This document shows positions 1 through 64,000 of a stretch of DNA of 64,000 bases, in pieces. Each line of letters starts with the position of its first letter. The stretch's first letter is position 1. The DNA comes from Roseiflexus sp. RS-1 (GTDB lineage: Bacteria > Chloroflexota > Chloroflexia > Chloroflexales > Roseiflexaceae): assembly GCF_000016665.1 (NCBI RefSeq), contig NC_009523.1:1302001-1366000 (forward strand). The letters are read 5' to 3'. The notes below the pieces were generated by a model that made no database searches, was not told where the DNA came from, and saw nothing but the letters and a program-made list of their open reading frames with translations. A program made the position numbers and the translations under genes.

Positions 1-806
1 AGGTCGGGTTATGGGCAGGGATCGCTGCCGGTCCTATGCTTGGCGGCGTTGTCGCCGACCTGCTCGGCTTTCGTGCAGCATTCATCGTCACCGCGATCCT
101 GTTGATCATATCGGGCATTGTTGTCACCTTCGGCGTGCAGGAGCGCTTCACACCGCCGTCGCAGGGAACGCGCAGAACCGGGATTATGAGTGATTGGCGG
201 CGCATTCTGGTGTTGCCAGGTGTTGCCGCCGCATACACCACCCGCTTCCTCAACTGGCTCGGTCCGAACATGCTGCTGCCGGTGCTGCCGCTCTACATTG
301 CCACGCTCATGCACGGCAACGAAGGGGTCAGCACCTTTACCGGCATTATCGTCGGACTCTCCTCGGCGGCAGGAACTGTCAGCGCGCTCTACCTGGGGCG
401 GTTGGGCGACCGTATCGGTCACCGACGGGTGCTGCTGGCGGGAACGGCGGTTGCGGCGCTTGGTTTCATTCCGCAGGCATTCGTAACAACTGGATGGCAA
501 CTGCTCATGCTTCAGGCGCTGACCGGCGCAGCGACAGGGGGCATGAATCCGGCGCTCAGCGCACTGCTGGCGCGCTACACCGGCAGCGGCGACGAAGGGG
601 CGGTATTTGGCATCGACAACTCGGTGAACTCCGCTGCGCGCGCCGCCGCGCCCCTGCTTGGCGCTGCTCTCGCCGCCTGGTTCGGGTTGCCGTCGATTTT
701 CCTTGTTACCGCACTTGTCCTGCTGGGCGCGGCGGCGCTGACATTCCGCTGCCTGCCAGAGCGTATCGCCGTAGCGTCGCCAGCGACGCCAGCGGTGCAA
801 TCCTGA
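1..806 (+). CDS. MFS transporter, C-terminal part (cut by window edge)
   Basis: The reading frame is open from base 3 at the left edge, so the N-terminal part lies outside the window; the first in-frame ATG (36) is internal. The opening residues GLWAGIAAGPMLGG match MFS motif C of helix 5 in 12-14 helix drug:H+ antiporters. A short charged loop and about seven further hydrophobic segments follow. LYLGRLGDRIGHRR (around 396-440) is the second-half copy of the MFS DRxGRR loop. The visible part is about 267 residues, roughly the last two thirds of a normal 390-420 residue carrier. The substrate cannot be told; the family includes multidrug and sugar efflux proteins. No terminator is visible after the stop, where repeat-rich DNA begins. 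Confidence 0.85.
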   Translation, partial: VGLWAGIAAGPMLGGVVADLLGFRAAFIVTAILLIISGIVVTFGVQERFTPPSQGTRRTGIMSDWRRILVLPGVAAAYTTRFLNWLGPNMLLPVLPLYIATLMHGNEGVSTFTGIIVGLSSAAGTVSALYLGRLGDRIGHRRVLLAGTAVAALGFIPQAFVTTGWQLLMLQALTGAATGGMNPALSALLARYTGSGDEGAVFGIDNSVNSAARAAAPLLGAALAAWFGLPSIFLVTALVLLGAAALTFRCLPERIAVASPATPAVQS

Positions 807-1225
807 AGTGTGCGCGTCGCGCCTGTTGATCGTATGGATGATGAACTTCAAGAAATCATAGCGGTTCTCACAGAGGTTGAACCTATCGGGCAAGGTTGAA
901 CACTCCTCGGACGACCGCAACGAACATCGCGCCCCACGCTGCGACCGAAATGTCAGTCGGTAAGAGAGGACACCCGACATTATCCGTCGTCGGGCGTGAC
1001 TCTGCTCGTGCGGGCTAAAGCCCTCCCTGAGCGCATGGAAGCCCCTGCGGGGCTGGCGTTTCAGTCATCCTTGCCATATTCCGGGAGGACCTGGGTTGAT
1101 CCAGCCCGTAGGGCTTGCCCGACCTCAGATAGGGCTTCAGCCCGCCGGAGGCGCACGAAGATTGAACACTCCAGAAGCGGGCGCCTCGTGCGACGCGGCA
1201 GACTGCTATAATCTCGATCTCCATA
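807..1225. other. Gene-free DNA made of degraded dispersed repeats
   Basis: No convincing coding sequence is seen. The stretch holds pieces that recur nearby. The block starting ggacgaccgcaacgaac at 909 recurs at 2160. ggcgcctcgtgcgac at 1180 recurs at 2114 and 2232. Bases 1010-1160 carry short GC-rich hairpin words such as gggctaaagccc and gcccctgcggggc, similar in style to the large array at 38.9-40.6 kb. Confidence 0.6.
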
Positions 1226-2086
1226 AGAGCCTATCCGAATAACCCGGCGGCACGCACGGCGATCACGCCACAGGCGAAAAGGTTCCAGTGGTTCGGATAG
1301 GCGCTGAGCACACCGGGTTGCATAACTGTTTCGCGTGTCGGAACGACGAACCTTGTGCGACAGGGTGGTTCCGCTCGCCGCCTGGCGACTGAAGTCGCGG
1401 CTGGCAGGCGGGAAGCCCGCCTGCGCGGGCGTGAGGGGGCGCATCCCGCTCGCCCGTAGACCAGCCCGTCGGACTTCCACGTCTTAGCGCCTATCCGAAG
1501 AACCCGGCGGCGCGCACGGCGATCACGCCGCAGGCGAAAAGGTTACCGTGGTTCGGATAGGCGCTGAGCACACCGGGTCGCATGACGGTTTCGCGTGGCG
1601 GAACGACGAATCTTGTGCGACAGGGTGGTTCCGCTCGCCGCCTGGCGACTGAAGTCGCGGCTGGCAGGCGGGAAGCCCGCCTGCGCGGGCTTGCGGGGGC
1701 GCATCCCGCTCGCCCGTAGCCAGGCCCGTCGGACTTCCACGTCTTAGCGCCTATCCGAATAACCCGGCGGCGCGCACGGCGATCACGCTGCAGGCGAAAC
1801 GGTTCCAGTGGTTCGGATAGGCGCTGAGCACACCGGGTCGCATGACGGTTTCGCGTGGCGGAACGACGAACCTTGTGCGACAGGGTGGTTCCGCTCGCCG
1901 CCTGGCGACTGAAGTCGCGGCTGGCAGGCGGGAAGCCCGCCTGCGCGGGCTTGCGGGGGCGCATCCCGCTCGCCCGTAGACAAGCCTGTCGGACTTCCAC
2001 GTCTTAGAGCCTATCCGAAGAACCCGGCGGCGCGCACGGCGATCACGCTGCAGGCGAAACGGTTCCAGTGGTTCGGATAGGCTCTA
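1226..2086. repeat. 260-bp tandem repeat with MITE-like 80-bp inverted-end modules
   Basis: Three full 260-bp units start at 1226, 1486 and 1746, and a final partial unit covers 2006-2086. Each unit has an 80-bp module bounded by 14-15 bp inverted repeats (AGCGCCTATCCGAA at the left, TTCGGATAGGCGCT at the right) and a 180-bp spacer rich in hairpins such as ggcgggaagcccgcc. The outermost ends (1226 left, 2086 right) read AGAGCC and GGCTCT, while all inner ends read AGCGCC and GGCGCT. The same unit occurs twice at 38448-38787. Terminal inverted repeats without a transposase suggest a MITE-type element, by inference. Peptides encoded across it are low-complexity and judged non-coding. Confidence 0.85.
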
Positions 2087-2430
2087 ATTTCGGTCTACCC
2101 GCCGCTGGCAACGGGCGCCTCGTGCGACGTGGCGGATAGGCACATATGGTCAATGTAGCGGACGACCGCAACGAACATCACGCACCACGCCGCGACCGAA
2201 ATGAATTTCGGTCTACACGCTGCCGGGAGCAGGCGCCTCGTGCGACACGGCGGGTATGAACAATGGTCAACGTATCTGAGAAATGCTGTGATCCTCAATC
2301 TTCATCAGCCCTGCGGACAGAACGTTATCTTCATGAGCCGCCGGGCTACCAGGCGAATACCGGTTTATGTTAATTCTTCGTCAAGCGCCAGGTAGACGCA
2401 CGACCGGTCTCTGCACAACGTCCAGTTCCA
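2087..2430. other. Gene-free DNA between two repeat tracts
   Basis: Contains a second copy of the 909-953 block (2160-2204) and two more copies of ggcgcctcgtgcgac (2114, 2232). The short palindrome gaaatgaatttc occurs near 2198. No gene is supported. Together with 807-1225 it forms a zone of decayed insertions. Confidence 0.5.
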
Positions 2431-2766
2431 GGTTCCAGGTTCCAGGTTCCAGGTTCCAGGTTCCAGGTTCCAGGTTCCAGGTTCTCGGTTCTCGGTTCTC
2501 GGTTCTTGGTTCTCGGTTCTTGGTTCTCGGTTCTCGGTTCTTGGTTCTCGATTCTCGGTTCTCGGTTCTTGGTTCTCGGTTCTCGGTTCTCGGTTCTTGG
2601 TTCTCGGTTCTTGGTTCTCGGTTCTCGGTTCTCGGTTCTTGGTTCTCGGTTCTCGGTTCTTGGTTCTCGGTTCTTGGTTCTCGGTTCTTGGTTCTTGGTT
2701 CTCGGTTCTCGGTTCTTGGTTCTCGGTTCTCGGTTCTTGGTTCTCGGTTCTTGGTTCTTGGTTCTT
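2431..2766 (+). repeat. Heptanucleotide tract, 48 perfect-phase units
   Basis: Exactly 336 bp, or 48 units of 7 bp in constant phase. The first seven units are GGTTCCA; the other 41 are a mixture of GGTTCTC and GGTTCTT. Both strands stay open because a 21-bp period gives a repeating heptapeptide, but the composition is simple and no protein is inferred. It ends 24 bp before the likely -35 box of the pyruvate phosphate dikinase gene, with the GGTTCTC strand as the coding strand of that gene. A sister tract lies at 53888-54083. Confidence 0.95.
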
Positions 2767-2789
2767 AACCATACCCACGATTATGCCCG

Positions 2790-2818
2790 TTGCACGATTC
2801 ATCATACTGATGTAATAT
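2790..2818 (+). promoter_or_regulatory. Likely sigma-70-type promoter of ppdK
   Basis: TTGCAC (2790-2795), a 17-bp spacer and TAATAT (2813-2818), about 97 bp before the start codon. It sits between the heptamer tract and ppdK. Two near-consensus boxes at ideal spacing make it plausible, but no transcript evidence is available. Confidence 0.45.
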
Positions 2819-2915
2819 CCTGATAGACTCCGAATGCTGCGGCATATTCACAGTACTCCGCTTTTTTTTGTCGCAGCCGGTTGAAACACGGGCAGTCCCG
2901 CAAAGGAGAAGCACT

Positions 2916-5588
2916 ATGTCAAAAAAGTGGGTGTATCTCTTCACCGAAGGTAACGCGTCGATGCGCGATCTCCTTGGTGGCAAAGGCGCTGGCGTCGCTG
3001 AAATGACCCGTACCGGCGTTCCCGTTCCCCCCGGTTTCACCATCACCACCGAAGCATGCAACGAATACTACGCACGCGGCAGGCAGTTCCCCGAAGGGTT
3101 GTGGGAGCAGACTCTCGAAGCGTTGAAGGTGATCGAAGCGCAGGTCGGCAAGAAATTCGGCGATCCGTCCAATCCGCTGCTGGTATCGGTTCGCTCCGGT
3201 GCGCGCGAATCAATGCCCGGCATGATGGATACCGTGCTCAATCTTGGTCTCAACAAAGAGACGCTCGAAGGGCTTGCCCGCCTGACCGACAATCGGCGCT
3301 TCGCTGCTGATGCCTACCGGCGGTTCATTCAGTTGTTCGGCAAGATCGTGCTCGGCGTCGATGGCGAGAAGTTCGAGCACGTGATGAACGAAGCCAAAGG
3401 GAAGGATCGTCAGGATACTGATCTGACAGCCGACGAACTGATGCAGATCGCTGAGACGTTCAAGGCGATCATCAAAGAAGAGACCGGCATCGATTTCCCC
3501 GAAGACCCCTACGAGCAGTTACGCATGGCGATCACCGCCGTCTTCAATTCCTGGATGGGACGCCGCGCCGTCGATTACCGCCGTGTCTATAAAATCCCTG
3601 ATACGCTAGGCACCGGCGTCAATGTGCAGATGATGGTTTTTGGCAATATGGGGAATGACAGCGCCACAGGTGTCGCCTTCACCCGCAATCCCGCCACCGG
3701 TGAAGATGAACTGTACGGCGAGTACCTGGTCAATGCGCAGGGTGAAGATGTGGTCGCTGGCATTCGCACCCCGAAACCGCTCAGCAAACTGCGCGAAGAG
3801 ATGCCCGAAGTGTACCAGCAGTTCTCCGAGATCGCCAAGATGCTCGAACGTCACTACAAAGATGTACAAGACGTCGAGTTCACTATCGAACGCGGTAAAC
3901 TCTGGATGCTGCAAACGCGCAACGGCAAGCGCACCGGCATGGCAGCGGTCAAGATCGCGGTCGATATGGTCAACGAGGGGTTGATCGACAAGCGTACTGC
4001 GCTGCGTCGGGTGCAACCGGAGATGCTCAATCAGTTCCTCTTCCCCATCGTCGATCCTCGTGCTGCTGAACACGCAACCAGGCTGGCGCACGGTCTGGCG
4101 GCCGGTCCCGGTGCTGCACAGGGGCGGATCGTGCTCGATCCCGACGAAGCGGCGGCGCGTTCGGAGCAGGGTGAGCGCGTCATCCTGGTACGCACCGAGA
4201 CGGCGCCCGAGGATTTCCACGGTATGGTCGCTTCGCAGGCGATCCTGACGGCACGCGGCGGTCTTACAAGTCATGCCGCAGTGGTGGCGCGTCAACTTGG
4301 GAAGTGCTGCGTCTGCGGTTGCGGCGATCTGGAGATCGACTACAAAGCTGGCACAGTCCACGTCCATGGGACGGACACGATCCTCAAAGAGGGTGACTGG
4401 ATCACGGTTGATGGTCACTCCGGATGGGTGTACGCCGGTCAGGTCGAGACGCGAGAAGCCGAGGTCATTCAGGTCATTCGTGGCCAGATGAAGCCCGAGG
4501 ACTCGAAACTCTACGGCTACTTCAGCACATTCCTCAGTTGGGCGGATGAAGTGCGGCGCCTGGGTGTGCGCGCCAACGCCGATACGCCGACCGATGCGCG
4601 GATTGCGCGGTTGTTCGGCGCCGAGGGCATCGGTCTCTGCCGGACCGAGCACATGTTCTTCGAGGGGGATCGGATCGATGCCGTGCGCGAGATGATCGTG
4701 GCAGACACTGTTGAGGATCGTCGCAAAGCGCTGGCAAAGATCGAGCCGTTGCAACAGGGTGATTTTGAGGGCATCTTCGAGGTCATGGATGGTCTGCCGG
4801 TAACGATCCGCACGCTCGATCCGCCGCTCCACGAGTTTCTGCCGCATGGCGACCGGGAGATCGAGGAACTGGCGCATAAGATGGGCATCGACTTCGCCCG
4901 CCTCAAAGCAAAGGTAGAGAGTTTGCGCGAGGCGAACCCAATGCTCGGCTTCCGCGGCTGCCGTCTCGGTATCGAATATCCGGAGATTACCGAGATGCAG
5001 GCGCGCGCCATCTTCCGTGCCGCTGCCAACTGTCAGGCGCGCGGCATTCACGTGCATCCCGAGATTATGATCCCGCTCGTCGGTGATGTGAGTGAACTGC
5101 GGATGCAGGGCGACATCGTCCGGCGGGTTGCCAATGAGGTGATGGCGGAAACCGGGCAGAAGATCGATTATCTGCTCGGCACCATGATCGAGGTGCCGCG
5201 CGCTGCGCTGACCGCCGACAAGATCGCAACGGTTGCCGAGTTCTTCTCCTTTGGCACCAACGACCTGACCCAGATGACGTTCGGTATGAGCCGCGACGAT
5301 GTCGGGCGTTTCCTGCCCCTCTACGTCGAACGCAAACTGTTGAAGGATGATCCCTTCGAGGTGCTGGATCAGGAAGGTGTGGGGCAACTGGTGCGGATGG
5401 GCGTTGAACGCGGGCGTAGCACCCGCCCTGATCTGAAGACCGGCATCTGCGGTGAACATGGCGGTGAGCCGGAAAGTGTCAAGTTCTGTCACCGCGTTGG
5501 TCTCAACTACGTGTCGTGCAGCCCGTACCGCGTCGTCATCGCTCGCCTCGCGGCAGCGCAGGCGGTGCTGGAGGAGCAGAAGGGTTAG
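2916..5588 (+). CDS. ppdK: Pyruvate, phosphate dikinase
   Basis: Interconverts pyruvate + ATP + Pi and phosphoenolpyruvate + AMP + PPi in the cytoplasm. The ATG at 2916 is chosen because AAAGGAGAA lies 5 bp upstream and the product begins with the typical MSKKWVYLF; an in-frame start 48 bp upstream has no ribosome site. Length is 890 residues, normal for the bacterial enzyme. Order: N-terminal ATP-grasp (LLGGKGAGVAEM, then SVRSGARESMPGMMDT), swivelling phosphohistidine domain with GGLTSHAAVVAR (His453), and C-terminal PEP/pyruvate barrel with GTNDLTQMTFG and GICGEHGGEP (Cys845). All catalytic residues are present. It stands alone, with a bidirectional hairpin after the stop. In phototrophic Chloroflexota it would supply PEP for gluconeogenesis, consistent with the glycogen genes elsewhere in the window. 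Confidence 0.98.
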   Translation: MSKKWVYLFTEGNASMRDLLGGKGAGVAEMTRTGVPVPPGFTITTEACNEYYARGRQFPEGLWEQTLEALKVIEAQVGKKFGDPSNPLLVSVRSGARESMPGMMDTVLNLGLNKETLEGLARLTDNRRFAADAYRRFIQLFGKIVLGVDGEKFEHVMNEAKGKDRQDTDLTADELMQIAETFKAIIKEETGIDFPEDPYEQLRMAITAVFNSWMGRRAVDYRRVYKIPDTLGTGVNVQMMVFGNMGNDSATGVAFTRNPATGEDELYGEYLVNAQGEDVVAGIRTPKPLSKLREEMPEVYQQFSEIAKMLERHYKDVQDVEFTIERGKLWMLQTRNGKRTGMAAVKIAVDMVNEGLIDKRTALRRVQPEMLNQFLFPIVDPRAAEHATRLAHGLAAGPGAAQGRIVLDPDEAAARSEQGERVILVRTETAPEDFHGMVASQAILTARGGLTSHAAVVARQLGKCCVCGCGDLEIDYKAGTVHVHGTDTILKEGDWITVDGHSGWVYAGQVETREAEVIQVIRGQMKPEDSKLYGYFSTFLSWADEVRRLGVRANADTPTDARIARLFGAEGIGLCRTEHMFFEGDRIDAVREMIVADTVEDRRKALAKIEPLQQGDFEGIFEVMDGLPVTIRTLDPPLHEFLPHGDREIEELAHKMGIDFARLKAKVESLREANPMLGFRGCRLGIEYPEITEMQARAIFRAAANCQARGIHVHPEIMIPLVGDVSELRMQGDIVRRVANEVMAETGQKIDYLLGTMIEVPRAALTADKIATVAEFFSFGTNDLTQMTFGMSRDDVGRFLPLYVERKLLKDDPFEVLDQEGVGQLVRMGVERGRSTRPDLKTGICGEHGGEPESVKFCHRVGLNYVSCSPYRVVIARLAAAQAVLEEQKG

Positions 5589-5642
5589 AAGTGAGCTCCT
5601 GCGCCTGATTGAGTCCGCGTCGCAGGATATGGGCATGCGGCA

Positions 5643-5689
5643 GACGACGCAATCTTCCAGGGATATGGGCGCTGGAAGATTGCGTCGTC
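5643..5689. terminator. Strong hairpin between convergent genes
   Basis: Perfect 18-bp inverted repeat (5643-5660 with 5672-5689) around an 11-nt loop. It lies between the end of ppdK and the end of the reverse-strand glycosyltransferase, so it can serve both. No clear T run follows on either strand. Confidence 0.7.
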
Positions 5690-5768
5690 GCTCTGTTTCT
5701 CGCAGTGATATGCGCTGGGGGGCGCAGAAATGAAGGGCAGGAGCGGGTCTGCTGCACCTCACATCGCT

Positions 5769-7013
5769 CTACCCATACGTCGCCGCAAACTGGAATGTCG
5801 AAACCATGCGCGAGTTGCGCTGTACCTGGCGCCACTCGTTGCACACCTGGCGATAGATATCCAGCGTCGTTTGTGCGATCGTGTTCCAGTTGTACCGGGT
5901 GCAGACGTCGTGGAACGCATTGAGCGCACGCGCCTGGGACCAGTTGGGGTGTGCCAGGGTGTGTGTAATCCCCCAGACCAGCGAGTCAACATTATTGGGA
6001 TACACCGTTAACCCGGTTTCGTGCAACTTCACCACTTCCGCCAGACCACCGGTGTGCGCCACGATGACCGGGCATCTGGCTGCCATCGCCTCCAGCGCCA
6101 CGATGCCGAAGGGTTCATACAACGACGGAAAGACGGCGGCATCCGCCGCGTGATACAGGCGGTCACGCTCCTCATCACTGATGCGACCAGTAAACGTTAC
6201 ATGGTCGGCTACACCGGCGTCCTGCGCGCGCTGACGAAGTGTATCGAGATATCCGCCAGTGCCAGCGATGATCAGGTGCGCATGGGGAAACTGAGCCAGC
6301 ACGTGTGACCAGGCGTCGATCAACAGGTGCAGCCCCTTTTCGTACACAATCCGCCCGACAGAGAAGACAAGCGGTTGATCGTCGCGCACAAAGCGACGGC
6401 GGAAGACTATGCGCTCCTCATCGCTCTGAAATGGGGAAGAGCGGACAACCACACCGTTCGGGACAACATCGATCTTGTCATGTGGCGCATCGAAGGTAGT
6501 GTGAACCTCGTGCGCCATAAAGTGCGAGCAGGCAATGATACGGTGCGCCTCGCCGGTCAACAAGCGTTCCAGACGGTCGATCTGAAGCGAGAGATCGTTC
6601 GCCAGATGCCCCTGATGCCGTCCGCGTTCAGTTGCGTGGATCGTTGCCAGGAGCGGGAGGTGGCACAGGTGTTTGAGGGCAATGCCTGCCTGTGCGACGA
6701 GCCAGTCGTGCGCGTGGATCAGATCAAAGCTGCCGGTGGAGCGCTGCACATCGAGCGCAGCGTGCTTCAGCGCAACGTTGAGTTCCTGGGTGAGCGGAAA
6801 GAGCATGCGATCAGTGATCGGCGGGACGGCAACGCGATGGATATGAACGCCCTGTGCAGTGCGCTCGTACCGGCTGCCCTCCTTGAGTTGAGGAGTGATA
6901 ATGTGAACTTCAACGCCGATCTGCGCCAGGGCATCGGACAGATCGGTGACATGACGCCCCAGGCCGCCAATGATGTGTGGCGGGTACTCCCAGGACAACA
7001 TCAAGATACGCAT
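5769..7013 (-). CDS. GT4-family glycosyltransferase (glycogen-synthase-like)
   Basis: A 414-residue GT-B glycosyltransferase. The N-terminus MRILMLSWEYPPHIIGGLGR has the Gly-rich acceptor loop seen in GT4 and in archaeal or actinobacterial glycogen/maltose-1-phosphate synthases. The donor-binding half carries FSVGRIVYEKGLHLLIDAW and the E-x7-E motif EPFGIVALEAMA. No membrane segment or signal is present, so it is cytoplasmic. Family membership is clear; the acceptor is not. A role in alpha-glucan synthesis is suggested by the opening motif, but lipid or polysaccharide glycosylation is possible. It is transcribed divergently from the MFS gene and its promoter is at 7147-7175. Confidence 0.9.
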   Translation of the reverse strand: MRILMLSWEYPPHIIGGLGRHVTDLSDALAQIGVEVHIITPQLKEGSRYERTAQGVHIHRVAVPPITDRMLFPLTQELNVALKHAALDVQRSTGSFDLIHAHDWLVAQAGIALKHLCHLPLLATIHATERGRHQGHLANDLSLQIDRLERLLTGEAHRIIACSHFMAHEVHTTFDAPHDKIDVVPNGVVVRSSPFQSDEERIVFRRRFVRDDQPLVFSVGRIVYEKGLHLLIDAWSHVLAQFPHAHLIIAGTGGYLDTLRQRAQDAGVADHVTFTGRISDEERDRLYHAADAAVFPSLYEPFGIVALEAMAARCPVIVAHTGGLAEVVKLHETGLTVYPNNVDSLVWGITHTLAHPNWSQARALNAFHDVCTRYNWNTIAQTTLDIYRQVCNEWRQVQRNSRMVSTFQFAATYG

Positions 7014-7146
7014 AGTTCTTCGACATAAAAAACCGACCGCTGTTCTTCAGCGTGTGGGTGCATAAATGCTGGCTGGTGCGCGTCATCACGCGATAAGAAC
7101 AACGGCCGGGACGATCATCGCACCAAGGCGAATCTATTGTTAAGGA

Positions 7147-7175
7147 ATTATAGCATAACCGGTTTAGCCTGTCAC
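7147..7175 (-). promoter_or_regulatory. Promoter of the GT4 glycosyltransferase gene
   Basis: On the reverse strand, GTGACA (7175-7170), a 17-bp spacer and a perfect TATAAT (7152-7147). The leader to the start at 7013 is about 125 nt. Eleven of twelve consensus bases match. Confidence 0.65.
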
Positions 7176-7212
7176 CTTTCAAACAAATGACAATCATGTG
7201 GTGTTGATCGTG

Positions 7213-7218
7213 TATAAT
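7213..7218 (+). promoter_or_regulatory. Candidate -10 box for the MFS gene
   Basis: TATAAT at 7213-7218, 115 bp before the GTG at 7333. The only -35-like word, around ATGACA at 7187-7192, is about 20 bp away, so this is a weaker call than the opposite-strand promoter. The sequence from 7225 to 7332 holds nothing else recognised. Confidence 0.3.
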
Positions 7219-7332
7219 CGATCATCTCTGACTCTTACCCCGGCACATATCGGCGTCAGTGAGGTCTGGTCGCCGGAAAAGGTCATTGCATTATCGTAAG
7301 CGCTCGTTTATTGAAAACAAAGGTCTCCGTCC

Positions 7333-8508
7333 GTGCTCAAGAATCGTCTTCTCCTTTCGATCAGCGCCGGTCATTTTGCGGTCGATGTTCTCAACAGTGT
7401 TGTGCCGGTCCTGCTGGCGACGCTGGCAGTGCCGCTGGCGCTCAGCAATGCCCAGATTGGTGTTGCGCTCACGATCCAGATCTTTGCCGGTGCGCTGTCG
7501 CAACCGCTCTTTGGCTGGCTGGCGGATCGCTTCAGCGCACGACCGGCCGCGCTGGCAGGCGGCGGTGTTGCGTGGATGGCAATCTGCCTGGCCGCCATTG
7601 CGCTTTCGATGAACTGGACCCTGATCGTTCTTCTCGTCGGGTTCATGGCGCTCGGATCGGGTCTCTTCCACCCGATCGGCACGGCAAGCGCTGCGGCGTC
7701 TGCACCGTCGCGCGCTGCGAGTGCAACCGCTATCTTCTTCTTCAGCGGGCAACTCGGTCTTTCACTGGGTCCGTTGCTGGGCGGCGCATTACTCACGACA
7801 CCAGACGGCATACGTCTGATGTTGGTGCTTGCGGCGTTGATGCTTGCGCCAGCGGTGCTGCTGTTTGCTGCGCCCCGTCCTGTGATACCCGTGGGCGGTA
7901 CGGCACGCGCCGCCCATGCTGCAGTACGTGTTGGGGTGGCAATCCTGGCGGCGTTCATTGTGCTGGTGGCGCTCCGTTCGTCTATTCAGTCGGTGTTTAT
8001 GTCGTTCCTGCCCAAACTGTTCGCCGACCGCGGCTGGGCGCCGGTTGCCTATGGCGCGATTGCCGGAACATTCATGTTTACCGCTGCAATCGGCAATATC
8101 ATTGCCGGTGATATTGCCGATCGCTTTGGTATGCGTGCTGCGACGATCTGGCCCCTCCTGATCAGTGTGCCTGCCGGTCTGGTCTGCATATGGTCGCCTT
8201 CACCACTCACAGCGTTCATCGCATGCGGCGTTGCCGGCATGGTTATCGGTGGGCAACACAGTGTGCTGGTAGTGCATGCGCAACGGTTGCTGCCGGTGCG
8301 ACAGGGGTTTGCCGCCGGGTTGATCCTGGGGTTCACCTTCGCAACGGGGGGCATCGGCACTGCGCTGGTCGGCGCGCTGGCTGATACGGTTGGTCTGTTC
8401 ACAGCGATGCAGGCCACGGTGCTGCTGGCGCTCCCGGCGGCAGCGCTGGCGCTGACGTTGCCCGGACGCGAATCTGTCGTTTCGGCAGTCGCAGCGGCAG
8501 AGGCGTAA
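7333..8508 (+). CDS. MFS transporter, fosmidomycin-resistance (Fsr) type
   Basis: A 391-residue, 12-helix carrier starting at GTG 7333. The N-terminus (SAGHFAVDVLNSVVPVLL) and loop 2-3 (FGWLADRFSARP) follow the Fsr/YfnC-like branch of the MFS, whose founding member exports fosmidomycin in E. coli. The two halves are joined by the loop around residues 190-205. The C-terminal half has TGGIGTALVGALADTVG. The natural substrate is unknown; drug, sugar or siderophore export are all possible. The ribosome site is weak (AAAGG at 7319-7323). It is a single gene, divergent from the glycosyltransferase, with no visible terminator. Confidence 0.85.
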   Translation: MLKNRLLLSISAGHFAVDVLNSVVPVLLATLAVPLALSNAQIGVALTIQIFAGALSQPLFGWLADRFSARPAALAGGGVAWMAICLAAIALSMNWTLIVLLVGFMALGSGLFHPIGTASAAASAPSRAASATAIFFFSGQLGLSLGPLLGGALLTTPDGIRLMLVLAALMLAPAVLLFAAPRPVIPVGGTARAAHAAVRVGVAILAAFIVLVALRSSIQSVFMSFLPKLFADRGWAPVAYGAIAGTFMFTAAIGNIIAGDIADRFGMRAATIWPLLISVPAGLVCIWSPSPLTAFIACGVAGMVIGGQHSVLVVHAQRLLPVRQGFAAGLILGFTFATGGIGTALVGALADTVGLFTAMQATVLLALPAAALALTLPGRESVVSAVAAAEA

Positions 8509-8800
8509 CGCTCCGGTGCGCTCTTATGTTTGGCAAGAACCACGGATGGGCATGGATGGCGGACCATATCGCACGATCCAACCCCGCCAGATCCCAGCAG
8601 ACTCAAGGGCGGACAGAACATACGTTCATATCGTGAGATAATGTCTCATTGCGAAAGAAACGCCCACCAATGTGATGGTTCTGGTCTGCTGGTCGTGGCA
8701 CTCGCGATTAATGCCAGGAGATCATTGCATTGGCGCCAGTGTCTGTCATTTTCCACCGGCGGTCGACGGGTGGTTCCGCCAGAGCGCCGTCGCCCCGCCC

Positions 8801-9094
8801 ATGCAAACCCGCCAACGCCTTGCGTTTTTGACGCCCGGCATCCTGCTCAGCGGCGCGCCTGTGCTGCACCGGATAGCCAGCGCCCTGGCGTACCTGACGC
8901 CCCAGACGACGCGCGCAGCCCGTTATGAACGCTGGCTGCGGCGGGTGCGCAATGCCCCGCGGCTGACTCGAGAACGGAGATCTGCGCCGCTGGCGCGGCA
9001 GATCCTGATGCCGTACCACACCCGCCGCTGGGTGGTGATCATCGATGCGACGACCCACACCGAACCCCTGCGGGTCGTGACCGCCGCGCGATGA
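8801..9094 (+). pseudogene. Transposase N-terminal remnant (IS4-like)
   Basis: The frame from ATG 8801 gives MQTRQRLAFLTPGILLSG and then a basic region RYERWLRRVRNAPRLT followed by RRWVVIIDATTH. This resembles the N-terminal domain and first catalytic Asp block of IS4/DDE-type transposases common in Chloroflexota, in which the Asp lies in a hydrophobic LxIDxT strand. The frame stops at 9094, before the second and third acidic residues could occur, and repeat DNA starts at the next base. It therefore looks like a decayed 5' fragment. The frame is open upstream to 8672 but that part has no likeness. Recognition is by memory of the family pattern and only moderately secure. Bases 8509-8800 hold nothing else identified. 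Confidence 0.45.
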
Positions 9095-9228
9095 GAGCGC
9101 GGGCGTCGCGCCCGCATCCCCCGCCGCCTCACCCCTGGGAGCGCGGGCGTCGCGCCCGCATCCCCCGCCGCCTCACCCCTGGGAGCGCGCGCGTCCCGCT
9201 CGCATGTTCCCCGCCGTCTCACCCCTCA
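9095..9228. repeat. 44-bp tandem repeat, three copies
   Basis: Copies begin at 9095, 9139 and 9183, each starting gagcgcgggcgtcgcgcccg or a close variant (a hairpin-forming word) and ending in ccgccgcctcacccct. The third copy has diverged most. It abuts the transposase remnant. Confidence 0.85.
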
Positions 9229-9295
9229 CAGGAGCAGATGTTTTGGCAAGCCCCTGCGTGCCATCTCCCGCTTCAGCCATCAGAACGCCCAAACT

Positions 9296-9324
9296 CCCCC
9301 TTCTCCCCTCGTGGGAGAAGGGGG
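9296..9324. repeat. Dispersed hairpin repeat
   Basis: CCCCCTTCTCCC (9296-9307), a 5-nt loop and GGGAGAAGGGGG (9313-9324): a perfect 12-bp stem followed by gtcggggggatgagggg. The same word is common as a mobile intergenic hairpin in many high-GC bacteria (from general knowledge). There is no T run, so a terminator role is doubtful. Confidence 0.6.
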
Positions 9325-9534
9325 TCGGGGGGATGAGGGGCGCAAGACGAACAATAACAGCACTGCCTCCGCCCTTCATCGTACACGATCAAATCCGCTA
9401 TCGTTTCGATCCTGTTCTGTTATGTTCTGGTTACAGGGACTTCATATACTTTGTGCAGAAAACATCAATGATCGGGCAACCGATTGTTACCCTTTGTACA
9501 ACCCAAACATGTTCGTCCAACAAGGAGCCTGGCC

Positions 9535-12500
9535 ATGCACCGCCGTTCACGCCTTGCGTCATTGTTTCTCGTGCTTGCAGTCACGGCCGCGAGCCTGGGT
9601 CTGCTCGCATCAAACGCTGTATTTGCCGGCGGCAATCCGCTGCCGGTCGCAACGGTGAACAATGCTACCGGTCTCATCGGCGAGACGGTGACCCTGACCG
9701 TCACCTTCGATAATGCCAGCACCGGCACGGGCGATCAGACCGGTTACGGTCCCTACATCGACCTGTTTCTCGATACCACCGGTCCTGATGGCGCTCCGTC
9801 CTTCGATGGACTGGTGACGACCGGTATGCGGGCGACGTATCTGGGGCAACCGCTGCCGGGAATGGAAGTGATCCCGATTACCGGACCGACGTATGTCCAT
9901 CCGTTGACCGGACAGACGCTGTCGGTTCCCGGTTATGGAACGCGCTTCCAGAACGGCGATACGATTGTTGTGTTGACCCTGCTGTTCGGCAGTTTCACCA
10001 ATACGCAGCCGCCGGCGCCGATCGATGTATCGCTTCGCATCAGCAATCTGGCAGACCTGGGAACGCCGCTGCCGGTGACGGCGGTTGCTGGCTTCCGCTA
10101 CGGCGCCGACCCGCTTGACAACCCCGGCGCCGATCCGCCCATCCGCCAGACGACGCCGTCCGATGCTAATGTCACACCGACACTCTGGACGCTGACGAAG
10201 ACCTACCTGGGACCTGAGGACGAAACTGCGACCGGGCGCAACTATCCGCGGCGCTACCGCCTCGATGTCGATATTGCCGAGGGCCAGCCCGTGACGAACC
10301 TTCAGATCACCGACGTGCTGGCGAACAGCATGCGTATCACCGGCAATACTGCCGCACAGATGAGCGCGATCCGCTACGATGCTCCAGGCATGCCCACCGA
10401 GGTCTTCACACCGGCGAACCTCTCCGGCACAGCCACGCCTGCCGCGCCCGGCGGTACGCTGATCTATTCGTTCGGCGACAAAACCGGCGTCCGGGGAATT
10501 GACGCCTCGTTCGAGTTCGAGTTCTACATCCCGCGCGATACCAGCGCTGCGACGCCAACCGTGCCGCAGGGAACCGACTCGACATTCGCCAACAATACTG
10601 GCAGTTCGTCGGCAACGTGGACGCCGATTGATACCCGCGACACATCCACGCCGATCACGATCACCCTGCCGCCCAATGCGCATACGCTCCAGCAGCATTC
10701 CCTGGCAACCCAGAAATCGGTGACACCCGTCGACCGCAACACGCTGAACCCTACCGGCGGTGCAATCATCCCCGGCTCGACGCTGCTGCGCTACGATATC
10801 GATTTCCAGGTGTCGGACTACTTCGCGGTGCAGAATGTCTACCTCGAAGATATTATCTCCGATGGGCAGCGCCTGTTTGTGCGCACATCAGGCATAACCT
10901 CGACCGTTCCGACGCTCCAGGTCGAGAATGCTTACGTGACCGGTGCATCCCCCACGCGCACCACTATCGCTGCTGCGCCCTTCAGCGGCACGGGGGTGAT
11001 CACATACGAGCAACGCTTCACGACTCGCGGCACACCACTCTCCGATCCCACCAGCCCGCCGTCGGGTCCAGTGTTCACGATTCTGACGCCGGCGCCCTCG
11101 CTGAGCGGCACTACGTATGTGCGCTTCGATATTTCGCGTGAACTGATCGCCCGTGGCGTGAGCGGTCGTCTGGTCGGCGGCGACATTCCGAATGCCGGCG
11201 GTGCGCCCCAGAACAACAATCCGCCGCTCTTCGGTCCAACCAGAGGGCGCATTACGTTCTACACCGAAGTCAAGGACGAGTTCAGCGATGATTTCCCCTC
11301 CGGCGACCGCTCGGTCGACCAGCTGGATATTTTGAGGAATACGGTGCCGCAGATCCGTGGCGAGCAGATCAATACGACCACGATCAACAATGCCACGCCG
11401 ACGGTTATCGGGCAGGCGACCGATGATACCGCCGCCAGCGTCGAACTGCCGATCGGCGACCGAAACAAGACGATCTACGCCCTCAACGGGCAGACGACCA
11501 ATCTCGGCGATCCGGTGACCGTTCAGCCCGGCGATCTGGTGACCTACCGGTTGACATATCGCCTGCCGATCAGCAGTTTCGAGAATGTCCAGTTCATCGA
11601 CTTCCCGCCGTTGCCGGTCTTCCCTGTGCCGGATCGACTCTTCTTCGACGCCTCCGCTGCGCCTGGCACGGTTCCCGGCGCGAACATGGTGAGCCGTGGA
11701 CCTGGCGATACCTACCTGACGACGGTCAACCCGCCAACCACGGTGCGCGTCGCAACCACCGGCAATATGACCGGTTACAACCCTGCCGGCATTGGATCGT
11801 TCAGCGGAGCGCCCTCCATCATCGACGGCGTCACCCTGGCGAACGGTGACCGGGTGCTGGTGAAGGATCAGACCGATGCGCGACAGAATGGCGTCTATGT
11901 GGTTGTGAATGCTGCAAGCGGCGTCTGGAACCGCGCCGCCGACTTCGACACTGCGCGCGAAATCACGAACAGTCCACTCGTCGGCGTGACTGCCGGCGCC
12001 ACCAATGCCGGTCAGCACTTCCGCCAGTCGAACCCCACGTTCAACACCTTCAACACCGATGCGATCACGTGGGCGCCGTTCATCACGACCGATGCCGCCG
12101 GGAACAGTTTCACCCTCAACTTTGGCTGGCATGACGACGTGGACGGCGGTCGACGGGAGTCGTTGATCGACCTGCTGGTGACCCTGCGCGTTGCTGATGC
12201 CGCATTTGCGAATGACCTCTTCCTGACCAACCAACTGCGCGTTAATGAGTTTTCGACCAACGCCGGTTCGCAGTACTTCGACGAGATCGTGATGTTCGAA
12301 GTTATTCGCCCGAACGTGACGATCAACAAGGGCATCGTCGGGTACAACGGTGTCGGTCTGACTCTCGGCGGGGTGACGTTCAATCCGCCTGACGGTTCCA
12401 CCGCCTTCGGCGGGACACCGGTCTATACTGCAACCCAGGCGAGCGCCATCGGTTCGTCCGATGTGTCACTGCTCTCCGATGCCGGTGACCGGGTGCGGTA

Positions 12501-15500
12501 TGCGATTGTGCTGCAAAACGAAGGGCGCGGTGACGCATACGATGTGACTGTCACCGATACTATTCCCGCCGACTACATCCGCCCGGCGACGCTGGCTGCC
12601 GCGAATTTCGCCGTGCGCCGCGGCGATGGAACCCTGCTCACCGGCGATGTCGTCAGCGGCACGGTGCGCGTGGCGACCACCGCACCACTGACCGGCGCAA
12701 CGTATGCCACGTCGCCGAATAACGGTCAGTTCACCAATGCGCCGCGCATCATCGACGGGGTGACATTGAACGTGGGTGACCGCGTGCTGGTGAAAGACCA
12801 GAGTGTTGCTTCTCAGAATGGCATCTATGTCGTGACGAGCGTCTTTCCCGGCGTCAATCAGGCGACCCTCACCCGCGCCGACGACTTCGACGATGATGCC
12901 GAACTGACCGGCGGCTACCGGGTTGCGGTGCTCGGCGGACTGAGCAGCAACGCCAACCGCGCCTTCAGCACGCCTGGACCGATCACCCTCAATACCACAC
13001 CGATCACCTGGACTGATGCCGGCGTCAGCGATTACTACGCCGTGTACAATCCGCTCACCGGCGTCTTCAGCGTGACGCTGGCGGACAATTACACGGCGGG
13101 CAACACCACCGCTCCAACCCGCGATGATCGCCCCGGCGGTCTCAGTCGCGGCGCGTCCGGTCCGGCGAGCAATGTCGTCGCAGTAACGAATGGCTCAAAT
13201 ACGGTTATTATCACCTATGACGTGACCCTTGGCGATAACGTCGAACCCAACCGGCAGATTATCAACACGGCGACCCTCACCCATGTCGCCACCAGCGACG
13301 GCGGGGTGGATGATCAGCCCGATCCGTTCGACACCGCGCAGGTCACCATCCGCCGCCCAACCATTGCCAAGACCCTGACCGCTACCGAAATCGAGGATTC
13401 GTTCAACAACCGCCAGCAGGCAGTCATCGGCGAACTGATCACGTACACACTGACGCTCACCGTACCCGAAGGGGTCATGTCGAACGCCACCCTCACCGAC
13501 ACCCTCGACGCGGGGCTGGCGTTCGTCGATGTGACGGGAGTCAGCGCGTCGCCGGCCCTCGCATTCACCGGCGGCGGGCTGCCGACGGTCGGCGCAACCC
13601 CGGCGAACACGACGATCGGCGCAGGCGGACAGACCATCACCTTCAATTTCGGCGCGATCACCAACAGCAATCGCGACAACACCGTCGAAGAAACGATTGT
13701 CATCACCTACCGCGCCATCGTGCTGAACACGTCCGCCAACCAGAGCGGCGCGCAGCGCAACAACCGCGTCGAGTTCTCGTGGGTTGTTTCCGGTCAGGGT
13801 TCATATGCGCTGACGCCGGTCGAAGCCGCCAATGTCACGATCATCGAGCCGACCCTTGGCGTCGCCAAGACCCTCCCGCCCGGCGTGTACGATGCCGGTG
13901 ACCTGATCGACTACACGATCACCTTCAGCCATACTGCTGGCAGCCAGGGAACCGCATACGACGCGGTGCTCACCGATGCGTTGCCGATCGATCCGTTCGG
14001 CAGCGGCTCGTTGATCCTCACCCCGACAATCCTGAGCGTCACCGATAGCGCCGGTACGTTGACTACTGCCGACTTCACGCTGACCGGCAGCAATGCGACA
14101 TCCTGGACGCTCAGCAACCCGACGCCGGTTGACGTTGCGCCCGGTCGCGTTGTGACGATCACCGTGCGCGGCACGCTCTCCAACGCGGCGATGCCCGGCG
14201 CGGCAATCACGAATACCGCCTTCCTGCGCTGGACATCGCTCGACGGGACTCCAGGGCAGCGTTCGACGCACAACGCTGCTTCGACCGAGCGCACCGGCGA
14301 TGATGGACCCGGCGGCGCGTTGAACGATTATGCCGCCACCGGCTCGGTTGCCTTCATCGTGCCGACGGTGACGCCGGGCAAGGCGCTGATCGCCACCTCT
14401 GAAGCGCACACCTCCGGCAGCAACGTTGCCATCGGTGAAATTGTGCGCTTCCGCATTGCCATTGGCGGACCGGAAGCCTCGGTCTATGCCTTCTCGCTGG
14501 TTGATCGACTCCCGCCAGGTTTGACCTTCCTCAACGATGGCTCGGCGCGGTTCGTCTTCATCGCCGATAACAACATCACGACCGCAGGCGTCTACGATGT
14601 TGCACCGGTATCGTGCCCGGCAATCAGCCCGGCTGGGGTAACGACGCTGGCGGATGTGCTGAATCCAGCAACCCTTCTCTCATCGAGCATTAACTGCACC
14701 TTTGGAGACAGCAACATTTCCAGCAACGAAACGGTCAATCAGGATGTCTACGCCAGCGGAACGGACGTGTTCTTCCGCTTCGGTAATCTGTCGAACAACG
14801 ACAATGATCCGGGTGAAGAGTTTATCGTTGTTGAGTTCAACGCAATCGTCGATAATGACACGTTTGACCCGAACGATGCCGGCAATGTGCGTTCCAACAC
14901 CGTCGTTGCGCGCATGAATCCGCCCGGCTTCGGCGCATTCGAGACCGCTCCGTCGCCAGAGGTGACGGTGACGGTGGTTGAACCGAACATTCCCTTCAAC
15001 GTCGCGACAAATAACAAAATTGCGACGCCGACATCGGGCGATGCGTTCGATGTGATCACCTACACGGTCACCTACACGAACGCGACTGGCGTGACAGTGA
15101 CCGACGCCTTCGATGTGCGTCTCCTCGATGTCCTGCCCACAGATATGACCCTGATCACCGGGAGTGTCGCAGTCACATCTTCCTGCGCCACCGGCATCAC
15201 CAACAGCAGCGCCGGGAACACGGTCGATGTCACCGTCGGGAGCGTGCCGCCGGGGTGCAGTGTGACCGTCACCTACCAGGCGACGCTGAATGTGTCGGTC
15301 ATTCCGGGGCAGACGATCACCAACACTGCAACGCTGACCTACACCAGTTTGCCGGGGAGCAGCGGCACCGGCGGCTTCTTCGGCTCAACGGCGGGTTCCG
15401 GCGGCAGCGCCACCGGCGAGCGCAACGGTTCTGGCGGGATCAACGACTATGCCGGCAGCGACACGGCGACGGTCACCATCGTTGCACCGACGCTGGCGAA

Positions 15501-18500
15501 GCGGATCGTCGCCACGTCCGAAGCGCACACTGCCGACCCGCTGGTGCTGGCGGATTTCACGAACACTGGGTTTGACGGCTTGACAGGTTCCTGGAATACA
15601 AACGTCTTCACATACCCGACCTTTGTGCGCATCTCAGGAAGTGCAACCGAAAGTGGCGGGGGGTACATCACCTTCGCTTCGCCGGTTGACCTCTCCAATC
15701 ACACGGCGCTGGCGCTTTCGGCACGCCTGGTCGCCGGGAACGGCGCCGACAACATCGATGTGCATCTCCAGGACGCCGACGGCACCAACTGGCGCTGGCG
15801 CTTCCCTGCGAGCAGTTTCAACTTCTCGACATTCACGCTCGTGCCACAGAGCCTGATCGGACCCAACAGCACAACCATCGCCGCCGGTACAACACCGGGT
15901 CTCAACCTGCGCAACATCACCCGGCTCGAAATCCGCGGCGACAATGGCACGGCTCAGTTCGCCATCGACATCGATGCGGTCATCGCGTTCGGCAATGCGG
16001 CCGTGCCGGGCGAGATTGTGCGTTACCGGCTGATCGCCACCATTCCCGAAGGCACATCGCCGAACCTGCAACTGCACGACCGCATTCCCTTCGGCATGCG
16101 CTTCATCAACGACGATACCGTGCGCGTGGCGTTTGTCAGCAATAGCGGCGTCATCACTTCGACAAGCGCTGGTGCGCAGGTTCCCGCGCTCAGCGGCGCA
16201 GGATTGAATATCACCGGCAACCAGGATAGCGTCATCGGGTTGAGCCTGGCAGTCGGAAGCGGCAACGGGCTGGCAATCGGCGAAGGAACGGCATTTGACG
16301 GCAATGTTTCCAACACCAGCACCGTTACTACTGACACCGACACGTTCAACGACGGGAGTGATGTGTACTTCCGCCTGGGGAACGTCGTGAACAACGATAA
16401 CGACGATGATCTGGAGTTTGTGGTTGTCGAGTTCAATGCTCAGGTGCTCAATACATTCAGCGATGGTAACCAGAGCGGCAGGCAACTGAACAACGATTTC
16501 CGCTACCTCCGCAGCGGCATCCAGGTTGGCACGACGTCTGTGACCAACGATGTCAATCGCGTCACCGTCGTCGAGCCGCAGATCAACAATCTGAGCAAGA
16601 CGATCAGCGGCGCGCCTCCGGCAGACGCTGGTGACGTGTTCACTTACACGCTGCGCTTCGCCAACGGCGTCGCATGGCCCTCCTCGCCGGCTGTGCCGGT
16701 GCGCGTTGCCACGACCGGCAACATCGCCGGGTTCAATCCGACTGGCGGCTTCGGCGGAACCGGTCAGTTCACCAATGCGCCCGCAACCGTCGATGGCGTG
16801 ACGTTGAATGTCGGTGACCGCATCCTGGTGCGCAGCCAGGCGAACCCGGCGCAGAACGGCGTCTATACGCTGGTCTTCATCGACCCGTTCACCGGCGCGC
16901 GCACCTGGGATCGCGCTACCGACCTGGACAGCAACGCTGAACTGGCGATCGGCTACCGCGTGATCGTTCAGGAAGGCTCGCTGGCAGGCAGAACCTACTA
17001 CCTGGATGAGCCGTTGCCGTCGTCGATCAACGCCGGACCGATCCTCTGGCGCGACGTCGATCCGGCGCTGACGGTCGCAGTCGCAACGACCGGCAATCTG
17101 GGCGGCGGAACGTTCGACGCGACCGGCGGAACGCTCGGACGCGGCACGCTCAGCACAACGGCAACCGTCATCGACGGAGTAACGGTCAACGCAACCAACT
17201 TCCCGGTCGGCACACGCATTCTCGTCAAAAACCAGACGACCCAAAGCCAGAACGGCATCTACCGCGTGACCGGTTTCAGCGGATCGACCATGAACCTCGA
17301 ACGGGTGGCTGAATTCGACTCTCGCCCGGAAGCGATTGACGGCACGCAGGTGTACGTCACCGGCGGAACGATCAACGCCGGGCGCACGTTCGCGGTCTCA
17401 GGGGCGCCCTCTGGAACACCGATCACAACCTCACTGACATTCGTGCTGGTCGATCAGGTGACCGCCTTCGATGTGACTGTCTACGACCAGTTGCCGCCGA
17501 CCCTTGAACTCCTCGGCGTGCAGATCGACGCGCCGACGGGGACGACGGCGACCAATGGTTCAACTCTGGGTGTCGGCGGGGTGATCAGTTACACGCTCGA
17601 CCGGCTCGACTCAGTCCAGGACATTACCTCCGGCAGAACCGATGTGGTCGTCACGGCGACGGTGCGCGTGGTTGCGGGAACGGTCGCCGGCGCGCAGATC
17701 ACCAATACGGCGCGGGTGCAGTACACCAGTCTCCCCGGCGAGCGCGGCACAATCGCCAACCCCACCGGATCGAGCGTCGCAGCCGGAACTGCCGGAACGC
17801 AGAACGGGGAGCGCACCGGCGGCGACGTGCCCAACCCGATCAACAACTCGTCGCCATCGATCAACACCATTCGGAACAACTACAGCGTTGGCGCAATCGC
17901 GCTGAACCGCCTGGCGCAACCGTCCTTCGACAAGCAGTTCCAGGGTGGTTCGATCTCCGATGACGACACCAGCGTGCCGGGCACGTCCGGCATCAGCGTC
18001 ACCGTTGGCGAAGCGGTACTCTACGACCTGCTCGTCACCATGCCCGAAGGAACCACCAACAATCTGCGGGTGGTCGATGCCGTTCCCGATGGGATGCGCT
18101 TCGACACGTCGTTCAACGGCGTCGGCTATCAGATCGTTACTTCTGCTGGCGGTCTGCTCACCGACAACTTCAGCAATCCGGCGGCGGTTGCATCGCCGAC
18201 CCTGACCGTCTCCGGCACAGGCACGCTCGGCGACGATGGTGTGGACGCGCTGTTCACGTTCGGGAATGTCACGGTTGATGATGACAACAACCCGAACAAC
18301 AATGCCTTCATCATCCGCGTGCGCCTGATTGTGACGAACACAACGGCGAACCAGAGCGGCGCAACCCGCGCCAACGGCGGTGCGCTGCGCTACAACGATG
18401 GGTACAGCGGCGCGGATGTGACACTGCGCGATCCGACCGAGCCGCAGGTGACGGTTGTCGAGCCGACGCCATCGATCCTGAAGTCGGTCAGCGGCGCGGC

Positions 18501-21500
18501 AGCCGACGCCGGCGACCCGATCACTTACACGATCCGTCTGGAGAACAGCGCGCCGCGCAGCGAGATGACCGCCTACGATGTGGTGATCAGCGACACGATT
18601 GCGCCCGAACTGATCAACCCGACGATTGTCGCGGTCAGCGCAACAGGCGCGCCCGTGAGCGTCGCCGACTTCGAGATCGTAACTGTTGGACCGGATCGCA
18701 TCCTGCGCACGACTGCGCCGATCACCCTGCCGCTCGGATCGACGGTGATCATCACCTTCACCGGCGACCTGACGAGCACAGTGACGACCGATCAGATCAT
18801 TACCAACCGTGCGTCGATGTTCTGGAGCAGCACTCCCGGCGCCAACCCTGATGAGCGCAATGGGAGCGGTGTTCCCAACCCGCCGGAGTGCAGCAGTCTG
18901 CCCGGCAACTGCAACCTGGACAACACGCAACTCAACAATTACGGTCTCATCTCATCGGTGACAACCACCGCCATTGCGCCGGTGGTCGTCTCGAAGTCGG
19001 TGATCGAAGGGGTGGCGCCTTCGACGAGTGGCACGAATGTCACCATCGGTGAGATCGTCACCTACCGCCTGGCGGTCAGTCTGCCGGAAGGCGTCACGAG
19101 CGGGCTGGTCATCACCGATACGCTTCCAGCAGGCATGGCGTACCTGCCGGGCAGCGCCACGCTTGTGACCGGCACGCTTGCCACGGGTGACCCGGCGCTC
19201 AGCGGCGGGCATCCGGCGGGCGCTGGCACGCTCGCCTTCAACGGCGTCTTCAGCGATCCGACCGATCCGGCGGTCACGCCGATTGGCAGCCTGCAATTCC
19301 TCAACGGAACCGACGTGCGCTTCACGTTTGATCAGATCACGTTGCCGGGCGACAACGACACCCGCAACAATACGTTCTTCATCCGCTACCAGGCGGTCGT
19401 GCTCGATGTGCCCGGCAACACCGGCTTCACCGGCAGCCAGACAACACTGACGAACAGCGGGCAATTCGATGTGCCCTCGACGCCGCAACCGCCGGTCGAC
19501 CTGTTGATCGATCCCAACGGCGCAACCGTCACCGTCGTCGAGCCGGAACTGGCGATTGCCAAGTCGGTCGCTCCGACCAGCGGCGATGCCGGCGACCCGG
19601 TGACCTACACGATCACCCTGAGCCATACGGCGCGCAGCCTGGCGGATGCCTTCGACGTGGCGATCACTGATGCGCTGCCAGCAACGATCGGCTCATCGCT
19701 CACGGCGCCGATCACGATTGCACAGGTGAATGCCACGCACTCGGTTGATGGTGATATTACCGGCAACTTTGGCGTCACGAGCAACACGCTGACGACCACG
19801 ACACCGTTTACGCTGCCGCTCAACGCAACCGTCACGGTGACGATCACCGGCGTGTTGCGGCAAAGCGTACAGCCCGGCGAGACGATCACCAATACCGTCG
19901 CTCTGACCTCCACCAGTCTGCCCGGTCTGAACCAGGACCTCAGCCCGGACACGACCGGCGTCAGCGATGGAACCGACCGCGAGCGCAGCCGCAGCGCCAG
20001 CAGCAGCGTGACGCTTTCCACCGGGCAGGGCGCGTTCAGCAAGGAGCTCTTCGCCACCAGCGCACCACATACGAGCGGCGAGGACATCACCATCGGCGAG
20101 ATCATCAGTTATACCCTGATCGTCGATCTGCCGGAAGGCACGATCCGCAACCTGGTGTTGACCGACGATCTGCCTGCGGGTCTCGACTATGAAGGGTTCA
20201 CGGTCATCACCGACGCAGCGCAGAGCGGCGGACTGCTGACGCAGGACTTCGTCGGAACCGTTCCGTCGATCACCGTGACCGGCGGCGCGGGCAGCGGCGA
20301 TGATGTCACCCTGACGTTCGATAGCGACGTTGTGGTGACGGGCGACAACAATGCGGCGAACAACCGCTTCCTGGTCGTAGTGCGCGTGCGGGCGCTCGAC
20401 GAACCGGGGATGGTCGGGCTGATCCCGCCGGGGCAGACCACCCTGACGAACACCGCAGCGATGCGCTACACCGACGGCTCGAACATCACGCGAACGTTCA
20501 CCGATACCGAAACGGTGCGCGTCGTCGAACCGCAGCTGACGATCACCAAGAATATCGTTCAGACTGTTGCAAATGCGGGTGATCCGATCACGATCACGCT
20601 GACGGTGACAAACACTGGCACATCGGATGCCTTCGATGTTGTCATTACCGACACGCTGCCACCCGATTTCGACGCTGCAACCACGACCTTCGGCGCAGCG
20701 GGAAGCGACTATCCGGCGACGTTCACCCCATCGCGCACCGGTAGCGAGGTGCGCTACGAGGGCGGACCGATCCCGGCTGGCGCGACGGTGACCTTCACCT
20801 TCCGCGTCAACCTGACCGGTACAGTGACGCCCGGCGCGACGATTGTCAACACGGCGCGCATGGCGCGTTCGACCAGTCTGCCAGGCGATGATCCGACGGA
20901 GCGGGTGCAGACGCCGGTCGACTCGTCCGACACCATGACCATCCGCAGCAACAGTCTGAGCGGCTTCGTGTATGTCGATGCCGACAACGACGGCATCTTC
21001 GACACGGGCGAAAGCGGCATCGGCGGCGTGACCATCACGCTGTCGGGAACCGATCATCTGGGCAACAGCGTGTTGCTGACGACCACGACTACGATCACTG
21101 GCTTCTACCGCTTTGACAACCTGCGTCCGGGAACCTACACGCTGGCGGAAACCCAGCCAGCCGGTTACCTGGATGGACGAGACACCATTGGCACACAGGG
21201 CGGCACGACCGGCAACGATGTGTTGAGCAACATTGTTCTGCCAGTTGACGCCTCGACCAACGGGGAGAACAACAACTTTGGCGAACTGCTGCCCGCGCGC
21301 ATCGCCGGGTTCGGGTACGAGGACGACGACAACGATGGCGTGTTCGACACGGGCGAAAGCGGCATCTCCGGCGTCACCATCACCCTGAGCGGGACCGACG
21401 ACCTGGGCAACAGCGTGCTGCTGACGACCACGACCACCGTGACCGGCTTCTACGCCTTCGACAACCTGCGTCCGGGAACCTACACGGTCAGCGAGACTCA

Positions 21501-24500
21501 GCCGACCGGCTATCTCGACGGGCGCGACACGGCAGGAACCCTCGGCGGCGACACCACGCTCAACGACCGGATCGCCAGCATCACCCTGCCTTCCGGCGTT
21601 GCCAGCCTGAACAACAACTTCGGCGAACTGCGTCCGGCGAGCCTGTCGGGACGGGTCTACCGCGACGACAACAACAATGGCAGCCTCGACGCGGGCGAGC
21701 CGGGCATCTCCGGCGTCACCATCACGCTGAGCGGGACCGACGACCTGGGCAACACGGTCACCCTGACGACGACGACCGATGCAAGCGGCGTCTACACCTT
21801 CACCAACCTGCGTCCGGGGACCTACACGGTCAGCGAGACCCAGCCGTCCGGCTATCTCGATGGCGCAGAGAGCGTCGGCAGCGCGGGCGGAAGCGTCATC
21901 ACCAACGATGTCATCGGCAACGTCACCCTGAGCGCAGGCGTTGCAGCGACCGGCTACAACTTCGGCGAACTGCTGGCGGCGCGCATCGCCGGGTTCGTGT
22001 ACGAGGACGACGACAACGATGGCGTGTTCGACACGGGCGAAAGCGGCATCTCCGGCGTCACCATCACCCTGAGCGGCACCGACGACCTGGGCAACGGCGT
22101 GCTGCTGACGACCACGACCACGATCACCGGCTTCTACGCCTTCGACAACCTGCGTCCGGGGACCTACACGGTCAGCGAGACCCAGCCGTCCGGCTATCTC
22201 GACGGACGCGACACGGCGGGAACCCTCGGCGGCGACACCACGCTCAACGACCGGATCGCCAGCATCACCCTGCCTTCCGGCGCTGCCAGCCTGAACAACA
22301 ACTTCGGCGAACTGCGTCCGGCGAGCCTGTCGGGGCGGGTCTACCGCGACGACAACAATGACGGCATCCCTGATGCAGGCGAACCGGGCATTGGCGGGGT
22401 TACCATCACCCTGACCGGAACCGACGACCTGGGCAACAGCGTGCTGCTGACGACCACGACCAGCATCACCGGGTTCTACACCTTCGACACCCTGCGTCCG
22501 GGGACCTACACGGTCAGCGAGACGCAACCAATCGCGTACAATGACGGAATTGATCGCTCTGGGACGGCAGGCGGCGACCTGATTAACGATCAGGTCAGCA
22601 ACATCGTGCTTGGCGCAGGGGTCGATGCCGTGAATTACGACTTCGGCGAACGGGGAACCTTCGTCAGCGGCATCGTCTGGATCGACACCGACCGCGACGG
22701 AACGCTCGACGGTGGTGAAAACGGACGACTCGGCGGCGTCACCGTCACGCTGTCGGGAACCGATCTCCTGGGCAACAGTGTGCTGCTGACGACCACAACG
22801 ACGATCACCGGCTTCTACATCTTTGACAACCTGCCAGCTGGCACCTATGTCATTGAGCAGACGCAGCCAACCGGCTACGGCAGTTCGACCCCCAATACCC
22901 TGAGCGTGACTGTCCCGCTCACAGGGTTGACCGATCAGAACTTCGGTGAGACCGTGAGCACCCTGAGCGGCTACGTGTATGTGGACAGCAACAACAATGG
23001 TGTGTTCGATGCGGGTGAAAGCGGCATTGGCGGCGTGACGGTCACGCTGACCGGAACTGACGTCAACGGCGTATCCGTGACTCTTACGACGTTGACCCTG
23101 GCGGATGGCAGTTACCGCTTCGAGAACCTGTTGGCGGGAACCTACACCATTAGCGAGACGCAGCCGCTGATCTATAGCGATGGGCTGGAGAGCATCGGCA
23201 CGATTGACGGAACACCCGTCGGCATGCTCGTCAGCAACGACGTGATCGGCAACATCACACTGTCAGCAGGAACCGACGGCATCAACTACAACTTTGGGGA
23301 ACTGGCTGACGCAGGGTTGGGTGACCGCGTGTGGCTCGACCGCAACGGCGACGGCGCACAGGACCCTGGTGAGTCGGGGATTGGCGGCGTGCAGGTGTAT
23401 CTCGACCTGAACAACGATGGTGTGCTTGATGCAGGCGAGCCGGTGACCACCACCAACGCGCTCGGTCAGTACTTCTTCGGCAATCTGCCGGGCGGAACGT
23501 ACACCGTGCGCGTGGATACGACCACGCTGCCGGGAGGCGTCGGCCAGACCTACGACCTGGATGGCGCAACCGTAACGCCGCATGCGGCAACTGCATCGCT
23601 GGCGGCAGGCGCGACCCGCACCGACGTGGACTTCGGCTACCGTGGAACCGCCAGCATCGGCGACCGCGTGTGGCTCGACCGCAACGGCGATGGCGTGCAG
23701 GACGCCGGTGAGCCAGGTCTGAGCGGCGTTATCGTCTACCTGGACCTGAATGGCAACGGCGTGCGTGATGCCGATGAGCCGTTTGACGCCACCGATGCGA
23801 GCGGCAACTATCTGATCGGCGGGCTGCTCGCCGGAACGTACACCGTGCGGGTGGACGCTTCAACCCTCCCCGACGGGGTCAGCGCCACCTACGATCTGGA
23901 CGGCGTCGGGACGCCTGGCGTTGTTACCGGCGTGACGCTCAGTAGCGGTCAGGCGCGCACCGACGTCGACTTCGGCTACCGTGGAACCGCCAGCATCGGC
24001 GACCGCGTGTGGAACGACGCCAACGCCAACGGCATCCAGGACGCCGGAGAAACGGGAGTCAGCGGCATTGTTGTCGCACTCTACGACTCGACCGGCACGC
24101 TGCTGATCACCACGACGACCGACCTGAACGGCAATTATCTGTTCGATAACCTGCCCGCCGGGACGTACACCGTGGGGGTTGGCGCGACGCCGGGGCGCAG
24201 CATCAGCCCGCGTGGAGCAGGAAGCGATTCGGCGCTCGACTCCGACATTGATCGGGCGACCCGGCGCAGTAACCCGATCACACTTGCCATCGGCGAGGAT
24301 CGCCGCGACATCGACATCGGTCTGTATCAACTGGCATCGGTTGGAAGCCTGGTCTGGCTCGACCGCGACCTGGACGGCATCCGCGAGGCGGATGAACCGG
24401 GGATCGGTGGCATCGAGGTACGCTTGCTACGCAGCGATGGAACGGTCGTCGCCACACAGATGACCGATGCAAATGGCTACTTCATGTTCACCGATGTCGA

Positions 24501-25035
24501 ACCGGGCGAGTACCGGATCGCGTTCAGCGTCCCATCCGGCTACTACGTCAGCCCCTTCCGGCAGGGGAACGACCGCAGCACCGACAGTGACGCGGACCCG
24601 GCAACCGGTCTGACGCCGATCTTCACCCTGACGCCAGGGCAGATCGACCCGACCTGGTTCATGGGGCTGTCGCCAATCTCACCGACCGCCATCCAGTTGA
24701 CGCGCTTCAGCGCCGAACGCGGCGCACAGGGCGTCGTCGTGCGCTGGGAGACGGCTGCGGAGTACGGAACGCGCGGCTTCTACCTGGAACGCAGCGCAAC
24801 CGGCAGCCGCAGTGATGCCGTGCGGATCACCGATCGCCTGATCCCGGCGAGGGGCAGCGTCAGCAGCGGTGCGGCATACGAGTGGAACGACACGACAGCC
24901 GCGCCGGGAACACGCTACACCTACTGGTTGATCGAAGAGACCGTCGATGGCTCGACGCACATCTACGGACCGGCGACTCTCGCATCAACGACGGGCGGCG
25001 GGTATACTGTGATGCTGCCGCTCATCGTGCGGTAG
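9535..25035 (+). CDS. Giant exported DUF11 / SD-repeat-B surface protein (5166 aa)
   Basis: ATG 9535 is chosen because AAGGAG lies 7 bp upstream and a classic signal peptide follows (MHRRSRLASLFLVLAV, Ala-rich cleavage site near residue 30). Order: an N-terminal beta-rich region (about 33-735), then DUF11-like domains to about residue 3800. From about 1274 these form six A-B pairs. Type A carries IGE...PEG; type B opens with a VVEP-like linker and has DAGD...YT. Four inserts of about 120 residues (about 737, 1043, 2389, 2515) share VATT, IDGVTLN.GDRVLVK and QNGxY, as in phage tail repeats. A lectin/CBM-like insert covers about 2001-2154. Eleven SD-repeat B (Cna-B-like) domains with DxDNDGxxD motifs cover about 3806-5040. 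The last 120 residues are a fibronectin-like module ending in VMLPLIVR. There is no LPXTG motif. A role in cell-surface adhesion or sheath formation is inferred. The gene stands alone; a 12-bp-stem hairpin follows. Confidence 0.9.
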   Translation: MHRRSRLASLFLVLAVTAASLGLLASNAVFAGGNPLPVATVNNATGLIGETVTLTVTFDNASTGTGDQTGYGPYIDLFLDTTGPDGAPSFDGLVTTGMRATYLGQPLPGMEVIPITGPTYVHPLTGQTLSVPGYGTRFQNGDTIVVLTLLFGSFTNTQPPAPIDVSLRISNLADLGTPLPVTAVAGFRYGADPLDNPGADPPIRQTTPSDANVTPTLWTLTKTYLGPEDETATGRNYPRRYRLDVDIAEGQPVTNLQITDVLANSMRITGNTAAQMSAIRYDAPGMPTEVFTPANLSGTATPAAPGGTLIYSFGDKTGVRGIDASFEFEFYIPRDTSAATPTVPQGTDSTFANNTGSSSATWTPIDTRDTSTPITITLPPNAHTLQQHSLATQKSVTPVDRNTLNPTGGAIIPGSTLLRYDIDFQVSDYFAVQNVYLEDIISDGQRLFVRTSGITSTVPTLQVENAYVTGASPTRTTIAAAPFSGTGVITYEQRFTTRGTPLSDPTSPPSGPVFTILTPAPSLSGTTYVRFDISRELIARGVSGRLVGGDIPNAGGAPQNNNPPLFGPTRGRITFYTEVKDEFSDDFPSGDRSVDQLDILRNTVPQIRGEQINTTTINNATPTVIGQATDDTAASVELPIGDRNKTIYALNGQTTNLGDPVTVQPGDLVTYRLTYRLPISSFENVQFIDFPPLPVFPVPDRLFFDASAAPGTVPGANMVSRGPGDTYLTTVNPPTTVRVATTGNMTGYNPAGIGSFSGAPSIIDGVTLANGDRVLVKDQTDARQNGVYVVVNAASGVWNRAADFDTAREITNSPLVGVTAGATNAGQHFRQSNPTFNTFNTDAITWAPFITTDAAGNSFTLNFGWHDDVDGGRRESLIDLLVTLRVADAAFANDLFLTNQLRVNEFSTNAGSQYFDEIVMFEVIRPNVTINKGIVGYNGVGLTLGGVTFNPPDGSTAFGGTPVYTATQASAIGSSDVSLLSDAGDRVRYAIVLQNEGRGDAYDVTVTDTIPADYIRPATLAAANFAVRRGDGTLLTGDVVSGTVRVATTAPLTGATYATSPNNGQFTNAPRIIDGVTLNVGDRVLVKDQSVASQNGIYVVTSVFPGVNQATLTRADDFDDDAELTGGYRVAVLGGLSSNANRAFSTPGPITLNTTPITWTDAGVSDYYAVYNPLTGVFSVTLADNYTAGNTTAPTRDDRPGGLSRGASGPASNVVAVTNGSNTVIITYDVTLGDNVEPNRQIINTATLTHVATSDGGVDDQPDPFDTAQVTIRRPTIAKTLTATEIEDSFNNRQQAVIGELITYTLTLTVPEGVMSNATLTDTLDAGLAFVDVTGVSASPALAFTGGGLPTVGATPANTTIGAGGQTITFNFGAITNSNRDNTVEETIVITYRAIVLNTSANQSGAQRNNRVEFSWVVSGQGSYALTPVEAANVTIIEPTLGVAKTLPPGVYDAGDLIDYTITFSHTAGSQGTAYDAVLTDALPIDPFGSGSLILTPTILSVTDSAGTLTTADFTLTGSNATSWTLSNPTPVDVAPGRVVTITVRGTLSNAAMPGAAITNTAFLRWTSLDGTPGQRSTHNAASTERTGDDGPGGALNDYAATGSVAFIVPTVTPGKALIATSEAHTSGSNVAIGEIVRFRIAIGGPEASVYAFSLVDRLPPGLTFLNDGSARFVFIADNNITTAGVYDVAPVSCPAISPAGVTTLADVLNPATLLSSSINCTFGDSNISSNETVNQDVYASGTDVFFRFGNLSNNDNDPGEEFIVVEFNAIVDNDTFDPNDAGNVRSNTVVARMNPPGFGAFETAPSPEVTVTVVEPNIPFNVATNNKIATPTSGDAFDVITYTVTYTNATGVTVTDAFDVRLLDVLPTDMTLITGSVAVTSSCATGITNSSAGNTVDVTVGSVPPGCSVTVTYQATLNVSVIPGQTITNTATLTYTSLPGSSGTGGFFGSTAGSGGSATGERNGSGGINDYAGSDTATVTIVAPTLAKRIVATSEAHTADPLVLADFTNTGFDGLTGSWNTNVFTYPTFVRISGSATESGGGYITFASPVDLSNHTALALSARLVAGNGADNIDVHLQDADGTNWRWRFPASSFNFSTFTLVPQSLIGPNSTTIAAGTTPGLNLRNITRLEIRGDNGTAQFAIDIDAVIAFGNAAVPGEIVRYRLIATIPEGTSPNLQLHDRIPFGMRFINDDTVRVAFVSNSGVITSTSAGAQVPALSGAGLNITGNQDSVIGLSLAVGSGNGLAIGEGTAFDGNVSNTSTVTTDTDTFNDGSDVYFRLGNVVNNDNDDDLEFVVVEFNAQVLNTFSDGNQSGRQLNNDFRYLRSGIQVGTTSVTNDVNRVTVVEPQINNLSKTISGAPPADAGDVFTYTLRFANGVAWPSSPAVPVRVATTGNIAGFNPTGGFGGTGQFTNAPATVDGVTLNVGDRILVRSQANPAQNGVYTLVFIDPFTGARTWDRATDLDSNAELAIGYRVIVQEGSLAGRTYYLDEPLPSSINAGPILWRDVDPALTVAVATTGNLGGGTFDATGGTLGRGTLSTTATVIDGVTVNATNFPVGTRILVKNQTTQSQNGIYRVTGFSGSTMNLERVAEFDSRPEAIDGTQVYVTGGTINAGRTFAVSGAPSGTPITTSLTFVLVDQVTAFDVTVYDQLPPTLELLGVQIDAPTGTTATNGSTLGVGGVISYTLDRLDSVQDITSGRTDVVVTATVRVVAGTVAGAQITNTARVQYTSLPGERGTIANPTGSSVAAGTAGTQNGERTGGDVPNPINNSSPSINTIRNNYSVGAIALNRLAQPSFDKQFQGGSISDDDTSVPGTSGISVTVGEAVLYDLLVTMPEGTTNNLRVVDAVPDGMRFDTSFNGVGYQIVTSAGGLLTDNFSNPAAVASPTLTVSGTGTLGDDGVDALFTFGNVTVDDDNNPNNNAFIIRVRLIVTNTTANQSGATRANGGALRYNDGYSGADVTLRDPTEPQVTVVEPTPSILKSVSGAAADAGDPITYTIRLENSAPRSEMTAYDVVISDTIAPELINPTIVAVSATGAPVSVADFEIVTVGPDRILRTTAPITLPLGSTVIITFTGDLTSTVTTDQIITNRASMFWSSTPGANPDERNGSGVPNPPECSSLPGNCNLDNTQLNNYGLISSVTTTAIAPVVVSKSVIEGVAPSTSGTNVTIGEIVTYRLAVSLPEGVTSGLVITDTLPAGMAYLPGSATLVTGTLATGDPALSGGHPAGAGTLAFNGVFSDPTDPAVTPIGSLQFLNGTDVRFTFDQITLPGDNDTRNNTFFIRYQAVVLDVPGNTGFTGSQTTLTNSGQFDVPSTPQPPVDLLIDPNGATVTVVEPELAIAKSVAPTSGDAGDPVTYTITLSHTARSLADAFDVAITDALPATIGSSLTAPITIAQVNATHSVDGDITGNFGVTSNTLTTTTPFTLPLNATVTVTITGVLRQSVQPGETITNTVALTSTSLPGLNQDLSPDTTGVSDGTDRERSRSASSSVTLSTGQGAFSKELFATSAPHTSGEDITIGEIISYTLIVDLPEGTIRNLVLTDDLPAGLDYEGFTVITDAAQSGGLLTQDFVGTVPSITVTGGAGSGDDVTLTFDSDVVVTGDNNAANNRFLVVVRVRALDEPGMVGLIPPGQTTLTNTAAMRYTDGSNITRTFTDTETVRVVEPQLTITKNIVQTVANAGDPITITLTVTNTGTSDAFDVVITDTLPPDFDAATTTFGAAGSDYPATFTPSRTGSEVRYEGGPIPAGATVTFTFRVNLTGTVTPGATIVNTARMARSTSLPGDDPTERVQTPVDSSDTMTIRSNSLSGFVYVDADNDGIFDTGESGIGGVTITLSGTDHLGNSVLLTTTTTITGFYRFDNLRPGTYTLAETQPAGYLDGRDTIGTQGGTTGNDVLSNIVLPVDASTNGENNNFGELLPARIAGFGYEDDDNDGVFDTGESGISGVTITLSGTDDLGNSVLLTTTTTVTGFYAFDNLRPGTYTVSETQPTGYLDGRDTAGTLGGDTTLNDRIASITLPSGVASLNNNFGELRPASLSGRVYRDDNNNGSLDAGEPGISGVTITLSGTDDLGNTVTLTTTTDASGVYTFTNLRPGTYTVSETQPSGYLDGAESVGSAGGSVITNDVIGNVTLSAGVAATGYNFGELLAARIAGFVYEDDDNDGVFDTGESGISGVTITLSGTDDLGNGVLLTTTTTITGFYAFDNLRPGTYTVSETQPSGYLDGRDTAGTLGGDTTLNDRIASITLPSGAASLNNNFGELRPASLSGRVYRDDNNDGIPDAGEPGIGGVTITLTGTDDLGNSVLLTTTTSITGFYTFDTLRPGTYTVSETQPIAYNDGIDRSGTAGGDLINDQVSNIVLGAGVDAVNYDFGERGTFVSGIVWIDTDRDGTLDGGENGRLGGVTVTLSGTDLLGNSVLLTTTTTITGFYIFDNLPAGTYVIEQTQPTGYGSSTPNTLSVTVPLTGLTDQNFGETVSTLSGYVYVDSNNNGVFDAGESGIGGVTVTLTGTDVNGVSVTLTTLTLADGSYRFENLLAGTYTISETQPLIYSDGLESIGTIDGTPVGMLVSNDVIGNITLSAGTDGINYNFGELADAGLGDRVWLDRNGDGAQDPGESGIGGVQVYLDLNNDGVLDAGEPVTTTNALGQYFFGNLPGGTYTVRVDTTTLPGGVGQTYDLDGATVTPHAATASLAAGATRTDVDFGYRGTASIGDRVWLDRNGDGVQDAGEPGLSGVIVYLDLNGNGVRDADEPFDATDASGNYLIGGLLAGTYTVRVDASTLPDGVSATYDLDGVGTPGVVTGVTLSSGQARTDVDFGYRGTASIGDRVWNDANANGIQDAGETGVSGIVVALYDSTGTLLITTTTDLNGNYLFDNLPAGTYTVGVGATPGRSISPRGAGSDSALDSDIDRATRRSNPITLAIGEDRRDIDIGLYQLASVGSLVWLDRDLDGIREADEPGIGGIEVRLLRSDGTVVATQMTDANGYFMFTDVEPGEYRIAFSVPSGYYVSPFRQGNDRSTDSDADPATGLTPIFTLTPGQIDPTWFMGLSPISPTAIQLTRFSAERGAQGVVVRWETAAEYGTRGFYLERSATGSRSDAVRITDRLIPARGSVSSGAAYEWNDTTAAPGTRYTYWLIEETVDGSTHIYGPATLASTTGGGYTVMLPLIVR
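21301..22668 (+). repeat. 684-bp in-gene duplication of two SD-repeat B domains
   Basis: The segment beginning atcgccgggttcg at 21301 recurs at 21985, an offset of 684 bp (228 codons, in frame). Each copy encodes one RIAGF.YEDDDNDG domain followed by one SLSGRVYRDDNN domain. Long runs are identical at DNA level, including third codon positions, pointing to recent duplication or gene conversion. The second domains of the two copies have diverged more. Confidence 0.85.
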
Positions 25036-25056
25036 GGAAACCTTCAGAAACAACAG

Positions 25057-25085
25057 GAGAGCACAGGAGTTCGTCCTGTGCTCTC
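25057..25085 (+). terminator. Hairpin after the giant surface-protein gene
   Basis: Perfect 12-bp stem GAGAGCACAGGA / TCCTGTGCTCTC around GTTCG, 22 bp after the stop. It is followed by ttgctctctgg, with no long T run. It also lies 60 bp past the end of the convergent Uma2 gene. Confidence 0.65.
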
Positions 25086-25144
25086 TTGCTCTCTGGAGGG
25101 GATCTATCTGCCTGCTGACGGGTTTTCTCCTGAAACAGAGCGCG

Positions 25145-25924
25145 CTACGACGTTTCGGACTCAGGATCGATGCCGAGCGCCCGCAGCCGCGCCGCCAGAC
25201 GCTCCGCCCGCTGCCGCGCTTCTTCCGCCTGCGCCTGCGCTGCTACTCGCGCTGCCGCTTCCGCTTCGGCGCGCTGTCGCGCTTCTTCCGCCCGCTGTCG
25301 CTCCGCCTCCGCCCGCTGCCGCTCCGCCTCGGCGCGCTGCCGCTCCTGCTCCAGTTGTGCTTGCAGTTCCACAAAACTCATAAACGGGCGCCCGTCCGGC
25401 AGATACAGCCGCACGTCGCCCCCTTCGCGCCGGAACCGCACCCCCAGGCGCGGGCTGACCCACCCGTCGATCTCCTCGATGACCCGCAACCGCCCTGCCG
25501 CCTGGCGCCATCCCGTCATCTCGCCCCGCTCCGGGTCGTACACATAGTACTCTTCCACCCCATACGTGTCGTAGAACTCGAACTTCGCCGCAATCTCGGT
25601 CAGCGTGTTCCCCGGCGACAGCACCTCGAACACCACCTGCGGCGCAATCCCCCCCTCTTCCCACTGCCGGTACGAGCCGCGGTCGCCCTTCGGTCGCCCG
25701 AACGCCACCAGCACGTCCGGCGCGCGCCGGATGTCGGGACGCCCCTCCACCGGATACCACAGCAGGTCGCCCGCCACAAACACATCATCGCGGTCGCGGA
25801 ACAGCGCGTCGAGGTTGCCCTGGATGGTCACGATTGCACGAAACTGTTGCGTGTTATCCGCCATCGGCATCCCGTCGCTGTCGGGGTAGACAATCGGTGC
25901 CGTCTCTACCGTCGTGCTGCTCAT
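25145..25924 (-). CDS. Uma2-family (DUF820) putative nuclease with coiled-coil tail
   Basis: A 259-residue product beginning MSSTTVETAPIVYPDSDG. ATG 25924 is preferred because GAGGTGGG sits just upstream; a GTG 12 bp earlier overlaps that site. The core has the PD-(D/E)xK-like residues of the Uma2/DUF820 family: PDVLVAFGR, VVFEVLSPGNT and the Lys in EIAAKFEFY, then EYYVYDPERG. From about residue 190 a Gln/Arg/Ala/Glu heptad-like coiled coil (QRAEAER repeated) runs to near the end, an extension seen in many cyanobacterial and Chloroflexota members. The family is highly amplified in such genomes. Its biological role is unknown, though nuclease folds suggest DNA cleavage. It is a single gene, convergent with the giant gene. 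Confidence 0.85.
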   Translation of the reverse strand: MSSTTVETAPIVYPDSDGMPMADNTQQFRAIVTIQGNLDALFRDRDDVFVAGDLLWYPVEGRPDIRRAPDVLVAFGRPKGDRGSYRQWEEGGIAPQVVFEVLSPGNTLTEIAAKFEFYDTYGVEEYYVYDPERGEMTGWRQAAGRLRVIEEIDGWVSPRLGVRFRREGGDVRLYLPDGRPFMSFVELQAQLEQERQRAEAERQRAEAERQRAEEARQRAEAEAAARVAAQAQAEEARQRAERLAARLRALGIDPESETS

Positions 25925-25974
25925 TGCCCACCTCACTATGTAAAGATATCTATACGTATGATACCACGCGGCAT

Positions 25975-26110
25975 GGTTTGATGCGACCTGGACGAAGAGT
26001 ACGCTCTAAACCAGAAAGCCCCGGTATAGACCGGAGCTCCCTGGCGAAGGAGGGAAGAAAGGGTTGCTTGAAGTATAGAATATCCGGCGTCGTTTTGCTA
26101 TCTCCCCTTT
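25975..26110. other. Hairpin-bearing intergenic segment of unknown nature
   Basis: Between the Uma2 gene and the TetR promoter. Contains CCGGTATAGACCGG (26022-26035, 5-bp arms, 4-nt loop) directly followed by CTCCCTGGCGAAGGAGGG (26039-26056), which can form a second small stem. Paired small hairpins of this kind occur at ends of IS200/IS605 elements, but no transposase remains are seen. No function is assigned. Confidence 0.3.
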
Positions 26111-26191
26111 AGTCCTGTTCCGGCATAGCACTTTTGGCGGCGCCTGAGCAGACCACGAGCAGTCGCCTGATCCACTTTGATTAACTGATCC

Positions 26192-26220
26192 TTGACAATT
26201 CCGCGCATGTCTCATATACT
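26192..26220 (+). promoter_or_regulatory. Near-perfect promoter of the TetR-led operon
   Basis: TTGACA (26192-26197), 17-bp spacer, TATACT (26215-26220). This is one of the best sigma-70 matches in the window. Transcription would begin near 26227. A palindrome overlaps the predicted start site. Confidence 0.75.
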
Positions 26221-26231
26221 CTGCTTACTCC

Positions 26232-26245
26232 ATCAAACGATTGAT
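26232..26245. promoter_or_regulatory. Candidate TetR operator
   Basis: ATCAAACGATTGAT, an imperfect palindrome (12 of 14 positions symmetric) placed about +6 to +19 from the predicted transcription start. Position and symmetry fit autoregulation by the TetR protein encoded next. No experimental support is available. Confidence 0.5.
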
Positions 26246-26313
26246 TGAATACTGCGACGAACACTCCCTGTTCTCCGCCTTTTCCTGCACAGCGCCAGGA
26301 ATCCGGCAGGGAA

Positions 26314-27003
26314 ATGTCGCCGCACAGATCCTGCCCTATGGTGTCAACGCCTGACAACACCGGCGGAACCGCTGATCGCATTGTGGCTATTGCCGCGACG
26401 CTCTTCGCAGAGCACGGCTACCACGGTCTTTCGATGCGCGCGCTGGCAGCGGCTGTCGGGTTGAATGTTGCGACGATCCATTACCACATCAGCAGCAAGC
26501 AAGAACTCTACCGGATGGTATTCCGGCGATTGGCGGAACGCGAGCATGCCGTGATCGCAGCCCACACCCGGCATGTCTCGGACGATGATATTGCCCATCC
26601 CGCTACGTTTCTCCGGCGGTTGTACGACCTGGTCGATGCGCTGGTCGATCTGACCATCGAACAGCCGGAAACGCCGCGTCTCTGGCTGCGTCGCTGGCTG
26701 GAACAGGACGAGTCGCCGGCTGCAATCGAGGCGGAAGTGTCGCTGCCGCTGTACGATATGGCGCTCGATCTGCTGGAACGGGCGCAGGCAGCAGGAACGA
26801 TCCGATCATCAGGCGTCGATCTGCGCATGATGCTGACCGGTTTCATCTGGATACTCTACGGCTACTTCGCTGGCAGTCCGCTCGACGCAAGCGGCGCTCG
26901 CGTCGATCCCTTGCATCCCGAACAGATAGCGGCATTCAAACGGTTCCTGCACGCCTATACCGCGCGTATGCTCGGCTTGCCGGAGGAGCATGGCGAGCCA
27001 TGA
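26314..27003 (+). CDS. TetR-family transcriptional regulator
   Basis: A DNA-binding regulator, first gene of a five-gene operon. The N-terminal helix-turn-helix is textbook: RIVAIAATLFAEHGYHGLSM, RALAAAVGLNVATIHYHISSK, then ELYRMVF. The C-terminal part (about residues 75-229) is an all-helical ligand-binding domain of no recognised subfamily, so the inducer is unknown. The start is uncertain: ATG 26314 has AGGGA just upstream, at short spacing; ATG 26338 lacks a ribosome site but gives a standard N-terminus; a TTG at 26245 is also in frame. The strong promoter and palindrome upstream suggest autorepression and control of the transport and enzyme genes that follow. Confidence 0.9.
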   Translation: MSPHRSCPMVSTPDNTGGTADRIVAIAATLFAEHGYHGLSMRALAAAVGLNVATIHYHISSKQELYRMVFRRLAEREHAVIAAHTRHVSDDDIAHPATFLRRLYDLVDALVDLTIEQPETPRLWLRRWLEQDESPAAIEAEVSLPLYDMALDLLERAQAAGTIRSSGVDLRMMLTGFIWILYGYFAGSPLDASGARVDPLHPEQIAAFKRFLHAYTARMLGLPEEHGEP

Positions 27004-27046
27004 TCACCAGCCGATCGCTGACCGGACAGTTCAAGGAGGAACAGGG

Positions 27047-28384
27047 ATGGGAAGATTGTTCCGCTACATCACGTATTCGATGGGAAACTTCGCCAACACC
27101 ATCGCCTATCAGGTCTTCGGGAACCGCATTCAGTTCTACTATGTCGATGTTTTGGGATTGAACGCTGCTGCGGCAGGGGTCATCTGGACGATCTATGGGC
27201 TGTGGAATGCCATCAACGATCCACTGATGGGGCAACTCTCCGACCGTACCCGCACATCGATGGGACGGCGCGTACCGTATGTGCTCTTCGGCGCCGTCCC
27301 TCTCGGACTCTCCTTCTTTTTCCTGTGGACGCCGCCCGGTCAGTCGCCGTGGATGCTTGCGGCGTATTTCCTGGTTATTCTCTTCATCTTCGATACCCTC
27401 TATAGCCTGACGATCATCGCCTACAACGCCCTCTTTCCAGAGGTGGCACCGCACCTGCGCGCGCGCATCGACCTTTCCGCCGTGCGCGAGGTGCTGGCAA
27501 CCATTGCGCTTCTGCTCGCCTTCATTCTCGCGCCGATCCTCGCCGAGGGGGTCGGCTATATCTGGATGGGCGCCATTATGGGAATACTGGTGGCGGCAGG
27601 ATACCTGATCTCGATGGTCGGCGTTCGTGAAGATCTCTCGAAGATCAAGGACGACCACGTTGGATTGATCGCATCGCTGCGCATTGCGCTCTCCAGCATT
27701 CCCTTCCGCTGGTTCATCGGCGCCAACATCGCCAAAGAATATATCTGGCTCGTGCTGGCAGCCATGCTTCCTTTCTGGCGCAAATATGCTCTTGGCATCC
27801 AGGGGCAGATCGAGGTCTTCGGTATCAATCTGAGCGGCGGCGATGCCGAAGCCATCCTGCTCGGCGTCCCGATCTTACTGACCATCCCGGCGCTGCTCGC
27901 CTGGCGACCGCTCGTAGCGCGGATCGGTCCGCGCCGGTCGTGGATTATCACCAGTTTTTGTTTCATCCCCGGTTTTCTTGCGATGATTCTCGCCACCGAC
28001 TTCACTACCGGACTGATCGGCACGCTGCTGGTTGTGCCAGGTCTGGCGGGTTCAATGATCATGCCGTTCCCGCTGATCTCCGAAGTTATCGATGACGACG
28101 CAGCGCGGCATGGGTACCGGCGCGAGGGCATCTTCTTCGGCATCAACGGCGGGATCACCAAACTGGCGTTTTCAGCCCAGGGCGTGCTCTTCGCTACCGT
28201 GCTCTCACTGTCGGGGTATGTTGCCGGCAGCGAGGTTCAACCGGAAAGCGCTGCATGGGGGGTGCGTTTCCTGATCGGTGTCACACCCATCATTGCTGCG
28301 CTGCTGATCGCTTTCTTCATGTGGAAATATCCGCTCGAACGCGCCGTCGGGCGCAACCTCGCCCTTGAAAGGAGTTCACCGTGA
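27047..28384 (+). CDS. GPH-family (MFS_2) sugar/glycoside:cation symporter
   Basis: A 445-residue, 12-helix carrier of the glycoside-pentoside-hexuronide family. ATG 27047 has AAGGAGGA 6 bp upstream; an earlier in-frame start would overlap the regulator gene. Diagnostic residues: YSMGNFANTIAYQVFGNRI in helix 1, YGLWNAINDPLMGQLSDRTR (Asn/Asp of the cation site) and GRRVPYVLFGAVPLG in the first loops, and RREGIFFGINGGITKLAF in helices 9-10. Family substrates include melibiose, xylosides and glucuronides, but some members carry other polar compounds, so the enzymes downstream are the better guide. It overlaps the next start by 4 bp, showing translational coupling. Confidence 0.9.
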   Translation: MGRLFRYITYSMGNFANTIAYQVFGNRIQFYYVDVLGLNAAAAGVIWTIYGLWNAINDPLMGQLSDRTRTSMGRRVPYVLFGAVPLGLSFFFLWTPPGQSPWMLAAYFLVILFIFDTLYSLTIIAYNALFPEVAPHLRARIDLSAVREVLATIALLLAFILAPILAEGVGYIWMGAIMGILVAAGYLISMVGVREDLSKIKDDHVGLIASLRIALSSIPFRWFIGANIAKEYIWLVLAAMLPFWRKYALGIQGQIEVFGINLSGGDAEAILLGVPILLTIPALLAWRPLVARIGPRRSWIITSFCFIPGFLAMILATDFTTGLIGTLLVVPGLAGSMIMPFPLISEVIDDDAARHGYRREGIFFGINGGITKLAFSAQGVLFATVLSLSGYVAGSEVQPESAAWGVRFLIGVTPIIAALLIAFFMWKYPLERAVGRNLALERSSP

Positions 28385-29805
28385 CTATTCCGCCGATCAG
28401 CATGACGCCGGACGAAATCATGGCAACACTGCGCAGGTTCAAGGCGCACGACATGGACTGGCAGTCTGGTCGCGTCTTTGCGTATATCTATCAACCCCAC
28501 GAAACAGCAGCGGCAGTGGTTAGAGACGCTTATATGCTCTATCTCGCCGAAAACTGTCTCGACCCGACGATATTCCCCAGCATCGCACAACTGGAGCGCG
28601 ACGTGGTGCGCATGATCGCCGGTCTGCTCCAGGGCGATGAACAGGTTGCCGGCAATGTGACCGGCGGTGGCACGGAGAGTATTCTGCTGGCGGTTAAGGC
28701 TGCCCGCGATTGGGCGCGCGCTCACCGACCCCATATCGCGCAACCGGAAATGGTGCTGTCGCGGACGGCACACGCAGCATTTCACAAAGCGGCGCACTAC
28801 TTCGGCGTCAAACCGGTGGTCGTCGCGTTCGATCCGGCGACATTCGAGGCGGATGTGGCAGCAATGCGCGCGGCAATCACCGATAACACAATCCTGCTCG
28901 TGGCGTCGGCGCCATGCTATTCGCAGGGCGTTATCGATCCCGTTCCCGCAATTGCGTCGCTGGCGCGGGAGTATGGACTCCTCTGCCACGTCGATGCGTG
29001 TGTTGGCGGCATCTATCTCTCCTTTTTGCGGAAACTCGGATATGCGGTTCCTCCCTTCGATTTCAGCATTCCCGGCGTCACATCCCTCTCTGTGGACATG
29101 CACAAATACGGATATTCCGCCAAGGGCGCTTCGCTTATCCTCTACCGCGACCGCGCCCTGCGGCGGTATCAGATGTTTGCTTCGACCGACACAACCGGCT
29201 ATACCCTCATCAACCCGACGGTTCTCAGTTCGCGGTCGGCTGGACCGATTGCCGGTGCGTGGGCGATCCTGCACCACCTGGGTGAAGCGGGGTACCGGGA
29301 GATCGTAGCGACGGTGCAGGCGGCGACAGAGCGGTTGATCGCCGGCATCAACGCGATTGACGGGTTGTTTGTGCTGGGGCAGCCAGCCATGAGCATGTTT
29401 TCCTTCGCCTCGAACAACATCAATGTGTTTCATCTGGCTGATGCGTTGCGTCGGCGCGGGTGGTATCTTCAGCCGCAGTTTTCGACGCCGCTTTCGCCGC
29501 GCAATCTGCACGTCTCCGTCACGTATGGCGTTGCACACAACGTCGAGGCGCTGCTCGCCGATCTCGCCGCCTGCGTGGAAGAGGTGCGCCAGGCGCCGCC
29601 AACCGATCCGACGCTCATCCAGACACTTGTTTCTGCAATTGCGCGCGATCCATCTCCAGCAACGATCATGGAACTGATGGCGGCAATCGGTTTGCGACCG
29701 GGCGCCTTGCCGCAGGAGATGGCGCTGATCAACGATGTCCTCGATGCGTTGCCGGATGCCGTAGCAAATGAGATTGTGATCGACTTTTTCAACAATCTGT
29801 ACTGA
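28381..29805 (+). CDS. PLP-dependent decarboxylase/lyase, sphingosine-1-phosphate-lyase-like
   Basis: A 474-residue fold-type I PLP enzyme. The GTG start overlaps the carrier's stop (GTGA), with AAAGGAG upstream. Motifs: phosphate loop NVTGGGTESILLAVKAARDW, stacking His in SRTAHAAFHKAA, Asp205 in CHVDACVGG, and the Schiff-base Lys242 in SVDMHKYGYSAKGAS, which matches the DxHKYG(Y/F) signature of sphingosine-1-phosphate lyases and related group II decarboxylases. These enzymes cleave a C-C bond to give an aldehyde and an amine, or remove carboxylate. No membrane anchor is present, unlike the eukaryotic lyase. The substrate is unknown. The context (carrier, aldehyde-handling fusion enzyme, amide hydrolase) suggests a retro-aldol or decarboxylation step on an amino compound. 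Confidence 0.88.
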   Translation: MTIPPISMTPDEIMATLRRFKAHDMDWQSGRVFAYIYQPHETAAAVVRDAYMLYLAENCLDPTIFPSIAQLERDVVRMIAGLLQGDEQVAGNVTGGGTESILLAVKAARDWARAHRPHIAQPEMVLSRTAHAAFHKAAHYFGVKPVVVAFDPATFEADVAAMRAAITDNTILLVASAPCYSQGVIDPVPAIASLAREYGLLCHVDACVGGIYLSFLRKLGYAVPPFDFSIPGVTSLSVDMHKYGYSAKGASLILYRDRALRRYQMFASTDTTGYTLINPTVLSSRSAGPIAGAWAILHHLGEAGYREIVATVQAATERLIAGINAIDGLFVLGQPAMSMFSFASNNINVFHLADALRRRGWYLQPQFSTPLSPRNLHVSVTYGVAHNVEALLADLAACVEEVRQAPPTDPTLIQTLVSAIARDPSPATIMELMAAIGLRPGALPQEMALINDVLDALPDAVANEIVIDFFNNLY

Positions 29806-29845
29806 AGATATCGTTTCGGTTCAGTTGAGACCGAAGGGGAAGACC

Positions 29846-32389
29846 ATGAATCGAACAACCTATCCGCAGCGCACCTGGCTCATCACCGGTTGCGCGACCG
29901 GCTTTGGCGCCCGCCTGGCACAGCAAGTGATCGATCGCGGGGAGCGCGTCGTCGCTACCGACCGCGCTGTTGACGCGCTGGCGCATCTGCACACCGACGA
30001 TCCTGCGCGCTTGCTGCGTCTGGCGATGGATGTCACCGACCCGGATGCCGTCCGTCGCGCTGTTGAGATGGCGGTGGCGCGCTTCGAGCGTATCGATGTG
30101 CTGGTCAACAACGCTGGTCTCGGACACGGCGGACCGCTGGAGGAAGCACGAGTGGACGATATTCGCCGCCTCTTCGATGTGAATATCATTGGTATGATGA
30201 TCGTGACGCAGGCGGTTCTTCCTCATATGCGCGCATCTGGTGGCGGGTATATTATCAATATCTCGTCGGACAGCGGCGTCGTGGGATTTCCCTTCCAGGG
30301 CGTCTACACCGCCACCAAGCATGCCGTCGAAGGTTTCTCCGACTGTCTCTATCAGGAAGTAACCCCCTTCGGCATCCGTGTATCGGTCATCCAGCCATGC
30401 GGCATGTTCAAAACCGACATGCCCGCCAGTACGATCACCGCTGCCAGAGCCGCGATCCGTCCTGACAGCCCGTACTATGCCCGTGCCACCCGCATGGCGG
30501 ACGCGCTCGCCGCTGCCTGGGAGCAGAGCAGTGATCCGCAGGACGTGGTCGATGCGATCATCGAGGTTGCCGATGCCGATCCGCCGCCGCTGCGCCGCCG
30601 CGTCGGTCCGCCCGACCGCACCGCGCTGCCCGGTTTGCGTCAGCGGATGTCGCACGAAGAGTTCGTCACATTCATCTATCGTATGACCAGCGAAGATGTC
30701 GCGCGACCTGCCATGCCGCGCGGGCGCGTCGATGGCGGACGACTGGTGGTACGCACGCTGCGCGAAGCGGGGGTGACGCATGCCTTCACCATCGTTGGCG
30801 GACATAACTACCAGCTGGTCAATGCCTGCCGCGAAGAGGGCATCCGTGTTATCGACGTGCGCAACGAGATGCACGCCGCGCATATGGCGGATGCCTTCGC
30901 TCGCTTTACCCGCCGACCGGCGCTGCTCACCGTCGATGCCGCACCAGGTCTGGTCAACGCTATCGCCGGAATTGAAGTCGCATATGAGGCGCAGGTTCCG
31001 CTGATTATTGCCTGTGCCCAGGGGTCGCTGGCAGGGCGCGACATCGGTGTCATGCAGGCGATCGATCAACTTCGACTGTTGCGCCCGGTCACCAAATGGC
31101 AGCGCACATGTTTCGATGTGAAACGGTTGCCGGAATACACCGCCGCTGCGTTGCGTCACGCAACAACGGGCCGCCCCGGTCCGACGTTTCTCGACTTTCC
31201 GCTGGAAGTGATGCAGGCGATGGTGGACGAAGATGCCGTGACCTTTCCACGCAACTATCGTGTGACGACGGGACCAGCAGGAGATCCGGCACTGGTGCGC
31301 CGGGCGCTTGACCTGATTCGACGCGCACGACGGCCGCTCCTGATCGTCGGCAGCGGCGTCTGGTGGGCACACGGCGACGACGAACTGCGTCGCTTCGTCG
31401 AGACAACCGGCATCCCTGTGCTCAGTCGCAACCTGGCGCGCGGCATCATCCCCGATGACCACCCGCTTTCAGCCGGGTTCTATCCCACGCCAGCTGCGAT
31501 GGCAGACGCTTTCCTGGTGATCGGGACACGTCTCGACTGGACGATTGGATACGGGCGTTTTCCCCTCTTCAACCTGGACGCTCCCGTCGTTCAGGTAGAT
31601 ATTCACGCTGAAAGCATCGGCAAAACGCGACCGATCGATGTTGGGATTATTGGTGATGCGGCGCAGGTGCTGCGACAACTCAACGACCTCGTTGCGGCGG
31701 GCGGGGAGTGGGCAATGGAAGCGGCGTGGCCCCCCATGGCACACGGGAGCATTGCCATGATGCGTCAGGAAACTGCGGCTGCCGCAAACCTTCCAGCCCG
31801 CCCGTCCGACCGCCCCATGCATTCGATCCAGTTGATGCAGGCGCTGGCAACATGCCTGCCGCGTGAGGCGATCAAAGTGGTGGACGGCGGTTACAGCGCG
31901 GCGTTTGCGATTCAGTATCTCGATGCCACCGTTCCTGGTGGGGTGACGTGGGTGGGCAGCACCGGACATATCGGGGTGGGATTGGGTTTTGCCATCGGCG
32001 CCAGACTGGCACATCCCGACAGCCCGGTGGTGGCGATCATGGGTGATGGCGCTTTTGGGCTATGTGGACTGGAGTTCGATACTGCAGTGCGCCACCAGCT
32101 GCCGATTATCGTGGTGATCGCCAACGACGAAGGGTGGGGTGAGACGCGCGATGGACAACGGCGACGGTGGGGCGATGCGGCAGTGATCGGTACGCATCTG
32201 GGACCACGCCGTTACGACGAACTGGCGCGGGCGCTCGGCGGCTATGGCGAACGTGTCGAACGACCGGAGGAGATTGCGCCCGCCATTCGACGCGCCTTCG
32301 AGTCGGGAGTGCCGGCGATCATCGATGTGCATACCGATCCGGAACAGCGCAGCACGGCAGTCGCCGGATTGCCCTGGATCGTTGAGTGA
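29846..32389 (+). CDS. Fusion: short-chain dehydrogenase + thiamine-diphosphate enzyme
   Basis: An 847-residue protein from ATG 29846 (AGGGGAAGA upstream). Residues 1-275 form a complete classical SDR: TGCATGFG at 14-21, NNAG at 88-91, Ser140/141, and YTATK with Tyr154 and Lys158. Residues 295-847 form a complete ThDP enzyme of the acetolactate synthase / benzoylformate decarboxylase superfamily: the Pyr-domain catalytic Glu341 in DVRNEMHAAHMADAFAR, a central domain, and the PP-domain metal motif from GDGAFG (about 733) to the Asn in IANDEGWG (about 759). No frameshift lies between the halves. Both active sites look intact, so the protein should both form or cleave a carbon-carbon bond through ThDP and reduce or oxidise a carbonyl with NAD(P). 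I know of no standard enzyme with this layout; the substrate is unknown. Confidence 0.9.
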   Translation: MNRTTYPQRTWLITGCATGFGARLAQQVIDRGERVVATDRAVDALAHLHTDDPARLLRLAMDVTDPDAVRRAVEMAVARFERIDVLVNNAGLGHGGPLEEARVDDIRRLFDVNIIGMMIVTQAVLPHMRASGGGYIINISSDSGVVGFPFQGVYTATKHAVEGFSDCLYQEVTPFGIRVSVIQPCGMFKTDMPASTITAARAAIRPDSPYYARATRMADALAAAWEQSSDPQDVVDAIIEVADADPPPLRRRVGPPDRTALPGLRQRMSHEEFVTFIYRMTSEDVARPAMPRGRVDGGRLVVRTLREAGVTHAFTIVGGHNYQLVNACREEGIRVIDVRNEMHAAHMADAFARFTRRPALLTVDAAPGLVNAIAGIEVAYEAQVPLIIACAQGSLAGRDIGVMQAIDQLRLLRPVTKWQRTCFDVKRLPEYTAAALRHATTGRPGPTFLDFPLEVMQAMVDEDAVTFPRNYRVTTGPAGDPALVRRALDLIRRARRPLLIVGSGVWWAHGDDELRRFVETTGIPVLSRNLARGIIPDDHPLSAGFYPTPAAMADAFLVIGTRLDWTIGYGRFPLFNLDAPVVQVDIHAESIGKTRPIDVGIIGDAAQVLRQLNDLVAAGGEWAMEAAWPPMAHGSIAMMRQETAAAANLPARPSDRPMHSIQLMQALATCLPREAIKVVDGGYSAAFAIQYLDATVPGGVTWVGSTGHIGVGLGFAIGARLAHPDSPVVAIMGDGAFGLCGLEFDTAVRHQLPIIVVIANDEGWGETRDGQRRRWGDAAVIGTHLGPRRYDELARALGGYGERVERPEEIAPAIRRAFESGVPAIIDVHTDPEQRSTAVAGLPWIVE

Positions 32390-32400
32390 AGGGAGAAACC

Positions 32401-33825
32401 ATGCCACCTGGAGCAGCATCAGAGACGCTTCACACGGTTATCTCGCATCTACGCACACAGCAGCAATCGCTTCTGGAGGCGCTGCACGAGATTCTCTCGA
32501 TTCCCAGTGTCAGCATGGATCCGGCGCACACCGCAGATATGACAACTGCTGCACAGTGGCTGGCAGACTATCTGCGACGCATCGGCATGGATCATACCGC
32601 GATCATCGCCGACGATGGGCATCCGATGGTCATCAGCGAGTGGTTAGGAGCAGGCAATACGGCGCCAACGTTGCTGATCTACGGGCACTACGATGTGCAA
32701 CCTGCCGATCCGACGGATGCCTGGTACACGCCGCCTTTCGTTCCAACAGTGAGAAACAACGCCATGTATGCCCGCGGCGCGTCTGATGATAAGGGGCAGG
32801 TTATGGCGGCAATCGCTGCGCTCGAGGCATGGCTGCATGTGACCGGGAGATTGCCGGTGAATGTCAGACTGATCATCGAGGGTGAAGAAGAAACGTCCAG
32901 CGTGGCGCTGCGGCGTTTTGTTCGCACGCAACCGGAACGTCTGCAATGCGATGCCGTGATGATCATCGACTCGACAATGTTTACCCCGCAGCAACCGCTC
33001 ATCCTGTACGGAACGCGGGGGAACTGCTACCTGGAGATCACGGTTCGCGGACCTGCGGGTGACCTGCACTCAGGAACCTTTGGCGGCGCAGTAGAAAACC
33101 CTTTCAATGTTCTGGTCCGGTTGCTGGCGGCGCTTCAGGATGGCGTAACCCGCCGCGTGCGCGTGCCAGGTTTTTATGACCGGGTGCGCGCCGTCGATGA
33201 TACCGAACGGCGTCTGCTGGCATCACTGCCACTTGATGACGCTGCTCTTCTGAGGATGACCGGCGTACCGGCGCTCGCAGGCGAAGCCGGCTTTTCCGCT
33301 ATCGAACGCGCCAGCATTCGACCCACCCTGGATATTCACGGCATCGGCGGCGGTTTCACCGGACCAGGGAAGAAAACCGTCATCCCGGCACAGGCGACGG
33401 CGAAAATCTCAATGCGGCTTGTTCCATACCAGGCGCCGCACGAAATCGTACAGTTCGTCACCCGGTTTTTGCAGGAGCAGGCGCCGCCAACCGTTACACT
33501 CGATGTGAAGGTGCTGAGTGCATCCCATCCTGTCCTCATCGATTATCGCGCCGGAGCGATACAGGCTGCATCGCGGGCGTTCGAGGCAGCCTTCGGTGCG
33601 CCGGCAGCCTTCACGATCGGCGGGGGCACATTGCCAGTTGCCGCCGATCTGCAGGAGGCGCTGCGGGCGCCGCTGGTCATAACCGGTTTCGGCTTGCCCG
33701 ACGACAATATGCATGCGCCGAACGAAAAACTGAACCTCGACTGCTTTGCGCGCGGGTGCGAAATGATCGCCCACTACCTGGCGCTGCTGGCGGCGTCTTC
33801 TGGGGCGCAACCCTCTGCTCCCTGA
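32401..33825 (+). CDS. M20-family metallopeptidase / dipeptidase
   Basis: A 474-residue member of the ArgE/DapE/CPG2 family. ATG 32401 follows AAGGGAGAA and lies 11 bp after the fusion gene. Zinc ligands and catalytic residues are visible: GHYDVQP (His96, Asp98), ARGASDDKGQ (Asp129/130), IEGEEETSS (general base near Glu163), and the late His in DDNMHAPNEKL. HSGTFGGAVENPFNVL marks the inserted dimerisation domain. The pattern is that of CNDP-like dipeptidases, which hydrolyse dipeptides or N-acyl and N-carbamoyl amino acids in the cytoplasm. As the last gene of the operon it could release the amine that the PLP enzyme uses. It ends 3 bp from the convergent permease gene; no terminator fits between. 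Confidence 0.93.
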   Translation: MPPGAASETLHTVISHLRTQQQSLLEALHEILSIPSVSMDPAHTADMTTAAQWLADYLRRIGMDHTAIIADDGHPMVISEWLGAGNTAPTLLIYGHYDVQPADPTDAWYTPPFVPTVRNNAMYARGASDDKGQVMAAIAALEAWLHVTGRLPVNVRLIIEGEEETSSVALRRFVRTQPERLQCDAVMIIDSTMFTPQQPLILYGTRGNCYLEITVRGPAGDLHSGTFGGAVENPFNVLVRLLAALQDGVTRRVRVPGFYDRVRAVDDTERRLLASLPLDDAALLRMTGVPALAGEAGFSAIERASIRPTLDIHGIGGGFTGPGKKTVIPAQATAKISMRLVPYQAPHEIVQFVTRFLQEQAPPTVTLDVKVLSASHPVLIDYRAGAIQAASRAFEAAFGAPAAFTIGGGTLPVAADLQEALRAPLVITGFGLPDDNMHAPNEKLNLDCFARGCEMIAHYLALLAASSGAQPSAP

Positions 33826-33828
33826 GCG

Positions 33829-36216
33829 CTACTCATACGCCAGCACCTCGCGTACCGTGAGGCGCGTCGCCTGATATGCCGGCACGAGGCTTGCAATTGC
33901 CGCGACGATCGTCACCAGCACCAGCCAGATGATCGCACCGCCAACCGAGAACGAGAAGGTCAGCGGTGTCTGGAAGAACGCCATACCCACGGCATCGGAG
34001 ATCAGTTTCGCCAGCGGAACGGCAACGATCATCGCCAGCGCCCAACTCAGCACGCCAATGATGATACCCTCGGTCACAACAATGCGCTGTACCGCGCCGT
34101 TCGATGCGCCGATGGCGCGCAGAACGCCGATTTCGCGGGTGCGTTCGAGCACATTGATGCTCATCGTTCCCATCAAGCCCAATCCGCCGACAGTTGCCAG
34201 CAGGAGCGCCATGACCAGCAGAAAGGCGACCAGGATGTTGAAGAACAGTTCGTTCTGCTGCCGGATGCTTGCGACGGTCTGCGTGAACGCAAGCCGCATG
34301 CCGAGCGATTTGTAATGCTCATCGAGCGCCTTTGCGACCCGCTCCTGATTGGCGGCGTCCGCCGGTTCGATCTGCACCACAAGGATGGCGGCGCGTCCAA
34401 CGAAGCCGTTGACGCGCGCAAAGTATGGATAGTTGGTGTACACCATCGCCTGCCCGCCAATGCCGCGCACAATGCCGACCACGTTCCACTCCATCTCGCG
34501 GCGGTCGATCTTCAGCGTCACGGTATCGCCGACCTTGATATCAGGTTCCAGGCTGAGCACACTCGAATTGATCACCAGTGCGTTTTCATCATCAGGGAGC
34601 AACCAGCGTCCCTCAAGAACGGTCGGAATGATCATGCGCGTGTCAGCGGGCACCGAGTACATGAACAGTTCTGCGCTTTCTGTGCCGTTTGCGCGAACGC
34701 GACGCACCGACCTCCCGCCCCAACTCTCAGCAACGGTCACACCGGGCACGGCCAGCGCCTCGCGTTCGATCTGTTCGACGCGATAAAAGCGCGAAAACAT
34801 CCCCATGACATCAAAATTGAAGTATTTCAGCGCATCGTCCAGCGTCAACAGCATCGAGTCGCGCACGCTGAACACCGACATGAAGATGACGCCCGAGAGC
34901 GTGAGCGTCATCATTGTCAACGTCAGCCGTCCTTTGCGCCGAAAGGTGTTGCGGAGCGATAACATCAACGGACGAGAGAGTCCGTGAATACGCTCCAACA
35001 GACGATCAATGCGACCACGCCCAAAGCGTCCCTTCCCCAGACCGTAGCCGCTGATCGCCTCATGAACCGTCACGCGGGCGCCGCCGAAGATCGGCAGGAG
35101 CGCTGCCAGCAACGGCGTGATCAGACCGACAGCGATCATGATCAGCCACGCCTCAAGCGGCATTGCCAGACTGGTCACATCGGTGTTCATCATACCGGCG
35201 ATGAGGATGGTGAGACCTGCGGCAACCAGATACGCCAGCGGCATTGCAATCACCAGCGCCATCCCCCCAAGCAGCAGCACGCCTGCGAGATACATAACGA
35301 CGATATCGACCGAGCGGGCGCCGATGGCTTTCATCACGCCGATTTGCCGCACCTGCTGGGTCAGCAGCGCCGATATCGTATTAACGACCAGAAAGCCGCT
35401 GGCGAACAACGAGAGCGCGCCCAGTAAACCAAGCAGCAAGAATAACGGTTGCAACACCTGATACGCCGGATGCCGTCCGGGTTCCGGCAGGTAGGTGAAG
35501 TAGACGGCGCGACCGCTGCTTTCGATCTTGCTCCGCACCAGGGCGGCGACGGCTTCAATATGCTGCTTGTCGAAGCGATCACCGGTCACGGTGATATCCA
35601 ACCCGGTGTAGAACTGGGGTTGATCGAGCCATTCGAGCGACTCGAACGTCATGAATGCATACGTCTGGTTGGTCAGGGCTGCTGGCGGAAGGTTGGGAGT
35701 CGCCACAACTCCGGCGATGCGCATGCGGCGCTGAGTTTCATTGGTCAGTCGAATAGTCACGGTATCCCCGATTGCGGCGCCGGTCAGCGGCAGCGATGCG
35801 CGTTCGATCAGCAATTCGCGGTGGGGCGGGGGCCATGCGCCTGCCACCGGGAATACTTTATTGATCCGCATGTCTTCAAAGTCGCGCACAACATAGATCG
35901 TCAGATCGCGCCACTGATCAGAACCGATCTGGATGCGTGCGTTGACGGTTTGACTGCCGACAGCCTCAGCGACGCCGGGGATCCGACGTACTGAACGCAC
36001 CAGGTCGTCATCGAACGCATCGCAGTAGATCGATACATCGGCGGGGTTGACTGCCAGGTATGCGGCAGTCATCTCACGTGACAGCAACGCATTGGCGCCA
36101 GCGATTGCGCCAATCGCGAAGACACCGACAGCGATCGACAGGACGACCAGGAGGGTGCGGGTTTTATTGCTCCAGACATCGGCGAAAACTTTGCGCCAGC
36201 GCGGGCTCAGCATCAT
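33829..36216 (-). CDS. Fused double FtsX/MacB-type ABC permease
   Basis: A 795-residue membrane protein. ATG 36216 is chosen from AAGGAGC just upstream; an in-frame extension to 36435 would run into groES and has no membrane character. Layout: cytoplasmic start WRKVFADVWSNKTRTLLVVL, helix 1, a large extracytoplasmic MacB-PCD domain, three helices (FtsX domain), then the same arrangement again from about residue 435 (LMLSLRNTFRRKGRLTLTMM), ending in three more helices. Eight helices in all, typical of the lipoprotein/antibiotic-export-like permeases in which two modules are fused. The ATPase partner (LolD/MacB-NBD type) is not beside it, and the upstream gene is divergent groES, so the ATPase is presumably elsewhere. 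The exported substrate is unknown. Confidence 0.9.
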   Translation of the reverse strand: MMLSPRWRKVFADVWSNKTRTLLVVLSIAVGVFAIGAIAGANALLSREMTAAYLAVNPADVSIYCDAFDDDLVRSVRRIPGVAEAVGSQTVNARIQIGSDQWRDLTIYVVRDFEDMRINKVFPVAGAWPPPHRELLIERASLPLTGAAIGDTVTIRLTNETQRRMRIAGVVATPNLPPAALTNQTYAFMTFESLEWLDQPQFYTGLDITVTGDRFDKQHIEAVAALVRSKIESSGRAVYFTYLPEPGRHPAYQVLQPLFLLLGLLGALSLFASGFLVVNTISALLTQQVRQIGVMKAIGARSVDIVVMYLAGVLLLGGMALVIAMPLAYLVAAGLTILIAGMMNTDVTSLAMPLEAWLIMIAVGLITPLLAALLPIFGGARVTVHEAISGYGLGKGRFGRGRIDRLLERIHGLSRPLMLSLRNTFRRKGRLTLTMMTLTLSGVIFMSVFSVRDSMLLTLDDALKYFNFDVMGMFSRFYRVEQIEREALAVPGVTVAESWGGRSVRRVRANGTESAELFMYSVPADTRMIIPTVLEGRWLLPDDENALVINSSVLSLEPDIKVGDTVTLKIDRREMEWNVVGIVRGIGGQAMVYTNYPYFARVNGFVGRAAILVVQIEPADAANQERVAKALDEHYKSLGMRLAFTQTVASIRQQNELFFNILVAFLLVMALLLATVGGLGLMGTMSINVLERTREIGVLRAIGASNGAVQRIVVTEGIIIGVLSWALAMIVAVPLAKLISDAVGMAFFQTPLTFSFSVGGAIIWLVLVTIVAAIASLVPAYQATRLTVREVLAYE

Positions 36217-36429
36217 GGCATGCTCCTTGAAGATACCTGCTGGTGGGACGAATGCAGAGCGTTCAGAGTTGCGCTGAAACTGAGCAGGGGTGGTGGTTTG
36301 TCTTCTCAAGCACATGTCTAATATATCACCAACATGCCGCTTATACTCTTCTAACACTGTGACGCTATAGAATCTAGTGTCAATTTCCCAAAACACACAG
36401 AACACGCAATCCGATAAGGAGGCGAGCCT

Positions 36430-36726
36430 ATGCATGTTCGACCATTAGGCGATCGGGTTGTCGTCAAGCCCAAACCCAGGGAAGAAAAGACCAAAGGCGG
36501 CGTCATCCTGCCTGATACCGCCTCGAAAGAGCGGCCTATGCAGGGTGAAGTCATCGCCGTCGGACCGGGGCGGCACACCGATGACGGCAAACTCATCCCC
36601 ATCAGCGTCGAAGTCGGTCAACAGGTGTTGTTCGCCAAATATGCCGGAACTGAATTCAAAATCGATGATGAAGAGTATCTGATCCTGCAAGAACGCGATC
36701 TGCTTGGCATCATTCAGGAGGAATAG
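36430..36726 (+). CDS. groES: Co-chaperonin GroES
   Basis: A 98-residue heptameric lid of the GroEL chamber. ATG 36430 lies behind GGAGGCGAG. It opens MHVRPLGDRVVVKPKPREEK and has the mobile loop KTKGGVILPD and the conserved VLFAKYAGTEFKIDDEEYLI. It is normal in length and complete. It lies 3 bp before groEL. I looked for the HrcA-type CIRCE inverted repeat in 36217-36429 and do not see one, so control is either by another factor or by a site I cannot recognise. The 213-bp gap is shared with the divergent permease gene. Confidence 0.98.
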   Translation: MHVRPLGDRVVVKPKPREEKTKGGVILPDTASKERPMQGEVIAVGPGRHTDDGKLIPISVEVGQQVLFAKYAGTEFKIDDEEYLILQERDLLGIIQEE

Positions 36727-36729
36727 CCT

Positions 36730-38370
36730 ATGGCGAAACAGGTGATATTCAACGAGCAGGCGCGCGCAGCGCTCAAGCACGGCGTTGATACCCTGGCGCT
36801 CGCTGTGAAGACAACGCTTGGTCCTCGCGGGCGCAACGTTGCGATGGGCAAGAAATGGGGTGCACCCTCCGTCACCCATGACGGCGTCACCGTAGCGAAG
36901 GAGGTCGAACTGAAGGACCCCTTCCAGAATATGGGCGCCCAACTCCTCAAAGAAGCCGCCAGCAAAACGAACGATGTCGCCGGTGACGGCACAACAACGG
37001 CCACAGTGCTGGCGCAGGCGATGATCGACGAAGGATTGAAACTGGTCGCCGCAGGCGCCAACCCCATGATCTTCAAACGTGGTCTGGATAAAGGGCGCGA
37101 GGCGCTGGTTGCACGCATCAAAGAGCAATCGATCACCCTCAAGAGCCGTGACGAGATTCGCCAGGTAGCGACCATCTCCGCCCAAGACCCGGAGATCGGC
37201 GAGTTGCTGGCGACCATCATGGATAAGATCGGGCATGATGGGGTCGTCACCATCGAAGAGGGCAAAGGCACAACCCTGGAGTACGAACTGGTCGAGGGCA
37301 TGCAGTTCGACCGCGGGTACATTTCGCCCTACTTCGTGACCGATTCGAGCCGCATGGAGGCGGTCATCGACGAGCCGTACATCCTGATCACCGACAAGAA
37401 GATCAGCGCCGTCAATGATCTGCTCCCGATTCTGGAGGCGGTGCTGGCGACCGGCAAGAAGGACCTGGTGATCATTGCTGAAGATGTCGATGGCGAAGCG
37501 CTGGCGACCCTGGTGGTCAACAAGATGCGCGGCACCCTCAACGCGCTGGCGGTGAAGGCCCCCGGTTTTGGCGACCGCCGCAAAGCGATGCTCCAGGACA
37601 TCGCCATCCTGACCGGCGGCACGGTCATCAGTGAGGAGGTCGGGCGCAAACTCGACAGCGCCAAAGTGCAAGACCTCGGTCGCGCTCGCCGGGTGAAGTC
37701 GGACAAAGACAACACGGTGATTGTCGAAGGGTTCGGCGACAAGCAGGCGATCCAGGCGCGCATCCGGCAGCTGAAGCAGCAGATCGAAACCACGACATCG
37801 GACTACGACCGTGAGAAACTGCAGGAGCGCGTCGCCAAACTGTCAGGCGGCGTGGCGGTGATCAAGGTCGGCGCTCCGACCGAACCGGCGCTCAAGGAGC
37901 GCAAGGCGCGCGTTGAGGATGCGCTGAACGCGACCCGCGCCGCAGTCGAGGAAGGCATCGTACCGGGCGGCGGCATCGCGCTGTTGAACGCCATCCCGGC
38001 GCTCGATAATGTACAGACGCAGTTTGAGGAAGAGCGCATGGCGCTGAACATTCTGCGCCGCGCGCTGGAAGAGCCGCTGCGCCAGCTGGCGATCAACGCC
38101 GGTGAGGACGGCTCGGTGGTGGTGAATCAGGTGCGCACGCTCCAGCGTGAACACAACAATCCGAACTACGGGTTCGATGTGATGACCGGGAAATACGTTG
38201 ATCTCATGCAGGCTGGCATCATCGACCCGGCAAAGGTGGTGCGCACCGCGCTCGAGAATGCGGTCAGCGTTGCAGGTATCGTCCTGACGACCGATGCGCT
38301 GATCACCGATGCGCCGGAGCCGAAGAAGAACGGTGCGCGCACGCCATCGATGCCGGAGGAGGAGTTCTGA
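36730..38370 (+). CDS. groEL: Chaperonin GroEL (60 kDa)
   Basis: A 546-residue ATP-dependent chaperonin subunit that forms the double ring with GroES. It has [14 protein letters not shown] (ATP site), [16 protein letters not shown] (Asp catalytic region), the apical domain, and [16 protein letters not shown] near the C-terminal equatorial part. The tail is [17 protein letters not shown]; the Gly-Gly-Met repeats typical of many GroELs are absent, as in several other Chloroflexota copies (general knowledge). AGGAGGAAT lies just upstream, overlapping the end of groES, which gives a two-gene operon. Repeat DNA begins about 75 bp after the stop. Confidence 0.98.
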
Positions 38371-38447
38371 GACGGGATGGGTCGTGAAGATTGAGCACCT
38401 AATCCGGTATTCGCTCTTGCCGTCGGGCTAATGGAGATTGAGCATTT

Positions 38448-38787
38448 AGAGCCTATCCGAATAACCCGGCGGCACGCACGGCGATCACGCCACAGGCGAA
38501 AAGGTTACAGTTTTTCGGATAGGCTCTGAGCACACCGGGTCGCGTGACTGTTTCGAGTGTCGGAACGACGAACCTTGTGCGACAGGGTGTTTCCGCTCGC
38601 CGCCTGGCGACTGAAGTCGCGGCTGGCAGGCGGGAAGCCCGCCTGCGCGGGCTTGAGGGAGCGCATCCCGCTCGCCCGTAGACAAGCCCGTCGGACTTCC
38701 ACGTCGTAGCGCCTGTCCGAATAACCCGGCGGCACGCACGGCAATCACGCCGCAGGCGAAAAGGTTGCAGTTTTTCGGATAGGCTCT
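38448..38787. repeat. Second locus of the 260-bp MITE-like repeat (two modules)
   Basis: Two 80-bp modules at 38448-38527 and 38708-38787 are spaced exactly 260 bp apart and separated by the same 180-bp spacer as the array at 1226-2086. Ends: TAGAGCCTATCCGAA at the left of the first, TTCGGATAGGCTCTA at the right of the second. The loop-side words differ slightly (ggttacagtttttcgg instead of ggttccagtggttcgg). Confidence 0.85.
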
Positions 38788-38825
38788 AAGTCGGGATGTA
38801 TCCATACAAGAGATAAACCACGAAA

Positions 38826-38887
38826 GGCAGGGTATGCTCGCCTCACCTCGTCCATCAGGATAAGGGTGCGTCAATGCATACCCTGCC
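38826..38887. repeat. 12-bp inverted repeat with 38-bp interior
   Basis: GGCAGGGTATGC (38826-38837) and GCATACCCTGCC (38876-38887) are perfect complements. The interior has no repeat character. It may be a small hairpin or the ends of a tiny mobile element; no target duplication is evident. Confidence 0.5.
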
Positions 38888-38950
38888 ACTGCGTTAACAT
38901 ATTCCTTTCTTCCCTCGAATTGCTGATTGGCGACAATCTCGACATCCCCC

Positions 38951-40619
38951 CACGGCACGCCGTCGCCCTGAAGGGCGCGGCGAGCAGGACGAAGGCTGCT
39001 GACGCGGCCTGTCCATCCAGCCTGCGCAGGCACGCCGTCGCCCTGAAGGGCGCGGCGAGCAGGACAAAGGCCGCTGACGCGGCCTGTCAATTCAGCCCGT
39101 GCGGGCACGCCGTCGCCCTGAAGGGCTCGGCGAGCAGGACAAAGGCCGCTGACGCGGCCTGTCAATTCAGCCCGCGCAGGCGGGCTTCGCCTCGCGTAGC
39201 CGAGGGGTTCACCCCGACGGCACACTAGCCCGCGCAGGCGGGCTTCGCCTCGTCTAGCCGAGGGGTTTAGCCCGACGGCACACTAGCCCGCGCAGGCGGG
39301 CTTCGCCTCGTCTAGCCGAGGGGTTTAGCCCGACGGTGAGCCGTCGCCCTGAAGGGCTCGGCTACCAGGACGAAGGCCGCTGACGCGGCCTGTCAATCCA
39401 GCCCGCGCAGGCGGGCTTCGCCTTGGCTAGCCGAGGGGTTTAGCCCGACGGCACGCCGTCGCCCTGAAGGGCTCGGCTACCAGGACGAAGGCCGCTGACG
39501 CGGCCTGTCAATCCAGCCCGCGCAGGCGGGCTTCGCCTTGGCTAGCCGAGGGGTTTAGCCCGACGGTGAGCCGTCGCCCTGAAGGGCTCGGCTACCAGGA
39601 CGAAGGCCGCTGACGCGGCCTGTCAATCCAGCCCGCGCAGGCGGGCTTCGCCGCGCCTAGCCGAGGGGGTTTACCCCGACGGTGAGCCGTCGCCCTGAAG
39701 GGCTCGGCTACCAGGACGAAGGCCGCTGACGCGGCCTGTCAATCCAGCCCGCGCAGGCGGGCTTCGCCTTGGCTAGCCGAGGGGTTTACCCCGACGGTGA
39801 GCCGTCGCCCTGAAGGGCTCGGCTACCAGGACGAAGGCCGCTGACGCGGCCTGTCAATCCAGCCCGCGCAGGCGGGCTTCGCCTTGGCTAGCCGAGGGGT
39901 TTACCCCGACGGTGAGCCGTCGCCCTGAAGGGCTCGGCTACCAGGACGAAGGCCGCTGACGCGGCCTGTCAATCCAGCCCGCGCAGGCGGGCTTCGCCGC
40001 GCTTAGCCGAGGGGGTTTAGCCCGACGGTGAGCCGTCGCCCTGAAGGGCTCGGCTACCAGGACGAAGGCCGCTGACGCGGCCTGTCAATCCAGCCCGCGC
40101 AGGCGGGCTTCGTCCCGTCTAGCCGAGGGGTTTAGCCCGACGGCAAACACTAGCCCGCGCAGGCGGGCTTCGCCTTGGCTAGCCGAGGGGTTTACCCCGA
40201 CGGCGCCCCAGCCCGCGCAGGCGGGCTTCGCCTTGGCTAGCCGAGGGGTTTACCCCGACGGTGAGCCGTCGCCCTGAAGGGCTCGGCTACCAGGACGAAG
40301 GCCGCTGACGCGGCCTGTCAATCCAGCCCGCGCAGGCGGGCTTCGCCTTGGCTAGCCGAGGGGTTTACCCCGACGGCGCCCCAGTCCGCGCAGGCGGGCT
40401 TCGCCGCGCTTAGCCGAGGGCTTCAGCCCGACGGCTAGCGGGGATACAATCTCCATTACCCCAACGGCACACTAGCCCGCGCAGGCGGGCTTCGCCGCGC
40501 TTAGCCGAGGGCTTCAGCCCGACGGCTAGCGGGGATACAATCTCCATTACCCCAACGGCACACTAGCCCGCGCAGGCGGGCTTCGCCTTGGCTAGCCGAG
40601 GGGTTTACCCCGACGGCAA
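38951..40619. repeat. 1.7-kb two-module hairpin array, main period about 115 bp
   Basis: Built from module A (about 62 bp: ccgtcgccctgaagggctcg, then ccaggacgaaggccgctgac) and module B (about 52 bp: gcccgcgcaggcgggcttcg, then tagccgaggggtttagccc). A-starts at 39341, 39456, 39571, 39687, 39802, 39917 and 40033 give steps of 115 or 116 bp; the first A copies (38960, 39034, 39110) are only 74-76 bp apart. In places B occurs alone, and near 40440 and 40531 a third word with ggggatacaatctccattac joins in a 91-bp step. Each module is a chain of small perfect stems (gccctgaagggc, gccgctgacgcggc, gcccgcgcaggcgggc). No open frame of protein character crosses it. Confidence 0.9.
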
Positions 40620-41006
40620 ACAATAGCCGTTGGAGAAGCCGAATACCGCGCGCTGCATACGCTCTGGTGTTGCGCCCAACTCTTTCTCGTCCCATGATGC
40701 AACCCCGGTCACAAAGAAACGGGCGTGGGCCATAAACCGTTGCGGATTGATGTGCGGCAAATATTCCATGGCGCGCACATCGCTTTCGCCGGAGTGGACG
40801 CCGACAATCAGGAGCGGCGGGATTGATCCCGCAGTGATAAGCGGCTCGATGACCTGCGCCAGTCCTGCTACCGCTTCACCATCAGCTGCGTAGATGACCG
40901 GGTAGTTCCCAGAAACGGCGTGGCCCGGCGGAAGATAGAGTGTGAGGTCGCGCTCCATATCCAGGGCTGCGCTGAACCGCCGCTCGACCTGCACGGTTCC
41001 CGACAA
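40605..41006 (-). pseudogene. Esterase (enterochelin-esterase-like) remnant cut by the repeat array
   Basis: About 130 residues of an alpha/beta-hydrolase of the esterase-D / IroE type: MERDLTLYLPPGHAVSGNYP, YPVIYAADGEAVAGL, PPLLIVGVHSGESD, RFFVTGVASWDEKELGATPE. The nucleophile elbow GFSNG is reached at the very end (about 40628-40642), and five codons later the frame runs into the repeat array and stops, so the Asp and His of the triad are missing. The listed start is a TTG. The same frame is open further upstream with protein-like sequence (IAVWRGPLAPAPVARSA) but lacks a usable start before the tRNA, so the 5' end is damaged too. Probably inactive; the array seems to have replaced the 3' half. 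Confidence 0.75.
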
Positions 41007-41195
41007 TGTCGCGGACCGCGCTACCGGCGCAGGAGCCAGCGGCCCGCGCCATACCGCTATCGTTTGTCCAAGCGGGACGATGCAGCGCCGACCGCCTCGC
41101 CTGGAAACGCGACCTCGATGAGTTTCCTGCGTGTTGTTGAAACAATGGAAGCCAAAGCGCTGATGGTGTGGACGCTGCCGGGTCGAATGGAGGGG

Positions 41196-41270
41196 TGGTG
41201 GGCCGGGTGGGGATCGAACCCACGACCGTCGGTTTAAAAGACCGCTGCTCTACCGCTGAGCTACCAGCCC
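41196..41270 (-). tRNA. tRNA-Lys (anticodon UUU)
   Basis: The reverse strand folds into a full cloverleaf: acceptor GGGCTGG / CCGGCCC (one G-T pair), D arm GCTC...GAGC, anticodon stem GCGGT / ACCGA with one end mismatch and loop CTTTTAA (anticodon TTT), and T arm GTGGG TTCGATC CCCAC. Discriminator A is followed by an encoded CCA (41198-41196). It lies downstream of the DUF507 gene, same strand. Confidence 0.96.
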
Positions 41271-41333
41271 TCGCTGTGTATTATAGCATGTTTTTGGACG
41301 ATGCTGCAGGCGACCCGGCGGTCAGACGCACAA

Positions 41334-41633
41334 TCAGAGAATATACCCCCGTTTGCGCGCCACTTCTTCTTTGTGCTTGCGAAAGAGCACATCGCGCTCG
41401 GTGCCCTTGATTTCGCGCGAGTAGGTGCTGAGAATCCGTTCGACTTCGGCGTCGATCTCCTCCTCGATCTTCAGATCGGCAACGATGAAATCATAGATCG
41501 CTTTGACGCGCGCCGCGCGCCCGGCGCCGGGGGTCGCGCCGCGCGGATCCTTGTACGCCACCAACCCGCGTTGTTCCAGTTCATCGTGCAGTCGCTCGGC
41601 GATCCGGCGAATTTTGTCTTCACTCAGGCGCAT
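41334..41633 (-). CDS. DUF507 family protein
   Basis: A 99-residue, all-helical cytoplasmic protein beginning MRLSEDKIRRIAERLHDELE, the hallmark of DUF507 (PF04368), and ending RKHKEEVARKRGYIL. The function of the family is unknown; members occur in several deep-branching phyla, usually about 90-190 residues, so this is a short single-copy form. It lies 9 bp after the polyphosphate:AMP phosphotransferase gene and is probably the last gene of that operon. tRNA-Lys follows 63 bp downstream. Confidence 0.8.
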   Translation of the reverse strand: MRLSEDKIRRIAERLHDELEQRGLVAYKDPRGATPGAGRAARVKAIYDFIVADLKIEEEIDAEVERILSTYSREIKGTERDVLFRKHKEEVARKRGYIL

Positions 41634-41642
41634 AGCAGGCTC

Positions 41643-43241
41643 CTACAGTTTCACCCGACCCAACTCCGCTTCCAGGCGACGCACCAGCGTGCGCAACGCC
41701 TTGATCCGCGCAAATCGCTTATCCTCGGCTTCAATGATCGTCCATGGCGCAGCTGGCGTCGAGGTGCGCAGAAGCATCTCGTCTGCCGCCACCTCATACT
41801 GCGGCCATTTCTCGCGGTTGCGCCAGTCCTCTTCGGTCAGTTTCCAGGCTTTGTACGGGATCGACTGTCGCTCCTCGAAACGCCGCAACTGCTCTTCCGG
41901 GCTGAGATGCATCCAGAACTTCACAACAATTGTACCAAACTCGACCAGCTGGCGCTCGAACTCGTTGATTTCGGCGTATGCGCGCTGCCACTCCTCCGGG
42001 CGCGCAAACCCTTCGACACGCTCGACCAGCACCCGCCCATACCACGAGCGATCAAAGATGGCGATCTGTCCACGCGGCGGCAAGCGTCGCCAGAAACGGT
42101 AGAGATAATGGTGCGCTTTGTCTTCGCCGGTCGGCGCAGCAATCGCGTGCACCACATAACTGCGCGGGTCGAGTTTCTCGGTGATGCGCTGAATGGTTCC
42201 ACCCTTCCCGGCGGCGTCCCACCCCTCGAAGACAACCACAACCGGACGCTTCTGCAGATAGACCTGAAAGCCAAGGAGGCGCAGTTTGGCTTGCAATTTG
42301 TTGAGTTGACGGCTGTACTTTCCAGGATCAAGACGCTGGCTCAGATCGACTCGTCGCAGAATGCTGACGCCGATTGGCAGTGGGGGCGTTGCAGCCGCGC
42401 CGTCGCCCGGAAGCGCCATTGTTGTCGGGCGAGCGCCGCGCGTGCGCAACACATCGAGGCTGCGACGGAAGGATGTGCCGCGCGAGTCGAGCAGTTCTTC
42501 GCGCGCTTCGGCATCCACACCAACCACCGGACGACGCCCGATGCGCGCCTCGAGCGCGCTCAGGATCGCCTCGAATGCCGCCACGCGCGCATAGTGCCCA
42601 CACGTTGCCGGAATAATGATCCAGGGCGCATACGGAGTGTCAGTGCGCGCGATCATGTCTTCGACCACATCACGCACCCGTTCGTAGTGGCGATGCTGCC
42701 ACAGGTCTTCCTCCGTCACCTGCCAGGCGGTCGTTTTGTCACCGAGCAGTTTTTTGAACCGTCGCCCCTGTTCACGCTGCGAAATGTGCAGCCAGAACTT
42801 CAAGATCACGGCGCCATCGTCCGACAGTTGCCGCTCGAACGCCGCAATGTCCTCGCACCGCGCGCGCCAGTCGGCGACGTTCAACACATTGCGCACCCGC
42901 TCACCCAGTACCTGACGGTACCAGGAGCGGTCGAAAATCGCAATCTGACCGTAACTGGGAGTCTTCAGCCAGAAGCGATAGAGCCAGGGATACTGCATCT
43001 CGTAGGTGCGCGGCGGCGTAATCGGGTAGACCCGCAACCCGCGCGGATCGAGGCGGCGGGTAATGACGCTGATCGTGCGCACCTTGGCGGCGCCAGCCCA
43101 CCCTTCGAACACAAACAGCGCCGGGATGCGCGCCTCGAACAATGCCTGTTCCATATCGTACAGGCGTGTCTGGAGATCGACGAGGCGCTGGCGATAGTCG
43201 CGTTTGCTGAGCGTGAGCGTCAGATCGACCTGTTCGAGCAT
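41643..43241 (-). CDS. pap: Polyphosphate:AMP phosphotransferase (two-domain PPK2)
   Basis: A 532-residue class II PPK2 enzyme that phosphorylates AMP to ADP with polyphosphate, in the cytoplasm. Two tandem PPK2 domains: residues about 20-245 and about 285-525. The second has an intact Walker A (FEGWDAAGKGGTI), lid region and DRSWYGRVLVERVEGF. The first has a degraded Walker A (FEGWAGAAKVRTI) but keeps DRSWYRQVLGERV. This active/degenerate pairing is known for PAP. ATG 43241 is 2 bp from the stop of glgA. Sitting directly after glycogen synthase, it would recycle AMP/ADP from polyphosphate and so tie nucleotide charge to glycogen storage. Confidence 0.94.
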   Translation of the reverse strand: MLEQVDLTLTLSKRDYRQRLVDLQTRLYDMEQALFEARIPALFVFEGWAGAAKVRTISVITRRLDPRGLRVYPITPPRTYEMQYPWLYRFWLKTPSYGQIAIFDRSWYRQVLGERVRNVLNVADWRARCEDIAAFERQLSDDGAVILKFWLHISQREQGRRFKKLLGDKTTAWQVTEEDLWQHRHYERVRDVVEDMIARTDTPYAPWIIIPATCGHYARVAAFEAILSALEARIGRRPVVGVDAEAREELLDSRGTSFRRSLDVLRTRGARPTTMALPGDGAAATPPLPIGVSILRRVDLSQRLDPGKYSRQLNKLQAKLRLLGFQVYLQKRPVVVVFEGWDAAGKGGTIQRITEKLDPRSYVVHAIAAPTGEDKAHHYLYRFWRRLPPRGQIAIFDRSWYGRVLVERVEGFARPEEWQRAYAEINEFERQLVEFGTIVVKFWMHLSPEEQLRRFEERQSIPYKAWKLTEEDWRNREKWPQYEVAADEMLLRTSTPAAPWTIIEAEDKRFARIKALRTLVRRLEAELGRVKL

Positions 43242-43243
43242 GG

Positions 43244-44758
43244 TTACATCCCCCGTTTGCGCGCAATTGCATCACGGTACAACTGCACATACTCTCTGGC
43301 GCTGCGCTCCCACGAGAAATCCTGCGCCATCGCTGTCTGAATCATCTGCTGCATATGGTGCGGTCGGTCGAAGTAGGTGCTGATCGCCCAGCCGATGGTG
43401 TAATAGACAGCATGGACGCTTGGTTCGTAGAACTTGAAGCCGGTGCCGGCGCCGGTTTGCTCGTCGTACTGCTGCACCGTATCTTCCAGACCGCCGGTGG
43501 CGCGCACAATCGGCAGCGTGCCGTAGCGCAACGAATAGATCTGGTTCAATCCGCACGGCTCATAGCGCGACGGCATGGCGAAGAAGTCGCTGCCGGCTTC
43601 GATCCAGTGCGCCAGCTGGTTATCGTAGCCGATGAAACTGCCGACTCGTCCCGGAAAACGGATCGGCAGCAGCCCGTAATACCCTTCCAGACCCCTATCG
43701 CCTGCACCCAGAATGGCAAACTGCACCAGCGCCTGGTTCACCAACCCTTCAATCGCGCCCGCCAGCAGGTCGAGACCCTTCTGATGCGCCAGGCGGCTGA
43801 CAACGCCAACAATCGGGATATTGGGGTTGGGGTCGAGACCCATCCGCAGTTGCAATTCGCGTTTGCAGATCGCTTTGCCCGTCAGGTTGCGGGCGCTGTA
43901 CCGCGCCGGAATAAGGGGGTCGGTCTCTGGATTCCACTGGGTGTAATCGGCGCCGTTCAGAATGCCCCGATAGGCGTCGCCCCGGTCATTCAGGTACATC
44001 GCCAGACCATGCCCGCCTTCCGGGGTGCGCGTCTCCCGGGCGTAGGTCGGACTGACCGTGTTGATCATATCGGAATACTGAATACCCCCCTTGAGAAAGT
44101 TGATCCGCCCGTGATCCTCGAACTTGTCGGGAGTGAAATTACCCCACTGCAATCCCAGATAGGGATAGTGCACAGCATCGTACACACCCTGGTACGCAAT
44201 GTTATGAATGGTCAACACACTCGCCGCGCCACCCAGCACCGGGTCATTCCAGTGCCAGATCTTGAGGTATGCCGCCGCCAGCGCCGTATGCCAGTCGTGC
44301 GCGTGAACGATATCGGGGCGGAACCCCATGTCGATGCAAAGTTGCAATCCGGCGCGCGTCAGAAAGCCGAAGCGGCGCGGGTTATCGAGATAATCGTTAT
44401 AATCGGCGTCGTGGTACAATCCGGGGCGTCCGAAATATTTCTCGAACTCGATGAAAAATATCGGTACTCCGTCGTGCGTGGTGGTCTGAACGGCGCACCA
44501 TTCTTCGGTATCCCCCATCCAGACCCCCATCGGCGCCAGGAACGGGCGAATGTTGTAGCGCTCACGATTAATAAAACTATAGAGCGGCATGATCACAATG
44601 ACATCGTGACCCAGGGCGCGCAGCGCCTTCGGCAGTGAACCCACAACATCCGCCAATCCACCGGTTTTGGCGAATGGCACGCATTCCGATGCAATCATGG
44701 CGATCCGCAGCGCCGGACCTTCCTGGGGCACGGCGCGCGTGCGTTTGGGGCGTGGCAT
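43244..44758 (-). CDS. glgA: Glycogen synthase (GT5)
   Basis: A 504-residue ADP-glucose:starch glucosyltransferase-type GT-B enzyme. The substrate-binding signature KTGGLADVVGSLPKAL starts at residue 31. HAHDWHTALAAAYLK, the acceptor-region TIHNIAYQGVY and the C-terminal donor site (SRYEPCGLNQIYSLRYGTLP) are present. Length agrees with bacterial GlgA plus a short basic N-terminal tail. GGAGAAG precedes the ATG. It follows a zinc-ribbon gene by 20 bp and is followed by pap after 2 bp, so these are likely co-transcribed. With the GT4 enzyme at 5.8-7.0 kb the window holds two glucan-synthase-like enzymes. Confidence 0.96.
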   Translation of the reverse strand: MPRPKRTRAVPQEGPALRIAMIASECVPFAKTGGLADVVGSLPKALRALGHDVIVIMPLYSFINRERYNIRPFLAPMGVWMGDTEEWCAVQTTTHDGVPIFFIEFEKYFGRPGLYHDADYNDYLDNPRRFGFLTRAGLQLCIDMGFRPDIVHAHDWHTALAAAYLKIWHWNDPVLGGAASVLTIHNIAYQGVYDAVHYPYLGLQWGNFTPDKFEDHGRINFLKGGIQYSDMINTVSPTYARETRTPEGGHGLAMYLNDRGDAYRGILNGADYTQWNPETDPLIPARYSARNLTGKAICKRELQLRMGLDPNPNIPIVGVVSRLAHQKGLDLLAGAIEGLVNQALVQFAILGAGDRGLEGYYGLLPIRFPGRVGSFIGYDNQLAHWIEAGSDFFAMPSRYEPCGLNQIYSLRYGTLPIVRATGGLEDTVQQYDEQTGAGTGFKFYEPSVHAVYYTIGWAISTYFDRPHHMQQMIQTAMAQDFSWERSAREYVQLYRDAIARKRGM

Positions 44759-44778
44759 GACTGTTCTTCTCCTCTATA

Positions 44779-45855
44779 TTATTCAATCAAGGCGATCTGG
44801 CTGCGGCGAAAGGCGATCGCGGCGCGACCGCCGCCATACGGATGCGCATTGCGCTCGAAGAGCGCACCATCGTACCCCTCGCGATCAAGCCACCATTCGA
44901 TCATTGCGTCTGTGTTCATATCGAGACCCAGACTCGCCGCCTCCTGCGCGATCCGCTGTTTGAGGCGCTTCCAGGTTGCAGCGTCACACACCAGCGGACG
45001 AAACATTTGCACCCGGTAGAGGCGCTCGACTGCCCCGCCAAAACGAAGCAACGCGCCAAGCGCCGAGACTTCGATCAGCGGGATGCCGCGACCCGCTGGC
45101 GTGCGCTGCTGGGCGCTGTTCGGCATACGGAACAGCCCGTGCACTTCCCCCTGACGCGCCCACGTTTCCGCCTCGCGGGCGTTCATGCGGCGCACCGTCT
45201 CAGGATAATCCGACACGCGCGGAACACGCGGCGGCGCCATGATCTGGATCTGCGGCACTGGCAGATCAAAGCGCGGCGTCTGCCCCTCGATCCACCAGGC
45301 AGCAACGACATCCATCGGCGGATCGGCGCCAATCCGGTAGCGGAATCCGCGTCGTGTGCGCCCCTCATCGGCGTGCGCCACAGCCCCGATCTGCACCTGC
45401 AAGCGCATATTGTGCGCTGCACCCGGCGCTGCAAACCAGACGCGCTCAACTGTGAATCGCACCAGCGTGCGGCTGGTTCCATCCGCTGCCCACTCCTGGT
45501 CACATTTCTTCCAGCCGTGGTCGGTCAGACCGCTCCAGCCTCCCACAACTGCGCGTAACGGCGCATAGATTGCAACAATATCGTCAGGACCGGGCAATTC
45601 CGGCGTAAACCACAACCCCGGCGGTACAGCGCCTGATGACGGTAACTTCACCGTGCCGCCGACAACGATCTGCCCGGTGCGAGCATTTGCCAGGCGTACT
45701 GTCGGTCCGGTCGTCGCATGAGGTGCAGCATCCTCAACACGCAGCGACGACTCAACCGGCTGACCGCATTCGATGCAGAAACGCGGATGACCGGGCGGCA
45801 GGTCTGCACCGCAGAATGTGCAAAAGCGCGAAAGAGACTGCTCGCTGCTGTTCAT
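44779..45855 (-). CDS. Zinc-ribbon protein of unknown function, head of the glgA-pap operon
   Basis: A 358-residue cytoplasmic protein. The start ATG 45855 is chosen because the product then opens MNSSEQSLSRFCTFCGADLP and because TATAAT lies only 6 bp upstream. A four-Cys ribbon (CTFC...CIEC, residues about 12-30) is followed by a beta-rich region (GQIVVGGTVKLPSSGAVPPG) and a C-terminal alpha/beta region with DMNTDAMIEWWLDREGYDG. I do not recognise the C-terminal fold. Zinc ribbons of this N-terminal type often head regulatory or scaffold proteins in Chloroflexota. Location suggests a role with glycogen/polyphosphate genes; this is inference only. Confidence 0.65.
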   Translation of the reverse strand: MNSSEQSLSRFCTFCGADLPPGHPRFCIECGQPVESSLRVEDAAPHATTGPTVRLANARTGQIVVGGTVKLPSSGAVPPGLWFTPELPGPDDIVAIYAPLRAVVGGWSGLTDHGWKKCDQEWAADGTSRTLVRFTVERVWFAAPGAAHNMRLQVQIGAVAHADEGRTRRGFRYRIGADPPMDVVAAWWIEGQTPRFDLPVPQIQIMAPPRVPRVSDYPETVRRMNAREAETWARQGEVHGLFRMPNSAQQRTPAGRGIPLIEVSALGALLRFGGAVERLYRVQMFRPLVCDAATWKRLKQRIAQEAASLGLDMNTDAMIEWWLDREGYDGALFERNAHPYGGGRAAIAFRRSQIALIE

Positions 45856-45861
45856 ACCGCT

Positions 45862-45867
45862 ATTATA
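45862..45867 (-). promoter_or_regulatory. -10 box implying a leaderless transcript
   Basis: Perfect TATAAT on the reverse strand (45867-45862), with the A of the ATG at 45855, 7 nt downstream, so transcription would start at or next to the start codon. No ribosome site is present. A matching -35 box is not seen. Confidence 0.45.
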
Positions 45868-46061
45868 CGCCGTCCAAGAACACGATTGAGCAGCGATCAC
45901 CGACGACAACAAAAGCGCGCCAGGTGGCGCGCTTTCGAGAACATCTATGCAGAATTGGACACTATATCACCCTGTGCTGGAGTGCATACGCAATGCCGCG
46001 CTGAAGCGCCCGGTTCGCCGTATGCCGCCCACGACGATGGGATCTGAAACCGGCATACGTT

Positions 46062-46219
46062 TCACCTTCCCACCTTCAACCTGCAACCCCCACTCACCTT
46101 CCCACCTTCAACCTGCAACCCCCACTCACCTTCCCACCTTCAACCTGCAACCCCCACGCTTCGTTCAGGGCATGCGCGCGAACGTGCACCATGCAACGCT
46201 CAACGTTCCATGTGCACAA
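46062..46219. repeat. 32-bp tandem repeat (three copies) and CAACnTT-type tail
   Basis: Three near-identical 32-bp units at 46062, 46094 and 46126 (tcaccttcccaccttcaacc, then tgcaacccccac). They are followed to about 46210 by looser words such as caacgctcaacgttcc, which also occur at 54180-54258. The tract lies between the 3' end of deoC and the zinc-ribbon gene. Bases 45868-46061 hold nothing else recognised. Confidence 0.85.
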
Positions 46220-46966
46220 TTAATACCCTCCCGTCGTGATCGGCGCCTTCGCTCCTTCGCCGATCACCGGCAACCCTTTGCGCCGACAGAACTCGTCGAG
46301 GATGGTGGCGGTCGCTGTTGCGCCGACACGGGTCACCCCAACGCGCAACACATCGATCAGCGCATCAAGCGTGCGCACACCGCCAGCCGCTTTCACCTGC
46401 ACCCGCGGCGACACGCTCCGTCGCATCAGGATCAGGTCTGGAATGGTTGCGCCAGACGGAGCGAAGCCGGTCGAGGTCTTGACGAAGTCCGCTCCTGCCG
46501 CTTCGACCAGGCGCGAAGCGCGTTCCTTTTCGGCATCGCTGAGATACGCATTCTCAAGAATGACTTTCACCAATGCCCGCCCCTCGGTGGCAATCACCAC
46601 AGCGCGAATATCTTCGAGCACATCGTCATCGTGACCGGAGCGCAACCAGCCGATGTTGATCACCATGTCGAGTTCGACGGCGCCCTGCTCGATTGCCAGA
46701 CGAGCCTCGAACACCTTGACGGCGGTCGCGCTGCTGCCATGCGGAAATCCGACGACCGTGCCAACCGCCACATCGCTGCCCGCCAGAAGACGCGCCGCCA
46801 GCGGTACATCACATGGCTTGACGCACACCGACGCAGTGTGGTAGCGCCGTGCGAGATCACACCCCGCAGCGACCTCCTGGGTCGTCAGTTCGGGACGCAG
46901 CAGGGAATGGTCGATTGTCTTCGCCACCTGTTCGTAGGTCAGGGTCTCAATCGATACTTCGGACAT
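46220..46966 (-). CDS. deoC: Deoxyribose-phosphate aldolase
   Basis: A 248-residue class I aldolase that splits 2-deoxyribose-5-phosphate into glyceraldehyde-3-phosphate and acetaldehyde. All key residues are visible: Asp100 (VELDMVINIG), Schiff-base Lys163 (DFVKTSTGF) and Lys192 (VKAAGGVRT). It starts at ATG 46966 with AAGGAGG at ideal distance. It is complete and slightly longer than the E. coli enzyme's barrel core because of a normal N-terminal helix. It stands alone, divergent from a Gfo/Idh/MocA gene; deoxynucleoside salvage genes are not adjacent. Confidence 0.96.
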   Translation of the reverse strand: MSEVSIETLTYEQVAKTIDHSLLRPELTTQEVAAGCDLARRYHTASVCVKPCDVPLAARLLAGSDVAVGTVVGFPHGSSATAVKVFEARLAIEQGAVELDMVINIGWLRSGHDDDVLEDIRAVVIATEGRALVKVILENAYLSDAEKERASRLVEAAGADFVKTSTGFAPSGATIPDLILMRRSVSPRVQVKAAGGVRTLDALIDVLRVGVTRVGATATATILDEFCRRKGLPVIGEGAKAPITTGGY

Positions 46967-47092
46967 CCGGTTGCCTCCTTGCAGGTTTTGTCCTGTTCTT
47001 CTGCGTGAAGCGAGCCGCCTGACGATGCAGGCATTCGCTCATGCACGCGGCGATTGTACCACTCCTTCGTGCATGTCCGCATTGGCGGTTTC

Positions 47093-47121
47093 TTGACAGG
47101 GAGCCATGATCGGGCGAAAAT
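47093..47121 (+). promoter_or_regulatory. Candidate promoter of the Gfo/Idh/MocA-isomerase operon
   Basis: TTGACA (47093-47098), 17-bp spacer, GAAAAT (47116-47121, 4 of 6 matches), about 35 bp before the start codon. Confidence 0.4.
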
Positions 47122-47155
47122 CAGGCGTCGTTCACTGCCTGGAGAGAGGTGCTCT

Positions 47156-48304
47156 ATGCCAGAGATCGCCGCCGCTGTTGTCGGTACAGGATTTATCGGC
47201 GTTGTGCACGTCGAGGCGCTCCGCCGGCTCGGCATTCCGGTGCTCGGCGTGGTCGGCTCGAGCGTCGAACGCGCCCGCGCGAAAGCCGATGCAATGGGCA
47301 TTTCGGTCTATGCCAGTTTTGAGGATATGCTGGCTGATCCGCGGGTCACTGTGGTTCACATCACCACCCCGAACTACCTGCACTTCCCGCAGGTCAAAGC
47401 GGCAATCGCCGCCGGTAAGCACGTAGTCTGCGAAAAGCCCCTGGCGATGACGTCCGCCGAGTCGGCGGAACTGCTGCACCTGGCAACCGAAGCAGGCATC
47501 GTCCACGCCGTCAATTTCAATATTCGCTTCTACCCGCTCTGCCAGCACGCCCGCGCCCTGGTGCAGGCAGGTGACATCGGCGCACCGCGCATTATTCAGG
47601 GATCGTACCTCCAGGACTGGCTCATGCTGCCCACCGACTGGAACTGGCGGCTGGAGCCGGAACTCGGCGGCGAATTGCGCGCCGTGGCCGATATTGGTTC
47701 GCACTGGCTCGACCTGACGACCTTCATCACCGGCGAGAAGGTCAGTGCAGTGATGGCCGACCTGGCAACATTCATTCCGGTGCGCCGCAAACCCACCCGA
47801 CCTATCGACACCTTCACCGGCAAAGAGGTAACCGTTACCGAGACGATCGATCAACCTATCCATACTGAAGACTATGCGAGCATCCTGCTGCGCTTCGCAA
47901 GCGGTGCACGCGGCGTCCTGACAGTGTCACAGGTCAGTCCGGGGCGCAAAAACCGGCTGAGTTTCGAGATCGATGGCGAGCGTTCGGCGCTGGCGTGGGA
48001 TTCGGAGCGTCCTGAGGAGTTGTGGTTGGGGCGTCGCGAGACCGCAAGCGGACTGTTGCTGCGCGATCCGGCGTTACTGCTCCCGGCTGCCCGCAGCACA
48101 ACCGATTACCCCGGCGGTCATGCCGAAGGCTTCCCCGATACCTTCAAACAACTCTACAAAGCGGTCTACCGCGCGGTTGCCGCAGGCGCGCCGCCAACGA
48201 CGCCCGACTACCCGACATTCGCCGACGGTCATGAGGAACTACTGCTGGGAGAAGCGATCCTGCGCAGCGCGCGCGAGGAGCGCTGGGTGGCAATCGAACG
48301 CTAA
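47156..48304 (+). CDS. Gfo/Idh/MocA-family NAD(P)-dependent sugar dehydrogenase
   Basis: A 382-residue oxidoreductase. ATG 47156 follows GAGAGAGGT; an upstream in-frame start lacks a ribosome site and would add a non-conserved tail. The N-terminal Rossmann fold has [20 protein letters not shown], then [13 protein letters not shown] and the family EKP motif ([11 protein letters not shown]). The C-terminal beta-sheet domain has the catalytic Asp/His region [12 protein letters not shown]. Such enzymes oxidise or reduce cyclic sugars, inositols or aminosugars; the exact substrate cannot be read from sequence. It lies 18 bp before a TIM-barrel isomerase, a pairing typical of sugar or inositol breakdown cassettes. 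Confidence 0.93.
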
Positions 48305-48322
48305 CAGCATGGAGGAACTGCA

Positions 48323-49240
48323 ATGAAACTCGGATTCTTCACGGCTGCGCTGCCGCATCTCTCACTCGAGGAATGCGCCGAATGGGGTGCGGCGAACGGC
48401 TTTGAAGCCATTGAGATCGCCTGCTGGCCCGCCGGTTCTGGTAAGGAACGGCGCTATGCCGGCGTCTGTCACATCGATGTCGAGACGCTCACCGATGCGC
48501 GCGCGACCGAAATCCGTGACCTGATGGCGCGTACCGGTCTGACAATCTCATCACTCGGCTACTACCCCAACAACCTGCATCCCGACCCGGAGCATCGGGC
48601 GCAGGTCAACGCCCATCTCAAGAAGGTCATCGACGCCGCCAGCAAACTGGGAGTCGGGATCGTCGGCACCTTCATCGGGCGCGACCCGGCGAAGAACGTT
48701 CCCGACAACCTTGAACAGTTTGCGGCAGTCTGGCCCCCGCTGGTGCGCTACGCCGCTGAGCGCCATATCAGGATCGCCATCGAAAACTGCCCGATGATCT
48801 TCAGTTACGACGAATGGCCCGGCGGCACGAACCTGGCGCATTCACCGGCGATCTGGCGCGAAATGTTCCGCATTATCCCGGACGAAAACTTCGGCTTGAA
48901 CCTCGACCCATCGCATCTCGTCTGGCAGATGATCGACTATGAGCGCGCAGTGTACGAATTCAAGGATCGGATCTTCCATGTCCATGCCAAGGATATGGAG
49001 ATCAACCGTGATGGACTGTATGCGCACGGAGTGATGTCCGCCGGTATGGGATGGCAGATCCCGCGCCTGCCGGGGCTGGGTGAAGTGCGATGGGATCGCT
49101 TTATCGCTGCGCTTTACGCCGTCGGGTACGACTTTGTGGTGAGTATCGAGCACGAGGATCGCCGGTTTGAGGGAACCGAAGAACTGGTGAAGCGAGGATT
49201 CCTGCTTGCGCGCAATGTGCTGCGCCCGTATCTGGTGTGA
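48323..49240 (+). CDS. Sugar phosphate isomerase/epimerase (AP-endonuclease-2-like TIM barrel)
   Basis: A 305-residue barrel of the xylose-isomerase-like family. GGAGGAACTGCA precedes ATG 48323. Metal ligands line up: Glu154 (IAIENCP), Asp195 and His198 (LNLDPSHL), His221 (FHVHAKD) and Glu276 (VSIEHED). Relatives include hydroxypyruvate, inosose and tagatose epimerases and 3-keto-glucoside hydrolase-type proteins. It is co-directional with and 18 bp after the Gfo/Idh/MocA gene, so the two probably act in sequence: oxidation of a sugar to a keto form, then isomerisation or C-O cleavage. A terminator hairpin follows. Confidence 0.92.
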   Translation: MKLGFFTAALPHLSLEECAEWGAANGFEAIEIACWPAGSGKERRYAGVCHIDVETLTDARATEIRDLMARTGLTISSLGYYPNNLHPDPEHRAQVNAHLKKVIDAASKLGVGIVGTFIGRDPAKNVPDNLEQFAAVWPPLVRYAAERHIRIAIENCPMIFSYDEWPGGTNLAHSPAIWREMFRIIPDENFGLNLDPSHLVWQMIDYERAVYEFKDRIFHVHAKDMEINRDGLYAHGVMSAGMGWQIPRLPGLGEVRWDRFIAALYAVGYDFVVSIEHEDRRFEGTEELVKRGFLLARNVLRPYLV

Positions 49241-49248
49241 GTGACCAT

Positions 49249-49283
49249 GGCGGGCTGCTGAAGCCGGGCTTCAGCAACCCGCC
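49249..49283. terminator. Hairpin between convergent genes
   Basis: GGCGGGCTGCTGAAG (49249-49263), loop CCGGG, CTTCAGCAACCCGCC (49269-49283): a 15-bp stem with one mismatch, placed 9 bp after the isomerase gene and 6 bp from the end of the reverse-strand oxidoreductase. Confidence 0.65.
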
Positions 49284-49289
49284 GCGCCA

Positions 49290-49907
49290 TCATTCATCGG
49301 CGAAGCGTTCTTCCTTCCAGGGATCGGCATTATTGTTATAGCCGTAGCGTTCCCAGAAACCAGGGCGATCCTCTGCCATGAACTCGATGCCGCGCAGCCA
49401 TTTGGCGCTTTTCCAGAAATACTTGCGCGGCGTCAGCAGACGCAGCGGATAGCCGTGTTCCGGGGTCAACTCCTCGCCTTCATATTTATACGCCAGGAGC
49501 GCATCGTCCTCCAGCAACACCTCGAGCGGCACATTCGCCGTAAAACCCTGCTCGCAGTGCGCCATCACATACCGCGCCGACGGCTTGAGCGGCGGCAGAT
49601 GCCTGAGAAACTCCTTGAACTGCACGCCTTCCCAGCGGGTATCGAGTTTGCTCCATCGGGTCACACAGTGAATATCGGTCGTGATGGTGATCGTAGGCAG
49701 GGCGCGGAACTCGGCAAAACTGAAGCGTGCTGGCGCCTCAATCTCACCCCAGACGCGCAGATCCCAGGTGTTTTCAACATCGTGATAGATTGGAACGTCG
49801 CCGTAGTGAAGAACGGGAAACTTCTCGGTTACGTACTGACCCGGAGGAACACGATCGCGCCTGTCGGGGGGAATACGATCATCGTTCTTCTTGAATGCGT
49901 CAAACAT
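49290..49907 (-). CDS. Sulfite-oxidase-like molybdopterin oxidoreductase
   Basis: A 205-residue, single-domain protein of the SUOX/MsrP fold. The molybdenum-binding Cys81 is in [15 protein letters not shown], and the cofactor-contact residues follow in [20 protein letters not shown] and [20 protein letters not shown]. No twin-arginine signal or haem domain is present, so it should be cytoplasmic and need a separate electron partner. The substrate (sulfite, sulfoxide or other) is unknown. The start ATG 49907 is 15 bp after a small winged-helix gene, suggesting a two-gene unit. Confidence 0.92.
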
Positions 49908-49921
49908 ACCACTCCAGATTT

Positions 49922-50314
49922 CTAAAAACTCAGGCTTTCAAAGGCAATACCCATGCGTATCGCCCTGCGGTACGATGCATCACCGGCGATCTCGCGCAGC
50001 GTGCGGTGCAGCCGATCACGTTCCAGCGGCTCGTTGTAGCACTGGACCAGCCGATGGATCGGTTCTGCCAGTTCACACGATGGACAAAATGCGTAGACCG
50101 GACCGTCTCTCGTCATTGTCTCGGACAGCACCCCGCTCTCTGCCAGTTCGCGCAGCGCCTCGCGCGTACTCCAGATATCGCGGTAGATGCGATTCGCCAC
50201 CTGCGCGGCAGTGGCGCGCAACTGCTGATGCTCAACAAACAGCAGCACAAGTTGCAGTTTGAGCGGCGTATCGACCACGTCCTCAAGCAACGAACGCACA
50301 CTCTGGTCGATCAT
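49922..50314 (-). CDS. Small winged-helix protein, probable regulator
   Basis: A 130-residue protein beginning [23 protein letters not shown] 50314 is chosen from AAGGAGG upstream. Residues 10-85 read as a winged helix ([35 protein letters not shown], then a beta wing). The pair FCPSCE (about residues 85-90) is a lone CxxC. No exact family is recognised; it may sense redox state or metal through that motif. It is co-directional with and next to the molybdoenzyme gene, so control of that gene is a reasonable guess. Confidence 0.6.
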
Positions 50315-50667
50315 TGACCTGCCTCCTTCTGAACTAGGGGTCATCGGCGACCACACGTATCAGCGGACTGCGCACACATCCAGACGCTTCCGCCGACAGC
50401 GGCTTCCTGCGTTCGTGGGAGGAGCCTTTCCCGGTCGGCATACCTTCTGGCGCGAGAAAAGCTTGTGGAATTTCTCACAAGGTAACGATTTGGTTGATAA
50501 CAGTATACTACAAAAGGTGGGCATGTGCTAGATGTTTTTTTGACATGAGATTCCAATGCGCGATCTGAGTTGACATTTCTCCACTTTTGGTGCTACCATC
50601 CATCGAACAGACCATGCATGATGTTTGTTCGCGCCGCATGCACTGTGCGCCTGTGAAAGGGAAGGCA
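50315..50667 (+). promoter_or_regulatory. Divergent gap with twin TTGACAT words before the response regulator
   Basis: Two copies of TTGACAT lie 30 bp apart (50540 and 50570). The second forms a candidate promoter with TACCAT (50594-50599) at 18-bp spacing, about 70 bp before the response-regulator start. AGTATACT (50503-50510) is a self-complementary word that could serve either strand. Nothing else is recognised in the gap. Confidence 0.35.
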
Positions 50668-51462
50668 ATGAGCCAATCAGAGCGAATCCTGCTGGTTGAC
50701 GATGAAGCCAACATTCGGCTGACGCTAGGCGCAATGCTGACACGTGCCGGCTATGACGTAACGACCGCTTCCGGCGGCGCTGAGGCGATCGCCCTCCTCG
50801 AAGAGCAGGCGTTCGACCTCCTGATCATCGATCTCAAGATGCCTGGCGTTGACGGGATGCAGGTGGTCACCGCAGCTCGTGCGCGCCACCCTGACGTGCC
50901 GATCATTATCCTGACCGGGCACGGCTCGCTTGAAACCGCTGTCGAAGGGTTGCGCCAGGGCATCTTCGACTATCTGTTGAAGAACACCGAACCGGCGAAG
51001 GTGATCGAGCGTGTTCAGGCGGCGCTGCAGGCGCACGCTGCCGAACAACGCCGCCGTGCGCTGCTGAACGCCGTCGAAGCGGCGGTTCAGGAACTGCGCG
51101 GCTCGGTCGCTGCCACCGCCGAGACGCCGTCGGCGCCGCAAACGGAGCGGACGATCGTCATCGGGCAGTTGCAACTCGATACATGGCGTCAGGTAGCCAC
51201 GCTTGGCGGGCGGACGCTGGCGCTTACGCCGACCGAGTTTCGCGTGCTCCTCTGCCTGGCGGAACACGCGGGCACGATGCTTTCCTACAGTCAGCTGGTC
51301 AAATGCGCCCAGGGGTACGATGCCAGCGATCTCGAAGCCGGCGAACTGATCAAGCCCCACATCCACCATTTGCGCCAGAAACTGGAGCCAGATCCCAGTT
51401 CGCCGCGCTACATTCTGAATGTGCGGGGGAAGGGGTATCTGCTGGCGATCAATAATGAGTAG
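50668..51462 (+). CDS. Response regulator, receiver + winged-helix DNA-binding domain
   Basis: A 264-residue OmpR/PhoB-like regulator. ATG 50668 follows AAAGGGAAGG. Receiver domain 5-120: acidic pair in LLVDDE, phosphorylated Asp55 (LIIDLKMPG), Thr in ILTGHGS and Lys in YLLKN. A linker with Ala/Pro (about 140-165) leads to a trans_reg_C winged helix (LTPTEFRVLLCLAEHAGTML ... HHLRQKLEPDPSSP ... NVRGKGYLL). Activation normally dimerises the receiver for DNA binding. No sensor kinase is beside it, so the partner is unknown. It converges on the aminotransferase gene 48 bp away. Confidence 0.93.
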   Translation: MSQSERILLVDDEANIRLTLGAMLTRAGYDVTTASGGAEAIALLEEQAFDLLIIDLKMPGVDGMQVVTAARARHPDVPIIILTGHGSLETAVEGLRQGIFDYLLKNTEPAKVIERVQAALQAHAAEQRRRALLNAVEAAVQELRGSVAATAETPSAPQTERTIVIGQLQLDTWRQVATLGGRTLALTPTEFRVLLCLAEHAGTMLSYSQLVKCAQGYDASDLEAGELIKPHIHHLRQKLEPDPSSPRYILNVRGKGYLLAINNE

Positions 51463-51509
51463 ACGCAGTGCGGGCGCGCAGCACATCGGTGACCGCGCGC
51501 CCGTGTCGT

Positions 51510-52598
51510 TTACAGCAGCGACGCCAGTCGGCGCACGCCCTCGTCGATCTGCTCCGGCGTCACCGCGCAGAACGGCAGCCGAACAAAGCGTTCGCCATCC
51601 GGCGCCGGACCTTCGTCAGGGTCGGCAAAGAACGCCTGCCCTTCGGTCAATACCAGACCGATCTCCTTCGCGCGTGCAACCAGGTTGCGGGTATTGGCAT
51701 CAGCCGGCAGGGTGACGCTGATGAAGAAGCCGCCATCCGGTTCGGAAGCGGCGACGCCGCTCAGGTAGCGCCGCACCGCGTTCATCATCGCTTCCCAGCG
51801 GGGGCGGTAGAGTTCTTTCAGCCGCTCGATGTTCGGCGCCATCCAGCCGCGCCGGATAAACTCTGCAACTGCTGCCTGCGTCGGGAGCACCGGCGAAAGA
51901 TACGTGTTCTCCGCTTCCTTCGTCACCGCCGCCACCAGCGACGACGGCGCCACCAGATAGCCGACGCGCATGCCAGGACTGAGAAGTTTGCTGAACGATG
52001 TGATGGTGATCACCCGTCCGGGATTGATCGCGCGCATCATCGGCACGCTCTCGCCACGGTAGCGCAGCAATCGATACGGAATGTCCTCGATCACCCAGAA
52101 GCCATACCGTTCGGCGATGTCCAGAATTGCGCGCCGCTTTTCCAGCGATGTCGTCACCCCGGCCGGGTTCTGGAAATCGGGAACCGTGTAGAGGAATGCC
52201 GGGGTCTGCCGTTTGACCTCGGCTTCGAGACGCGCCACGTCAAGCCCATCGGCTTCGAGGGGAATACCGACCACCCGCGCACCACGACGGCGAAACGTCG
52301 TAATGGCGCGGTCGTAACTGGGCTGTTCGGTCAGCACCGTCGTCCCTGGACGCACCAGATGCGCCGCCAGCAGATCCTGCAACTGCAATGATCCATTGGC
52401 GACCATGATTTCGTTGTCCTTCACGCCGTAGTCGGCGGCGAGCAGCGCCCGTAGCGGTGCATAGCCGGGCTGGTGACCGTACTGGAGAACGACTGCCGCA
52501 TCCGTCTCGACTGCCGTCGCCAGACATTCGGCGATCTGCGCGGTTGGAAATGCTTCGGCTGGCGGAACGCCACGGGTGAAAATGATGGTGTCGTGCAT
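51510..52598 (-). CDS. PLP-dependent aminotransferase, class I (LysN/MocR-catalytic type)
   Basis: A 362-residue fold-type I aminotransferase. Schiff-base Lys204 is in TITSFSKLLSPGMRVGY. YTVPDFQNPAGVTTS (Asn144, PLP ring) and GSLQLQDLLAAHLVRPG are the other family marks. It matches 2-aminoadipate/aromatic aminotransferases of the PLP fold class that also occur fused to GntR domains in MocR proteins; here no DNA-binding domain is present. The amino donor cannot be set from sequence. It starts at ATG 52598 with AAAGGAAGG upstream. Stand-alone gene. Confidence 0.92.
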   Translation of the reverse strand: MHDTIIFTRGVPPAEAFPTAQIAECLATAVETDAAVVLQYGHQPGYAPLRALLAADYGVKDNEIMVANGSLQLQDLLAAHLVRPGTTVLTEQPSYDRAITTFRRRGARVVGIPLEADGLDVARLEAEVKRQTPAFLYTVPDFQNPAGVTTSLEKRRAILDIAERYGFWVIEDIPYRLLRYRGESVPMMRAINPGRVITITSFSKLLSPGMRVGYLVAPSSLVAAVTKEAENTYLSPVLPTQAAVAEFIRRGWMAPNIERLKELYRPRWEAMMNAVRRYLSGVAASEPDGGFFISVTLPADANTRNLVARAKEIGLVLTEGQAFFADPDEGPAPDGERFVRLPFCAVTPEQIDEGVRRLASLL

Positions 52599-52647
52599 GA
52601 TCCTTCCTTTTTTGGTTAAGAGAATACCACCCAGGATTGTGAAGAAT

Positions 52648-52678
52648 TTTACAACATGTTCGTTCCGGTGTGTATACT
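52648..52678 (+). promoter_or_regulatory. Candidate promoter for the DUF2892 gene
   Basis: TTTACA (52648-52653) and TATACT (52673-52678), spacing 19 bp, about 70 bp before the GTG. The spacing is slightly long. Confidence 0.4.
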
Positions 52679-52750
52679 AGGGCTGTCGGTTCTTTGTGAT
52701 GAACCGCACAAGGTTACCGCTCATCCACCACATGCTAGAAGGGGGACATC

Positions 52751-52960
52751 GTGCTACCTGTCAATGAAAGCGTCCTTGACCGCGACATTCGTCTTGGCGT
52801 CGGCTTGTTGATGTTTCTGTTCGGCTTCTTTGGGCTGACCGGCATCTGGCAGATTATGCTTACCGTTATCGCTGTGTTGCTGATTCTCAGCGCAGTGACC
52901 GGTTTTTGCCCGCTGTATGCGGTTCTCCACGTCAATACTGCCGAACACAGCAAGCGGTAA
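52751..52960 (+). CDS. Small DUF2892 inner-membrane protein
   Basis: A 69-residue protein starting at GTG 52751 behind AAGGGGGAC. Two hydrophobic segments (residues about 16-33 and 35-52) are separated by GIW, with the family motif TGFCPLYAVL near the end. DUF2892 (YgaP membrane domain) proteins are two-helix anchors often associated with rhodanese or thiol metabolism; here the domain is alone. It is flanked by its own promoter and a strong terminator, so it is expressed independently. Confidence 0.88.
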   Translation: MLPVNESVLDRDIRLGVGLLMFLFGFFGLTGIWQIMLTVIAVLLILSAVTGFCPLYAVLHVNTAEHSKR

Positions 52961-52985
52961 TGTTGCAGCCTCCCGGACGAGGTGA

Positions 52986-53014
52986 CTGGAGGGGATGCAC
53001 CCTCCAGTTTTTTT
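52986..53014 (+). terminator. Intrinsic terminator of the DUF2892 gene
   Basis: CTGGAGGG, loop GATGCA, CCCTCCAG, then seven T (53008-53014). A textbook rho-independent terminator, 25 bp after the stop. Confidence 0.93.
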
Positions 53015-53062
53015 ACTGGAACCGAATTCCGGGGTGTTGACGCGCAGCGATGATCCTCCAGG

Positions 53063-53884
53063 CTATGTCCGGCGCGCAATCATCGCATCGATCCGCGCCG
53101 GTGCGTCGCGCGGCGTATCGGGATCGGGACACTGCTCATCGATCCAGTGTTGCAGGCGTCGCGCCGCCTCAGCGTGGATATGGTCCGGCAGTATCCAGCA
53201 ACTGCTGTACATCCGCTCCTGATACCTGCGTGCAACCTCACGGACTGTCTGCAGTTGCTGGCGATAGGTGATCAGCGTTGTACGCTCAACCGTCGCTCCG
53301 AGCGCATGGAGATGATCCCGAAAGCGTTCGTCCAGACCATGCGGTGCACCATCGCGGCGCTGATCCGGCGGCACGTTCAGTTCATCAAGAATGGCGGACC
53401 ATGCGCGTTGCACCTGGGCGCGGGGCGTGTGATCCGCGCCGTCACATTCGCCACGTACCTCGTCGGCAAGCACGATCGCTCCCCCTGGTCGTAGCGCACG
53501 ATGCGCTTCATTCAGCACCTGGCGCCAGTCTTCTACCAGATGGAGCACGTGAACCATCACCACGGCGTCGAAGGTTGAGTCGGCTATGGGGAGGTGCATC
53601 GCATCGCCGCATATCAGATGCACACGGTGGACTCGACTATCGAGTTTCCGACGCAGTTGCCCCATCATCCGACGCGAGAGATCGACTCCGGCGTAGAAGT
53701 ACCCTGCCTCGATGAATGGAATGGCGATACGTCCCGTCCCGACGCCAGCTTCCAGTATCTGTGCGCTCCGGCTCAGTTCAAGGGCTGCAATGATCGCGTC
53801 GCGGAGACGCTCCGCCACACCCGGCGGATAGCCACGGGTGGCGTCGTAATAATCAACTGCACGATCAAATGAAATGCCTGGCAT
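53063..53884 (-). CDS. Class I SAM-dependent methyltransferase
   Basis: A 273-residue methyltransferase of the ubiE/Methyltransf_11 type. Motif I ILEAGVGTGRIAIPFIEAG, GVDLSRRMMGQL, GDAMHLPIADSTFDAVVMVH and RALRPGGAIVLADEV cover the SAM fold. The C-terminal 120 residues are variable (substrate side). ATG 53884 is chosen because the sequence turns from typical protein (MPGISFDRAVDYYDATRGYP) to heptad repeats there. The frame stays open upstream through the 28-unit heptamer tract for 69 more codons, so a longer product cannot be excluded. There is no ribosome site: the tract ends 3 bp before the start codon. The substrate is unknown. Confidence 0.88.
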   Translation of the reverse strand: MPGISFDRAVDYYDATRGYPPGVAERLRDAIIAALELSRSAQILEAGVGTGRIAIPFIEAGYFYAGVDLSRRMMGQLRRKLDSRVHRVHLICGDAMHLPIADSTFDAVVMVHVLHLVEDWRQVLNEAHRALRPGGAIVLADEVRGECDGADHTPRAQVQRAWSAILDELNVPPDQRRDGAPHGLDERFRDHLHALGATVERTTLITYRQQLQTVREVARRYQERMYSSCWILPDHIHAEAARRLQHWIDEQCPDPDTPRDAPARIDAMIARRT

Positions 53885-53887
53885 GTG

Positions 53888-54083
53888 GAGAACCGAGAAC
53901 CGAGAACCAAGAACCAGGAACCGAGAACCAGGAACCGAGAACCGAGAACCAGGAACCGAGAACTGAGAACTGAGAACTGAGAACCAAGAACCAGGAACCG
54001 AGAACTGAGAACCAGGAACCAGGAACCGAGAACTGAGAACCAGGAACCGAGAACTGAGAACCAGGAACCGAGAACTGAGAACC
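53888..54083 (-). repeat. Heptanucleotide tract, 28 perfect-phase units, abutting a start codon
   Basis: 196 bp, exactly 28 units. In plus orientation: GAGAACC, AAGAACC, AGGAACC and GAGAACT. The reverse strand, which is the coding strand of the methyltransferase, therefore reads GGTTCTC, GGTTCTT, GGTTCCT and AGTTCTC, the same family as 2431-2766. The first unit lies 3 bp upstream of the ATG. Confidence 0.95.
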
Positions 54084-54099
54084 GGGTTCAACGTGCAAA

Positions 54100-54258
54100 A
54101 CTCGACCTTCTAACGTTCGTTCAACCTTCAACCTTCTAACGTTCAACCTTCAACCTGCAACCCGTAACCTGCAACATTCCAACCTTCAACCTTCAACCCT
54201 CAACGCTCCAACCTTCAACGTTCAACGTTCCAACCCTCAACGCTCCAACCTTCAACCC
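54100..54258. repeat. Degenerate CAACCTT/CAACGTT tract
   Basis: A loose run of 7-8 bp words (caacctt, caacgtt, caaccct, caacgctc, taacctg) fills the space between the heptamer tract and the 3' end of the tricorn gene. The same words appear at 46160-46215. No gene is seen. Confidence 0.8.
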
Positions 54259-57200
54259 TCAACGTTCCTCCGGCAAGGGCAGGCGTGGTCGTTCGCCGAA
54301 ATCGGGAAGTTTGGGCGCGTGATCCTGCATCAGGCGCAGCACTTCGGCAATCGCGCGCTCGAGTTGCGGATCGACGCCCGCAACGTAATCCTGTGGTCGC
54401 ATTTCGACTTCAATATCCGGTTCAACGCCGCGATTCTCCAGTTGCCAGCCCGCCTCCGCCGACCAGAAGGAAAACTCCGGTTGCGTGGTCACACCGCCGT
54501 CGATCAGGGTATCGCGTGGATAGATGCCGATGACCCCGCCCCAGGTGCGCTTGCCGATCAGCGGACCGAGTTTCATCATTTTGAACACGTGGCTGATGAT
54601 ATCGCCGTCGGATCCGGCCGCTTCGTTAATGATCGCCACCATTGGTCCCATTACCGACTCCGGCGGGTAGGGTTCGGGTTCGCCCCAGCGTGAAACACCG
54701 TATCCGAGGCGCTTTCGCGCCAGTTTTTCGACGATTAACGGCGAAACGAAGCCGCCCGTATTATACCGCAGGTCGACGATCAACCCTTCATACACCACCC
54801 CGGCAAGAAAGCCGCGGTGGAACTCGGCATACCCGTGTGCCTGCATATCGGGGATATGGAGATACCCGACGCGCCCCTGCGTTGCGTCGTGGACGATCTG
54901 CCGGTTCCGTTCGACCCATTCCCGATAGCGCGCGCGACTCTCGTCGTAGAGCGCCTTAACGGTCACCGATCGAAGCGTACCGTCCATCTTCATAAAGGTC
55001 AACAACACATCGCTGCCCGCCTGGTTGATCAGCAATTCGTGCGGCGATACGTTTCGCCCGACCCGATGCCCGCCGACTGCGATCAGGCGGTCGCCGGGCA
55101 CGATGTTGATCCCTGGCTGCGCCAGCGGCGAACTGGCGCGCTCGTCCCATACATCACCCCGGATCACTCGCTCGACCACATAACTGTCGGTTTCGGCGTC
55201 GTAGCGCAGATCTGCGCCCAGTCTGCCTGGGCTGTAGCGCGGCTCAGGACGGTAATCACCACCATATTCGTAGGCATGCGATGTTCCCAGTTCGCCCTGC
55301 ATCTCCCACAGCAGATCGGAAAATTCGCCGCGCGTTGCAACCCGATCAAGCAACGGCAGGTAGCGCTGATAGACCGCCAGCCAGTTGACTCCCGACATAT
55401 CCGGCGTCCAGAAATGATCGCGCTGGAGACGCCAGGCTTCGCGGTACATCTGCCTCCACTCCGCCGGCGGCGAGACCAGCAGTTTGATGCGCGCGAGATC
55501 GATCCATCCGCTCTTCCGTCCAGGCTCAGGGCTGTTATCCTTCGGTTTCTCGCCTGCTCTCACAACGCGCACCCGATTGCCGGAACGGTAGATCAGCGTC
55601 TTCGCATCGCGTGAAAGGGCAAAGCGCGAGACGCCATCGATCAACGTGTCGCTACTCAGGGTCTCGAAATCGTAGACATCGAGACGCCCGCGACTCGCTG
55701 ACGCACTGCCCGACATGTGCGCCTGACTCAGCATGCCTTCGATTGGAAAAACAGTAAAGAGCGCCTTTCCCGGTATCCCCGCGATCTGCCCATACCGCCC
55801 AACCGGTACGGGAAACGCGACAATCCGGTCGGCGATGCCTTCGAGATCGATCACGACGCTTTTCTCGGACGACGCCTCTTTCGGAGCAGTGGCTTCTTCC
55901 TGACCCGACGACGCTTCACCTGAAGCAGGCTTCGCCGTCGGTCGTTCCAGCGGATGCGGACCCGGCACAAACGGCGAACGCAGATCGGCGCGCAACGTCA
56001 CCAGAAATGGACGCGCACCGCGGGGAAATCCCAGGTCGAAATGAATATCATCACGCACCGGATCGAGATCGCGGTATGAAATAAAATAGAGATACTTTCC
56101 CTCTGGATCGAACGCCGGAGATCGATCGACCAGCACCGGTCGCGTGACCGGGGTGATCGTCCCGGTGGCGATCTCGCACAGTTTAATAACCGATGTCTGC
56201 TCCGTTTCCCAAAAGCCATACGCAAGCCAGCGTCCATCTGGCGACCAGGCGATGCCGGGCATAGAGGCATATCGACTGCGATCAAGCAGCCGCACGGAGC
56301 GATCATTCAGATCGACCAGCAGCAATTCATTCCGGTTATTCGCAAGCGCGACAAGCGGCGCTTTGGGTGAGACGGCGAGCGTCAGAGGACGACCGATATC
56401 GAGTCCGTCCAGGCGCACCGGTTCCTCAAACAGCAATGTCGATGATCCCGTTCCAGGCTGGACATCCGCGACGTCCGTTCTGGGAGCGACCTGACCATTG
56501 CCCAATGTGACCGGGTGGACTTCCAGCATCTCTTCGCCTGCGGCATCACTTACCACCACAATCCGCCTGCCGTCGGGCAACCAGTCAGCCAGGCGATAGC
56601 GCACTGCGCCAGGATCGCCGTACTGCAACACAGCCCCTTCCCAGTTGCCGAATGTAAACGGCTTGCCGCGAACGACGGCGACGAGCGAGTGCCCCTCCGG
56701 ATGCAGTGCAACACTTTGAAGAAAACGCGCCGGATCGACAAAACGACGCTTTCGCTGCGTTCGCGGGCTGTGCAGTTCGATCTCGATCTTGCGCGATCCA
56801 TTCGTTGCCGGATCAAACAGGTAGAGATCCGCGCCAGCATGGTAGACGATCCGCCGTCCATCGGTGGACGGAAAACGCGCATAGTATTCGCGGTGCCAGG
56901 TATGGCGTTGCAGGTCCTCGCCGGTCGGCAGGCATGAATAGAGATTTCCGACGCCTTCGTGATCGGACACAAAATAGATCCGGTCGCCAACCCACAGCGG
57001 AATGGCGATATTGCCGGGGAGCGAGATCAGACGCCGCCACTCGCCGCTGCCATCCGGGTCGATCCACACATCGCCGGTGCGTCCGCCGCGATACCGCTTC
57101 CAGCGCGCCGGGTCGCTCTCATTGCGCCCGATGACCATGCCGCCGTCTGGTCCATACGACACGTGAACCGCCGGACCGGTCGGAAGAAGGCGCGGCTCGC

Positions 57201-57573
57201 CGCCATCGGCAGCGACAGCGTACAGCAGGGGAGATCGCGAAAACGGTGAATGCGCAGAACTGGCAAACAGAATATCGCGCCCATTGCGACTCCATCCGCA
57301 TACGCGCATTGTTTCACCGAGAAACGTCAGCCGACGCGCTTCACCGCCCACTGCCAGCATCACAAAGACTTCCCCCGGACCCTCATCGCGTCCGACAAAT
57401 GCCAGCAATGTACCATCGGGGGAGAGCGCTGGCGACTGCACACTGCCAGGGTTCGCGGTCAACCGTCGTGCCACGCCGCCCGATGCGGCAACCAACCAGA
57501 GATCATCTTCACAAACAAAGACAACGGTGTCGTCATGAATGGTTGGCCAGCGATAATATCCGTGCGTGCTCAT
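54259..57573 (-). CDS. Tricorn-type protease
   Basis: A 1104-residue serine protease expected to trim peptides from the proteasome or other proteases in the cytoplasm. ATG 57573 gives MSTHGYYRWPTIHDDTVVFV, the usual opening; the in-frame 20-residue extension is not family-like. Layout: two beta-propellers (to about 650; repeats like LSPDGTLLAFVGRDEGPGEV), a helical C1 region with the catalytic His near 720 (AWRLQRDHFW), a PDZ domain, and the C2 domain with catalytic Ser near 987 (NEAAGSDGDI) and Glu near 1050 (NRGVEPDIEV). These match His746, Ser965 and Glu1023 of the Thermoplasma enzyme. The Ala/Glu/Ser-rich insert around 540-585 is a linker. Length is normal. Single gene. Confidence 0.95.
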   Translation of the reverse strand: MSTHGYYRWPTIHDDTVVFVCEDDLWLVAASGGVARRLTANPGSVQSPALSPDGTLLAFVGRDEGPGEVFVMLAVGGEARRLTFLGETMRVCGWSRNGRDILFASSAHSPFSRSPLLYAVAADGGEPRLLPTGPAVHVSYGPDGGMVIGRNESDPARWKRYRGGRTGDVWIDPDGSGEWRRLISLPGNIAIPLWVGDRIYFVSDHEGVGNLYSCLPTGEDLQRHTWHREYYARFPSTDGRRIVYHAGADLYLFDPATNGSRKIEIELHSPRTQRKRRFVDPARFLQSVALHPEGHSLVAVVRGKPFTFGNWEGAVLQYGDPGAVRYRLADWLPDGRRIVVVSDAAGEEMLEVHPVTLGNGQVAPRTDVADVQPGTGSSTLLFEEPVRLDGLDIGRPLTLAVSPKAPLVALANNRNELLLVDLNDRSVRLLDRSRYASMPGIAWSPDGRWLAYGFWETEQTSVIKLCEIATGTITPVTRPVLVDRSPAFDPEGKYLYFISYRDLDPVRDDIHFDLGFPRGARPFLVTLRADLRSPFVPGPHPLERPTAKPASGEASSGQEEATAPKEASSEKSVVIDLEGIADRIVAFPVPVGRYGQIAGIPGKALFTVFPIEGMLSQAHMSGSASASRGRLDVYDFETLSSDTLIDGVSRFALSRDAKTLIYRSGNRVRVVRAGEKPKDNSPEPGRKSGWIDLARIKLLVSPPAEWRQMYREAWRLQRDHFWTPDMSGVNWLAVYQRYLPLLDRVATRGEFSDLLWEMQGELGTSHAYEYGGDYRPEPRYSPGRLGADLRYDAETDSYVVERVIRGDVWDERASSPLAQPGINIVPGDRLIAVGGHRVGRNVSPHELLINQAGSDVLLTFMKMDGTLRSVTVKALYDESRARYREWVERNRQIVHDATQGRVGYLHIPDMQAHGYAEFHRGFLAGVVYEGLIVDLRYNTGGFVSPLIVEKLARKRLGYGVSRWGEPEPYPPESVMGPMVAIINEAAGSDGDIISHVFKMMKLGPLIGKRTWGGVIGIYPRDTLIDGGVTTQPEFSFWSAEAGWQLENRGVEPDIEVEMRPQDYVAGVDPQLERAIAEVLRLMQDHAPKLPDFGERPRLPLPEER

Positions 57574-57698
57574 ACTGTTCCCAATCGATGAAGCCAGAAT
57601 GCCCGATAACATCCGATGGGGGAAGTGTACCACAATTGGGGAATGATCGGGAAAAGGTGAACCAGGCGCGTGCGCAGCGTTTCGGACTTAACCAAACA

Positions 57699-57727
57699 TT
57701 GACAAGCGATTCAGGTAGTGTTATGAT
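57699..57727 (+). promoter_or_regulatory. Promoter of the peptide-transport operon
   Basis: TTGACA (57699-57704), 17-bp spacer, TATGAT (57722-57727): 11 of 12 consensus bases at ideal spacing. Confidence 0.75.
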
Positions 57728-57734
57728 TTCTCCA

Positions 57735-57984
57735 CTCTTCGCTTCTGGTGAATGATTCCCGACAACGATTGTCATCGCGAACCTGCCGTGGGTGTCCAGG
57801 AAGCCACCATAGCGCTGCACAGGCGCGGCTTGACCGTATCTATAACTATTGCGCAGAACCAACCTGTTCCTATGCACGAACGCTGCCATGCCACCGGCGA
57901 CGCACTGAGGAAGCGCAACACGCAAGCGCGTGTGCGTGATAGATTCTCCGCCTTCAACAAGGACACGGAAAGGAACACCAGCGC
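57735..57984 (+). other. Long untranslated leader before the peptide-binding lipoprotein
   Basis: About 250 nt lie between the predicted transcript start and the ATG at 57985. Short complementary words are present (cgacaacgattgtcat near 57758), but I do not recognise a known riboswitch or a small protein gene with a ribosome site. The length is unusual for this window. Confidence 0.4.
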
Positions 57985-59874
57985 ATGACACACGACAGAA
58001 AAGCACGACTGAACCGACGCACGTTTCTGCGCGCCGCAGCTATCGGCATCGGGTCAGCGGCGCTTGCCGCCTGTGGCGGCGGCGGCGCAACCGCACCAAC
58101 CCAGCCGCCAGCGACGCTTCCCCCGCCAACGACGGCGCCAACCCTTGCGCCGGTTCAACCAACGCCGCCGCCAACCGCCGCCCCCGCACCAACTGCTGCA
58201 CCGGCGGGCACCGTCACGAACTCGCTCGGCGTCACCCTGCCGGAGAACGCCGCCCCGCTCGAACATCAGACCTTCGTCGTCTACTTCGATATCACCGCCG
58301 ACTTCACCAGCCCTAACCAGATGGAAACGATCTACAAGTCGGGAGGCTTCGGCAGCATCACCAACCTGACCGGCGATACCCTCGTGCGCCTGAACAAGGA
58401 CTTCCAGGTGCAACCGGCTGCCGCGCTCTCGTGGTCGTCCGATGAGACCGGCAAGGTCTGGACGTTCAACCTGGACCCCAATCTGGTCTGGAGCGATGGC
58501 ACACCGGTGACGGCAGAGGACTTTGTGGCAACCTTCCGCTACGCTGCCGACCCGCAGCATGCCTGGGACTTCGCCTGGTACTACAGTGCGCCGGGAGCGA
58601 TCAAGAACTGGGACAAGTGCGTTGCTGGCGAACTGCCGCTGGAAGAGCTTGGCGTCACAGCGAAAGATAAGCACACCCTGGTGATCGAAACTGAAACGCC
58701 AGCGCCCTTCCTGCCCGCCAAACTGGTCTACAGCGAAGTGCTCAGCGCCGCGAAACTGAAAGAGTACGGCTCCGGTCTCTACACGGCAGACCCGGAGAAG
58801 ACCATTTCGTGCGGACCGTACATTCTGAAAGAGTTCAAGCCGCGCGAACGGGTGGTGTTCGAGATCAACCCGACCTACAAAGGCACGAACCGTCCGCGGA
58901 TTGAGCGCGTCGTTCAGATTGCGGCACGCCCCGAAGCCATGTTCGCCGGATACCAGGCGGGCGAAGTTGACCGCGTGACCGGTGAGCAACTGCAAACAGC
59001 CGACAACGAGATCATCGCCAGAGACCCCGAACTCTCGAAGCAGGTGCGTCTGACCGCTGGCGACTTCCGCACCGATTACCTCTTCTTCGACTGCCAGAAT
59101 CCGCCGTTCAACGATGTGCGCGTGCGCCAGGCGTTCAGCCATATCGTCGACCGCGATACGCTGATCAAGACGATCATCACGCCAACACAGGGCATCCCGG
59201 CATACTCCTTCCTGATGCCCGGTTTCCCGGCATCGAACTCAGAGGGGTTGAAGGATATTCAGCGCTACGACCCTGAACTTGGGCGCGCACTGCTCAAGGA
59301 AGCTGGCTACGAAGGCGGCAAAGGGTTCCCCAAATTGACCCTGTGGCTGCGCAATGAGCCGCAGATCCGCCAGGCGCTCGCCGCAGCAATTGCCGCAGCC
59401 ATCACCCAGGAGTACGGCATCGAAGTCGAGGTCTCAAACAAGGACTTCAAGACCTTCATGGATGCGCTCAATGCCAAGCCGACTCAGATCCAGTTCGGCA
59501 TGGTGTCATATGGCATCGACTTCCTCGACCCGTCGAACATGCTCGGCGTCTGGCTCAGCACGGGTCGCCACAACTGGTTCAACAAGAAATTCGACGAGAT
59601 GGTGCTGTCGGCGTCGGAGAGCACCGATCCAAATCGTATCAAGGTGTTCCAGGATGCGGAGCGATTGCTGTGCGAAGAAGCGCCAGCGGTCTTCATCTAC
59701 CACCGTACCGTCGCCGACATCTATAAGCCCTATGTCGTCGGTGAGTGCTTCGAGCCGAATATCGCCGGTTTCTCCGGTTTGCAGTGGCCCGGCTTCACAT
59801 CAATGAGCGACTCGTTGCAAACCATGTATATGAGCAACGAGGTCACGAAGTATCGGAAAGCGCCTCCGAGATAA
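57985..59874 (+). CDS. Peptide/nickel-type ABC substrate-binding lipoprotein (SBP_bac_5)
   Basis: A 629-residue extracytoplasmic binding protein. GGAAAGGAACA precedes ATG 57985. The N-terminus RLNRRTFLRAAAIG is a twin-arginine signal, and LAAC gives a lipobox with Cys30, so it is a Tat-exported lipoprotein. A Pro/Thr/Ala-rich linker (about 31-75) tethers the family 5 domain: LSWSSDETGKVWTFNLDPNL, WSDGTPVTAEDFVATFRYA, and the C-terminal lobe with VSNKDFKTFMDALNAK. Family members bind oligopeptides, dipeptides, nickel or oligosaccharides; the ligand here is unknown. It is followed by two DppB/DppC-like permeases. Confidence 0.93.
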   Translation: MTHDRKARLNRRTFLRAAAIGIGSAALAACGGGGATAPTQPPATLPPPTTAPTLAPVQPTPPPTAAPAPTAAPAGTVTNSLGVTLPENAAPLEHQTFVVYFDITADFTSPNQMETIYKSGGFGSITNLTGDTLVRLNKDFQVQPAAALSWSSDETGKVWTFNLDPNLVWSDGTPVTAEDFVATFRYAADPQHAWDFAWYYSAPGAIKNWDKCVAGELPLEELGVTAKDKHTLVIETETPAPFLPAKLVYSEVLSAAKLKEYGSGLYTADPEKTISCGPYILKEFKPRERVVFEINPTYKGTNRPRIERVVQIAARPEAMFAGYQAGEVDRVTGEQLQTADNEIIARDPELSKQVRLTAGDFRTDYLFFDCQNPPFNDVRVRQAFSHIVDRDTLIKTIITPTQGIPAYSFLMPGFPASNSEGLKDIQRYDPELGRALLKEAGYEGGKGFPKLTLWLRNEPQIRQALAAAIAAAITQEYGIEVEVSNKDFKTFMDALNAKPTQIQFGMVSYGIDFLDPSNMLGVWLSTGRHNWFNKKFDEMVLSASESTDPNRIKVFQDAERLLCEEAPAVFIYHRTVADIYKPYVVGECFEPNIAGFSGLQWPGFTSMSDSLQTMYMSNEVTKYRKAPPR

Positions 59875-59954
59875 GCGGGTCAGAACGGGGGTGAGGGGTC
59901 GGGGAGCGTCGCCATGCAACCTTTCCCTGCCTCTCACCTCTTACGGAGTTGCTC

Positions 59955-60878
59955 ATGGTTGCCTACATTCTGAAGCGTCTGGCAGGGCTGGCATTCGTCT
60001 TCTTTCTCGTGTCGGTCGTCGCGTTTTTACTCATGCATTCAACTCCCGGAGGACCGTTCGACGAGCCGAATATGCCGCTGCCGCCGGCGGCTAAAGCGAA
60101 CATTCTTCGCAAATACGGTCTTGATCAACCGCTCCATATTCAGTATATTAACTATATTTCAAATGCGCTACGCGGCGATTTCGGCTATTCGTTCTCAAGC
60201 CCAAGCGAAACCGTCGCCCAGGTCATCGGGCGCACCTGGCCCATCAGCATCACCCTTGGCGGCGTCACCGTCATCGTGGCGCTTGGGAGCGGCATCCTGA
60301 TCGGGATTCTCGCTGCCATCCGTCAGAATACGATTGTCGATTATGTCGCCACGTTTCTTGCAACCCTTGGTCTCACCGTGCCCAATTTTGTGATTGCGCT
60401 CTGGCTGATCCTGGTGTTTGCGGTCGAACTTCAATGGCTGCCGATTGGCGGATGGGGCGATGACTGGCGTCAGATCATTATGCCGATGATTGCCCTTGGG
60501 TTGGGACCTATGGGGATCGCCACGCGCTACACCCGCGCCAGTCTGGTCGATGTTTTCACGGCGGATTATATTCGCACTGCACGCGCCAAAGGGTTGGCTG
60601 AGCGGATGGTCGTGATGCGCCACGCCGTCAAGAATGCGCTCATTCCGATTATTACCGTGCTGGGTCCGCGCATTCCCGATCTGATCACCGGCACGATCTT
60701 CGTCGAGACGATGTTTCGCGTGCCGGGTCTGGGCAAATTCTTTGTCGAGAGCGTTCTCGACCGGGATTATCCGATGATCATGGCGTTGACGCTGCTGATT
60801 GCAGCCCTGTGGGGTATTGTCTATCTGCTTACCGACCTGTTGTACACCCTGATCGATCCGCGCGTGAAACTAACGTAG
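59955..60878 (+). CDS. ABC transporter permease, DppB/OppB type
   Basis: A 307-residue inner-membrane protein starting at ATG 59955 (ACGGAG upstream; a TTG two codons earlier is in frame). It starts [20 protein letters not shown], has the typical large loop after helix 1 ([28 protein letters not shown]), the EAA-loop region [20 protein letters not shown] that docks on the ATPase, and ends [12 protein letters not shown], as OppB/DppB members do. Six helices. It lies 80 bp after the binding-protein gene and pairs with the next permease. Confidence 0.95.
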
Positions 60879-60905
60879 CGCCATGAACTACTGTCAGAGA
60901 GTGCT

Positions 60906-61808
60906 ATGAGCGCAATTGCGACAAAGGATGCTGTCACTGCTGTTGACCCGATCATCGCTCGCCCTCCGAGCAACCTCTGGCGCGATGCCGCCATTCGCTT
61001 CTCGAAGAACAAACTGGCGATGGGGGCGTTGATCGTCGTCGGGTTCCTGGTATTTCTGGCTGTGTTCGCCGATGTTCTGGCGCCACAACCCAATTTTGCC
61101 CGCCCTATCGATGCGCGCAAGTTTCCCGGAGAGGCGGGATACATCCTGGGGACTGACGATGTCGGGCGCGATATGCTGAAACGGCTGATCCACGGCGTCC
61201 GCACCTCGCTGATCGTTGGCATATCGGTGCAGGCGATTGCGCTGGTTATTGGGGCTGCACTGGGGCTGAGCGCGGGATTCCTGGGGGGATGGGTCGATTT
61301 CTTCGTCATGCGGGTTGTCGAACTGTTCACCGCTATCCCGCAGTTGCTGTTCGCCCTTTTCCTGATTTCGATCTTTGGCAGCGGTATGTTCAATGTTATC
61401 CTGGCGATCGCCCTGATCGGCTGGGTGGATATCTGTCGCCTGACACGCGCGCAACTCTTTTCGCTGCGCGAAAAAGAGTTTATCGAAGCCGCCCGCGCTA
61501 TCGGCGTTCCATCGTGGCAGATAGCCTGGCGGCATCTGCTCCCCAACGCGCTTACTCCGCTCATCATCGCGGTAACCCTGGGCATCCCGACTGCCATTTT
61601 TACCGAAGCGGGGCTGAGTTTCCTCGGTCTCGGCATTGATGAACCGACTGCAAGCCTTGGTAAAATGGTTGGCGTCTCCTCAGCATATATTCGTGTCTAC
61701 TGGCATATGGGGTTGCTGCCCACGCTGATGATCGCCCTGATCATGCTCAGTTTCTCGTTCGTTGGCGATGGATTGCGCGATGCACTCGATCCGCGCCTGC
61801 GGAAGTAG
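60906..61808 (+). CDS. ABC transporter permease, DppC/OppC type
   Basis: A 300-residue partner permease. It has the DppC-specific N-terminal helix and loop ending FPGEAGYILGTDDVGRDMLK (the LGTDxxGRD signature), helix set GISVQAIALVIGAALGLSAG, the EAA-loop EKEFIEAARAIGVPSWQIA, and ends GDGLRDALDPRLRK. ATG 60906 lies 27 bp after the DppB gene; AGAGAGTGC upstream is a weak site. The two ATPases (DppD/DppF) that usually follow are missing; the next gene is on the opposite strand, so ATPases must be supplied from elsewhere. Confidence 0.95.
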   Translation: MSAIATKDAVTAVDPIIARPPSNLWRDAAIRFSKNKLAMGALIVVGFLVFLAVFADVLAPQPNFARPIDARKFPGEAGYILGTDDVGRDMLKRLIHGVRTSLIVGISVQAIALVIGAALGLSAGFLGGWVDFFVMRVVELFTAIPQLLFALFLISIFGSGMFNVILAIALIGWVDICRLTRAQLFSLREKEFIEAARAIGVPSWQIAWRHLLPNALTPLIIAVTLGIPTAIFTEAGLSFLGLGIDEPTASLGKMVGVSSAYIRVYWHMGLLPTLMIALIMLSFSFVGDGLRDALDPRLRK

Positions 61809-61860
61809 CGTCGGGCGGTGAAGGCGAATATGCTGGCGACCTCTGCCTGACGCCCGTCCT

Positions 61861-63669
61861 TCAGCGCCGGTGAACCACATACACCGGCGCCGGACCGAGA
61901 TCAATGACCAGGCGCCCATCGCTGGCGACAATCGTCGCTGTGGCGCCGTCGCGTGTGATCAGCGCGGCAGTGGATGCACTGGTGCTGATGCTGGCGCGTA
62001 CCGGCGCAGGCGCCCACAAGACATCGATGGCGATGTCGCCGCGCCGGAACTGCGCATCGTAGGCTTCCGGTCCGCTGATGGCGAACATGTCGTCCAGGTA
62101 GATCGTTCCGCCGCCGACGAACGCATCAGGGGCATCATCAAGCACGATTGCGTCGAGTCGCGCCGGAGCGTCGATCCGTCCGTTGCCATCGCCACTGATC
62201 CGATCCCAGGGTGGCACAGTTCCGCCGATCGGCGCTTCCAGAATGCGCCATCCGGGTGGTCCGACCGCGCCCAGGGCAAACTGCAACACTTCTCCCTCAG
62301 CATCGCGGATCCAGACTTTCAGCGTGTTCCCGGAGCCATCGCCATAGACCCATACACCTAACGCATATGTGCCATCAGGAACAGGTATGGGACGTTCGCG
62401 CCGGAAAACGACGTACTCATTTGCGCGGGAAGGGAAGAAATAGCGGAGTTGTGCAGCGCCGCGCCCGCTGCGCATCCGTTCGCCGGTCGGCGCGAAGTCG
62501 CCATAGGTCTGATCGCCGCGTCGCCAGGAACCAAAGTTCTCGAAATCGATCACCGATGATCGGTCGAACAGGTCGCGTACCACCACCAGTTCTGCACCGG
62601 CGAGATATTCCGTCATGACCCGGTATGCCGTAAACGACGGCTTCAGGCGGCTGTAGTCGAAGTAGCCAGATCCGAAATCGACCAGTCCATAGGGATTGCC
62701 GGGATCATCCTTGAGGGTGTACCAGAAGATTTTTTCGACCCCGGCGCGCCAGAGGAGCAGGGTCGCCCGCACCAGAAAGTTTGCCTGATCCTGCTCGTTG
62801 ACCACGCCGACCGGATCGCGGTCGCCGCGCCCGCTCGACCATCCGATCTCGGTGACCCAGATCGGACGCGCGCCGTACCGTTCGGCGACGGCGCGCGCCG
62901 CTTCAACCCCGGCGATCAGGTTCCCGATCTCAGGCGCGCTTGGGCTGACATAGGGATGAATGGCGAGAATGTCAAAACTCGACCAGGCGCCGGCTTCCGC
63001 TACCTGACGCAAAAAGGATGGCTCGAACGAGTACACCCCGCCGATCAGGATGGTTGCCTGCGGGTTGACCGAGCGGATCGCAGCAGCCGACAGGCGCAGC
63101 AGCGTTGCGTATGCTGCGGGGTCGGGGGCGGGTTTCCAGAAGAGCGGATTATCCGGCTCGTTCCAGATCTCCCAGTGAGAGATGTAGTTGCGGTACCGTT
63201 GCGCGACAGCGGCGGCGAAGGCGGCAAACCGCTGCGGATCGGGGGCATAGAACGAAACGCCGTGCGGCGCATCACCGGGGAATGGTGTCGCCCAGCCGGG
63301 CGGATGCCCGATGACGCCGAGAATATTCACGCCGCGCCGACTGAGTGCGCGTACCGCTTCATCGGTGTACGTCCAGTCGTAGGGCGCATCGGGTGTTGGC
63401 TGAATGCGAAACCAGTGGACATCTTCGCGCGCCCAACCGACCCCCAGACGCGCCACGACATCTGCCGGGATGGACATCGAGGCGGGATCCCAGTAGCGGG
63501 TTGCCAGATGTGAGTTGATCCCGAAGGGAGAGTCGTTCGACATCAGACGCGGCGTTTCCGCGACCGCGAGCGAAGACTCGGACGGCGGCGTGACCGCAGG
63601 CGCGATCAGTGCGACGATAACAAGAACCGGCAGGATATGACCGATGCGAAACAGTGATGTTGAGCGCAT
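61861..63669 (-). CDS. Secreted glycoside hydrolase, clan GH-A (GH39/GH5-like)
   Basis: A 602-residue protein with a signal peptide (MRSTSLFRIGHILPVLVIVA, cleavage near residue 38). The (beta/alpha)8 catalytic barrel covers about 45-360: acid/base Glu171 in HWEIWNEPDNP and nucleophile Glu274 in IWVTEIGWSSG, both at the standard strand-4 and strand-7 positions of clan GH-A. From about 395 to 540 a beta-sandwich, carbohydrate-binding-like module follows (DGTYALGVWVYGDGSGNTLK, AGGTIYLDD-type metal site as GGGTIYLDDMFA), then a short terminal domain. The substrate (xylan, glucan or other glycoside) is not settled. Single gene. Confidence 0.85.
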   Translation of the reverse strand: MRSTSLFRIGHILPVLVIVALIAPAVTPPSESSLAVAETPRLMSNDSPFGINSHLATRYWDPASMSIPADVVARLGVGWAREDVHWFRIQPTPDAPYDWTYTDEAVRALSRRGVNILGVIGHPPGWATPFPGDAPHGVSFYAPDPQRFAAFAAAVAQRYRNYISHWEIWNEPDNPLFWKPAPDPAAYATLLRLSAAAIRSVNPQATILIGGVYSFEPSFLRQVAEAGAWSSFDILAIHPYVSPSAPEIGNLIAGVEAARAVAERYGARPIWVTEIGWSSGRGDRDPVGVVNEQDQANFLVRATLLLWRAGVEKIFWYTLKDDPGNPYGLVDFGSGYFDYSRLKPSFTAYRVMTEYLAGAELVVVRDLFDRSSVIDFENFGSWRRGDQTYGDFAPTGERMRSGRGAAQLRYFFPSRANEYVVFRRERPIPVPDGTYALGVWVYGDGSGNTLKVWIRDAEGEVLQFALGAVGPPGWRILEAPIGGTVPPWDRISGDGNGRIDAPARLDAIVLDDAPDAFVGGGTIYLDDMFAISGPEAYDAQFRRGDIAIDVLWAPAPVRASISTSASTAALITRDGATATIVASDGRLVIDLGPAPVYVVHRR

Positions 63670-63716
63670 AACGCGCCAATTATACCATTCACGGAAGCGG
63701 GGGGGAGACGCGTCTG

Positions 63717-64000
63717 CTACGGCGCCACAATTTGCACGACGGTCGTTGTGGCGGTTCCGGTCAGCGCGCGAGCGCCGGGCAGGATCAGTTCCGGCGGCGG
63801 AACAGCATACGATCCCGGCGTTACCGCGCGCACCAGATAGGTGTATTGATAGATGCCGGGTGCAAGCGCCTCGACCGCTAGTTCGATCCGGTCTGAAAAC
63901 AGATCGATTTGACGAAACACCGGACTCGATCCAGCATCGACCGGCACGAATCCGGCAGGGAACGCATCGCGCAGTGTCACAAAATGTCGCTCGGTGTGAG
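63717..64000 (-). CDS. Alpha-2-macroglobulin-like protein, C-terminal end only
   Basis: The frame is open to the right edge, so only the last 94 or so residues are seen. ERHFVTLRDAFPAGFVPVD, DLFSDRIELAVEALAPGIYQ and YTYLVRAVTPGSYAVPPPEL correspond to the final macroglobulin domain of bacterial YfhM/MagD-type alpha-2-macroglobulins (DRxxxF...YxYLxRAxTPGxFxxPP). Most of the protein, including any thioester, lies outside. It is co-directional with the glycoside hydrolase gene, 47 bp upstream of it. Confidence 0.75.
   Translation of the reverse strand, partial: HTERHFVTLRDAFPAGFVPVDAGSSPVFRQIDLFSDRIELAVEALAPGIYQYTYLVRAVTPGSYAVPPPELILPGARALTGTATTTVVQIVAP

Follow-up and report, generated by a model that had tools for sequence, protein, structure and literature searches.

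Introduction

The location of an SDR gene beside that of a ThDP-dependent carboligase is a known functional pairing. The closest described systems are the following: (i) the 2,3-butanediol pair (acetolactate synthase AlsS/BudB together with the acetoin/diacetyl reductase BudC), in which a ThDP carboligase is likewise accompanied by an SDR that reduces the type of product formed; (ii) benzaldehyde lyase (BAL, PDB 2ag0) and the enzyme encoded by a Rhodococcus pRLCBG43 gene, which carry the same Gly-X-His, Gln, Glu and GDG...N pattern as the protein described here; and (iii) 2-hydroxyacyl-CoA lyase/synthase (HACL) and oxalyl-CoA decarboxylase (OXC), which belong to the same three-domain ThDP family and, among solved structures, give the best scores. 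On many Pantoea plasmids, alsS adjoins the gene of a diacetyl reductase that forms acetoin and, as a parallel not yet characterised, the ThDP gene of the BAL clade adjoins an SDR gene in pRLCBG43.

In the hot-spring bacterium Roseiflexus sp. RS-1, one unbroken gene joins both families, an alcohol/carbonyl dehydrogenase (SDR) and a C–C lyase/ligase dependent on vitamin B1 (ThDP), in one protein. The window, i.e. the whole stretch of DNA analysed, comprises 64,000 nucleotides (NC_009523.1, positions 1,302,001 to 1,366,000, forward strand). The fusion is real, conserved and under selection and, as far as searched, uncharacterised: the original prediction knew of no characterised enzyme of this kind, and none was found in the PDB or in the literature searched. 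The features of the locus are:

26245..27003, + strand: TetR-family regulator, first gene of the operon (Pfam; orthologues in loci L038, L065, L072 and L074–L076)
26990..28384, + strand: MFS_2 (GPH-type) transporter (Pfam; PDB relatives)
28381..29805, + strand: PLP enzyme of the sphingosine-1-phosphate lyase (SPL) family, with two phosphate-site changes, A103 to Tyr and H129 to Asp (StSPL numbering)
29834..29840, + strand: AAGGGGA, a Shine–Dalgarno-like ribosome-binding site upstream of the fusion ATG
29846..32389, + strand: SDR–ThDP fusion gene, 847 aa (open frame; SDR and three TPP_enzyme Pfam domains; also fused in L038/L074 and L075)
29846..30610, + strand: SDR half, residues 1–255 (Pfam; TGxxxGxG 14–21, Asp39, N113, S141, Y154, K158)
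30611..30721, + strand: junction, residues 256–292, made up of the SDR's own C-terminal tail and a short linker (alignment against the unfused SDR and ThDP proteins of genome G414)
30722..32386, + strand: ThDP half, residues 293–847 (GGH with H320, E341, Q404, GDG 733–735, N760, conserved C-terminus PWIVE)
32386..33825, + strand: M20-family dipeptidase (Pfam; NCBIfam NF006053 over cut-off)

The window also contains an open frame of 5183 codons (9484-25035, + strand).

The fusion gene and its two halves

The prediction that a single frame encodes a full SDR and a full ThDP enzyme is borne out. From 29846 to 32389 (+), 847 codons run without a stop, both halves lie inside a single polypeptide, and all the catalytic motifs were found; in the alignment, Tyr154, Lys158, Glu341 and GDG(733–735)...N760 fall exactly where they had been placed. 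No stop separates the halves in RS-1, and the frame is intact in two more assemblies (a closed chromosome and a MAG); hence, the fusion is not the product of chance or of a sequencing error. Pfam assigns residues 11–195 to adh_short (E 4e-51), and residues 296–410, 484–612 and 680–828 to TPP_enzyme_N, M and C, respectively, each far above its cut-off. Both halves are under purifying selection, with dN/dS values of about 0.06–0.14 in the SDR and ThDP halves alike at a dS near saturation, and the junction is the least conserved segment of the fusion (dN/dS 0.06–0.28). AlphaFold2, run on the fusion with one relative in the input, returned a model of low confidence (mean pLDDT of 41) that was set aside.

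The SDR half has the complete classical set of motifs: TGCATGFG 14–21, NNAG 88–91, N113, S141, Y154 and K158 (PF00106, E 4e-51). As a rule, an Asp at the end of strand 2 marks an SDR of the NAD(H) type. Here, strand 2 ends with Asp39, which is the same in all five copies, as is the catalytic tetrad, and this residue points to an SDR half of the NAD(H) type. Among NCBIfam models, PRK08263 (239 bits) and PRK06180 (232 bits) align with the full SDR half, which lies under their curated cut-offs of 290 and 298, respectively.

As for the ThDP half, E341, GDG 733–735, N760 and the three Pfam domains place it in the ThDP decarboxylase/carboligase superfamily (PF02776/00205/02775), but it reaches no NCBIfam cut-off, those of the acetolactate synthase models included. 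By maximum-likelihood phylogeny, the ThDP halves of the three fusions make up one clade (100/100), which is adjoined by a pair of proteins encoded by separate genes (100/98), and this five-member clade stands apart from both HACL and BAL on a stem of 1.08 changes per column. Due to this long stem, residue analogies to BAL or to acetolactate synthases are weak guides. The equivalents of His29, Glu50 and Gln113 of BAL are H320, E341 and Q404; GGH, Glu341 and Gln404 are, however, widespread in the superfamily, and a match to the BAL pattern does not make the ThDP half a BAL. Nor does the tree group them, the partner of BAL being the Rhodococcus protein (L079). The earlier description "acetolactate-synthase-like" is, in consequence, valid at the level of the superfamily only, as the ThDP half belongs to a clade of its own and scores under every NCBIfam cut-off.

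Distribution and origin of the fusion

The search for other SDR–ThDP fusions and their neighbours, proposed together with the original prediction, revealed two in Chloroflexus, both at the same position of the operon: (i) an uninterrupted fusion, 74% identical to that of RS-1, in a closed chromosome of 5,258,541 bp (G118); and (ii) another, 78% identical, in a MAG (G404/SKYG63). By halves, identity to RS-1 amounts to 65–72% for the SDR and 79–81% for the ThDP enzyme. At E 1e-130, the 158 genomes of the class yield only three fusions, two genomes in which the genes are separate, and a single truncated copy. Elsewhere in the 400 sampled Chloroflexota genomes, the best matches are ThDP enzymes which cover the ThDP half only (35–44% identity), while a scan of the genome collection for close relatives gave, besides RS-1, the fusion of SKYG63 named above and one stray fragment. 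In the plasmid search, only unfused SDR/ThDP neighbours of low identity occur among the matches listed; no fusion was seen outside Chloroflexales in the Chloroflexota sample and the plasmids. An 858-aa frame of G172 (L088) was considered as a second fusion and rejected: its first ~300 residues have no Pfam match and are probably a frame overrun.

In two other Chloroflexaceae genera (G414 and G405), the SDR and the ThDP enzyme are encoded by separate, adjacent genes on the same strand, in the same order as in the fusion, from which it follows that the fusion is the derived state. These separate proteins (SDR of 280 aa in G414 and 257 aa in G405; ThDP enzyme of 585 and 575 aa, respectively) are 51–58% (SDR) and 60–62% (ThDP) identical to the fused halves. 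In the fused proteins, the C-terminal tail of the SDR is retained and a short, poorly conserved linker leads into the ThDP enzyme. The fusion would thus have arisen through the joining of two neighbouring operon genes. Both gene pairs stand behind TetR and MFS genes and, in G405, the M20 gene which comes after the SDR and ThDP genes (L072 1695-3079) is split into two frames, by a frameshift or as a pseudogene.

In two Chloroflexus genomes (G198 and G267; L065 and L066), the operon occupies the same locus but has no fusion gene: SPL is directly followed by M20, in L065 with ~50 bases between them (4708-4760). Since the operon and three downstream genes (90–94% identical) are common to Chloroflexus with and without the fusion, the gene was lost or gained in place.

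Partial copies were also observed. In a Roseiflexus genome (G335:C107; L010 1498-2829), a DUF4143-like fragment, located immediately downstream of SPL, takes the place of the first 460 residues; either recombination has led to decay of the gene or the MAG is misassembled. A Caldilineales MAG (L039 5556-5834) contains a stray piece that matches residues 338-430 of the fusion at 87% identity, with the RNEM motif of the fused type and one in-frame TAA; it is either the remnant of a transferred gene or a chimera.

Operon context

The operon consists of five genes (TetR, MFS_2, SPL-like PLP enzyme, fusion and M20) that overlap or nearly abut. They are conserved together, and the fusion lies in the same operon in the closed Chloroflexus genome and in the Chloroflexus MAG; this operon context, which the original prediction does not mention (nor does it mention the relatives with unfused halves), matters for the function of the fusion.

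The closest PDB relatives of the transporter are the MFSD2A lysophosphatidylcholine symporters (73 bits), ahead of MelB (51 bits). This likeness is weak evidence of a lipid substrate, because the one other bacterial MFS_2 protein compared, beside an SPL in G419, likewise prefers MFSD2A over MelB. The G419 locus (L068 6306-9243), where an S1P-lyase-family gene adjoins an MFS_2 gene, is a second pairing of both families.

The PLP enzyme scores 317 bits against the Symbiobacterium SPL, versus 98 bits against MfnA. In SPL, the PLP site comprises K311, H310, D274, C276, H201, G168, T169 and S353, and the phosphate of the substrate is bound by A/T103, Y105, N126, H/Q129 and K317 (PMC6148460). Every alignable residue of that PLP-site list is kept in the operon enzyme. 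All six operon copies carry Tyr at 103 and Asp at 129 in the phosphate site, and the second SPL of RS-1, at 3.226 Mb (C1:3225972-3227174), has the canonical residues. Owing to these two conserved substitutions, the substrate of the operon PLP enzyme is probably not sphingosine-1-phosphate; from the same positions, we infer that it may act on no 1-phosphate at all.

The M20 protein passes the cut-off of the dipeptidase model PRK08201. Its more probable start, as read from the sequence, is the ATG at 32401, located after AAGGGAG, rather than the GTG at 32386.

Proposed function and alternative explanations

Our preferred reading, with a probability of roughly 0.45, is that the fusion may be an NAD(H)-linked bifunctional enzyme that forms or cleaves acyloins within an inducible import-and-breakdown operon. 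Glu341 would activate ThDP, whose ylide would then attack a carbonyl and make or break the C–C bond in a 2-hydroxycarbonyl compound of the acyloin type, while the SDR half would convert between hydroxyl and carbonyl, either in this compound or in the participating aldehyde. Two directions can be envisaged: (i) reductive, in which the SDR half would use NADH to reduce the acyloin or aldehyde so produced; and (ii) catabolic, in which it would oxidise a diol, and the acyloin thus obtained would be cleaved by the ThDP half. The operon, presumably inducible, suggests that an amino compound containing an amide is imported and broken down: MFS_2 would import the substrate, M20 would hydrolyse an amide or peptide bond, and the SPL-like PLP lyase would cleave an amino compound. 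The aldehyde from this cleavage, or the matching hydroxycarbonyl, would be a likely substrate of the fusion.

Other readings have to be weighed. The ThDP half might be an enzyme of the HACL/synthase or OXC type that splits a 2-hydroxyacyl-CoA into formyl-CoA and an aldehyde, the latter being reduced by the SDR half. In phytosphingosine breakdown, S1P lyase precedes 2-hydroxyacyl-CoA lyase. The SPL-family neighbour fits this pathway and the transporter resembles lysolipid symporters; besides, the closest solved structures are HACL and OXC (about 297 bits), the NCBIfam models of HACL and OXC give about 301 bits (HACL cut-off 600), and the actinobacterial HACL model is the second best for the ThDP protein of G414. 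Nevertheless, the residues argue against it. ApbHACL binds the acyl-CoA through R260 and R400 (PMC11271303), and actinobacterial HACL binds CoA via R273-S274 (PMC8760513). Both ApbHACL positions were located by counting residues along HACL chains, the RS motif agreeing with the actinobacterial R273-S274 (PMC8760513); the residue-by-residue comparison was confined to HACL chains other than the actinobacterial one (7pt1). The R260 position is Pro in RS-1 and of Pro/Ser/Ala type in the clade, none of whose five members has Arg there; the R400 position is Ile in RS-1, again without Arg in any of the five; and GGH takes the place of the GIP/GFP loop that HACL carries near ThDP. The Arg test discriminates, since both Arg are present in three of the Chloroflexota proteins compared (L012, L014 and L033), which the tree groups with HACL. 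As RuHACL (6xn8) itself has Leu at R400, the case against HACL rests on R260 and the loop. A sphingolipid breakdown pathway that includes 2-hydroxyacyl-CoA lyase was also considered; the missing CoA-binding Arg and the changed phosphate site of SPL make it less likely, and an HACL- or OXC-type fusion is, in our view, quite unlikely.

Far more improbable is an ordinary acetolactate synthase in a protein that makes acetoin or 2,3-butanediol from pyruvate. It is true that the top NCBIfam match of the ThDP half, PRK05858, bears that label and that both families also occur together in the Bud pathway, but its 389 bits fall short of the cut-off of 587, the acetolactate synthase model TIGR00118 gives 262 bits against a cut-off of 538, Pfam finds no acetolactate decarboxylase in the operon, and neighbours such as a PLP lyase, an M20 protein and a transporter do not fit a pyruvate pathway. 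The two halves might also carry out unrelated or loosely linked steps, the fusion securing only equal amounts or stability, with no channelling. That relatives work with separate genes, that the operon tolerates gene loss, and that the junction is short and poorly conserved would all agree with this; nevertheless, the adjacency and identical order in five of five loci indicate linked steps, and both halves are intact in three genomes, which leaves this reading rather unlikely.

Returning to the acyloin-type bifunctional enzyme, we infer its acyloin chemistry, its use of NAD(H) and its link to the PLP lyase. The coupling between SPL and the fusion is not obligatory, because SPL and SDR–ThDP genes are also found apart: no SPL adjoins the SDR–ThDP pair in G405 and G414, and the SPL operon of G198 and G267 lacks SDR–ThDP, so the product of SPL need not be the substrate of the fusion. 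A bolder extension, in which an altered SPL-like enzyme would split an imported, non-phosphorylated amino-alcohol or hydroxy-amino compound and an NAD(H)-SDR/ThDP fusion of a new subfamily would directly channel the aldehyde or acyloin, is unlikely as a complete new pathway.

Comparison with known systems

The fusion is a natural, thermophile-derived combination of carboligase/lyase and reductase, which is of interest for diols and hydroxyketones, and its operon points to a branch of the S1P-lyase family that is as yet uncharacterised. As close relatives keep both enzymes separate, the effect of the fusion is directly testable.

With respect to the systems described above, HACL differs from the fusion in its CoA-binding Arg residue(s), its GIP/GFP loop and its separate clade. 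BAL, which is unfused, and the Rhodococcus enzyme form a clade of their own (100/99) outside that of the fusion, and at the Rhodococcus and Rhizobium loci the ThDP gene comes before the SDR gene, the opposite of the order in the fusion. AlsS/BudB and BudC are, in turn, unfused and act on a small pyruvate-derived substrate; identity between the Pantoea pair and the fusion is only about 28%, and the fusion sits in a different type of operon.
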